Below are positions 1-39,736 of a stretch of DNA of 39,736 bases, piece after piece. This stretch comes from Deltaproteobacteria bacterium (lineage in GTDB: Bacteria; Desulfobacterota; Desulfuromonadia; Geobacterales; DSM-12255). Made by a program: the position numbers and the translations under genes. The stretch lies in NCBI GenBank assembly GCA_021849045.1, contig JAJZTK010000023.1, positions 1-39,736 of the forward strand, read 5' to 3'. The notes below the pieces were generated by a model. It searched no databases, was not told the DNA's origin, and saw only the letters and a list, made by a program, of their open reading frames with translations. Every line of letters starts with the position of its first letter. The stretch's first letter is position 1.

Positions 1-2
1 AC

Positions 3-86
3 TTCGTTGACAGCAAGACGGCAGGAACGAAGCCGGTTTTATTCGATAAGGCCTTGCCGTCAGCCGTTTGCTATGCGTTCAGATAG
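3..86 (+). CDS. 3' end of an unidentified protein (partial)
   Basis: An open frame enters from the left edge and stops at TAG 84-86, giving the last 27 residues (ending ...SAVCYAFR). A rho-independent terminator follows 12 bases after the stop, which supports a real gene end. The fragment is too short to assign a family or function. Confidence 0.4.
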   Translation, partial: FVDSKTAGTKPVLFDKALPSAVCYAFR

Positions 87-98
87 CCAAAGACGAGA

Positions 99-135
99 GG
101 GGTTACGGTTTATGCCGTAACCCCTTGAAATTTTT
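99..135 (+). terminator. Rho-independent terminator, possibly shared with tRNA-Pro
   Basis: A perfect 10-bp stem (ggggttacgg 99-108, ccgtaacccc 115-124) with a 6-base loop is followed on the + strand by a T run at 130-135. It fits termination of the gene ending at 86. On the - strand the same hairpin lies just past the tRNA 3' end, but the T run there is poor. Confidence 0.7.
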
Positions 136-211
136 GGTCGGGGCGAGAAGATTCGAACTTCCGACCCCCTGCTCCCGAAGCAGGTGCGCTACCAGGCTGC
201 GCTACGCCCCG
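135..211 (-). tRNA. tRNA-Pro (anticodon CGG)
   Basis: The reverse strand folds as a 77-nt tRNA with encoded CCA (135-137). The 7-bp acceptor stem CGGGGCG/CGCCCCG closes at 211 and 139, the discriminator base is A, and the T loop carries GTTCGAATC. The 5-bp anticodon stem CCTGC/GCAGG encloses loop TTCGGGA, so the anticodon is CGG, reading CCG proline codons. A consensus-like sigma-70 promoter lies directly upstream. Confidence 0.96.
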
Positions 212-222
212 ACAAGGGACAG

Positions 223-251
223 AATTTAGCCGCTCCGGGGGTTTTTGTCAA
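223..251 (-). promoter_or_regulatory. Sigma-70 promoter of tRNA-Pro
   Basis: On the - strand TTGACA (246-251) and TAAATT (223-228) are separated by exactly 17 bases, placing the start a few bases before the mature tRNA 5' end at 211. A perfect -35 hexamer suits a stable-RNA gene. Confidence 0.75.
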
Positions 252-291
252 GCGGAAATTAGCCGGGAAACCGTTGGCCCACCTGTTCGTA

Positions 292-320
292 TTGACTTTG
301 GGAACGTGTGCCGATATTTT
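292..320 (+). promoter_or_regulatory. Putative sigma-70 promoter of the glycosyltransferase gene
   Basis: TTGACT (292-297) and TATTTT (315-320) are separated by 17 bases, about 90 bases before the start codon at 414. It is divergent from the tRNA promoter. Assigned by consensus match only. Confidence 0.45.
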
Positions 321-413
321 GAAAAAATTGCATTAATTACTGACCACAGGGTCTGATAATGGAAAGTTTGTCCCTCGGGGATGTCGGATTAATCACGTAA
401 GGACCACCAGCTC

Positions 414-1430
414 ATGCGCGTTGCCATCGTTTCACCATATTCCGTGGGCCCCATGCGGGGAAACATCACCACCGTCAGGCGGATACGCCGTTTCCTGGAA
501 CAGCTCGAAACCGAGACCATCGTTTTGCCGGCCGACGCCCTGTCTGCCAACGAGATGAGGCAACTCCTGACCTCTTTCGCGCCCGACATCATCCACGGGT
601 TCCACGCCCGCTACTGTGGCGAAACGACCCGACGGCTGGCCAATGAACTGTCTGTCCCCTACCTGATCACCATCACGGGCAGCGACATCAACGACCCGAC
701 CCTCCGCAACCATCCCGATACGGCCCGCGCCGTGGTTGCTGCTGCGGCAATTGCCTGTTTCGACGATCATGAGGCCAGAGCGGTTGCCACCCATTTTCCG
801 GACACCGGAGAGCGGATTTTCGTAATTCCCCAAGGGATCGAGCCGCCGCCCGTTACGGGCTATTGCCCCTTTGAGTTTCCGGAAAACGCCCTGGTGCTCC
901 TTCTCTCGGCAGCTCTCAGGCCGGTTAAGAACGTGGCATTCCCCATCCGGGCGTTGCCGCCGCTTCTCGGCGACAATCCGGCCCTGCTGCTGGCCATTGC
1001 CGGCGGAGTCATCGACCAGAGCTACGCCACGGCCATTAGGGACATGTTGGCCGCAGCCCCTTGTGCCAGATGGCTCGGCGAGGTCCCCTACGAGCAGATG
1101 GGGGATCTCTATGCCCGTGCTGACATAGTCCTTAACTGTTCGCTCTTTGAAGGGATGCCCAACAGTCTGCTGGAAGCCATGGCCCTGGGGCGGCCGGTGC
1201 TGGCAGTGGATATTCCGGGAAATCGCTCGTTGGTGCGGGATGGTGAGACAGGAGTGCTGTTTCGGGATGAAACGGATTTCCGGCGGCAACTGCTACGGCT
1301 TGCCAATGATCCGACCTTGCGGGCGAACTGCGGTCGGAATGCCCGCGAATACGTACTGACCCAATTGTCACCAACGCGTGAGGCCGAAGGATACCTCAGG
1401 CTCTACAAAACGGTGCTGCACCGTCAGTAA
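414..1430 (+). CDS. Family 4 (GT-B) glycosyltransferase
   Basis: This 338-residue protein is a retaining GT4-type sugar transferase. The N-terminal Rossmann half opens with RVAIVSPYSVGPMRGN, the glycine-rich acceptor-site pattern. The donor-binding half carries VPQGIEPP, an SAALRPVKN stretch where GT4 enzymes use GR.xxxKN, and the signature SLFEGMPNSLLEAMALGRPV containing the EX7E glutamates (about residues 245-265). There is no signal peptide or membrane helix, so it is probably a cytoplasmic or peripheral-membrane enzyme. Start ATG 414 follows AAGGA at 399-403. It appears monocistronic, between its own promoter and the convergent pilT gene. Sugar and acceptor cannot be read from sequence; envelope polysaccharide or a small glycoconjugate are both possible. 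Confidence 0.85.
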   Translation: MRVAIVSPYSVGPMRGNITTVRRIRRFLEQLETETIVLPADALSANEMRQLLTSFAPDIIHGFHARYCGETTRRLANELSVPYLITITGSDINDPTLRNHPDTARAVVAAAAIACFDDHEARAVATHFPDTGERIFVIPQGIEPPPVTGYCPFEFPENALVLLLSAALRPVKNVAFPIRALPPLLGDNPALLLAIAGGVIDQSYATAIRDMLAAAPCARWLGEVPYEQMGDLYARADIVLNCSLFEGMPNSLLEAMALGRPVLAVDIPGNRSLVRDGETGVLFRDETDFRRQLLRLANDPTLRANCGRNAREYVLTQLSPTREAEGYLRLYKTVLHRQ

Positions 1431-1504
1431 AAAACCGGTTTTTACCGCAGAGAGACCAAAAAACGGGCATACATGCACCACGGACGCAAGCATGTGCGCC
1501 CGTG

Positions 1505-2575
1505 TCATGCGGCCGGCTGGTTCGGCAAATACTGCTCGAACTGCTTCTTGTCGATGGAGCAGCGGTAGGCCTCCTCCGGATTGATCCGCTTGGTCTTGAG
1601 AAGATCCAGCAGGTGCTGGTCCATGAGCTGCATACCGTCCTTCTTGGCGGTCTGGATGATGGAAGGAATCTGGAACGTCTTCGCCTCCCGGATCAGGTTG
1701 CCAACGGCAGGGGTGCCGAGCATGATCTCCAGGGCCGCCACCCGACCCTTGCCGTCCGACGTCTTGAGAAGCTGCTGGCAGACCACCCCTTTCAAAGATT
1801 CGGAGAGCATGGCCCGGACCTGTTCCTGCTGATCCGTCGGGAACACGTCGATGATCCGGTCAATGGTCTTGGCCGCCGTATTGGTGTGGAGGGTGCCGAA
1901 AACCAGGTGACCGGTTTCGGCGGCGCTCATGGCCAGGCCGATGGTCTCCAGGTCGCGCATCTCACCGACCAGGATGATGTCCGGGTCCTCCCGCAGCGCC
2001 GCCCGCAGTGCCGAAGAGAAGCTTTCCGTATGCTCACCGATCTGGCGCTGGTTGATGAGCGACTCCTTGTTCTCGTGAATGAACTCCAGCGGGTCTTCCA
2101 GGGTGAGGATGTGCTCCTTGCGGGTCGCATTGATCAGGTCGATCATGGCCGCCAGGGTGGTTGACTTTCCCGAACCGGTCGGGCCGGTCACCAGCACCAG
2201 CCCCTTCTTGAACTGGGTCATCTTGCGGACCCCCTCGGGAAGCCCCAGATCGTCCGCTGACAGAATCTTGCTCGGGATGATCCGAAAAACGGCAGCCACT
2301 CCCCGGTGCTGCATCAGGTAGTTCGCCCGGAAGCGGGCCAGATCTGGAATCGCATAGGCAAAATCCAGATCCTTCTTTTCCTCGAAATGGGCCTGTTGCT
2401 TTTCGTTGAGGATTTCAAAGAGGATACCGGTCAGCTCCTCGTGGGTGAGCGGCTTGTAGTTGAGGCGGACCATTTCGCCGTGCAGCCGGAAGATCGGAGG
2501 ATTACCCGTGGAGAGATGAAGGTCGGAGGCCCCCTGCTCTTTCATCATTCTGAATAATGCGTCGATACGTGCCAT
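1505..2575 (-). CDS. pilT: Type IV pilus retraction ATPase PilT
   Basis: This hexameric motor depolymerises type IV pili, driving twitching and DNA uptake, from the cytoplasmic face of the inner membrane. The 356-residue product has the family length and every hallmark: Walker A GPTGSGKST, Asp box, Walker B DPDIILVGEMRD, His box GTLHTNTAAKTIDRI, and the PilT-specific VGNLIREAKT motif needed for retraction. The open frame extends upstream to 2848, but the conserved PilT start MARIDALFRMMKEQGASDLHLS and a GGAG ribosome site fix ATG 2575. It lies downstream of two fragments of a GspE-like gene on the same strand, 32 bases from the second. In Geobacter-type bacteria several PilT paralogues are usual, so this may not be the main retraction motor. 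Confidence 0.93.
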   Translation of the reverse strand: MARIDALFRMMKEQGASDLHLSTGNPPIFRLHGEMVRLNYKPLTHEELTGILFEILNEKQQAHFEEKKDLDFAYAIPDLARFRANYLMQHRGVAAVFRIIPSKILSADDLGLPEGVRKMTQFKKGLVLVTGPTGSGKSTTLAAMIDLINATRKEHILTLEDPLEFIHENKESLINQRQIGEHTESFSSALRAALREDPDIILVGEMRDLETIGLAMSAAETGHLVFGTLHTNTAAKTIDRIIDVFPTDQQEQVRAMLSESLKGVVCQQLLKTSDGKGRVAALEIMLGTPAVGNLIREAKTFQIPSIIQTAKKDGMQLMDQHLLDLLKTKRINPEEAYRCSIDKKQFEQYLPNQPAA

Positions 2576-2607
2576 TGCCAACTCCGTAAGTAGTTTCGTG
2601 TGATCTG

Positions 2608-3858
2608 TCAGAGAACGAGGGCGGAAACGTATTCCGCAGGAGAAATCTCTCCCTGCCTCAGGAGCTCGGCACACTGGGCAATAATCCCCCGATGCCCCTG
2701 CTCGTCGAGGAACCGGACCAGGTCGCCACAGTCCCCGGATGTTTCCAGGCGGCCGATCAGCTCCGCGGTCACCGGGATCACCTCCAGCAGGTAGCGCCGC
2801 GCCTTGATACCCGTATGGTCGCAACTGTCGCAACCGGTTGAGGTCCAAAAGCGGGCAGGGAGTTCCGACAGCCCCAGGGCATCCAGCTCATCGGGCTGCG
2901 GCATATATTCCTTGCGACAGTCCGGACAGAGAATCAGCACACCTCGACAGGCAATGATTCCTTTCAGATATGCCGGGATAAAGTGGTGCCGCTGCCAGAG
3001 ATGCCTCAGGTACCTGAAGAGCACCGCCAGATCATGAAAGGGCACGCCGGCCACGGCAAGCTTTCTCCGCATGGCCACCCTGCCTGCGGCCAGCAGCACC
3101 TGTTCCTCGCCCGCATTGTCTATGGCAACCACGTCGGGATCATGTTCCAGGCCCGCCGAGATGAGCTCCGCAACCTCGCCGGCAGTCAGCTCTTGGCGGG
3201 GTATCCGCGGGAACCGTTTCCTCCCGCGCCCCACCCCGTCGCCAAACAGCATGACCGCCCGCCCCCTGGTTTCGAGCTCGTCCAGGTAAAGATCGACGAG
3301 CCGGTCCCTGTCGGCCGGATTGCGTGATGCGCAGATGACAAGTCCGCTCCGGAGTTCTGTCAGTTCGCGGAACGCCTTTGTTACTGTGCCTGGGGCGGCA
3401 AAATCGCTGCAGATTGCGGGGAACGGTGAAAGAACCTGCATCCTGAGGGTAACGACATCGCCTCCCTCCCCATGGAGCACCAGCGCTTCAAAGGCAAGCT
3501 GCATCCCCCGGAAATGGAAGACGAGCTGTCCCCTTTCCGGCGAACCGTCGCCGTGGATACCGGCGAGACGGCGAAGCCTCTGGAAGAGCGGGCTGGCACT
3601 GGCCAGAGGGCTGGTACCGATCTCCCTGACGGCACTTCCCTTGCGAGCCATGAAATGCACTGACTCGTCAACCGGTTGGAGCGATACGGACGTAAGACGC
3701 TGTTGCACCAAGTAGCTCAACAGGTACTCAACGAGCTTGGCCCCGGTCAGATCGGCATTGATTTTGGCCATGACATCGGCAGGAAAAAGCGCAGAGGCGA
3801 AACCCAGCGACTCATCCGATTGTGGTGGGCCGTAAAACAGTTCGTGCATCTCCCGCAT
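2608..3858 (-). CDS. Degenerate GspE/PilB-like ATPase domain, C-terminal part of a frameshifted gene
   Basis: The 416-residue frame has the architecture of a type II secretion/type IV pilus assembly ATPase. An N2-like region is followed by a RecA-like fold (about 140-330) and a tetracysteine zinc element (CPDC...CDSC) with GIKAR after it, as in GspE. The catalytic motifs are gone: the Walker A loop is replaced by ASRNPADRDR, the Walker B position reads DPDVVAIDNAGEEQ without the acidic GEIRD form, and the His box reads GVPFHDL. It is therefore probably a non-hydrolysing relative. Codons just upstream of ATG 3858 translate as SVALIRE in this frame, continuing the MshEN protein at 3867-4253, so the two frames were very likely one gene of about 550 codons. 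A regulatory or scaffold role beside PilT is inference. Confidence 0.7.
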   Translation of the reverse strand: MREMHELFYGPPQSDESLGFASALFPADVMAKINADLTGAKLVEYLLSYLVQQRLTSVSLQPVDESVHFMARKGSAVREIGTSPLASASPLFQRLRRLAGIHGDGSPERGQLVFHFRGMQLAFEALVLHGEGGDVVTLRMQVLSPFPAICSDFAAPGTVTKAFRELTELRSGLVICASRNPADRDRLVDLYLDELETRGRAVMLFGDGVGRGRKRFPRIPRQELTAGEVAELISAGLEHDPDVVAIDNAGEEQVLLAAGRVAMRRKLAVAGVPFHDLAVLFRYLRHLWQRHHFIPAYLKGIIACRGVLILCPDCRKEYMPQPDELDALGLSELPARFWTSTGCDSCDHTGIKARRYLLEVIPVTAELIGRLETSGDCGDLVRFLDEQGHRGIIAQCAELLRQGEISPAEYVSALVL

Positions 3859-3866
3859 CTCCCGGA

Positions 3867-4253
3867 TCAGAGCGACCGATACCGACCGGTCTGCTGTTCC
3901 ACTGCGGCAATGGCCTCTTTGTGAAGCGGATCGATCATGGCGATGGAGAGCTCATCGCCGGTTCGGATAAGCGGAATCAAGCCGTATTGCCGGGCGAGTG
4001 ACGCCGGAAACAGCTCCACTGCAGCCCGGTCGATCATCTCCGCCTTCAGCCTGACATAGGGGATGTTCAGTTGATTGGCCAGTGCCCAGTCGATATCTTC
4101 CTGGGTAACGATCCCGAGTTTCACCAGGGCCTCGCCGAAACGGCAGCCGTGCTTCTGCTGCTCGTCCAGGGCCGCCCGGATATCATCCTCGCCGATGATC
4201 TGCGACATGAACAGGATCGAACCCAGCGAGCCCTCTCTCATCAGACCACTCAT
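3867..4253 (-). CDS. MshEN (c-di-GMP-binding GspE N-terminal) domain protein, N-terminal part of a frameshifted gene
   Basis: The 128 residues form an MshEN/T2SSE-N domain with two tandem copies of its nucleotide-binding pattern. The first is LGSILFMSQIIGEDDIRAAL; the second is RFGEALVKLGIVTQEDIDWA, followed by LANQ. In MshE-type ATPases such motifs bind cyclic di-GMP. Start ATG 4253 has GGAGG upstream. The frame ends abruptly (TGRYRSL, stop) exactly where family members continue into the ATPase, and the continuing sequence is open in another frame from about 3885, leading into the gene at 2608-3858. The break is a frameshift, whether a true mutation, a sequencing error or, less likely, programmed slippage. 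Confidence 0.75.
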   Translation of the reverse strand: MSGLMREGSLGSILFMSQIIGEDDIRAALDEQQKHGCRFGEALVKLGIVTQEDIDWALANQLNIPYVRLKAEMIDRAAVELFPASLARQYGLIPLIRTGDELSIAMIDPLHKEAIAAVEQQTGRYRSL

Positions 4254-4306
4254 ACCATCCTCCGTTCCCGGACTGTATTGTAACGTTGGTTGATCATCTC
4301 CGGTGA

Positions 4307-4324
4307 TTCGCTACCGACAGCGAA
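4307..4324. promoter_or_regulatory. Inverted repeat upstream of the MshEN/pilT genes
   Basis: TTCGCT(4307-4312)-N6-AGCGAA(4319-4324) lies about 55 bases upstream of the MshEN start in the otherwise empty 4254-4420 region. No strong sigma-70 promoter was seen; TATACA near 4340 on the - strand is a weak -10 candidate. The repeat could be an operator or a leader hairpin. Confidence 0.3.
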
Positions 4325-4420
4325 AGTGTCGTTGGTGAATTGTATACCGTATTCGGTAATAGCTCTGAATTCTTAAGCTTAACTTGTCTTTTTTCTAAAG
4401 AATGTTACAGCTCATAACAA

Positions 4421-4441
4421 GAAAAGGAGGGTCTCCCCTCC
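4421..4441 (-). terminator. Terminator of the pdxA-mtgA transcript
   Basis: On the - strand GGAGGG-GAGA-CCCTCC (4426-4441) is followed by TTTTCTTGTT, about 30 bases past the mtgA stop. This is a classic intrinsic terminator closing the leftward radC-to-mtgA run. Confidence 0.75.
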
Positions 4442-4470
4442 ATTTTCTCGATCCGACCAATGGAATTGTC

Positions 4471-5412
4471 TTACTGACCTTTCGTACCTTCCGCCGGCGC
4501 ACTGCTATTTTCGCCTTTTGGTTGATCTGCTTCCGGTTGCCCGGTCGGCTCCCGGTTCTCCTTTTCCGCAGCGGAAGGCTGTTCAGGTCCGGGCATCGGC
4601 CCCACCGAGGCGCTGCTGAGCGGCTTGAAGCTCTCCTCGCGCTTGATGCTCTCCTCCACCTTCCGCTGCAGACCGGCAATATTAGGGGCCTCAGCCAGTG
4701 CCAGCCGGTACTCTCCTTCGCTCAGCACCCCTTTGCTCCTGAGGAGCTTCAGAATCATGTCCGACCGACGCAGTACCTTGGCCATGTTCCGGTATGGGTT
4801 GTACGCTACCCGCGGGCCGGGAAGCATGGCCGCTAGGAAGGTACATTCCCTGGGAGTCAATGCTGACGGATGTTTCCCGAAGTAGTAGCGGGCGCCATGA
4901 CCGATGCCATAGACTGAAGGGCCCAACTCCACCACATTCAGATAGAGCTCGACGATACGCCCCTTGGTCAGTTCCTGCTCCATCCTGAGGGCCAGGTACA
5001 CTTCCTTCAGTTTTCTGGTGAGGGTCTTTTCCCTCGACAGGTAGATGTTCTTCGCCACCTGCTGGGTAATGGTGGAGGCACCTTTGGCGAACGACTTCTT
5101 TTCCAGGTCGTACCTGATCGCGTTTTTGATCGCCTTGACGTCGATCCCTTCGTGTTTATAGAAATTGGCATCCTCGGCCAGGATAACACTCCATTTCATC
5201 TCCGGAGGAATGCTGGCAGAGGGTGTCCAGTACGGATTCTTGGGGCCAACGGTAAAGGTATGGTACGCACCCTGCCAGTCCTTTACCTGGATGGACACAT
5301 TGGTCCTACGGTTCGCCAAGTCGGCAACCGGCGGCAGAAGTGCCAGTGAAATAATGACGTAGGCGAGGTACAGGACGACAATTCCAGCACAGGCGATGAG
5401 TATCTTTTTCAT
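4471..5412 (-). CDS. mtgA: Monofunctional peptidoglycan glycosyltransferase (GT51)
   Basis: The enzyme polymerises lipid II into glycan strands in the periplasm, anchored by one N-terminal membrane helix (about 4-26). GT51 motifs appear in order: EDANFYKHEGID with the catalytic Glu, KGASTITQQVAKNIYLS, RKLKEVYLALRMEQ with the second catalytic Glu nearby, and ELYLNVVELGPSVYGI. No transpeptidase domain follows, which separates it from bifunctional PBP1. At 313 residues it is longer than typical MtgA because of a low-complexity Pro/Glu/Lys/Gln-rich tail of roughly 70 residues. Its ATG overlaps the pdxA stop (ATGA), indicating translational coupling. Confidence 0.93.
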   Translation of the reverse strand: MKKILIACAGIVVLYLAYVIISLALLPPVADLANRRTNVSIQVKDWQGAYHTFTVGPKNPYWTPSASIPPEMKWSVILAEDANFYKHEGIDVKAIKNAIRYDLEKKSFAKGASTITQQVAKNIYLSREKTLTRKLKEVYLALRMEQELTKGRIVELYLNVVELGPSVYGIGHGARYYFGKHPSALTPRECTFLAAMLPGPRVAYNPYRNMAKVLRRSDMILKLLRSKGVLSEGEYRLALAEAPNIAGLQRKVEESIKREESFKPLSSASVGPMPGPEQPSAAEKENREPTGQPEADQPKGENSSAPAEGTKGQ

Positions 5413-6434
5413 TGTTTTTCCGTTCCCCTGCCTTCACGTTGCTTCACGGCAGCCATATCGGCGGCCATGACAATCGCGGCCTTCATGCTTTCCGCCGATG
5501 CCCTGCCTGTTCCGGCAAGGTCGTAGGCAGTCCCGTGGTCCACTGATGTGCGGACGATGGGAAGTCCCAGGGTGACATTCACCCCGTCGTCGAAATGCAG
5601 TAGTTTGAGGGGAATCAGCCCCTGGTCGTGGTACATGCAGACCACTCCGTCATAGTCGCCGCGAACGGCAAAGTGAAAGAGCGTGTCAGCGGAGAGCGGT
5701 CCCACCGCATCGATCCCTTCCTGCCTGGCGGCGGCGACAGCCGGTGCGATGATCCGCAACTCCTCGTCGCCGAACAGTCCACCTTCGCCACAGTGGGGAT
5801 TGAGGGCCAGCACCGCCAGTTTCGGGTTCGGCTTGTAGTATCGGGCGAGGTCGTCACGGGTGATCCTGATCGTGGCCAATACCCGCTCGATGGTCAGCAG
5901 TTCGGGGACATCGCGCAACGCCTCGTGGATCGTGACGAGTGTCACGCGCAACCGCTCACCGGCCAGCATCATCACCACATCCCGCGTGCCGGTCAGTTCG
6001 GCCAGGAGCTCGGTATGACCGGGGTAACGGTAACCGGCGCGGTTCAGAACATCCTTGCTGATCGGCGCCGTTGCCATGCCGGCAGCAATGCCTGCCTGGC
6101 AGAGACGTACCGCCTCAAGGATGTAGCTGTGGACAGCCGTGCCAACCGTCACAGTGGGCTTGCCGAACGGCATCTCCTCTTCGGTGAGATGTGACAACGG
6201 CAGTACGTGCAGGGTGTCGGCAGGAAAATACTTTGGCAGGGCATCCACTGAGACAGGTTTGACGGCAAGTCGTGTATCGGTAACGGCAACGGCCCGCTCC
6301 ATGGCGCCCAGATCGCCCAGGACCAGCGGCCGGCAAACTTCCTGTATCCGGGGCACGGCAAGCGCCTTTGCAATTATCTCGGGGCCGATACCACACGGGT
6401 CGCCCATGGTTACGGCAATAACAGGTTTATTCAA
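5409..6434 (-). CDS. pdxA: 4-hydroxythreonine-4-phosphate dehydrogenase
   Basis: PdxA oxidises 4-phosphohydroxy-L-threonine with NAD+ on the DXP-dependent route to pyridoxal phosphate, in the cytoplasm. The 341-residue product shows ITM-type opening VTMGDPCGIGPE, TAPISK, and the three metal-ligand histidines in GHTELL, NPHCGEGG and MYHDQGL, followed by GLPIVRTSVDHGTAYDLAGTG. The start is TTG 6434: GDPCGIGPE begins only 11 residues later and an AAGGAAGG ribosome site sits just upstream, so an internal ATG would truncate the conserved start. It lies 18 bases after the DUF4062 gene and overlaps mtgA, so all three probably share a transcript. Confidence 0.94.
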   Translation of the reverse strand: MNKPVIAVTMGDPCGIGPEIIAKALAVPRIQEVCRPLVLGDLGAMERAVAVTDTRLAVKPVSVDALPKYFPADTLHVLPLSHLTEEEMPFGKPTVTVGTAVHSYILEAVRLCQAGIAAGMATAPISKDVLNRAGYRYPGHTELLAELTGTRDVVMMLAGERLRVTLVTIHEALRDVPELLTIERVLATIRITRDDLARYYKPNPKLAVLALNPHCGEGGLFGDEELRIIAPAVAAARQEGIDAVGPLSADTLFHFAVRGDYDGVVCMYHDQGLIPLKLLHFDDGVNVTLGLPIVRTSVDHGTAYDLAGTGRASAESMKAAIVMAADMAAVKQREGRGTEKQ

Positions 6435-6452
6435 AATCAGCCTTCCTTTACT

Positions 6453-8000
6453 TCACGAAACAAACGCACCAAAAACTCCTTTGGAGGTTGTGTCCAGCCA
6501 AGCCCTGCCTTTCGCGGTGAGCCGGTATTTCTGTTTGCTGCTCTGTGGTTTGTCGGGGATGGTCATTTCTATCAAACCATTTTTGAGCGCTGGCTGCAGA
6601 TACGTGTAGAGAAACGTGGGACGGTGAGACAACCCAAGTTTGAACATCACTTCACTTCCCGTCGATACCGTATCGCCCAGCACCCATAGTAAGCGCTCGA
6701 CTTGTTCGGTGACTTGTTCGGTGACTTGTTCGGTGACTTGTTCGGTGACTTGGGCCTCATCCTGGGTCTTCGACTCTGGCTGTGACTCTGACCGCCGAAT
6801 GATCTGCATGAAAGTGCCGACTTCCTGCTTGAATTCAGGGGCGGGAACGTTCGCCTCGTTGCACAGCGCTATCATGTCCAACGTACCGGTGCCGGCGCGC
6901 TCGATGTAGCGGGCAAGGAACAGCGGTTCGGCAATGAGCGGGTTGTGTGGTATGGACGGGTGCGGCTTGCGCAGGGCATCGAGTGTCAGTGGTGGCGGGA
7001 GTTGACCGGGGTTCCAGATTTCCAGACGATCGGCAAAGAGCATGACCTGAACCGATGCGTTGCTGACGTAGTCACGATGGGCGATTGCATTAACGATAGC
7101 CTCGGCCACAACATCGCGGGGGATTTCATAGGTGACCGGCGCCCGAGGACCTTCGGCCCGAGTGCCTACTCGGGCGGCAAGCTTTGACATGACGAAATCC
7201 ACCGCCTGGTCAACCAGTTCGAAGACCGTTCCCTTGTAGATCTGATAGGAAGGGATCGGCTTGCGGATCTCCGTGCCGTGGAAGTGCATGCACTTTACCT
7301 CGGAACTGATGAGAAAGCGCTGAGGATGTTTCCCGAAGAGCAGCACGGCGGCATGGCTTGGCCGGTCGCGGTCAAGCAGGTTAAGATGGGCAAGCGCTTT
7401 GGGCAAGGGCGTTTCGGGTCCGAGAGGATAGGCGCGCTCCCGATGGGCACGATCCAGAAAATCGGCCAGCTTCTCTTCCGAAAGGTCTTCAAAGGTTGCG
7501 CGGGGACAGGCCGAGGCATCGAACGGAAGCGACCGGATGTCGCCGGTACGCTCAAGATATTCAATCAAGCTGGCATACAGGATTGCGGTCAGTTCGGGAA
7601 TGCTGCCAAACCGGCGGCGAATGAGCTGATCTCCCGCCTTGCGGACCAGGGCCAGCATCTTGGGATGGCGGCCGGAGTCGTCGCTCCCCTTGACGAAGAT
7701 GAGCCGCTCTGCGCCAAGGGCTGCGGCATGGTCGAATTCGCGCTCAGTTGGAGATATTCCCTCGGCGTCCTCATAACCGTAGTCGTTGCCGAAAAGACCG
7801 ACATAGATGGTGCTTCGCTCCACCTCGTGCAGGTAGACCGCGTCGGCGCGCCGGTCGGAAGCCGGCAGGTCCTCAAAGAGAAATACCTCGAAAAACCGGC
7901 GCAGCAGCGGGTCGCCGTGAACGTACTCCTTCAGCGCCTGGCGCTCGTCAGCCAGTTCCTTCTGAACGGAGCTGACGAATATCTGCTTCCTGGCGGTCAT
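6453..8000 (-). CDS. DUF4062 / RecG-like ATP-binding regulator with VTEQ repeats
   Basis: This 515-residue multidomain protein begins with DUF4062 (about 5-110: IFVSSVQKELADERQ, YVGLFGNDYGY, SPTEREFDHA), a Rossmann/TIR-like fold. A Schlafen/RecG-type ATP-binding region (about 190-400) follows, with the GHKL-like block VAEAIVNAIAHRDY and FADRLEIWNPG. A linker with four VTEQ units leads to a winged-helix-like C-terminus (SHRPTFLYTYL...YRLTAKGRAWL). No Walker A motif is seen. Start ATG 8000 overlaps the stop of the upstream helicase gene (ATGA), so the two are translationally coupled. Proteins of this design are usually annotated as putative transcription regulators and often lie in variable islands. 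A role in stress or phage response is inference. Confidence 0.8.
   Translation of the reverse strand: MTARKQIFVSSVQKELADERQALKEYVHGDPLLRRFFEVFLFEDLPASDRRADAVYLHEVERSTIYVGLFGNDYGYEDAEGISPTEREFDHAAALGAERLIFVKGSDDSGRHPKMLALVRKAGDQLIRRRFGSIPELTAILYASLIEYLERTGDIRSLPFDASACPRATFEDLSEEKLADFLDRAHRERAYPLGPETPLPKALAHLNLLDRDRPSHAAVLLFGKHPQRFLISSEVKCMHFHGTEIRKPIPSYQIYKGTVFELVDQAVDFVMSKLAARVGTRAEGPRAPVTYEIPRDVVAEAIVNAIAHRDYVSNASVQVMLFADRLEIWNPGQLPPPLTLDALRKPHPSIPHNPLIAEPLFLARYIERAGTGTLDMIALCNEANVPAPEFKQEVGTFMQIIRRSESQPESKTQDEAQVTEQVTEQVTEQVTEQVERLLWVLGDTVSTGSEVMFKLGLSHRPTFLYTYLQPALKNGLIEMTIPDKPQSSKQKYRLTAKGRAWLDTTSKGVFGAFVS
6699..6752. repeat. 12-bp tandem repeat, 4.5 copies, coding for VTEQ
   Basis: gacttgttcggt is repeated exactly at 6699, 6711, 6723 and 6735, with half a unit at 6747. 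The unit is 12 bases, so length changes stay in frame and alter only the linker between the ATPase-like and winged-helix parts. The identical copies suggest recent slippage. Confidence 0.95.
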
Positions 8001-10777
8001 GACGCCACCCTGTCAGCTATGACATCGCTGCGACAGATACCCCGAACATCGCATACGCCGCATTCCCCACATTGAACGGCTCGGCTGAGGTGATTCGCCT
8101 TGATCTCCCGGCCGGCATGAACTATCGACTCTTCAGTCTGCCGGAGCATGCCGTCATCCACCAGTTCGCGCACCCTGGCACCGACCCCTTCATCAAGGTT
8201 GTAGATTTCCACCAGGTCAGCCCTGCTTCCAGTCAACTGCTGATAACCAAGGGCATAGATGTGCAGTTGCTGGCGGGTCACATCCTCTTCCTGGGACCGT
8301 TCCGTCGATTTGAAGTCGATAATGATCACTTCATTGGTATCAGTGCGGCGGATGAGGTCGATACGCCCGTGAACGACAATCCCTTCCGCCAGTTTTATCT
8401 CTATCGCCTGCTCGGCATATTTAACCTTGTCGAGAATCGTCCCGTTCTCTCTGAGGTAACGGCGCAAGGCCTTGTCCGCCTGCTGTCGCATGTCGTCCTT
8501 CAGGCTTTGCCAGGCATAGGGCAGATGAAAATGCGTATCGAGCAGCTGGGGGACGTGCTCAGGATTTAGGTACACCCCGTCCAACGCCTTGCGATGTACC
8601 TCCGCCAGGGTATCGTGCAAGGATTTGCCAAACCCCATTTTTTCGTGGAAGCCGGGGTTGAAACCGTACATGAAGCGAAGCTTGAACTGATAGGGACATA
8701 CGAAAAAATACTTCAGCTCGCTGAAGGTAAGGATAACCTCTGCCTCTTCTGTGCTTGCTTCTGCGACAATTTTCTCGACAGGCGCTTGCGCCGGCTCGTG
8801 GGTGAGGACATAGGTTGAACTGGTGACTCCACGGATAAATTGGGATTCTTTGGCATATAACCCCTTGGGCGTCTCGGGTGCCCAAGAGCAATAGAGATAT
8901 TTCTTGCACTTGGTAAGAGCGACGTAAAAAAGACGGCGCTCGTCTTCTTCGCAGCCGCCGTCAAAGCGCGCGGCGCCAACAACAGCTGCTTGGGGAATGA
9001 CGTGCGACCATTTCCGGCCGCCTTGTTTTTTTGAGGGAAAGCGGTTTTTCAGAAGGTTTGGAATGAAGACAACGGGAAACTCCATTCCCTTTGCCTGATG
9101 AACCGTCATGACCTGAACGGCATTGGGAACCGCGTACCCCGCTCCTTCCCACCCTTCAGGATAGTAGTCGGCCGCCTGATGATGGAGAAACCCTGCAAAA
9201 TACTTATACAGGCTGTCAGGATCGAGATTGAAGTTGATCGTTTCGTAGTCGGATATGAGCTGGCTGAACTTGCCGAGATTGTAATAAACAATTTCTCCGT
9301 GGGAACGATGTCCTCCGCCGTCATCCGGGATGACTTCTTCGCGCAGGTCAATTGCTTCGAGAAATGCGAGATAGGTTTTCTGCAAGGAATATACTGATTT
9401 CCGCCACTCCCCGGCCCATGAAGCTTTGCGCTGGTCAAGCATGTTGACGGCTGAAGCGATTTTCCCCTGTGTGAGGCCGAGATTGGCCGTCATCCATAAA
9501 CGTGTCAGCGCGTCCCTATCAATTTCGCCAACAAGGTAAGAAAAGATGCCGGCGGCGGCTTGCACTTCGACAGTATCGAATAGGCCGGCCATCCCTTTGA
9601 CAATATAGGGAATATTAGCAGCCCGAAGGGCCTGGAGGATGGGAGCAGCGGAATTTTTGACACTGCGCACAAGGATTGCGCAATCCGACCAGGCAAGTCC
9701 CCTTGTTACATCTTTTTCCGTAAAAGGGACTCCTCTCAGCTCTCGTATCTTTCCGACAATCCATTCTGCCTCGGTTTCCTGATCAGCAAACCTCTGACAT
9801 AGGATGTCACCATGCATGAAAGGCTGCTTTTCCTTGCTGACCATTGTTTTCGGCAGCCGTTCCAAATTCCTCTCAACAACGTTCTTGGCTGTTTCCACCA
9901 CGCCCTTGCTGCTGCTCCGGAAATTCTCCGCCATGGAGATCTGCCGCACGCTGGGATACCTCTTAGCAAAGCTCAGGATATTGTCGATGTCGCTGCCGTT
10001 CCACTGGTAGATCGTCTGGTCATCATCCCCTACAACGCAAAGCTGCGCGCCAAGATCGTGCAGCTGCCTGATCAGGCATTCCTGCAAGGGGTTTACGTCC
10101 TGGTATTCGTCAACGATCAGGTATTTGATCCGTTCGGCAATTTTCCCCTGCAAATCCTCATTTACAGCTAGAGCCGTAACTGCTTCGTAAATAATGCGGC
10201 TGTAATCCAGGTAACCCTTCTTGTCCAGGAGGGCATGATACTTTGCGAGGGCCTCCCTGATCGGGTGCGCCCCAAGAGCGGCTTCGTCTATCTGGGCTTC
10301 TCGAACAATCGATAGGATCTTCTGGTAAAGTTTTGAGTCAACAAATTGCTTAAGGGGCTTGCCATCAAGAGTAGTGAGTGACTTAAACCCGGACTCTTTG
10401 GTGTGGCGATCGATCAATAGGCGCTGCTGGACATCACTCAGGACGCTGTATTTCAGGAACCTGAACAGATATGTCTGGAGCAGGTCAAGGCAGAAACCGT
10501 GAATCGTCCCGACATACATTTCCGCAAGTCCGAATTCGGAGCCAAGCTCATTACGGCAGAGGTTATGGATGCGGTTTTTCAGCTCACCGGCGGCTTTCTC
10601 GGTGAAGGTAAAGGCAACGATATTGGCAGGGGTGACGCCTTCAGGGGCTTTCTCGCGAAGAATATTGACAATACGCTGGGAAATGACCTGCGTCTTCCCG
10701 GAGCCGGCGCAGGCGATAACCTGGAGGTTGCCGTCCAAATGGTTCATTGCCGCGGTTTGATTGGGGGTATATTCCAC
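7997..10777 (-). CDS. UvrD/Rep-type helicase with C-terminal PD-(D/E)XK Fe-S nuclease
   Basis: This 926-residue SF1A helicase is fused to an AddB/RecB-like nuclease. Helicase motifs: Walker A ACAGSGKT (about 22-29), Ia FTFTEKAAGEL, TIHGF, Walker B VDEYQDVNPLQ, III VGDDDQTIYQWNG, IV ENFRSS, V VMTVHQAKGMEFP, VI RRLFYVALTK. The nuclease has GRIDLI...VIIIDFKS, giving the D...DxK core, and cysteines framing it (FVCPYQF near 700 and CGECGVCDVRGIC near the end), as in Fe-S-stabilised AddB and Cas4 nucleases. Start is GTG 10777 with AAGGAGC upstream, 11 bases after the radC stop. It probably unwinds and trims DNA ends. Its coupling to the DUF4062 gene rather than to addA/addB partners suggests an accessory repair or defence role. 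Confidence 0.88.
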   Translation of the reverse strand: MEYTPNQTAAMNHLDGNLQVIACAGSGKTQVISQRIVNILREKAPEGVTPANIVAFTFTEKAAGELKNRIHNLCRNELGSEFGLAEMYVGTIHGFCLDLLQTYLFRFLKYSVLSDVQQRLLIDRHTKESGFKSLTTLDGKPLKQFVDSKLYQKILSIVREAQIDEAALGAHPIREALAKYHALLDKKGYLDYSRIIYEAVTALAVNEDLQGKIAERIKYLIVDEYQDVNPLQECLIRQLHDLGAQLCVVGDDDQTIYQWNGSDIDNILSFAKRYPSVRQISMAENFRSSSKGVVETAKNVVERNLERLPKTMVSKEKQPFMHGDILCQRFADQETEAEWIVGKIRELRGVPFTEKDVTRGLAWSDCAILVRSVKNSAAPILQALRAANIPYIVKGMAGLFDTVEVQAAAGIFSYLVGEIDRDALTRLWMTANLGLTQGKIASAVNMLDQRKASWAGEWRKSVYSLQKTYLAFLEAIDLREEVIPDDGGGHRSHGEIVYYNLGKFSQLISDYETINFNLDPDSLYKYFAGFLHHQAADYYPEGWEGAGYAVPNAVQVMTVHQAKGMEFPVVFIPNLLKNRFPSKKQGGRKWSHVIPQAAVVGAARFDGGCEEDERRLFYVALTKCKKYLYCSWAPETPKGLYAKESQFIRGVTSSTYVLTHEPAQAPVEKIVAEASTEEAEVILTFSELKYFFVCPYQFKLRFMYGFNPGFHEKMGFGKSLHDTLAEVHRKALDGVYLNPEHVPQLLDTHFHLPYAWQSLKDDMRQQADKALRRYLRENGTILDKVKYAEQAIEIKLAEGIVVHGRIDLIRRTDTNEVIIIDFKSTERSQEEDVTRQQLHIYALGYQQLTGSRADLVEIYNLDEGVGARVRELVDDGMLRQTEESIVHAGREIKANHLSRAVQCGECGVCDVRGICRSDVIADRVAS

Positions 10778-10788
10778 AACTTGCTCCT

Positions 10789-11235
10789 TTAGGCGGCCTC
10801 GTACGCCGGAAAAATGCCTTCTCTAGCAAAACTGAAGGCTTGATCCCCGACGAGGATTATGTGATCCAGCACCTTGATGTCAAGCGGGCCAAGCGCCTGA
10901 ACCAGTAACTTGGCAAGCTGATGGTCTTGTTGTGACGGTTTTGCCGTGCCTGCAGGATGGTTGTGTGCAAAAATGACCGATGCAGCAAGGTGCCGAAGAG
11001 CCTCTTCGACCACATGGCGTGGATACACAGCGGCGTCCTTTACCGTACCTTCTCTGACAAGCGCCGGATAGACGACGCGGCATTGAGTGTCCAGGCAGAG
11101 GACGTAAAATACCTCTTCCGGCCGTCCGGCCATGAGCGGGATTAGATACTCAGCCACCGCCTCGGAGCTATTGAGCTTCGGTCTGTCTCGGAGAACCCTA
11201 TCGTGAAAGTAGCGGCGTGTCACCTGCGGAATCAT
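10789..11235 (-). CDS. radC: RadC JAMM/MPN domain (C-terminal part of a split radC)
   Basis: This frame holds the catalytic-type half of RadC (UPF0758). The JAMM metal motif is complete: Glu in RPEEVFYVLCLD, then HNHPAGTAKPSQQD with both histidines, the serine and the aspartate. LNSSEAVAEYL upstream is also typical. Its ATG 11235 overlaps the TGA of the preceding frame. RadC proteins are normally one chain of about 225 residues with an N-terminal helix-hairpin-helix, here placed in the neighbouring frame. Codons upstream of the ATG read FLS in this frame, giving the family-like KAAxFLSMIPQVTRRY across the junction. The biochemical role of RadC is unsettled despite its DNA-repair name. Confidence 0.85.
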   Translation of the reverse strand: MIPQVTRRYFHDRVLRDRPKLNSSEAVAEYLIPLMAGRPEEVFYVLCLDTQCRVVYPALVREGTVKDAAVYPRHVVEEALRHLAASVIFAHNHPAGTAKPSQQDHQLAKLLVQALGPLDIKVLDHIILVGDQAFSFAREGIFPAYEAA

Positions 11236-11489
11236 GGAAAGGAAGCGGCTGCCTTGTCGTCAATTCCTTCCATGCCGGCAACATCTTTGGGATCTGCCTC
11301 AAAGACTGCCGACAAAGACCCAAAGCGCCTTATCAAGCGGTGCGCAATAGGATATGTATCACCACGCGGGATAGCGTGGAACAAGAGAAGTTCGAGAATT
11401 TGATGGTCGTCAAAGGTATCAAGACCTTCTTCAAGGAACCGTTTTCGCAACCGCTCCCTATGACCGATATGGAGGTTATCATCAGGCAT
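11232..11489 (-). CDS. radC: RadC N-terminal helix-hairpin-helix domain (split radC)
   Basis: The 85 residues match the start of RadC/UPF0758: GHRERLRKRFLEEGLDTF, ILELLLFHAIPRGDT, LIRRFGSLSAVFEADP and the hairpin GMEGIDDKAAA. The frame then ends as SFP-stop, where a full-length RadC would continue as FLSMIPQ in the frame of the next gene. A one-base shift within about 11236-11245 would join them. Either the gene is broken, the base call is wrong, or the two halves are made separately through the ATGA overlap. Confidence 0.8.
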   Translation of the reverse strand: MPDDNLHIGHRERLRKRFLEEGLDTFDDHQILELLLFHAIPRGDTYPIAHRLIRRFGSLSAVFEADPKDVAGMEGIDDKAAASFP

Positions 11490-11546
11490 AATTCCACCTG
11501 TTTCATTATTGTCTTAGAAAATCGTCAACCCTTCTTCAATTCCTGT

Positions 11547-11552
11547 ATTATA
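11547..11552 (-). promoter_or_regulatory. Putative -10 element for the radC-helicase transcript
   Basis: A perfect TATAAT on the - strand lies about 58 bases upstream of the radC start. No good -35 is found at 16-18 bases (the nearest TTGATC is 20 bases away), so this is a weak call. The rest of 11490-11652 contains no supported gene. Confidence 0.35.
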
Positions 11553-11652
11553 CACATGCTCCCCAAGCTATCGATCAATAGCCGCCTTGCTGAACCGTCA
11601 ATGCCGACCATTCAACTCTCACAAATGCTACCTTGAGCTTCGACTGAAATGT

Positions 11653-11678
11653 AAAAAAAGAGCGGCACATGGCCGCTC
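11653..11678 (-). terminator. Terminator of the ATP synthase operon
   Basis: On the - strand a 7-bp stem GAGCGGC/GCCGCTC (11660-11678) with a 5-base loop is followed by seven Ts, 30 bases past the atpC stop. Textbook intrinsic terminator. Confidence 0.9.
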
Positions 11679-11707
11679 TCATTTGTATCTGAAAATTGTG
11701 GTGTTGT

Positions 11708-12124
11708 CTACCTGCGGGCAGCCTTGCCGGCAACCTGCATCCGGATAAGCGCCCGCTCCAGTGCTGCCTCGTAGACAACGAAGTTCTTGTCCTCGGGAGT
11801 AAGCTTCTTGAGTGCTTCCTCTGCCCGTCCAAGTGCTGCCTTGGCACGCTCCAGGTCGATCTCGTCGGCCGGCTCCGCAGTCTGCACCAGAACCGTCACG
11901 GTATCGTCCTCCACCTCAAAGTAACCCCAGTTCACCGCCAGATGGGACACGGTGGCACCCTGCTTATAGGTCAGTTCGCCGATCTTAAGGGCGGTGAGCA
12001 TCGCGGCATGGCCGGGCAGAACACCAAACTCGCCGAGTGAGCCATTGGCCGTGATTTCATCCACCTCTGCCGAGAGGACTTTCTTGTAGGGGGTTACCAG
12101 TTCGAGCTTCAGTTTCTCAGCCAT
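11708..12124 (-). CDS. atpC: ATP synthase F1 subunit epsilon
   Basis: This central-stalk subunit couples rotation to catalysis and inhibits ATP hydrolysis. The 138-residue product has the epsilon beta-sandwich (LKLELVTPYKKVLSAEVDEI, GEFGVLPGHAAMLTALKIGEL) and the helical C-terminal hairpin (IDLERAKAALGRAEEALKKL). It is the last gene of the operon, with a terminator after it and a 52-bp inverted repeat between it and atpD. Confidence 0.95.
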   Translation of the reverse strand: MAEKLKLELVTPYKKVLSAEVDEITANGSLGEFGVLPGHAAMLTALKIGELTYKQGATVSHLAVNWGYFEVEDDTVTVLVQTAEPADEIDLERAKAALGRAEEALKKLTPEDKNFVVYEAALERALIRMQVAGKAARR

Positions 12125-12136
12125 GAATCGTTCCTT

Positions 12137-12188
12137 GTAGGGGCGGACGGCGTCCGCCCTGTTTTGGGCGCATTACATGCGCCCCTAC
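12137..12188. repeat. Inverted repeat between atpD and atpC
   Basis: GTAGGGGCG (12137-12145) pairs perfectly with CGCCCCTAC (12180-12188), and smaller GC-rich palindromes (ggacggcgtcc) lie inside. The pattern resembles a dispersed REP-like intergenic element. In the mRNA it would form a stable hairpin just before atpC and could lower epsilon expression. Confidence 0.7.
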
Positions 12189-12196
12189 ATATTATG

Positions 12197-14534
<2,338 letters not shown>

Positions 14535-14552
14535 AACGGCTGACCGTCCTTA

Positions 14553-16061
14553 TTAGGCAGTAAATTCCTTCTTGAACTCATTGAGGCAGGCAACCAGCTT
14601 CGCCTTCAGATCGTCGTCGATCGCCTTTTTGTCGCGGAGTTCAGCGACAACATCGGACTTGCGGGAATCGAAGAAGGAGTTGAGCTCCTGCTCGTAGCGC
14701 TTGAGTGACAGAACAGGGTACTCGTCCAGGTAGCCGTTGTTGGCGGCAAAGACGATGAGCACCTGCTTCTCAACCGGCACCGGCTGGTACTGGGCCTGCT
14801 TGAGGATCTCGACGAGACGCTCGCCACGTGCCAGCTGCATCTGGGTAGCCTTGTCCAGGTCGGAACCAAACTGGGCGAATGCAGCCATCTCGCGATACTG
14901 GGCCAGGTTCAGACGCAGCGTACCGGCAACCTGCTTCATTGCCTTTACCTGAGCAGAGCCACCGACGCGGGAGACGGAGATACCGACGTTGATGGCCGGA
15001 CGGACACCGGAGTAGAACAGGTCGGACTCCAGGAAAATCTGACCGTCGGTAATGGAGATGACGTTGGTCGGAATATAGGCGGAAACGTCACCGGCCTGGG
15101 TCTCGATGATCGGCAGAGCGGTCAGGGAACCGGCTCCACACTCGTCGGACAGCTTGCAGGCACGCTCCAGCAGACGGCTGTGGAGATAGAAGACGTCGCC
15201 CGGATAGGCCTCGCGCCCCGGCGGACGGCGAAGGAGGAGCGAAAGCTGGCGATAGGCAACGGCCTGCTTTGAGAGGTCGTCGTAGATGATCAGGGCATGC
15301 TTGGCATTGTCGCGGAAGTACTCGCCCATGGTAACACCGGTATAAGGGGCGATGAACTGGAGCGGTGCCGGCTCCGAGGCGGTGGCGGCAACGACGATGG
15401 TGTAATCCATCGCGCCGTGCTCCTGCAGCTTGCTCACAACCTGGGCAACCGTGGAACGCTTCTGCCCGATGGCGACATAGATGCAGACAACATCGCCACC
15501 CTTCTGATTGATGATGGTATCCATGGCAACGGCAGTCTTGCCGGTCTGGCGGTCGCCGATGATCAACTCCCGCTGGCCGCGCCCGATCGGTACCATGGAG
15601 TCGATCGCCTTGAGTCCGGTCTGCATCGGCTGATGCACCGACTTACGCTGAACGATGCCCGGGGCCTTTACTTCAACCTTGCGGAAATCGCTGCTGTTGA
15701 TCGGGCCCTTGCCGTCGATCGGCTGACCGATGGCGTCGACGACGCGGCCGATAAGGGCGTCGCCCACCGGCACCTCGACGATGCGGCCGGTCCGCTTGAC
15801 CGTGTCGCCTTCCTTGATGGCCTCGAAGTCACCGAGGATGGCAGCACCGACGTTATCCTCTTCCAGGTTGAGGCACATCCCGGAAACACCGCCGGGAAAC
15901 TCCAGCAGCTCGCCGGCCATGGCCTTGTCCAGGCCGTGGATGCGGGCGATCCCGTCACCGATCGAGATAATCGTGCCGGTCTCGGCAACTTCGACTTCCT
16001 TGCCGTACTCCTTGATCTGCTTGCGGATTATTTCGCTGATTTCTTCGGCTCTGATTTCCAT
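14553..16061 (-). CDS. atpA: ATP synthase F1 subunit alpha
   Basis: This regulatory nucleotide-binding subunit alternates with beta in F1. The 502 residues include the P-loop GDRQTGKT, the alpha-type signature [17 protein letters not shown] and the arginine-finger region in that same stretch. Start ATG 16061 ([16 protein letters not shown]) is the usual family start. It is 9 bases downstream of atpH. Confidence 0.97.
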
Positions 16062-16070
16062 TGGTTCGTC

Positions 16071-16613
16071 TCACCCCTTCTGTAATGTATCTTCAATCCG
16101 AGTTAACTGGGTTTTCACACTGCCGTCGAACACCGTGTTGCCAATCTTGGTGACGATGCCGCCGATAAGGGCCGGATCGACATTCACCGTGAGCGCCACC
16201 TTCTTACCGGTATTCTTCTCAAGGGCGCTCTTGATCTCCGCCACCTGGGCTTCATCGAGTGGCTGCGCCGTCGTCACAACCGGCCTGACCACTCCGGAGA
16301 GTTCATCGGCCAGGGCACTGAAACTGGCCACGATCTGGGGAAGTGCGGCTATCCTGCCGCGCTCCAGGAGCAGGAGCAGAAAATTCCCGATGGTCGTGGA
16401 AGCAGCCAGTCTGGTGTTCACGTCCTTGAGGATCTCACGCTTCGCCTCGATGCCATAGGCCGGATTGGCAAACAGCACCCCGAGGGCCGGATTGGAAGCG
16501 AACAGGGACTCGACAGTGGTCAGTTCGCTGTGAAACCGCTCCACTGCTCCCTCTTCCGCACCGAGCTGCACGAGGGCCTTGGCATACCGTCTTGCTATCG
16601 CGCTTGCACTCAC
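16071..16613 (-). CDS. atpH: ATP synthase F1 subunit delta (OSCP)
   Basis: The peripheral-stalk connector between F1 and the b/b' dimer. The 180-residue protein has the N-terminal IARRYAKAL motif and the C-terminal region [32 protein letters not shown], shown here only in part, both diagnostic of the family. Its GTG start overlaps the atpF stop (GTGA), suggesting coupled translation. Confidence 0.95.
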
Positions 16614-17230
16614 TTTAGATTTACCACCTTGGTAAGATATTCACCAACCAGACGATCCTGGTCATTCTTCTCGATCTTTTCCTTCAGGGTCCCCTCTGCC
16701 AGTTGCACGGCCAGATGAGCAGCTTCCCTGCGGAGTTCGGCCCTCGCCTTCAGGACCTCCTGATCGGCTGCAACGCGGGCCTGTTCGCTGATCTTCGCGG
16801 CGCCGGCCTTTGCCTCGGCAATGATCCGCTCCTTCTCGGCAAGCCCTTCGCGACGGATGTTCGCCTGCAGCTCCTCTATATCCTTATTGGCCTGGGCCAG
16901 CTTGGTATTGTACTCGGCAAACTTCCGCTCGGCCGCGGCCTTGGCCTCTTCGGCCTCCTTCAGGGCCTTTTCAATGCCGGACCGACGATCGGCCAGCGAC
17001 TTCTTCATGTCGGCCTTCTTGATGCCCCAGACCAGAATCAGGACGAGCGCGGCAAAATCGATGCAACGCCACATGAAATCCTTCATCTGTGCTGCACCAC
17101 CGTGCCCGCCCCCATGGGCGCCGCCCCCCCCTTCCGAGGCAGAGGCAACTACGGCGAACCCGAGAAACAGGAGCGTGGCAACTGCCTTCACAACAGCAGG
17201 ACTAATCCGCATCGACGAAATCCGCCGCAT
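16610..17230 (-). CDS. atpF: ATP synthase Fo subunit b with N-terminal signal-like extension
   Basis: Peripheral-stalk subunit b: one membrane helix (about 50-67, [18 protein letters not shown]) and a long charged coiled coil reaching F1. The frame is open to 17350, but ATG 17230 follows GGGAGGAG and gives 206 residues. Unusually the protein begins with a Sec-like signal (about 1-31, ending VVASAS) and a Gly/His-rich stretch [15 protein letters not shown] before the anchor helix. Comparable b subunits with leader-like N-termini are known in related deltaproteobacterial lineages (from memory). It overlaps atpH by four bases and is separated from the b' gene by one base. Confidence 0.93.
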
Positions 17231-17231
17231 A

Positions 17232-17657
17232 TTACACACTCCTCCCGAGAACCTTCTCACAAATTTCCAGCGACAGGGTGCGGGCCTGCTCCTGCAGAAG
17301 AAGCTTGGCATCAGCGGCTTCCCGTGCAACCCGCTCCTTGATGGCGGCAAGTGAATCGGCAGCCTCTTTCCGCGCCTTCTCCAGCACTAACGCTTCCTCG
17401 GTCTGGGCCTCCTTGATCAGGGTGGCCCGCTCACTGCCGGCCTCTCCCTTCACGGCCCGCAGTTTGGACTCGTACTCCGACATCTTGTCCTGGACGTCCT
17501 TGTCCACAGCTTCGGCCCTGGACTTGGCTGCAGCCAGTTCGCCATTCCGGTCGGCAAGCACCTTGCGGATCGGCTTGAACAGAAAGATGTTAAGAATGAG
17601 CACCAGGATCAGGAAGTTGATCAACTGGATGACAAAGGCTAAATCGAGATTGATCAC
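17232..17657 (-). CDS. atpX: ATP synthase Fo subunit b'
   Basis: The second b-type stalk subunit, pairing with AtpF as a heterodimer. The 141 residues have an N-terminal membrane helix (LAFVIQLINFLILVLILNIF), the conserved FKPIRKVLADR turn, and a charged coiled coil. The frame is open to 17771, but the upstream part is not family-like. GTG 17657 follows AAGGGG and places the helix at the N-terminus, as in homologues. It is the first gene of the operon; the a and c subunit genes are absent from the window. Confidence 0.9.
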   Translation of the reverse strand: MINLDLAFVIQLINFLILVLILNIFLFKPIRKVLADRNGELAAAKSRAEAVDKDVQDKMSEYESKLRAVKGEAGSERATLIKEAQTEEALVLEKARKEAADSLAAIKERVAREAADAKLLLQEQARTLSLEICEKVLGRSV

Positions 17658-17688
17658 CGTACACCCCTTGCCGGTCAAAATAGATATC

Positions 17689-17718
17689 TTGTATACAAAA
17701 ATTGTATACTGCATACAA
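17689..17718. promoter_or_regulatory. Twin TTGTAT...ATACAA palindromes at the atp operon promoter
   Basis: TTGTATACAA (17689-17698) is a perfect 10-bp palindrome; TTGTAT-N5-ATACAA (17702-17718) is a second, spaced copy. They lie 32-61 bases upstream of the b' start, where the atp promoter must be. The pattern resembles operators of GntR-type regulators, and the A/T-rich arms also offer -10-like sequences (TATACAAT on the - strand). Either an operator pair or overlapping promoter elements. Confidence 0.5.
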
Positions 17719-17771
17719 AAAATTAGAGGACCGCGGCCCCCCCTGGCTTCAAAACGGTCGATAGGTATCAC

Positions 17772-18090
17772 AGCCGACCAGGGGTGTCAAGTTTTTTCAA
17801 GTCATAAAGATTATTTAATATAGTGGTTTTCGGTGTTTTCCTATCTCTCAACATGAGATGAGAATATGGGCATCTCGCAAAAACTAGCGTCATGAAGGAA
17901 TATGGGAAAGTAAGGTGGGGCAGGAAGACAGGATTGCTACACTAAAGACCTCGCCCAGTCCGCATCTGCTCGTAAATACCAGACAGGACGGATGCGTAGA
18001 CAATCTCGCCGAGGTTATGATTCTGCTTTTCTGATGCTGCAGAGTAGCCCCTTCCACTGGGACTCTCAAATGTTTTACTTGTTAAAAGGT
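17772..18090. other. Intergenic region without a recognised gene
   Basis: Between the atp promoter region and the stop of the sigma-54 activator. No convincing coding frame, RNA gene or terminator was recognised; only a weak 5-bp inverted repeat (ATCTC-N7-GAGAT near 17843) is visible. Confidence 0.5.
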
Positions 18091-19839
18091 TCACAAAACT
18101 TTGGATGCCGTTCTGGCTCTTGTGGATTTTACGATTACATTTTCGTGCTGGTGCTCAAGCCGGTACGCCAGCTGCGGTCTGGTCAGCCCCAGCATCCTGG
18201 CTGCAGCGGAAAGGTTACCGTTAGCCTTTTCTACGGCGGCTGTTGCCAACATGTTATTAGCCTGCTCCATCGTTATCTTGCCACTCAGGATGGCCTCACA
18301 AAAATCTTTGCCGCTTTCCCGCTGGCTGTCGCTCAACCAGCCTTTTGCATCGAGTCCGAATTCGAGCGAACTATCGTTGTTATACGACGGAAACATATGG
18401 TTTATCGTAAGGTGAGTGCCGCTCGGGGCGAGCATAACACCGCGTTCCACAACGTTTTGAAGTTCACGGATGTTGCCCGGCCATTGATAAGCCAGTAACG
18501 CCAGCTTGGCCTTATCGGAAAAACCGCGCAGTTTCTTGCCGTTGATCGCGGAGTATTTCTTGAGGAAGTTCTTGGCAAGGAGCAAGATATCCAACTTACG
18601 TTCTCTTAATGGCGGAATGTGGATCTGCAAAGCGTTGAGCCGGTAATACAGATCGGATCGAAATTTTCCTTCCGCGACCAGTTGCCTCAGGTCAATGTTG
18701 GTTGCGGTGACCAACCGCACATTAACCTTATGTGTCGTTGTACCCCCAAGGCGCTCAACCTCCCCTTCCTGCAGCACACGCAGCAGCTTCGCCTGAGCAG
18801 AAAGAGGCAGGTCACCCACTTCATCAAGGAACAGCGTGCCTCCATTAGCCCGTTCGAAGCGACCGGGTCTGGAAACGAGAGCACCGGTAAATGCCCCTTT
18901 TTCCACACCGAACAGTTCTGATTCAACGAGATCATGGGGGATGGCGGCGCAGTTGATGGCGATGAACGGTTCCTTGCAGCGCCCCCCTTTGTCATGCAGG
19001 GTGCGGGCAAAAACTTCCTTGCCAACCCCTGTCTCACCCTGCAAAAGCACCGTAATCTGACTCGCTGCTGCTTGGGTGAGTAATTCATAGGCGCCAAGAA
19101 AGTTCAGCGAATTGCCGACAATATCCGAGGGTAATTTTTTTTCACCCATGGCAGAGCGCAACTGTACGATCTGGGTCTGGAGGCCCATGAGTTGTTCGGC
19201 AATGGACTCCTTGTTCAGGAAATGAGAGAAATCGCTTGCATCCTCCCACTCCTCGACCGGTTTACCGATCATGTAGCAGTGGTTGGCGCCTTTGGAAATG
19301 CATTCAAACTCCTTGCACAGAATCTGTCGTCCCATGAATGCGGATGTATAGCCGCTAGCATAACCGATCAGGTTCCAACAGACGCATTCGGAAGACTCGC
19401 CATAATGGCGAAGATGCGCCTGCCCTTCCCAGGAATTCTCCCACATCGCCTCGACATAGAATTTCCCCTTTTTTCGGTCTATCTCAAGCTTTGGGATGGT
19501 AGTTTTTACGATTCCTTCCAGTGTATGAAGGAGAGGTCCGGCCATGAAAGCATCAAGATCACTGGTGACCTCCGGACTGATACGGGTCAATTCAAAATCG
19601 CTTACGCCCGAAGCATACCCCATGCGCATGAGCAGGCCTCGAGCGCGGTCCATGCCAAGGGTATCGATCAACTCACGACGCATCTGTGCGTGAGCATCGG
19701 CATGAACAAGGAGCATACGGTGTTCATGCAGCCATATCTGCCCGGTTTCGGAAGAAAAATGCAGGTGCGAGCGCAGGTTGTTACTGACCACATCTGTCAA
19801 GGGAGTTCCGATAATCTGTTTCTTGCTTTTTTTCACCAT
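18091..19839 (-). CDS. XylR/DmpR/MopR-type sigma-54 activator with aromatic-sensing domain
   Basis: A 582-residue NtrC-class activator. The XylR-N/V4R sensor (about 15-190) is followed by a linker, an AAA+ domain (about 225-460: Walker A GETGVGKE, sigma-54-contacting GAFTGA, Walker B GTLFLDEV) and a Fis-type helix-turn-helix ([20 protein letters not shown]). In the sensor, Cys154, Glu177, Cys180 and Cys188 match the spacing of the zinc site of the phenol sensor MopR (155/178/181/189). His105 and Trp133 match its phenol-binding His106/Trp134, as I recall that structure. ATG 19839 is preferred over an in-frame TTG five codons upstream because AAGGG precedes it. It is divergent from the bss operon, whose upstream region holds sigma-54 elements. 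Probable role: inducer-dependent activation of bss and perhaps the DUF1302-RND operon. Confidence 0.9.
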
Positions 19840-19949
19840 AATGCCCTTTATCAATATAACCAGCCGTCAGTCTGTGTCACTACCAGTACCACGTCCACGC
19901 AACCCCCAACGCCACAAATAACAATGTTTTAGCATACAATCTTGTTTCT

Positions 19950-19957
19950 ATCAATTG
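19950..19957. promoter_or_regulatory. ATCAATTG, possible activator-site core
   Basis: This octamer equals the centre of the XylR/DmpR upstream activating palindrome (TTGATCAATTGATCAA), but the flanks match poorly. It lies about 60 bases before the -24/-12 element at 20015. Short and in A/T-rich DNA, so a weak call. Confidence 0.25.
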
Positions 19958-20014
19958 CAAAACAATAATTGCTCTCAACATGCCCATCCCCGGAAAACCG
20001 TACTGCGTACCCCA

Positions 20015-20030
20015 TGGCACCTCTTTAGCA
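20015..20030 (+). promoter_or_regulatory. Candidate sigma-54 (-24/-12) promoter, distal to bssD
   Basis: TGGCAC-CTCTT-TAGCA keeps GG and GC at the correct spacing and has a perfect -24 half; the -12 half has one mismatch to TTGCA. Transcription from here would give a leader of over 500 bases before bssD. It may be a secondary promoter or a chance match. Confidence 0.4.
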
Positions 20031-20219
20031 ATTTACTGAAATAACAGGTCATCACACTCTCAGCCAGCGTTTCAGGGTGGCGTAGGCAGTCGGTCATGCG
20101 TTATTCATTTGGACGTTACACTCCACTCCATCCGCTTGGCATCAATACAATAATTTCATTATTTGATAAAAGATCTGGCCAGGAATGATCGGATTTAGAA
20201 TTTAATAAAACCCGGGTTT

Positions 20220-20425
20220 ATTGGTAACAATTAACACCAATCGCTTTACTTGGTTGCTGGAGTTTCTCTCAGCAACGCCTTAAAGCACACATTATCAGCG
20301 CGTTACACAACGCAGACCATGGCGATACGCACCTGATCAACCGTCCACAAAACGCACGGCAAAATAACGGCATTCTCGCACCGCCCACCATTGCCACCCC
20401 CATTACCATGCTGAAATTACAGCAT
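20220..20425. promoter_or_regulatory. Cluster of inverted repeats upstream of bssD
   Basis: Three perfect inverted repeats lie 70-275 bases upstream of the proximal sigma-54 element: ATTGGT-N10-ACCAAT (20220-20241), GTTGCTG-N10-CAGCAAC (20253-20276) and ATGCTG-N6-CAGCAT (20408-20425). A smaller GCGTT-N4-AACGC is at 20300-20313. Enhancer sites for NtrC-class activators normally lie in this interval, so any could bind the adjacent regulator. None closely matches the published XylR palindrome. Confidence 0.4.
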
Positions 20426-20493
20426 AATTTCGCGTCAATTATTATTGTTACGACCAGCAAAGTGCAAGAGATACAACATTTAAAAACGTTGTT

Positions 20494-20509
20494 TGGCATA
20501 CCAAATGCT
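20494..20509 (+). promoter_or_regulatory. Sigma-54 (-24/-12) promoter of the bss operon
   Basis: TGGCATACCAAATGCT has GG and GC at the canonical spacing. Predicted start is near 20520, giving a leader of about 45 bases with GAGGAG before the bssD ATG. The extended sequence GTTTGGCA-N7-TGCTTT recurs at the DUF1302 operon promoter (31122-31142), and a sigma-54 activator gene is divergent, which supports the call. Confidence 0.7.
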
Positions 20510-20565
20510 TTTAGGCCACAAAGTATCAGCTACTACGAACAAGGAATTTCCCAGAGGAGACACGA

Positions 20566-21618
20566 ATGATCACTCCCCTTATTACAGAAATTCAGAGATT
20601 CAGCTTGCAGGATGGACCCGGAATAAGAACAACCATCTTTGTCAAGGGATGCCCTCTGCATTGTCCGTGGTGTCATAATCCCGAAAATATCAACATGAAG
20701 CGTGAGTTTTATTTTCACGCAAACAAGTGCACAGCATGTGGAAAATGCAGTGATAATTGTCAATCCAACAACTACAGACATTCCCAGGCCATGAATCAGA
20801 GTGAACCTGTCAGTACAGATCGAAGTGAGTGTACTCTGTGCCTGGAGTGTGTGTCATCATGCCGGTTTGGTGCACGTGAAGCAGTAGGTAAATCGATAGA
20901 TCTGAGCAGTATCGTAGAGGAAGCGGCATCAGACAGGATGTTCTATGCTAATAGCGGGGGCGGGGTCACGATAAGCGGTGGCGAGCCGCTCATGTATCCT
21001 GACTTTACCCTTGAATTGGCTCGCATTTTAAATGTCCGAGAAAACATCAACGTGGCAATTGAAACATGCCTTTCTGCAAAGTGGGACAGTATTGAGCCGC
21101 TATTGGAATATGTCGACCTATTCATCGTCGATATCAAGTCGCTGGATCCGGCCAAATACAAGCACGCAATCGGCGGCTCGCTACGGAGAGTCCTGGCAAA
21201 TCTGGAACGGCTCATACAGTCCAAAGCAGCAGTACGTATCCATCTGCCAATCATACCGGGCTTCAATGACACCCCCTACGATTTCGAGTCATACGCGAAG
21301 TATCTGGGACGATTTGCCAGTCATCTGACCGGGGTCGACCTGCTCCCCTATCACTCATATGCAACGGGCAAATATACTCAATTGGGGCGTCGCTACAGCT
21401 TCCTGGGAACCCCTGATCTTCCCAGCCGTCAGGTTATCCCCCTTACCAATTCCCTCAGACAGAGAGGTATTCGCGAGGTTACCATCGGCGGCATGGTTGG
21501 AACCGTTTCTCAAACAGACACGTTGAACGTCGAAGAGGTCTCGAAACCCGTCCGTGAAATTTTGCCACCCCCGGCGAGCCTGTTACGACGGAAGGGGGTG
21601 ATCGCGACTCGGCGGTAA
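20566..21618 (+). CDS. bssD: Glycyl-radical enzyme activase, BssD type (radical SAM)
   Basis: This activase uses S-adenosylmethionine and a reduced [4Fe-4S] cluster to abstract a hydrogen from the catalytic glycine of the large subunit. Near the N-terminus is CX3CX2C (Cys29, 33, 36). Then come two ferredoxin-type clusters CX2CX2CX3C (Cys55-65 and Cys89-99), the insert that marks BssD-type and related activases. The SAM-contact loop GGGVTISGGEPLMYPDF follows. Length 350 fits the family. Start ATG 20566 has GAGGAG ahead of it. It is first in the bssDCABEF order, 60 bases before bssC. Its codons look more A/T-rich than those of bssA. Confidence 0.93.
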   Translation: MITPLITEIQRFSLQDGPGIRTTIFVKGCPLHCPWCHNPENINMKREFYFHANKCTACGKCSDNCQSNNYRHSQAMNQSEPVSTDRSECTLCLECVSSCRFGAREAVGKSIDLSSIVEEAASDRMFYANSGGGVTISGGEPLMYPDFTLELARILNVRENINVAIETCLSAKWDSIEPLLEYVDLFIVDIKSLDPAKYKHAIGGSLRRVLANLERLIQSKAAVRIHLPIIPGFNDTPYDFESYAKYLGRFASHLTGVDLLPYHSYATGKYTQLGRRYSFLGTPDLPSRQVIPLTNSLRQRGIREVTIGGMVGTVSQTDTLNVEEVSKPVREILPPPASLLRRKGVIATRR

Positions 21619-21678
21619 GGAATATTTTAAATTTCCACGGTCTCAGTATGTTAGTCACACCAATAAAGGAGATACAAG

Positions 21679-21855
21679 ATGGCCACATGTAAAGATTGCT
21701 CATTCTATTTTGCGGTTCCTGAAAATGCAGGTGATTACAAGCCCGGAAAAGGTGATTGCGTTACCCAGAAGGAAGATGCCAAGGGGAAGTACTGGCTTTC
21801 CAAACCGACCCTGAATGTCACCCCTTCGTGCCCGACGTTCAAGAAGTCCAAATAA
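21679..21855 (+). CDS. bssC: Benzylsuccinate synthase small subunit gamma (BssC-like)
   Basis: A 58-residue protein with four cysteines (4, 7, 27, 51) of the CxxC...C...C type that binds a high-potential-like [4Fe-4S] cluster in BssC and BssB. In characterised benzylsuccinate synthases this subunit is bound tightly to the catalytic subunit and stabilises it. ATG 21679 follows AAAGGAG. The gene sits between the activase and the catalytic subunit, as in other bss operons, and 19 bases separate its stop from bssA. The family assignment rests on position, size and cysteines. Confidence 0.85.
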   Translation: MATCKDCSFYFAVPENAGDYKPGKGDCVTQKEDAKGKYWLSKPTLNVTPSCPTFKKSK

Positions 21856-21874
21856 CCCCAAAGGGAGATACATT

Positions 21875-24463
21875 ATGGCGACGGTAGCTCAATCGATTAA
21901 GTACAGAAACAAGGTCGTTGATTTCCCGCTGGAAAATCCGGAGGAGCTGAACGTTCCGGATGAGATGCTGCACGAAAACCTCTGCAAGCCGACCACGGAG
22001 AGAACAAAGAGACTCAAGGCGAGGTGCCGCTGGAAGCATGCCTCTGCCGGTGAATTCATCGACAAGGAAGTGCGGGCCGGCATCGAAAGGATGCGCCTGG
22101 TTACCGAATCCCACAAGGCCACGGCCGGCAAGCCGGAAGTAATCCGCCGGGCGCTGGGGCTGGCTCATCTTCTCGACAACTCTACCCTGGTGCTCCAGGA
22201 CGACGAATTGATCATCGGCTACCATGCGGAAGATCCGGAAATGTTTCCGCTCTATCCTGAACTTGCCTACATGGCGGTGCAGGACTACCTGATGACCGAT
22301 TACTGCCCGCAGCCCAAGGAAGAGGCCCAGGAAATCCTCAACTACTGGAAACCGTTCAGTATCCAGGCCAAGTGCGAGCCCTACTTCGATCCGATAGACC
22401 TCACCCGGATGTACCAGGTCAGCTCCATGGAAGGCCCCATGTTCGCCTCCGGCTACAACAGCATCGTGCCACCCTACGAGACGGTGCTGGAAGACGGCCT
22501 CTTGAAGCGGATTGAAATGGCCAGGGAAAAGCTTGTACATGCCCAGGCCGAGATGGAAAAGACCCCCTGGGATGCCACCAAGCAGCTTGCCTGGATTCCC
22601 AAGATCGACCTCTGGAAGGCGATGATCATTGCCGATGAAGCGGTCATCAACTGGGCCCGCCGTCACGGCCGGCTGGCCAAGATTGTGGCGGAAAACTTCG
22701 AAACGAATTCCGCACGCAAGGAAGAACTGCTGGAGATCTCCGATATCTGCCATCGCGTCCCCGCCGAGCCGTGCAAGGGGATCAAGGACGCCTTCCAGTC
22801 CAAGTGGTTCGTCTTCCTGATCTGCCACGCGCTCGACCGCTATGCCAGCGGCTTTGCCCAGAAAGAGGATGAACTGCTGGAGCCGTACTACAACGCGAGC
22901 GTCAGGGACAAGTCCTTCCAGCCCATGACCCACAAGGATGTCGTCGAACTGGTGGAGTGCGAACGGCTCAAAATTTCCGAGCACGGCGCCGGCAAGTCCC
23001 GCGCCTACCGGGAAATCTTCCCTGGTTCCAACGACCTGTTCATCCTTACCGTGGGAGGCACCAAACCCGGCTATGTCGATGCCTGCAGCGACATGACCGA
23101 CGCCATCCTGGAGGCAGCCCGCAATATCCGCACCACCGAGCCGTCCCTGGTCTTCAGATGGGATCCGGTGGGCCGGGTCAAAACCAAGCGGCTGGTGTTC
23201 GAGTGCATCCGGGACGGCCTCGGCTATCCCTCCATCATGCACAACCGGATCGGCGTCGACCAGATGAAGTTCTTCAGCAAGTTCAGCCTGAACAACAACG
23301 GTGTCACCGATGACGAGGCACACCGCTGGGCCAACGTGCTCTGCATGTCGCCGGGGGTCTGCGGCAGGAGAAAGACGCAGAAGACGAGATCCGAAGGGGG
23401 GAGCGCAATGTTCCCGGCCAAACTGCTGGAGATCGCCCTCAACGACGGGTACGACTGGTCCTACTCAGACATGCAGCTCGGTCCCAAGACCGGCAAGGCC
23501 TCGGAATTCAAGACGTTCGAGGACCTGGTGGAAGCGTTCAGGAAACAGTACGCCTACGTCTGCAGTCTGGTCATCCGTGCCAAGGACGTCATGCGCCATT
23601 TCGAGTGCCGGGTAATGCAGATGCCCTTTGTCTCCAGCATCGACGACGGCTGCATGGAGCTGGGGATCGACTCGGTCGAGCTCTCGGAGCAGCCCAACGG
23701 CTGGCACAACCCGATCACCACGGTCGTGGCCGCCAACTCTCTGGTCGCCATCAAGAAGCTGATCTACGACGAGAAGAAATACACCATGCAGCAGCTCCTG
23801 GACGCCCTCCATGCAAACTGGGAAGGACATGAGGCGATGCGCCAGGAGTTCCTCAATGCACCCAAGTGGGGCAACGATGATCCCTATGCCGACCCCATCA
23901 TCCAGGATTTCTATGAGAACATCCTCGGGGGGGAACTGGCCAAGGTCACCAACTTCTCCGGCGGGCCGGTCCTTCCGGTAGGCCAGGCCGTCGGCCTCTA
24001 CATGGAAGTCGGCACCCGCACCGGCCCCACCCCGGACGGACGTTTTGGCGGCGATGCGGCTGACGACGGCGGCATCTCACCCTACATGGGGTCAGACAAG
24101 AAAGGACCTACCGCGGTGCTGAAGTCGGTGGCCAAGGTCCAGAAGAACCAGAAGACCAACCTGCTCAACCAGCGGCTCAACGTGCCGATGATGCGCAGTG
24201 TCCATGGGTTCGACATCTGGAAATCCTACATGGACACCTGGGAGCAGCTTCATATCGCCCATGTGCAGTTCAACTGCGTGAGCACCGCCGAGATGAAGGC
24301 CGCCCAGAAAGAGCCGGAAAAGCATCAGGACCTCATCGTCAGGGTTTCGGGATTCAGCGCCCGTTTCGTGGATATCCCGACCTATGGTCAGAACACCATT
24401 ATCGCCAGGAACGAGCAGCACTTCGGGGCCGATGATTACGAATTCCTGAACTCTCCGCTCTAA
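21875..24463 (+). CDS. bssA: Benzylsuccinate synthase-type glycyl-radical catalytic subunit alpha
   Basis: The catalytic subunit that adds the methyl carbon of an aromatic substrate (toluene in classical BssA) to fumarate, giving a benzylsuccinate. The 862 residues show the thiyl-radical cysteine Cys490 in LCMSPGVCGRRKTQKTR and the glycyl-radical Gly826 in RVSGFSARFVDIPTYGQN. Their spacing of 336 equals that of Thauera aromatica BssA (Cys493/Gly829, from memory). The frame is open from 21815, but ATG 21875 (MATVAQSIKYRN) follows AAGGGAG and gives the family length. A 16-bp hairpin separates it from bssB. BssA is favoured over AssA or NmsA by the active-site motifs, but a hydroxylated substrate such as p-cresol cannot be excluded. 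Extremely oxygen-sensitive by nature of the enzyme class. Confidence 0.92.
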   Translation: MATVAQSIKYRNKVVDFPLENPEELNVPDEMLHENLCKPTTERTKRLKARCRWKHASAGEFIDKEVRAGIERMRLVTESHKATAGKPEVIRRALGLAHLLDNSTLVLQDDELIIGYHAEDPEMFPLYPELAYMAVQDYLMTDYCPQPKEEAQEILNYWKPFSIQAKCEPYFDPIDLTRMYQVSSMEGPMFASGYNSIVPPYETVLEDGLLKRIEMAREKLVHAQAEMEKTPWDATKQLAWIPKIDLWKAMIIADEAVINWARRHGRLAKIVAENFETNSARKEELLEISDICHRVPAEPCKGIKDAFQSKWFVFLICHALDRYASGFAQKEDELLEPYYNASVRDKSFQPMTHKDVVELVECERLKISEHGAGKSRAYREIFPGSNDLFILTVGGTKPGYVDACSDMTDAILEAARNIRTTEPSLVFRWDPVGRVKTKRLVFECIRDGLGYPSIMHNRIGVDQMKFFSKFSLNNNGVTDDEAHRWANVLCMSPGVCGRRKTQKTRSEGGSAMFPAKLLEIALNDGYDWSYSDMQLGPKTGKASEFKTFEDLVEAFRKQYAYVCSLVIRAKDVMRHFECRVMQMPFVSSIDDGCMELGIDSVELSEQPNGWHNPITTVVAANSLVAIKKLIYDEKKYTMQQLLDALHANWEGHEAMRQEFLNAPKWGNDDPYADPIIQDFYENILGGELAKVTNFSGGPVLPVGQAVGLYMEVGTRTGPTPDGRFGGDAADDGGISPYMGSDKKGPTAVLKSVAKVQKNQKTNLLNQRLNVPMMRSVHGFDIWKSYMDTWEQLHIAHVQFNCVSTAEMKAAQKEPEKHQDLIVRVSGFSARFVDIPTYGQNTIIARNEQHFGADDYEFLNSPL

Positions 24464-24475
24464 TACATTCAAACC

Positions 24476-24522
24476 ATGTCGGCAGGTTCACCCCTGGTGC
24501 GCCGGAGTGAACCTGCCGACAT
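24476..24522 (+). repeat. Perfect 16-bp stem-loop between bssA and bssB
   Basis: ATGTCGGCAGGTTCAC (24476-24491) pairs exactly with GTGAACCTGCCGACAT (24507-24522) around a 15-base loop. There is no T run, so it is not a simple terminator. In mRNA it could protect the 3' end of bssDCA, block exonucleases or attenuate bssB. The stem ends 17 bases before the bssB start, leaving its GGAG ribosome site free. Confidence 0.85.
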
Positions 24523-24539
24523 CACGACAGGAGATCCAG

Positions 24540-24779
24540 ATGTCAGCTACCGCACAAAACAGCAGTCCGAACATGATGATGCATGAAGAGACAGGCACCG
24601 GCAAGCCGTGTATCACCTGCAAATGGCAGATAGCCGACCCCACCAATCCGGTCAAGGGACAGTGCACGGTGAACCGCACCCAGATGGGCGGGGTGTGGAA
24701 ACGCTGGGTGAGCGACGTCTACAATAAGACCTGCGGCAAACATGAGGAAGGAAAGCTGAGCTTCCGGGAGCATGTCTAA
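24540..24779 (+). CDS. bssB: Benzylsuccinate synthase small subunit beta (BssB-like)
   Basis: A 79-residue protein with CITCKW near residue 21, then C in KGQCTVNRT and C in NKTCGKH: four cysteines for an Fe-S cluster as in BssB. It follows bssA, the order seen in known bss operons. In characterised enzymes the beta subunit regulates access to the active site. ATG 24540 has AGGAG upstream; the open frame begins earlier, at 24507, but inside the hairpin arm. Confidence 0.85.
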   Translation: MSATAQNSSPNMMMHEETGTGKPCITCKWQIADPTNPVKGQCTVNRTQMGGVWKRWVSDVYNKTCGKHEEGKLSFREHV

Positions 24780-24850
24780 CGGAGCAGGCATATATAGTCT
24801 GTCCTCAAGTCACCGAGCCAGATTTCGGAACATCCCGCTATAGGGGGATC

Positions 24851-24890
24851 AGGAGGGAGCCGGTCCTGCGGTGCAGGGCGCCTCCCTCCT
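24851..24890 (+). repeat. Stem-loop between bssB and bssE
   Basis: AGGAGGGAG (24851-24859) pairs with CTCCCTCCT (24882-24890), with an inner hairpin CCTGC-GGT-GCAGG. It is followed by Cs, not Ts. It lies 30 bases before the bssE start and could reduce read-through or stability for the accessory genes bssEF relative to the enzyme genes. The bssE ATG has no strong ribosome site of its own. Confidence 0.75.
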
Positions 24891-24919
24891 CCCCCCAGAC
24901 CACCACGAGGTTTCATGCT

Positions 24920-25804
24920 ATGTCAGCCACCAAACACGATAACCTGTCAGTACCTCGGGAAGATCCCTATTTCTATGTAAGCAGTGACCTGGCTGACATC
25001 TTCGAAAAAATCCACCTGCTGTCGAAAAACAAGCCGGTAAACGTGCTGATCTCGGGCCGGCAGGGATGCGGAAAGTCGTCGTTGGTCAGGCAGTATGCCG
25101 CGATCTACCAAAAACCCCTGTCCACGTTTCAAGTGGGAATACTTTCCGAGCCCGGCCAGCTGTTCGGCGAATACGCCCTGGAGGCCGGAGAAACCAAGTA
25201 CAAGCAGTTCCTGTTCCCTGAGGCGATACAGACCCCCAACAGCGTGATACACCTTGAGGAGATCAACAGGCCGGAGCATCCCAAGGCCCTGAACATGCTG
25301 TTTTCTCTTCTGTCCGACAGCAGGGACGTATGGCTTGAAGAACTGGGGCATATCAAAGTGGCTGAAGGGGTCGTATTCTTTGCCACCCTGAACGAAGGCG
25401 AAGATTTCGTCGGCACCGAACTTCTCGATGCAGCACTTAGGGACCGCTTCTACTTCCTGTTGATGGATTACCTGCCAAACGACGTGGAAAAAGAGGTGCT
25501 CGTAAAAAAGACCGGCATTACCCCGGACCAGGCCGATGACATCATGGCTTCGCTCAACTACCTCCGCAGCCACTCCGACCTCAGAATCGACGTATCGACC
25601 AGAACCGCACTCATGATCGGCGACATGATGGCCGTGGGGGCGAGCCTGAGGCAGGCCCTGGCCGTCAGTCTCCAGACCAGCCAGGAAGCGCTGGAGTCGG
25701 TCCTCATAGGCCTGCACGTCAACAAGGGATACAGCGAGACCGTCAGCAACGAATACGTCCTGTTCGACCATGCGTGGCACCAGCGAAGCAGAGAAAACCG
25801 ATGA
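24920..25804 (+). CDS. bssE: AAA+ ATPase of the MoxR/NorQ type, BssE-like
   Basis: A 294-residue AAA+ protein with Walker A GRQGCGKSS (46-54), Walker B VIHLEEINR (109-117), a sensor region FFATLNEG and an arginine-finger-like ALRDRF. bss operons carry such an ATPase (BssE), proposed to act as a chaperone for the glycyl-radical enzyme, by analogy with NorQ/CbbQ, which remodel their targets with VWA partners. Here a VWA protein overlaps it by four bases (ATGA), giving the same ATPase-VWA pairing. No membrane segments. The actual job in activation or repair of Bss is unproven. Confidence 0.88.
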   Translation: MSATKHDNLSVPREDPYFYVSSDLADIFEKIHLLSKNKPVNVLISGRQGCGKSSLVRQYAAIYQKPLSTFQVGILSEPGQLFGEYALEAGETKYKQFLFPEAIQTPNSVIHLEEINRPEHPKALNMLFSLLSDSRDVWLEELGHIKVAEGVVFFATLNEGEDFVGTELLDAALRDRFYFLLMDYLPNDVEKEVLVKKTGITPDQADDIMASLNYLRSHSDLRIDVSTRTALMIGDMMAVGASLRQALAVSLQTSQEALESVLIGLHVNKGYSETVSNEYVLFDHAWHQRSRENR

Positions 25805-27519
25805 CCCTTTCCGGGAACGGCGCAGCGAACGGCACGGCTCGGGAACGGTTCCTGATCGCCGGCGAAGCCGGCCATTCCGAGTACTGGCGCAGGGACAAAT
25901 CGCCCGTTGAACTGCTGGAACTGGCAAAACTGTTGCGCGGCATCAGGAAAGTGGTCTCCCAGGTCGGCAGGAACAGCGGCTCAGTCGTCTGGGAAGGGAT
26001 GACCGGCCAGGCGGACAGCATCCCCCTTGACCCGACGCCGATCATGGGGCGCTATCCCATACCCGCCTCCCGGGCCGACATTGCCATCGGCATCGCCGTC
26101 AGAGGCGCCTATCTGAAGACCGAATGGACCGACCATGTTGTGAAGCTGGCACGGACGAGATTCGATCTCCCCCCGATCTATGCATACAAATTCACCCACT
26201 ATCTGGAGATCGCCGAGAAGCTGTACGTCGATCTCATGGCAAACCGGAGCATTTTCGGCCTCTATGCGGCAAAGGCCCGCGAATGGGAGACCGAGAAGGC
26301 GGCAAAGCATTTCATCAACCCTCCGTCTTTCACCGAACTGCTCCATATCTGGTGGCGCGTTGCCACAGATCCGCACCAGGAAGCCTTCAAACGACCGTAC
26401 GAAGATTGCTCCGTGGTCGGCATGGTCGGCAGGACCTCAGCCGGCCAGTTCTATACCGGACCGATGGCGCTTCTCAACTCCATTGTGGCCGATCTGATCA
26501 CCACCTGCCCCGCGCTCCCGACGGTTACCGAACGCTGCGAATACCGGCTGGAGCGTTACGCCTCGATCTTCAACGAACTGCTGGAAATGGTCAAATTCTG
26601 GCCGACCGACCGCAAGGATCCCTTTCTGCTCTCCGCCGACTTCAACGAGGAGATGGTGCGGGAAGACCTGGATAAAGAGGGGGTCAAGGCGACTCTCCTC
26701 AGTTATGCCGACGAGATCGAGAGTAATCTGGAGAGAAGGCATATCGATTTCACCGAACAGGTAAAATCGGTGGTGGTCAACTTCGGCGAGGTGGTTCGCG
26801 TCGAGGGGAACGACATCGTCATGCCGGCAAAGAAAAACATCGACAACGCCCTGCTCTACAAGTTGCGAACGGTTCTCCAACTGGTCGCGCAGCGCAATAT
26901 CTCCTACAGCCGCGGTCTGGCTTCGGGAAAGATCGATCGCACCCGTCTCTACCGTGCACCGACCACCGGCTCTATCTTCAATCTCAAAAAGACGCGCCAC
27001 GAACTGTACAACGACATAGTGCTCCTCGTCGACTGCACCGGCTCCATGGCCGAACCCAACAAGTGGGCAAAAACAGAGCTGATCTACCAGACACTCTTTA
27101 CGGCCATTCTCGGTTTCAATCCGCAGGCCAAACTTCTCGCCTACAACGAACGGAAGGATACCTGCCGTATAACCGAAATTTACCAGCAGGGTAAATTCTA
27201 CAGTGTCATGCCGCACGGGAGGACCGCTTCCGGTGAGGCGATCATTGCCACCGCCCTGACGCTGGGACAGCGGCAACGCACCCCCTTTATCATTCACCTT
27301 ACCGACGGCGCCTCCAATTATGGCTGTGGCGTTGCCGACGCCATTCGCTATTGCCGGCGCAACAAGATACAGCTCCTGACCATCGGCCTGGAGTGCGACC
27401 CGATGAATCAGACGGCACTTCGCGAAGAGTACGGAGAGCTTATTCAATTCGTGCAGAATATCGACCAGTTCCCTCCCCTGTTCAAAAACCTGCTCTCTTC
27501 AAGCAAATTGAGGCATTGA
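25801..27519 (+). CDS. bssF: VWA-domain partner of the bss ATPase (BssF-like)
   Basis: The 572-residue cytoplasmic protein ends in a von Willebrand A domain (about 400-570) with the MIDAS motif LLVDCTGSMAE, a threonine site region (GRTASGEA) and the later aspartate in TDGAS. The long N-terminal half (about 1-395) is helical and not recognised. The design resembles NorD/CbbO proteins that recruit a MoxR-type ATPase to its target. ATG 25801 overlaps the bssE stop; the open frame reaches back to 25774, inside bssE. The name bssF follows position; homology to published BssF should be checked. A hairpin follows the stop. Confidence 0.78.
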   Translation: MTLSGNGAANGTARERFLIAGEAGHSEYWRRDKSPVELLELAKLLRGIRKVVSQVGRNSGSVVWEGMTGQADSIPLDPTPIMGRYPIPASRADIAIGIAVRGAYLKTEWTDHVVKLARTRFDLPPIYAYKFTHYLEIAEKLYVDLMANRSIFGLYAAKAREWETEKAAKHFINPPSFTELLHIWWRVATDPHQEAFKRPYEDCSVVGMVGRTSAGQFYTGPMALLNSIVADLITTCPALPTVTERCEYRLERYASIFNELLEMVKFWPTDRKDPFLLSADFNEEMVREDLDKEGVKATLLSYADEIESNLERRHIDFTEQVKSVVVNFGEVVRVEGNDIVMPAKKNIDNALLYKLRTVLQLVAQRNISYSRGLASGKIDRTRLYRAPTTGSIFNLKKTRHELYNDIVLLVDCTGSMAEPNKWAKTELIYQTLFTAILGFNPQAKLLAYNERKDTCRITEIYQQGKFYSVMPHGRTASGEAIIATALTLGQRQRTPFIIHLTDGASNYGCGVADAIRYCRRNKIQLLTIGLECDPMNQTALREEYGELIQFVQNIDQFPPLFKNLLSSSKLRH

Positions 27520-27539
27520 GGTCGAACTCCGATGGTGAA

Positions 27540-27559
27540 CCGGGGAATAGGCTCCCCGG
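27540..27559 (+). terminator. Weak terminator-like hairpin after bssF
   Basis: CCGGGGA-N6-TCCCCGG lies 20 bases past the bssF stop, with no T run after it. It could mark the 3' end of the bss transcript or only partly stop polymerase before the flavoprotein gene. Confidence 0.4.
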
Positions 27560-27611
27560 CTAAAGGCATTCTATCCAACTGGCATCAAAACGGTCCTGGT
27601 AAGGCACAACA

Positions 27612-27842
27612 ATGCACTCGAAGGGGATCGAAAGAGTGCTGACGACCGGCAGGGTTCTGGAAGAGTGCCGAAACCCGAAGCGGCCGACCAGCTATCTTGT
27701 GTATGGCGAATACTGCGGGACAATATTCCATGTGGTATGCTCAAAAGGTACGGAACACCGGATGGTAGTGCTGTTTGCGTATCAACCCACACTACCCGTC
27801 TGGGCAAGCCCGACACGGAGAAACGCATTCGTTGCGGAGTAA
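27612..27842 (+). pseudogene. DUF4258-like small protein, probably truncated or frameshifted
   Basis: The 76-residue frame resembles the toxin-like DUF4258 family (HSKGIERVLTTGRVLEEC, SYLVYGE, IFHVVCSKG, VVLFAYQPTLPVW) but lacks the usual first strand and the HAxxR segment. An in-frame stop (27600-27602) lies just upstream. Codons before it in another frame read IKTVLVRHNNALE, which would supply that missing part. So the gene may have lost its start by a frameshift near 27620. No partner antitoxin (YgiT type) is visible. No good ribosome site precedes ATG 27612. Confidence 0.4.
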
Positions 27843-27870
27843 GCCGCGCGATCCAGATACCGGAGGCACC

Positions 27871-29334
27871 ATGACAGCAAAGTGGGACATGTCAGCCGAT
27901 GTTGTCGTGATTGGGTACGGCGGTGCCGGGGCGGCGGCCGCCATTACCGCCCACGACACTGGGGCCGAAGTACTGGTACTCGAAAGCACCGCTCATGGTG
28001 GGGGGAATACCCTCGTTTCGTTCGGCGGATTCATGCATCCCGAGGATTCTGTCCAGGCGCTCCGCTATCTTACCGCCCTCTTCGACTATTCCCGTTCGGA
28101 AAGAGATGATCGACTTCTTAGCATCTTTGTCGAGGAATCGGCGAAGAGTATGGATTGGTTGAAAAGCCTGCAGCCGGATGTCTCTTTCCAGACCTATGGC
28201 GGCGCAAGCTACCCCCAGCTAGCCGGTGCCAGCGCAATAAGGAAATATGTCGTCAGTGGCGCACGCAAGGGGGCGACGGCGTTTGCGCAGAACCTGTGGC
28301 AGCTGCTCTCCCATGCGGTGGAGCACGAACGGAAGATACCTGTCCTGCCCCTTACCCCGGCGCAACGACTTGTGACCGGCAGTACAGGTGAGGTCATCGG
28401 CGTCATTGCCCAGTCCCGGGGACAGGAGATCTCGATTCAGGCCAGACAAGGGGTTATCCTTACAACCGGTGGATATGAATTCGACCAGTCGACCCTGCTA
28501 AACAGCGTCAAGGGGAATCCAGTCTATTCACTGGGGCATCCCGGCAATCGGGGTGATGGTGTCCGGATGGCCCAGAAGGTGGGAGCCGGGTTATGGCATA
28601 TGAACGGCGTATCCTGCGCCTTTGGCATCAAGGTCCCCGAGTTTGAATCGGCCCTGTTGATAGCTGCCGGAGCAGCCGGACAGATCCTGGTCGACAGATC
28701 CGGCAAACGATTTGTCAACGAGGGAGCGATTGAACGGCATGCCGGCTTGCTGGCCGTAGATTTATTCGACATTCAATCTTTGAGCTACCCGCGCATCCCC
28801 TGTTATCTGATTTTCGACGAAGCCACTCGAAAGCGGGGTCCTGTATCCCGAACAACCGGTCTGGGCTCTGCCGGTATCCGACATGCGTGGAGCAGGGACA
28901 ACAGCACTGAGATCAAGAACGGCTGGATACTCAAAGATGAAACCCTGGCCGGACTGGCGCGTAAACTGGGGATGGATGCAAAGGTGCTGCAGCATACCAT
29001 CGACCTTTGGAACACAACGGTTCGGACCGGAATGGATGCACTGTACGGTCGTGAATTACCGGATGACCTCCGCACGGCAACGATCGAAACCGGGCCGTTC
29101 CATGCCCTGGAAATCTATCCCTGCCTGCTCAACACGCAAGGAGGACCCAAACGGAACGAATGGGCAGAAGTAACCGATCCCTTTGGTGTACCGATCCCAG
29201 GGCTTTACAGCGCCGGCGAACTTGGTTCGATCTGGGGGTTGATCTATCAAGGCGGGGGGAATATTGCCGAATGCCTCGCTTTTGGCAGAATTGCCGGAAG
29301 AAACGCGGGGAACCGCCCCGATACTAACGGTTGA
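27871..29334 (+). CDS. FAD-dependent oxidoreductase of the fumarate reductase/ketosteroid dehydrogenase family
   Basis: This 487-residue flavoprotein binds FAD through GYGGAG (15-20) and Glu38 in LVLES. It has the GGGNTLVSFGGF loop, a FVNEGA segment, and the C-terminal family block PIPGLYSAGELGSIWG followed by GGGNIAECLAFGRIAG. The QGGPKRNEWAEV stretch corresponds to the TMGGL region of flavocytochrome fumarate reductases. No signal peptide or haem motif, so it is cytoplasmic with an unknown electron partner. ATG 27871 follows GGAGG. Placement after the bss genes suggests a link to fumarate/succinate or to a succinate-type intermediate, but the substrate cannot be assigned. The canonical benzylsuccinyl-CoA dehydrogenase BbsG is an acyl-CoA dehydrogenase, a different family. 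Confidence 0.8.
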   Translation: MTAKWDMSADVVVIGYGGAGAAAAITAHDTGAEVLVLESTAHGGGNTLVSFGGFMHPEDSVQALRYLTALFDYSRSERDDRLLSIFVEESAKSMDWLKSLQPDVSFQTYGGASYPQLAGASAIRKYVVSGARKGATAFAQNLWQLLSHAVEHERKIPVLPLTPAQRLVTGSTGEVIGVIAQSRGQEISIQARQGVILTTGGYEFDQSTLLNSVKGNPVYSLGHPGNRGDGVRMAQKVGAGLWHMNGVSCAFGIKVPEFESALLIAAGAAGQILVDRSGKRFVNEGAIERHAGLLAVDLFDIQSLSYPRIPCYLIFDEATRKRGPVSRTTGLGSAGIRHAWSRDNSTEIKNGWILKDETLAGLARKLGMDAKVLQHTIDLWNTTVRTGMDALYGRELPDDLRTATIETGPFHALEIYPCLLNTQGGPKRNEWAEVTDPFGVPIPGLYSAGELGSIWGLIYQGGGNIAECLAFGRIAGRNAGNRPDTNG

Positions 29335-29412
29335 ACCATGCCCCGGGGCCACCATGATCCGAGTGCCGGTTGAAGATCGTGGCAGCCTGCCGTAACCGGC
29401 TATCTCAAAACT

Positions 29413-29442
29413 CAAAATCCCCCTACTCTTAGGGGGATTTTG
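29413..29442. terminator. Bidirectional terminator between flavoprotein gene and elbB
   Basis: CAAAATCCCCCTA (29413-29425) and TAGGGGGATTTTG (29430-29442) form a perfect 13-bp stem with a 4-base loop. The arms carry TTTT on either strand, so it can serve both convergent genes. Confidence 0.88.
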
Positions 29443-29487
29443 AAAATATCAAAGATCCACTCGAGCCCCACCACTCTCACTTCAGAA

Positions 29488-30144
29488 TCAGATTAGTTCC
29501 AACAATGCCTTTACGGTCCGGTCAATTCCTTCTGCAGCCTCTGAAATCCGTGCTGCCAGCATGTAGGCAGGAGTTGAGACAATCTTGTTCTCTTTATCCA
29601 GGACAAAATCCCGAACCGGACAGGCCACATGCCTGCTGCCGGTGGCATTGATTGCCGCTGCAGTTCCGGCATCGGTGCCGATGGTAAGTTGAGGAGTGTA
29701 TTGCTTGCCAAGAGTTGCAGCAATCAGGGCCGGGGCGATGCAGATAGCACCGATCGGCTTCTTCTCCGCAGCCATCTCCTGCAGTAGTCTGGCCACATCC
29801 GGCTGTATGGATGCATCTGCTCCCTTGGAGGTAAAGTCACAAAGATTCTTGGCAGCCCCGAAACCGCCAGGAAAGATGATCGCATCCAAATCGGTGGACT
29901 TGATGTCTGCGATATTCTTGATCTTTCCACGGGCGATACGGGCAGATTCGACTTGTACATTGCGCCTGGCACCGGTAGGTTGACCGGATAGATGATTGAT
30001 TTCTTCCAGTTCAATGTCAGGAGCCATGCAGACCGCTTGGGCACCATTCTGGTCAATAGCCAGAAGGGTGAAGACTGCCTCGTGAATCTCGCTGCCGTCA
30101 TAAACCCCGCAGCCGGAAAGAACTACGCCAACTCTTTTTTTCAT
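29488..30144 (-). CDS. elbB: ElbB/ES1-type DJ-1 superfamily protein
   Basis: The 218-residue protein belongs to the DJ-1/PfpI superfamily, ES1/ElbB branch: VGVVLSGCGVYDGSEIHEAV at the start, FPGGFGAAKNL, and the nucleophile-elbow cysteine in GAICIAPALIAATLG. E. coli ElbB has glyoxalase-like activity and was named for an isoprenoid connection; the physiological role is uncertain. The frame is open to 30189, but ATG 30144 (MKKRVGVVLSGCG) follows GGGGGAG. It is monocistronic and convergent with the flavoprotein gene, sharing its terminator, so a functional tie to bss is not implied. Confidence 0.9.
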   Translation of the reverse strand: MKKRVGVVLSGCGVYDGSEIHEAVFTLLAIDQNGAQAVCMAPDIELEEINHLSGQPTGARRNVQVESARIARGKIKNIADIKSTDLDAIIFPGGFGAAKNLCDFTSKGADASIQPDVARLLQEMAAEKKPIGAICIAPALIAATLGKQYTPQLTIGTDAGTAAAINATGSRHVACPVRDFVLDKENKIVSTPAYMLAARISEAAEGIDRTVKALLELI

Positions 30145-30189
30145 AATGGTCTCCCCCACAATATAGTAAAACATTCTTTTACAATGCAA

Positions 30190-31124
30190 GTTCCAAGCCT
30201 CTACAGAAAGTCATCGCAACAGGTCCTGCATCAGGCCAGACTGATCTACGTGCATTAAAATACCACAATAGCAAGCAATTACAGTTAACAACCTCCACGC
30301 ATTGCCCCTCTCGCTGTTATCCAGTCAAGACAAACCTAGTTATTTTATCTTCACCAATCGCAACTACACCTTTCTCTGACCCAAATTGCCCAGTTGAATG
30401 AAATTTTGAGAAACCGCACAACCAGCTAATCTAAAGGTGTATTTTCGAAATATTTCGTAATTATCTAGCCAAATTGATAATTGTCGATGGTGAAGTCATT
30501 AATCGCAATCTTTTTTGATAAAAAGATAACATCGCAGCTTATAACTCTCATCCTCTTTAAGCAGCCCTTCATACAGAAACGGTTGAGCCGTTACGATACG
30601 ACGGCAAAATTCCCGAAATAATGGCGAACCTGATTCCTCCACCAAATATTCACCTTGATCTATTTCCTAAGCACAATCACCGCAAATCAGCCAATCAAGC
30701 ATATTTAAGCTAGTTACACTTATTAGATTTGCATTCTTTAACACCTGATCCTGAAATATCAAATCTCCAATTTTTTTATTATTTCATAAAAGAATAGAGT
30801 TTATCTGGACCTATTACTTAAATAATTAAACTTCAAGACCTCTACGGTAGCTGGTACGATAATATCTCCTGAATCCTCAAAAACGTTCCGCTCTTCGTGC
30901 AAAACATCAATATACTCAATCACTCACACGCGATATTAACTACATCTAACCAGCAAAGCGTCCCCCAACACCCCAATCCTGCCCACACAGAAAAACAACA
31001 TTCTGCTAGATCACCCAACAACGTTAAATGCCATAACTGTTTGTTTAGCATTGGTTTTTAACTTACAACACCATCCCCACCAGGCAATTACCGCATACAC
31101 TACACCATCATTACAAACAGCGTT
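30190..31124. other. Long A/T-rich intergenic region
   Basis: About 0.9 kb without a convincing gene on either strand. Visible items are a perfect palindrome CGAAATATTTCG (30446-30457), and ATTATTTCATAAAAGA (30778-30793), which matches 15 of 16 bases of a stretch upstream of bssD (20158-20173). ATTGGT and ACCAT half-sites (31050-31074) resemble the bss repeat at 20220 with a wider gap. The low GC compared with flanking genes may mark a junction of acquired DNA. Confidence 0.5.
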
Positions 31125-31140
31125 TGGCACAAGCCGTGCT
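31125..31140 (+). promoter_or_regulatory. Sigma-54 (-24/-12) promoter of the DUF1302-RND operon
   Basis: TGGCACAAGCCGTGCT has a perfect -24 half and TGCT at the correct -12 spacing. GTTTGGCA and TGCTTT are shared exactly with the bssD promoter. The predicted start near 31152 gives a leader of about 210 bases that contains a large inverted repeat. Confidence 0.7.
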
Positions 31141-31252
31141 TTATTGTCAGTATTGCATATCTGAAGCAACTTCAACTAAGCCCGCATTCCGTGCCCGTTC
31201 CGTCAGAGCGAGTTGATGATACGAACGAACTGGGTTGTACGTAGTGGTACTG

Positions 31253-31298
31253 CGATAAACGACATAACAACCAATCATACATACAGTGTCGTTTATCG
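31253..31298 (+). promoter_or_regulatory. 11-bp inverted repeat in the DUF1302 leader
   Basis: CGATAAACGAC (31253-31263) pairs perfectly with GTCGTTTATCG (31288-31298) across 24 bases. It lies between the sigma-54 element and the gene, followed by a GGAG-like stretch. It could be a leader hairpin controlling translation or stability, or an operator, for example for the IclR protein encoded downstream. Confidence 0.65.
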
Positions 31299-31362
31299 AG
31301 AAAGGAGAGTCGTAAACAGGGATATAAGTTCTTGGTAAGCCAAATTTGACAGGAGGGTTTAG

Positions 31363-33066
31363 ATGGTGAAGAAATATACAATAAAGAATAAAAAGCATGG
31401 TCTGCGGCTCATCTGCCGGCAAAAGTGTCTGGCAGTGGCGCTGGTTGCAGCAATGAGTATATGCGGCAGTGTCGATGCGTTCGAGATCCCGACGGACAAC
31501 GAAGACGTCGTAATCCATTGGGACAACACCTTCCGCTACACCCTGGCCCAGCGCCTCAAAGGACAGAGCAAGGATATTACCGATAGCGTCAACCACGACG
31601 ACGGTGACCGCAACTTCGATGTGGGGATCGTCTCGAGCCGCCTGGACCTCCTGACCGAGGCGGATCTGGTCTACAAGAAGGATTTCGGCTTTCGCTTGAG
31701 CGGCGCCCTCTGGTACGACCCGATCTACAAGGCAAAGCTGGACAACAACTCTCCGCAGACCTCGAACCACTTTCAAAACGGCCAGCAGGCAATCGGCCTG
31801 AATCAGTACACCAAGCGGCGCTTTGCCGGGCCGGACGGCGAACTGCTGGACGCCTTCGTCTTTGGCAAACTGAATATCGGCGACGTCCCGATCAACGTCC
31901 GGGCCGGCCGGCACACCATCTACTGGGGCGAGGCGTTCTTCCCCGCTGCCGGTTCCAACGGCATCTCCTACGGCCAGTCGCCGATCGACATGGCCAAGGC
32001 GTTGGCCATGCCGGGCGTCGAGCTGAAGGAGATCTTCCGGCCGCTGAACCAGGTGTCGGTCCAGGTCCAGCCGACCAACGAGCTCACCATTGCCGGGCAG
32101 TACTACCTGGAATGGGAGTCGAACATCTTCCCGGAGACCGGGAGTTACCTGGGGATGGTGGACGGTTGGATGAACAGCGGCGAGGCCTTTCTCTTCCCGC
32201 CACCGCTGGCAGCGGCTCTGAACAACGGGGCCAACGGCGGCGATCACCGGCCAAGCGACATGCGCGACTGGGGGATCAAGGTGGCCTACAGCCCCGAGTG
32301 GCTGAACGGGACCCTGGGGTTCCACTATCGCAACTTCTCCGACAAGATGCCGCAGGTCCTGGGTGATGCCAGCGGCTATCACAATGACTACAAATCCAAC
32401 ATCAGTCTCTACGGGATCAGCTTTGCCAAGCAGATCCTGGGGGTCAGCGTCGGCTCCGAGCTCTCCTACCGCCGCAACATGCCGCTGACGAGCCAGTGGT
32501 TTGCCCCGGCCGGGGCGCGCGGCGACACCATGCACGCGGTGGTGAACTTCCTGACGCTGTTGCCCAAGACCCCGGTGTTCGATACCGGCTCCGCCATCCT
32601 GGAGTTTGCCTATGGCCGCTGGAACCGGGTCAGTGAAAACGGCCAGTTCTTCACCGGCCGCGCCGGTACCGGCAGCTTCGGCCAGCCCGTCAACCTCGGC
32701 GTTGGCCATGCCACCCGGGACAACTCCACGGTAACGGTCAACCTGGTGCCGGAATGGAAGCAGGTCCTGCCGGGGGTGGACATGGCCATGCCGCTCAACT
32801 TCTCCATGGGGATGCACGGCAATGCGGCGACCCTCACCGGCGGCACCGAGGGGACCGGCAGCTACAGTGCCGGGCTCTCGTTCGACGTGTTCGCCAAATA
32901 CAAGATCGACCTGACCTATGCCAGCTTCTTCGGCAAGGTTCGACCGGATGCGCAGGGCCAGATTGCACCGCCGGGTCTTGAAGGCGCGGGCCAGGGCGCA
33001 GCCGATGCCATTGCCCTGCTCAAGGACCGCGACCTCTTGTCCCTGACGTTGAAGGCCACATTCTGA
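31363..33066 (+). CDS. DUF1302 outer-membrane beta-barrel protein
   Basis: A 567-residue exported protein: basic N-terminus, hydrophobic core and a likely signal cleavage after VDA (about residue 39), then a mature chain rich in alternating aromatic/polar strands and Asn/Gly turns, ending in a barrel-type aromatic residue (LKATF). Family-typical parts are the start FEIPTDNEDVVIHWDNTFRY and the central FRPLNQVSVQVQPT. ATG 31363 follows GGAGGG. It is first of a four-gene set with DUF1329, YCF48 and RND proteins that recurs near genes for steroid or hydrocarbon use in other proteobacteria (from memory). It probably forms the outer-membrane route for a hydrophobic molecule. Confidence 0.85.
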   Translation: MVKKYTIKNKKHGLRLICRQKCLAVALVAAMSICGSVDAFEIPTDNEDVVIHWDNTFRYTLAQRLKGQSKDITDSVNHDDGDRNFDVGIVSSRLDLLTEADLVYKKDFGFRLSGALWYDPIYKAKLDNNSPQTSNHFQNGQQAIGLNQYTKRRFAGPDGELLDAFVFGKLNIGDVPINVRAGRHTIYWGEAFFPAAGSNGISYGQSPIDMAKALAMPGVELKEIFRPLNQVSVQVQPTNELTIAGQYYLEWESNIFPETGSYLGMVDGWMNSGEAFLFPPPLAAALNNGANGGDHRPSDMRDWGIKVAYSPEWLNGTLGFHYRNFSDKMPQVLGDASGYHNDYKSNISLYGISFAKQILGVSVGSELSYRRNMPLTSQWFAPAGARGDTMHAVVNFLTLLPKTPVFDTGSAILEFAYGRWNRVSENGQFFTGRAGTGSFGQPVNLGVGHATRDNSTVTVNLVPEWKQVLPGVDMAMPLNFSMGMHGNAATLTGGTEGTGSYSAGLSFDVFAKYKIDLTYASFFGKVRPDAQGQIAPPGLEGAGQGAADAIALLKDRDLLSLTLKATF

Positions 33067-33079
33067 TCATTTAGATCAG

Positions 33080-33222
33080 TTTCCGGACCGCAAAGGAGGG
33101 ATTTTTCGTCCTGGCGAGGAAATCAAGGGATTGCGCGGAGGCGTACTGCTGTACGCCGCACAAGCTATCCCGCAGATTGACACTGCCAGGGCGGAAAAGA
33201 ACCCTTTCCGGACGGAAACTAA
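33080..33222 (+). repeat. Long imperfect inverted repeat between DUF1302 and DUF1329 genes
   Basis: Outer arms TTTCCGGAC.../...CCTTTCCGG and TTTTTCGTCCTGGC/GCCAGGGCGGAAAA frame a perfect inner hairpin GGCGTAC-TGCT-GTACGCC (33140-33157). The whole stretch would fold as one long stem. Its form suggests a dispersed intergenic repeat or an RNA processing element, not coding sequence. Confidence 0.65.
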
Positions 33223-33238
33223 GAAAAGGAGAAACGAT

Positions 33239-34594
33239 ATGTTGATACGGAACAGCATACTGGCAGGGTGTCTGACCCTGGCCAGCGCAGGACTGGCGAT
33301 GGGAGCGGTATCCGCGGACAAGGCGGCACAGCTCGGCAAGAACCTGACCCTGGTCGGGGCCGAGAAGGCCGGCAACAAGGAAGGGACGATTCCCGAGTAT
33401 ACCGGCGGACTCACCACCGCTCCCGCCGGCTTCAAGAAGGGGAGCGGCTGGCGGCCCGACCCGTTCACCGGCGATAAACCGCAGTTCTCCATCAGTGCCA
33501 AGAACATGGCCCAGTACTCGGACAAGCTGTCCGAAGGGGTCAAGGCGATGTTGAAGAAGTACCCGGCCTACCGCCTCGAGGTCTACAAGACCCACCGATC
33601 GTCTGCCTTCCCCAAGTCCTTACTGGACAACACGGTCAAGCACGCCACCACGGCCAAGACCACCAACGGCGGCCTGACGTTTACCGGCGCCCATGCAGGC
33701 TTCCCCTTCCCGATACCGAGTGATGGCTTCGAGGCGATGTGGAACCACCTGACGCGTTACAACGGTCTGACCTATGATGTCCAATTCTCGTCATATACCG
33801 TGGATTCCAACGGTATTCCCACCATGCAATCGTCGGGCAATGTCATCGAGGAATACCCGTATTACGATCCGGCAAAACCCAGTGCCAAAGACTACTACAT
33901 GATCAGGTTCAACTACCAGGGGCCTGCCCGGCGGGTTGGCGAGGGGGCTTTGATCATCGACCCGATCGACCCGTACAATGAGAAGCGCAAGGCTTGGCAG
34001 TATCTCCCCGGCCAGCGGCGGACGAAGCTGGCGCCGGACCTCTCCTTTGACACCCCCAGTTCGCTTACCGGCGGAGCGTATGTGTGGGACGACATCTTCC
34101 TGTTCAGCGGTTCCATGGAACGCTACAACTTCAAGCTCGTCGGCAAAAAAGAGATGTATGTGCCGTATAACAACTACAAGATGATTTATAGCAGCAAACA
34201 TGAGGACGTATTGTCTAAGAATTTCCCGAACCCCTCAATAGTTCGCTGGGAACTGCACCGGGTCTGGGTGGTGGAAGGGACATTGAAGCCCGGCAAGCGC
34301 CACCTCTATAGCAAGCGGGTCTACTACCTGGACGAAGACAGCTGGACTGCCAACCTGAGCGACGAATACGATGGCCGCGGGCAGCTCTACCGGGTTGGGA
34401 TGACCTATATCACCCCAAGCTACGATGCACTGAGCCCGTTTGGGGACACCTATTCCGTTACCGACCTGGTTACCAATTCGTATGCCCTGAACTGTTTGCT
34501 GGTACCGGGCAAAAAGGGGATCCTCTACCCCGGCAAGCCGTTCCCGGCAAGCTATTGGACGGCTGACGCCCTGGCAGGCATGGGTGTTCGTTAA
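33239..34594 (+). CDS. DUF1329 periplasmic protein (LolA/LolB-like)
   Basis: A 451-residue secreted protein with a short signal peptide (about 1-23, MLIRNSILAG...LAMGA). The DUF1329 family is related in fold to the lipoprotein carriers LolA/LolB and normally carries RND-type export genes beside it. Typical stretches are YLPGQRRTKLAPDLSFDTP, then the WDDIFLFSG and RWELHRVWVVEGTLKPGKRH blocks. An LAGC at residues 8-11 is too near the start to be a convincing lipobox. ATG 33239 follows AAAAGGAG; the frame is open from 33131 through the hairpin element. It likely shuttles a hydrophobic molecule across the periplasm between the RND pump and the DUF1302 barrel. Confidence 0.85.
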   Translation: MLIRNSILAGCLTLASAGLAMGAVSADKAAQLGKNLTLVGAEKAGNKEGTIPEYTGGLTTAPAGFKKGSGWRPDPFTGDKPQFSISAKNMAQYSDKLSEGVKAMLKKYPAYRLEVYKTHRSSAFPKSLLDNTVKHATTAKTTNGGLTFTGAHAGFPFPIPSDGFEAMWNHLTRYNGLTYDVQFSSYTVDSNGIPTMQSSGNVIEEYPYYDPAKPSAKDYYMIRFNYQGPARRVGEGALIIDPIDPYNEKRKAWQYLPGQRRTKLAPDLSFDTPSSLTGGAYVWDDIFLFSGSMERYNFKLVGKKEMYVPYNNYKMIYSSKHEDVLSKNFPNPSIVRWELHRVWVVEGTLKPGKRHLYSKRVYYLDEDSWTANLSDEYDGRGQLYRVGMTYITPSYDALSPFGDTYSVTDLVTNSYALNCLLVPGKKGILYPGKPFPASYWTADALAGMGVR

Positions 34595-34604
34595 CGTATG
34601 ACGC

Positions 34605-34642
34605 AGTACGCTCCCTGCGGTTGCATCTGCAGGGAGCGTACT
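34605..34642 (+). repeat. Perfect 14-bp stem-loop between DUF1329 and YCF48 genes
   Basis: AGTACGCTCCCTGC (34605-34618) pairs with GCAGGGAGCGTACT (34629-34642) around 10 bases, 10 bases past the stop. No T run follows. It could be a weak terminator or an mRNA-stabilising element inside the operon. Confidence 0.8.
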
Positions 34643-34774
34643 CCCCTATCACACTATCTCTGCAGGTTATGAAAAGCAGCAGTGGCTACCTAGTGCAACT
34701 TTGAACACCATAGCGTCGCCAGTTTGAGGAAGATTCAAGTAGTTACGCATCATCAGTCACACCAGGGAGAAGAT

Positions 34775-35851
34775 ATGAAATCGAGAACTCTACTCATAGC
34801 ACTGATATCCATCGTCCTGCCCTTATCCATGGTCCTTGCCACGGTATCGTTCCAGGATGTGCTTGATACCCCGGCGGTCAAAAGCACGTTAGCCGCGAAG
34901 TCCCTACTGATAGGCGCCACTCTGGCCGGCAAGCGTATCGTGGGGGTCGGGCAGCGCGGCCACATCGTCTACTCGGATGACCAGGGGAAGAACTGGACCC
35001 AGGCAATAGTGCCGGTCAGCTCCGACCTCGTTGCCGTGCATTTCCCCACCCCCCAAAAGGGGTGGGCAGTAGGACACGACGGAGTGGTGTTGCATAGTGC
35101 CGACAGCGGCGCCACCTGGACCAGGCAGTTCGACGGCCGGGCCGCGGCCCAGACCCTGGTGAACAGCTACACGGGCAGTGCCCCACCTCCTGCCGACAAG
35201 GCGGGGACCGCCAATACGGCAATCCTGCCGGATGATATCAAAAAGATTGCGGATCAGGGTCCGGACAAGCCGTTTCTCGATGTCTGGTTCGAAAACGAAA
35301 CCACCGGTTTCATTGTCGGTGCCTTCAGCCTCATCTTCCGCACCGCCGATGGCGGTAAAAGCTGGACCCCTTGGTACGATAGGATCGATAACCCGAAACG
35401 CTTTCACCTGTACGCGATCCGCCCCGTAGGCGGAGAGCTGTTCCTCACCGCCGAGCAGGGAACAGTGTTCAAGCTCGACCCGAAAGGTGAGCGGTTCAAG
35501 GCAATCAAGACCCCGTATGTAGGCACGTTCTTCGGCATCACGGGCAAGCCCGGAGCCTTGGTCGCTTTTGGCATGCGAGGCAATGCATTTTGCAGCCGGG
35601 ACGGCGGAAACCGTTGGCAAAAAGTGGAAACGGGCGTAACCAGCGGCTTGATGGGTGGCGCCCTGACCGAGGATGGTCGGATCGTGCTGGTAAGCCAGGT
35701 GGGGCATGTGCTCGTAAGTGGCGACAACGGGGCGAGTTTCAGCCAGGTAAAGATAGATCAACCGACCCCTGCGGCCGGGGTTGCCTCTATTGGCGGAAAT
35801 ACCATGGCGCTGGTCGGCCAGCGTGGCGTGCAGGTGCAAGAGATCAAATAA
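34775..35851 (+). CDS. YCF48/BNR-repeat beta-propeller, exported
   Basis: The 358-residue protein starts with a signal or anchor helix (about 5-24) and then carries about six propeller blades, each ending in a BNR/Asp-box-like GxTW or related turn: SDDQGKNWTQ, SADSGATWTR, TADGGKSWTP, SRDGGNRWQK, SGDNGASFSQ. YCF48/HCF136-like propellers assist membrane complex assembly. In this operon type one always accompanies the RND protein, so it may assemble or gate the transporter from the periplasm. ATG 34775 follows GGGAGA; an upstream start at 34724 would precede the signal. Confidence 0.85.
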   Translation: MKSRTLLIALISIVLPLSMVLATVSFQDVLDTPAVKSTLAAKSLLIGATLAGKRIVGVGQRGHIVYSDDQGKNWTQAIVPVSSDLVAVHFPTPQKGWAVGHDGVVLHSADSGATWTRQFDGRAAAQTLVNSYTGSAPPPADKAGTANTAILPDDIKKIADQGPDKPFLDVWFENETTGFIVGAFSLIFRTADGGKSWTPWYDRIDNPKRFHLYAIRPVGGELFLTAEQGTVFKLDPKGERFKAIKTPYVGTFFGITGKPGALVAFGMRGNAFCSRDGGNRWQKVETGVTSGLMGGALTEDGRIVLVSQVGHVLVSGDNGASFSQVKIDQPTPAAGVASIGGNTMALVGQRGVQVQEIK

Positions 35852-35948
35852 TAACTACTCAGGCGTTGAGGTTGAACTGCTCTGAGCATCGGGTCTGACA
35901 ATCTTCAGCCTATCGGCCTGAAGCAGTTACACGACAGGGAGAACTGAA

Positions 35949-38423
35949 ATGGCAGTGGGATCTGGAAAAATGGATGAAATGCCGGTTGTAAAGGATATCA
36001 GGGAGTTCGACCACAACTCCGGCAATTGGCTGGAGCGACTGATCTTCAACAACCGCCCGGTCGTGATGGCCGTATGCGTCGTCGTCACCCTGGTGCTCGC
36101 CTTTCAGGCGACAAAGCTCGTGTTCAACGCCAGCTTCGAAAAAATGCTCCCCCAGAGCCACCCCTACATCAGGAACTACCTGGCGAACAAGCAGGATCTG
36201 AGGGGACTGGGGAACTCGATCCGGGTGGTGGTGGAGAACACCAAAGGGGACATCTTCGACCCTCAGTACCTGGATATCCTTCGCCAGATCAATGACGACC
36301 TGGTGCTCACCCCCGGTGTTGACCGCGCCTGGGTGAAGTCCATCTGGACCCCGGCGGTCCGCTGGAACGAGGTCACCGAGGAAGGTTTCCAAGGTGGTCC
36401 GGTCATGCCGGACAACTTCGACGGCTCGGCAGAGAAGGTGGCAAAGCTTCGACAGAACATCAGCCGGTCCGGCATAGTCGGGAGCCTTCTGGGGACGAAC
36501 TACAAATCGGCGATGGTCTTTGTCCCGCTTCTCGATACGGACACCACCACCGGGAAGCGTCTCGACTACAGTACCTTCTCCAAGCAGATCGAGAGCAATA
36601 TCCGGATGAAATATGAGACCATGGGGAAGGGTGAAATCAAGGTCCATATCATCGGCTTTGCCAAACTGGTAGGCGACCTGATCGACGGCCTGATGCAGGT
36701 CATGACCTACTTCGCCCTGGCCGCCCTCATCGCTGCCATCGTCATCTTCCTCTACACCCGCTGCATCCGGAGCACAGCCTTGGTGATCATCTGTTCGGTG
36801 GTGGCGGTCATCTGGCAACTGGGTGTCGTTACCACGCTGGGGTTCGAACTCGACCCCTACTCCATCCTGGTACCGTTTCTGGTCTTTGCCATCGGGGTCT
36901 CCCACGGCGTGCAAAAAATGAACGGCATCATGCAGGACGTCGGGCGTGGCACCCACAAACTGGTAGCGGCTCGCTACACCTTCCGCCGCCTCTTCCTGGC
37001 CGGTCTGACGGCCCTGTTGGCCGACGCGGTCGGCTTTGCCGTCCTGATGCTGATCGATATCCCGGTCATCAGGGACCTGGCGCTGACCGCCAGCATCGGG
37101 GTGGCAGGGCTCATCCTTACCAACCTGCTCCTGTTGCCGGTCTTTCTCTCCTACACCGGGGTAAGCCTCAAGGCGGCCAGTCGCACCCTGCAGGAAGAAG
37201 ACGACGAAAACACTGGCAAGGGAGCCGGTGCCATATGGGGCCTGTTGGACCACTTCACCGAAAAAAGGTGGGCGACCCGGGCGGTGGCGATCTCGGCGGT
37301 ACTGGCCGTGGCCGGTTTCATCGTCAGCCTCAACCTGAAGATCGGCGACCTGGACCCGGGTGCCCCGGAACTGCGCGCCAACTCACGCTATAACAAGGAC
37401 AATGCCTTTGTCACATCCAACTACTCGCTCTCCAGTGATCAGTTTGCCGTGATTCTGAAAACACCTAAAGAGGGTGCCATCAAGTACGAACCGCTCATCG
37501 CGGCCGACCAGCTCGCCTGGGCATTGCAGCAGGTTTCCGGCGTGCAGGCCACGGTCACCCTGGCCGACTCGATTCGCGTAGTAACGGCAGGCACGTATGA
37601 AGGCAGTCCCAAGTGGTATACCATCAACCGCAACCAGGATGTGCTCAACTATTGCGGTGGGCAGGCGTTCTCCGATAACCCGGATATCGCCAACAGCACG
37701 TTATCGGTCACGCCGGTGATCGCCTACCTGTCCGATCACAAGGCCGAGACACTGGCCCGGGTGCTGAAAGTTGCTGAAGAGTTTGTGAAGACGCACGCCA
37801 CCAAGGATCGGCAGTTCCTGCTGGCAGCGGGGAGTTCCGGGATCGAGGCGGCCACCAACATCGTGGTCAAGGCGGCGAACCGCACCATGCTCCTCTACGT
37901 GTACGGCGCGGTAATCATTCTCTGCTTCATTACCTTCCGCAGTTGGCGCGCTGTAGTTGTAGCGGTTCTCCCGCTTGCCCTGACCTCAATCCTGTGCGAA
38001 GCGCTGATGGTGGGCTTAGGAATCGGCGTCAAGGTCGCCACCCTCCCGGTGATTGCCCTGGGGGTAGGAATCGGGGTCGATTATGCACTGTATCTGCTGA
38101 GCATGCAGCTTACCTATCAGCGCCAGGGAATGCCGCTGGGCGAGGCGTACCAGAAGGCGGTCCAGTTTACCGGCAAGGTGGTTGGCCTGGTGGGGATCAC
38201 CCTGGCTGGCGGAGTCGTGACCTGGGCGTTCTCGCCGATCAAGTTCCAGGCAGACATGGGAATCCTGCTCACCTTCATGTTCCTCTGGAACATGTTCGGC
38301 GCACTCATCCTCATTCCCGCTCTCTCTCACTTCATGCTCAGCAATGTGACTGTAGCCGTTGAGGAGACCGTTGAAGATGAAATTGGCGCGGTAAATTGCC
38401 AGACCGTTCAAGTCCCTGAATAG
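35949..38423 (+). CDS. MMPL/RND-superfamily permease
   Basis: An 824-residue inner-membrane transporter of RND layout in two halves. TM1 (about 37-57) and a periplasmic loop precede TM2-6 (about 250-405). TM7 (about 445-465) and a second loop precede TM8-12 (about 645-805). The second half has the proton-relay motif GVGIGVDYALY (Asp711-Tyr712); the matching site in the first half reads FAIGVSHGVQ, with Ser-His instead of Asp-Tyr. No membrane-fusion protein gene is adjacent, unlike AcrAB-type pumps. It resembles the lipid/hopanoid (HpnN, MmpL) class. ATG 35949 has GGGAGA. Predicted to energise movement of a hydrophobic compound together with the DUF1329, DUF1302 and YCF48 proteins. Direction of transport is unknown. 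Confidence 0.88.
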   Translation: MAVGSGKMDEMPVVKDIREFDHNSGNWLERLIFNNRPVVMAVCVVVTLVLAFQATKLVFNASFEKMLPQSHPYIRNYLANKQDLRGLGNSIRVVVENTKGDIFDPQYLDILRQINDDLVLTPGVDRAWVKSIWTPAVRWNEVTEEGFQGGPVMPDNFDGSAEKVAKLRQNISRSGIVGSLLGTNYKSAMVFVPLLDTDTTTGKRLDYSTFSKQIESNIRMKYETMGKGEIKVHIIGFAKLVGDLIDGLMQVMTYFALAALIAAIVIFLYTRCIRSTALVIICSVVAVIWQLGVVTTLGFELDPYSILVPFLVFAIGVSHGVQKMNGIMQDVGRGTHKLVAARYTFRRLFLAGLTALLADAVGFAVLMLIDIPVIRDLALTASIGVAGLILTNLLLLPVFLSYTGVSLKAASRTLQEEDDENTGKGAGAIWGLLDHFTEKRWATRAVAISAVLAVAGFIVSLNLKIGDLDPGAPELRANSRYNKDNAFVTSNYSLSSDQFAVILKTPKEGAIKYEPLIAADQLAWALQQVSGVQATVTLADSIRVVTAGTYEGSPKWYTINRNQDVLNYCGGQAFSDNPDIANSTLSVTPVIAYLSDHKAETLARVLKVAEEFVKTHATKDRQFLLAAGSSGIEAATNIVVKAANRTMLLYVYGAVIILCFITFRSWRAVVVAVLPLALTSILCEALMVGLGIGVKVATLPVIALGVGIGVDYALYLLSMQLTYQRQGMPLGEAYQKAVQFTGKVVGLVGITLAGGVVTWAFSPIKFQADMGILLTFMFLWNMFGALILIPALSHFMLSNVTVAVEETVEDEIGAVNCQTVQVPE

Positions 38424-38476
38424 GCATATCACTCACGAACTAATGTCTGGTTTGGCTTCTTTAGCAATTCGTTGAT

Positions 38477-38514
38477 GGTCATGGCGCTCCCCTTTTTCGG
38501 GGAGCATCATGACC
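38477..38514 (+). terminator. Hairpin after the RND gene
   Basis: GCTCCCC-TTTTTC-GGGGAGC (38486-38505), extended by outer arms GGTCAT/ATGACC, lies about 55 bases past the RND stop. No T tract follows, so termination efficiency is uncertain. It separates the RND operon from the IclR gene. Confidence 0.5.
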
Positions 38515-38606
38515 GGATCTTGCGACAATTCAGGCCAAACCAGCAGTTTTGCCTATGTTGCGACTATAAGCCGCAATACCTTGATATACATACCGTGAGT
38601 TCAATC

Positions 38607-39410
38607 ATGAAGAAACAGAAATCCGCTTATATGATTCAGTCGGTAGCACACGCCTTTGACATTCTGGAACAATTCAGAGACAAAGTGGAGGAACTTGGCA
38701 TCACTGAATTGAGTAAGCGTCTGCGACTCAATAAAAACAGCGTATTCAGACTTCTTGCCACCTTGGAGTCCCGTAGTTTTATCGAACAGAACAAGGATAC
38801 GGGAAACTACCGACTTGGACCCAAGAATCTGCAACTCGCACAGACACTCATCAAACAGCTGAAGCTCCACCACCATTCGATGCCGGTACTGAAATCGTTG
38901 ACCGTTGATTGCAACGAAACCTGCTACGTGGCAGTGCTGAAAGGTTCGGACGTCGTCTACCTCGACACCGTTGAATCCACCCTTCCCGTTCGCATTGTTC
39001 CGAAGACAGGATTAATGCTCCCTGTCCATTGCACGGCAGCCGGCAAAGTGCTGCTTGCCGGTGCAATCGACAAAAAGCGGCAGATTTGTCCTCCGTTCAT
39101 GGAATTCAGGCAATATACGCCGAATACCATCACCGATCGAAGCGAGTTCGATAACCAACTGGAAACAATAGCCAGACAAGGGTATGCCCTGGAAGATGAA
39201 GAACTGGATCTGGGAGTGAGGGGTGTTGCCGCACCTATTCGTGATTATACCAAGTGCGTAGTTGGCGCAATAACCGTTTCCGGCCCTGCCATCCGATTCA
39301 GCGAAGCAAGAATGCTGAATGAACTGGTTCCGATGGCCCAGAAAGCCGCCGCTGAGATATCTCTGCGGATCGGCTATTATTTGTCAGCTGTTGTCGCAAG
39401 GAATACCTGA
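38607..39410 (+). CDS. IclR-family transcriptional regulator
   Basis: This 267-residue regulator has an N-terminal winged helix (about 5-70: SVAHAFDILEQF, LGITELSKRLRLNKNSVFRLLATLE) and a C-terminal IclR ligand-binding GAF-like domain (about 85-255: LPVHCTAAGKVLLA, YALEDEELDLGVRGVAAPI). Family members bind small acids or aromatics and often control nearby catabolic or transport operons. The frame is open from 38472 through the hairpin, but ATG 38607 gives the normal length; its ribosome site is weak (GTGAG). It could regulate the RND operon, where an inverted repeat at 31253-31298 is a possible target. Confidence 0.9.
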   Translation: MKKQKSAYMIQSVAHAFDILEQFRDKVEELGITELSKRLRLNKNSVFRLLATLESRSFIEQNKDTGNYRLGPKNLQLAQTLIKQLKLHHHSMPVLKSLTVDCNETCYVAVLKGSDVVYLDTVESTLPVRIVPKTGLMLPVHCTAAGKVLLAGAIDKKRQICPPFMEFRQYTPNTITDRSEFDNQLETIARQGYALEDEELDLGVRGVAAPIRDYTKCVVGAITVSGPAIRFSEARMLNELVPMAQKAAAEISLRIGYYLSAVVARNT

Positions 39411-39736
39411 TCAAAATGACATCTCTTACGGAGAATTCCTCCCCTGATTAACTCCTTGAATCTCGCCCGAACATGCCCGCGGATTTCCTAAACAGCCGAT
39501 TTACTATTCTGACTCGATGCTGCACTCATAGCTCAATCCATAACACATTGAAGGCATCGAATGAATGCGATCGGGTTCATTCGCGTCAACATGATGTGTA
39601 GAAAAAGGGCAGGTCCAGCAATTCCCGGTTAGCAAACGCCAATCCCGTGTAAAGCGGTCAAGTTTGCCTGGAGAACGACTTTCCAATCAAAATGTAGTCC
39701 AATTTGCAGTCCAGGTTCGCCTTTTCATGTCCCCGT
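39411..39736. other. Right-edge region without a recognised gene
   Basis: No convincing coding frame, RNA gene or terminator was found after the IclR gene. The short reverse frame at 39504-39686 has no protein-like features. Confidence 0.5.

Follow-up and report, generated by a model that had tools for sequence, protein, structure and literature searches.

Gene Organization of the ame-like Operon

The window, which is the whole stretch of 39,736 nucleotides analyzed here, comes from a Geobacter-like bacterium in which a four-part transport system adjoins toluene-degradation genes. In the profile search, four co-directional genes were found on the plus strand at 31363–38423. The first is ameA-like (31363..33066; PF06980, E = 5.6e-109) and encodes a DUF1302 outer-membrane beta-barrel of 567 aa, and the second is ameB-like (33239..34594; PF07044, E = 2.5e-130; LolA_like, 2.9e-7) and encodes a DUF1329 periplasmic protein of 451 aa with a LolA fold. 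They are followed by an ameC-like gene (34775..35851; PF14870, E = 1.1e-18; Ycf48 structures, E = 1e-14) for a YCF48/PSII_BNR propeller of 358 aa, and by an ameD-like gene (35949..38423; PF03176, E = 7.6e-17; TIGR00921) for an HAE3/MMPL-type RND permease with 12 transmembrane (TM) segments. The hydropathy scan gave one N-terminal hydrophobic, signal-like segment for each of AmeA, AmeB, and AmeC.

The profile matches confirm all four parts that the initial annotation had assigned to this interval. Its remark that a membrane-fusion protein is missing was also borne out, as the profile search of the four-gene operon found none among the products. The order DUF1302-DUF1329-YCF48-HAE3 RND on a single strand is that of an AmeABCD-type system; in composition and gene order it matches the AmeABCD of Castellaniella defragrans (PMC6394551), and the system is not new. 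The initial annotation treats it as a candidate machine, but in C. defragrans this four-gene system already has a name, AmeABCD, and a deletion mutant (PMC6394551). The four-gene system is also reported to have RB-TnSeq phenotypes in Pseudomonas putida (PMC10866462), shows high expression in a benzene degrader (PMC13101534), and was predicted in aromatic regulons (PMC6449761).

Two other architectures were rejected. A tripartite HAE1 RND efflux pump of the AcrAB-TolC type does not fit, as the operon has no membrane-fusion protein or TolC-type channel and its outer-membrane part is a porin-like barrel. The Lol lipoprotein-sorting system does not fit either, as the inner-membrane partner is an RND permease and the operon has no ABC subunit (LolCDE).

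Upstream of ameA, a 5'-UTR hairpin with a 12-bp perfect inverted repeat is located at 31253..31298 (plus strand; fold z -3.9); it is kept in G. argillaceus (fold z -3.5), and the Rfam scan of the ame region matched no RNA family. Downstream of ameD, an IclR-family regulator is encoded at 38607..39410 (plus strand; PF01614, PF09339), and an IclR-family gene adjoins ameD in G. argillaceus L032 too.

Conservation of the ame Loci

At least 583 relatives of the Ame family were confirmed. The order A-B-C-D on one strand was kept in 72/72 related loci having all four genes, which indicates that the arrangement is not due to chance. In G. daltonii, the ame genes follow immediately after bss, on one strand with it. 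The bss-bearing genome G346 has no DUF1329 anywhere, and therefore the ame system is not obligatory for Bss. A phylum-wide 2x2 comparison of Bss and DUF1329 was uninformative, with only 3 of the 395 genomes carrying Bss. Among the ame neighbors at 35 loci, genes for CoA-ligase, thiolase, and enoyl-CoA hydratase recur, by raw count, in a mixed set with no dominant family.

Predicted Structures and Conserved Residues

The AF2 model of AmeA (pLDDT 81.8) forms a complete outer-membrane beta-barrel over residues 43-567, and no solved DUF1302 structure was significantly matched when searched for by sequence. The top structural matches of the model are OprD/Occ porins (Z about 19) and AlgE (Z 17). 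A reading of the transport direction from this structure was abandoned: the Occ (uptake) and AlgE (export) barrels score nearly equally, so that the AmeA structure is uninformative on direction. The AF2 model of AmeB (pLDDT 90.5) matches LolA3 (9tp6; Z 21.8 over 237 residues) and the DUF1329 structure 4z48 (Z 19.6), and by this model AmeB is a member of the LolA superfamily with a LolA-type fold. The predicted structures of DUF1329 and DUF1302 thus fit the roles of carrier and barrel suggested in the initial annotation.

For AmeD, the hydropathy scan gave 12 TM segments in the RND layout 1+5+1+5, and of the NCBIfam models the HAE3 model TIGR00921 matched best, with 127.8 bits, which is below its cut-off of 351.9. 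Two residue pairs are invariant (81/81): S318-H319 follows the TM4 segment, and D711-Y712 follows the TM10 segment. HpnN, a hopanoid transporter, is among the solved structures most closely related to AmeD. The loci used did not include that of C. defragrans; the tree contains the homologue from Thauera linaloolentis, which is 66% identical to the window protein and shares its genus with the published closest relative.

Shared Promoter and Enhancer-like Sites

The bss genes lie upstream of the ame operon on the plus strand: bssD, for the activating radical SAM enzyme (20566..21618; TIGR04003, 409 bits, E = 1e-122), bssC (21679..21855; 4pkc_C, E = 6.5e-18), bssA, for benzylsuccinate synthase alpha (21875..24463; T. 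aromatica BSS alpha chain 4pkc_A, 1474 bits), and bssB (24540..24779; 4pkf_B, E = 2.3e-30). Judged by these matches, the neighboring bss genes are genuine. On the minus strand, a sigma-54-dependent activator of the XylR/DmpR/MopR type with XylR_N, V4R, AAA+, and Fis domains is encoded at 18091..19854 (PF06505, PF02830, PF00158), with 496 bits against the CapR/DmpR structure 6iy8. This DmpR/XylR-type activator, divergent from bss, is the presumed regulator. The bbs operon for benzylsuccinate beta-oxidation is on another contig, where BbsB scores 817.8 bits against an equivalog cut-off of 750.

The top sigma-54-like site in the window is a -24/-12 promoter of the ame operon, TGGCACAAGCCGTGCT, at 31125..31140 (plus strand). 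Farther upstream, at 30774..30830 (plus strand), there is a paired enhancer-like site, in which TTTTATTATTTCATAAAAGA is followed 46 bp downstream by an inverted half-copy. The site matches that of bss at 18/20 positions, a value reached in 0/150 shuffles; the bss site, TTTCATTATTTGATAAAAGA, is likewise paired and lies at 20154..20210 (plus strand). The sigma-54 scan placed the bss promoter at 20494..20509 (plus strand), 340 bp from the bss enhancer-like site. The same pair with matching spacing is present upstream of ame, bss, and bbs, and the distance from enhancer-like site to sigma-54 promoter was 339-351 bp in 7/7 cases.

Exact copies of the 20-bp site TTTYATTATTTSATAAAAGA stand at three places in the 4.33 Mb genome, bss, ame, and bbs, and one additional site differs by 3 mismatches. 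In the same-genus relative G. argillaceus, it was found with up to 2 mismatches only at bss, ame, and bbs; a G. daltonii-like genome has it once, upstream of bbs. When the ame upstream region (1.15 kb) was compared with that of G. argillaceus, the two longest invariant blocks were those holding the enhancer-like site (30772-30815, 44 nt) and the promoter (31110-31150, 41 nt), and a block length of 41 was reached in 0/5000 column shuffles. The canonical XylR site, TTGATCAATTGATCAA, had no good match upstream of ame.

The sigma-54 scan alone was not accepted as proof, since chance alone would give the window 8 sites with scores of at least 18; the case is convincing only when the scan is combined with the spacing, the shared site, and the conservation. 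In G. daltonii, the sigma-54 dependence of bss is experimental and its promoter was mapped by 5'-RACE (PMC11497800); this promoter is the highest-scoring site of the sigma-54 scan there. The sigma-54 promoter and paired site common to the three operons indicate that the ame transporter is a member of a predicted toluene regulon with bss and bbs. The link to bss made in the initial annotation thus goes beyond adjacency.

Discussion

The reading we favor, with a probability of roughly 0.6, is that the operon encodes an AmeABCD-type trans-envelope transporter within the toluene regulon, which moves hydrophobic molecules outward and protects the membrane from the solvent. On exposure to toluene, the DmpR/XylR-type activator would act at the paired site about 345 bp upstream and switch on three sigma-54 operons together, namely bss for toluene activation, bbs for benzylsuccinate beta-oxidation, and ame. 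AmeD, as a proton-driven RND permease, would then extract a hydrophobic molecule from the inner membrane, most simply membrane-dissolved toluene or, alternatively, an envelope lipid. The AmeC propeller would sit on the periplasmic part of AmeD, and AmeB, as a LolA-fold carrier, would collect the cargo and cross the periplasm to the AmeA barrel in the outer membrane, so that the membrane would be protected while the cell feeds on the solvent. The gene identities, the folds of AmeA and AmeB, the conserved order, and the shared promoter and enhancer-like sites were computed here, and the tolerance comes from the homologous C. defragrans system; we infer the outward direction, the cargo, the shuttle mechanism, the position of AmeC, and the effector of the activator. 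In the papers found, no transport assay covers toluene or the ame system of any Geobacter.

AmeABCD helps C. defragrans both to grow on apolar monoterpenes and to tolerate them (PMC6394551). With limonene, its deletion impaired growth as well as tolerance; growth on acetate or perillyl alcohol was unaffected, and Nile Red accumulation after CCCP treatment increased. The mutant and the wild type did not differ in the real-time efflux of Nile Red (PMC6394551). The hydrophobic-compound theme of the initial annotation was right, and of its three options, import, export, and lipid movement, export with tolerance alone has direct experimental support, in C. defragrans. Several points count against the favored reading: the real-time Nile Red efflux in C. 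defragrans was unchanged by the deletion, the reported requirement for the P. putida genes in growth on Tween 20 (PMC10866462) could be a sign of uptake, the modeled AmeA resembles uptake (Occ) as well as export (AlgE) barrels, and the bss-bearing genome G346 does without DUF1329.

In a more specific version, a proton-driven RND permease with an invariant Ser-His/Asp-Tyr, an unusual intramembrane pair, may pass hydrocarbon in free form to a soluble carrier of the LolA fold and, through it, to an outer-membrane barrel, without a fusion protein bridging the periplasm. The C-D pumps may be fewer than the A-B cassettes, with several of the latter using one in common; we regard such shuttle-type export as possible but doubtful.

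Alternatively, AmeD, AmeB, and AmeA may adapt the envelope to solvent by taking a lipid or a modified fatty acid out of the inner membrane and into the outer one, as HpnN does for hopanoids, with toluene never being the cargo. The position of HpnN among the closest solved relatives of AmeD and the closeness of AmeB to LolA-type carriers, which are named for lipoprotein sorting, favor this explanation. Shuttling volatile toluene would moreover be energetically awkward, because toluene sequestered in a shuttle could re-enter freely. However, the operon has no lipid-synthesis gene, the deletion in C. defragrans had an effect with apolar hydrocarbons and none with oxygenated terpenoids, and it altered Nile Red accumulation (PMC6394551). 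We regard a lipid cargo as rather unlikely.

Still less probable is substrate acquisition, in which AmeA would admit a hydrophobic substrate, AmeB would ferry it, and AmeD would accept or process it, feeding catabolism instead of protecting the cell. Toluene crosses membranes unaided, and the characterized RND permeases known to us export, both of which argue against this scheme. The tolerance defect of C. defragrans on acetate with high limonene, despite the second carbon source (PMC6394551), also argues against it. It draws support from the Occ-type channels as the best structural matches of AmeA, from the CoA-ligase, thiolase, and enoyl-CoA hydratase genes recurrent near ame, from the RB-TnSeq requirement reported for growth of P. 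putida on Tween 20 (PMC10866462), and from a DUF1329 mutant that grew less on phenanthrene, as cited in PMC13101534.

Outer-membrane remodeling or production of "nanopod" vesicles, instead of small-molecule transport, is very improbable: DUF1329 is linked to nanopods in Delftia, and the highly expressed cluster of the benzene degrader ORM2a owes its name to this (PMC13101534), but the Delftia and ORM2a proteins share only 21% identity (PMC13101534), and a conserved cassette of four genes that includes its own RND permease suits transport better.

What is new here is the predicted regulatory tie of the ame operon to bss and bbs. The Ame family is widespread and repeatedly found near hydrocarbon and lipid catabolism; here, shared control DNA ties it to a defined anaerobic toluene pathway over three operons. 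This link gives the clear prediction of one activator for three operons and makes the cargo and the direction testable with a single substrate, and the conserved Ser-His/Asp-Tyr pair offers point mutations for testing proton coupling.

Comparison with Known Systems

AmeABCD of C. defragrans 65Phen agrees in its four families and in their order (DUF1302, DUF1329 of 451 aa, COG4447/YCF48, HAE3 RND) and lies within a hydrocarbon-degradation gene set with which it is co-expressed (PMC6394551). It belongs to a monoterpene island, whereas the system here accompanies a toluene/fumarate-addition pathway and a predicted sigma-54/DmpR-type regulon; the phenotype is demonstrated in C. defragrans, and the present system is known from sequence. 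The "nanopod" cluster of the methanogenic benzene degrader ORM2a likewise combines a porin-like protein, DUF1329, a YCF48-related protein, and an MMPL transporter, and is highly expressed with an anaerobic aromatic pathway (PMC13101534); it differs in its activation route and in having two genes, one of them for a universal stress protein, interposed among the parts.

In P. putida, PP_0765 (DUF1302), PP_0766 (DUF1329), PP_2018 (periplasmic protein), and PP_2019 (efflux transporter) are reported to be required for growth on Tween 20, with correlated fitness, and contacts are predicted for DUF1329 with the barrel and with the transporter and, most strongly, for PP_2018 with PP_2019 (PMC10866462). 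This system differs from the present one in its two separate loci and in its substrate, Tween 20. The COG4447-COG1033-PF07044-DUF1302 operons of Betaproteobacteria, controlled by AphS, AphT, or AphR, contain the same four families in a predicted aromatic-catabolism regulon, and AphR belongs to the XylR/DmpR group; they differ in serving phenol, biphenyl, and toluene pathways and in their binding motifs (PMC6449761).

The hopanoid transporter HpnN (PDB 6wu0, 5khn) shares the HAE3/MMPL-type RND permease, but a dedicated carrier or barrel is not co-transcribed with it (PMC6394551). HpnN has an Asp in its first half (GLGVDFA), whereas AmeD has Ser-His in the first half and Asp-Tyr in the second. 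TtgDEF of Pseudomonas putida DOT-T1E is a solvent exporter co-regulated with toluene catabolism, as is proposed here for ame. Unlike ame, it is a tripartite pump of the HAE1 type, which includes a membrane-fusion protein and a TolC-type channel.

The ame cassette and its surroundings

The four ame genes are co-directional, each with a strong family match: ameA (31363-33066; DUF1302, 567 aa), ameB (33239-34594; DUF1329, 451 aa), ameC (34775-35851; YCF48-type propeller, 358 aa) and ameD (35949-38423; MMPL/RND permease, 824 aa). Translation and family matches confirm the coordinates and domain calls of the initial annotation, and, as it had claimed, there is no membrane-fusion protein among the products of this region. 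AmeD has 12 hydrophobic segments in the RND layout 1+5+1+5, and AmeA, AmeB and AmeC each carry one N-terminal hydrophobic, signal-like segment.

Upstream of ame in this Geobacter-like draft genome of 4.33 Mb is a complete benzylsuccinate synthase set, consisting of bssD, bssC, bssA, bssB and an AAA+/VWA pair; BssA matches the crystallised T. aromatica enzyme with 1474 bits, and both small Bss subunits are recognisable. A FAD-binding flavocytochrome-c/fumarate-reductase-like protein is encoded between the bss genes and ame (27775-29334), and it may be part of toluene metabolism, e.g., fumarate supply or succinate turnover, because its homologue adjoins the benzylsuccinate beta-oxidation (bbs) genes in a G. 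daltonii-like genome (L134 18529-19998). An IclR-family regulator (38607-39410) follows immediately after ameD in the same orientation, and does so too in the same-genus relative that appears to be G. argillaceus. The presumed ameA 5' UTR contains a perfect 12-bp inverted repeat (31253-31298; hairpin, z −3.9), kept in G. argillaceus despite an insertion of more than 100 bp just upstream there; the repeat may act as an RNA element, or the IclR regulator may use it as an operator. Elsewhere in the window, a DUF4062/HATPase_c_4/Fic-like C-terminal protein (6453-8000) neighbours a UvrD-PDDEXK helicase-nuclease and a RadC-like gene, and this region is possibly an island with a defence function or of mobile origin.

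Predicted co-regulation of ame with the toluene genes

The window's best sigma-54-like site (31125) precedes ameA by 238 bp, and a further good site (20494) precedes bssD by 72 bp. The scan on its own is only suggestive, since chance alone would give 8 sites scoring at least 18. As a control, the top site before bss of the G. daltonii-like genome was the 5'-RACE-mapped G. daltonii bss promoter, TGGCATGTCTTCTGCTAAATAGTCC (PMC11497800).

The bss and ame upstream regions share an 18/20 match (TTTCATTATTTGATAAAAGA / TTTTATTATTTCATAAAAGA), a value reached by none of 150 dinucleotide shuffles. The whole genome holds three exact copies of the consensus TTTYATTATTTSATAAAAGA, one each upstream of bss and of ame and the third on contig C210, plus one further site with 3 mismatches. 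C210 encodes bbsEFGH, ETF, an Fe-S oxidoreductase and bbsABCD, where the BbsB thiolase is above the equivalog cut-off and the other bbs names follow gene order and general family matches. The distance from this enhancer-like site to the promoter is 351 bp for ame, 340 bp for bss and 339 bp for bbs. In G. argillaceus, a search allowing up to 2 mismatches locates the site before these three operons and nowhere else, 339-351 bp from the promoter; the G. daltonii-like genome has it once, before bbs, at 340 bp. An inverted half-copy (8 to 11 of 11 bases) lies 46 bp downstream of each site, and such pairing is as expected for an enhancer-binding protein.

Over the 1.15 kb upstream of ame, the window and G. 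argillaceus share 85% identity. The two longest invariant runs there, 44 nt at 30772-30815 and 41 nt at 31110-31150, coincide exactly with the enhancer-like site and the promoter of ame, respectively; none of 5000 column shuffles reached 41. The XylR_N-V4R-AAA+-Fis protein encoded divergently from bss (18091-19854) is the natural candidate for the activator. We put the probability that ame belongs to this predicted toluene regulon at about 0.85.

Relatives, paralogues and modularity

At least 583 AmeD relatives were confirmed in the genome collection, and gene order was examined in the best 80. All four genes lie within the fetched stretch in 72 of these, in the order A-B-C-D in every case. 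In five of the other eight, either the contig starts partway through the cassette or the fetched stretch does not show the upstream genes; the remaining three (L091, L093 and L103) have A, C and D with no DUF1329 gene between them, and elsewhere in their genomes there are 11 to 23 copies of DUF1329.

DUF1329 matches outnumber AmeD matches by 11 to 5 in P. izuensis, where two of the five are adjacent halves of one gene, and by 17 to 8 in P. alkylphenolica. A 2.6-Mb betaproteobacterial MAG, the genome of L103, has 23 DUF1329 matches, some in tandem, and one AmeD match, an expansion of DUF1329. Three Geobacterales genomes have A-B pairs and no close AmeD. The DUF1329 excess, these pairs and the split P. 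putida loci suggest that one C-D pump may serve more than one A-B pair.

A second full ame copy in the window's genome (contig C201) lacks the enhancer-like site, and its neighbours are a thiolase/SDR set of a different kind and a further sigma-54 activator; this suggests that hydrophobic substrates may differ between paralogous ame operons. At the end of contig C138, a third DUF1302-DUF1329 copy is broken across two reading frames, perhaps as a pseudogene or because of faulty assembly.

The ameABCD genes of the G. daltonii-like genome follow bss on the same strand, and a single FAD-dependent gene (L036 12033-13094, minus strand; geranylgeranyl-reductase-like by eye) separates bssB from ameA. 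In the AmeD tree, this bss-linked AmeD does not group with that of the window but with the other AmeD copy encoded in the window's genome, and the linkage to toluene genes may therefore have arisen more than once. One genome (G346) has Bss (73% identical) and lacks DUF1329, so not every Bss organism has the ame system.

Structural models

The AF2 model of AmeB (45 sequences; pLDDT 90.5) matches LolA-type proteins over residues 159-449 far above background, with Z 21.8 for P. gingivalis LolA3, 19.6 for the DUF1329 crystal structure 4z48 and about 8 for ordinary LolA. The AmeA model (pLDDT 81.8) is a beta-barrel closest to Occ/OprD-type channels (Z 19); the exporter AlgE is nearly as close (Z 17), so the barrel is uninformative on transport direction.

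Two AmeD motifs have residues invariant in 81/81 sequences: Ser318-His319 in AIGVSH, just after TM4, and Asp711-Tyr712 in GVDY, just after TM10. HGVQKMN was contained in one of the two AmeD search patterns; the former invariance is not due to selection alone, because 74 of the 81 sequences lack V at position 321 and hence do not match HGVQKMN, and Ser318 is outside it. In the profile alignment, HpnN has the corresponding Asp in its first half (GLGVDFA) and the non-acidic GVGVAFK in its second, so that AmeD looks like its mirror image. We infer that Ser318-His319 takes part in a proton relay.

Transport direction and comparison with known systems

Proton-driven outward transport is favoured, in which AmeD, with AmeC as its partner, would draw a hydrophobic molecule out of the inner membrane, the LolA-fold protein AmeB would ferry it, and AmeA would release it. 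The outward direction is probable, since known RND proteins export and the ame deletion in Castellaniella defragrans has a tolerance phenotype. The mutant without the four genes grew less well on limonene and further non-functionalised monoterpenes, whereas its growth on acetate and perillyl alcohol was not impaired; when acetate was the cosubstrate, it grew poorly at high limonene, and after CCCP treatment it accumulated more Nile Red (PMC6394551). Against this direction stand the unchanged real-time Nile Red efflux of the same mutant (PMC6394551) and the reported growth requirement for a similar co-phenotypic set in P. putida on Tween 20 (PMC10866462). For P. putida, the same paper gives PP_2018-PP_2019 as the strongest predicted contact, on which the AmeC-AmeD partnership is based. 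The cargo could be toluene or a lipid, and toluene itself is a tentative choice.

The initial annotation, a candidate hydrocarbon or lipid trafficking machine, was right in outline, but the system already has a name. The monoterpene island of C. defragrans contains ameA (DUF1302), ameB (DUF1329), ameC (COG4447/YCF48) and ameD (HAE3 RND) in that order (PMC6394551), and the window cassette, with the same gene order, is almost certainly an AmeABCD-type system. A methanogenic benzene degrader highly expresses a similar set, its 'Nanopod' cluster (PMC13101534), and similar sets in Betaproteobacteria are predicted to belong to aromatic regulons (PMC6449761). The system itself is thus known, and the evidence for co-regulation with the toluene genes is the useful addition here.
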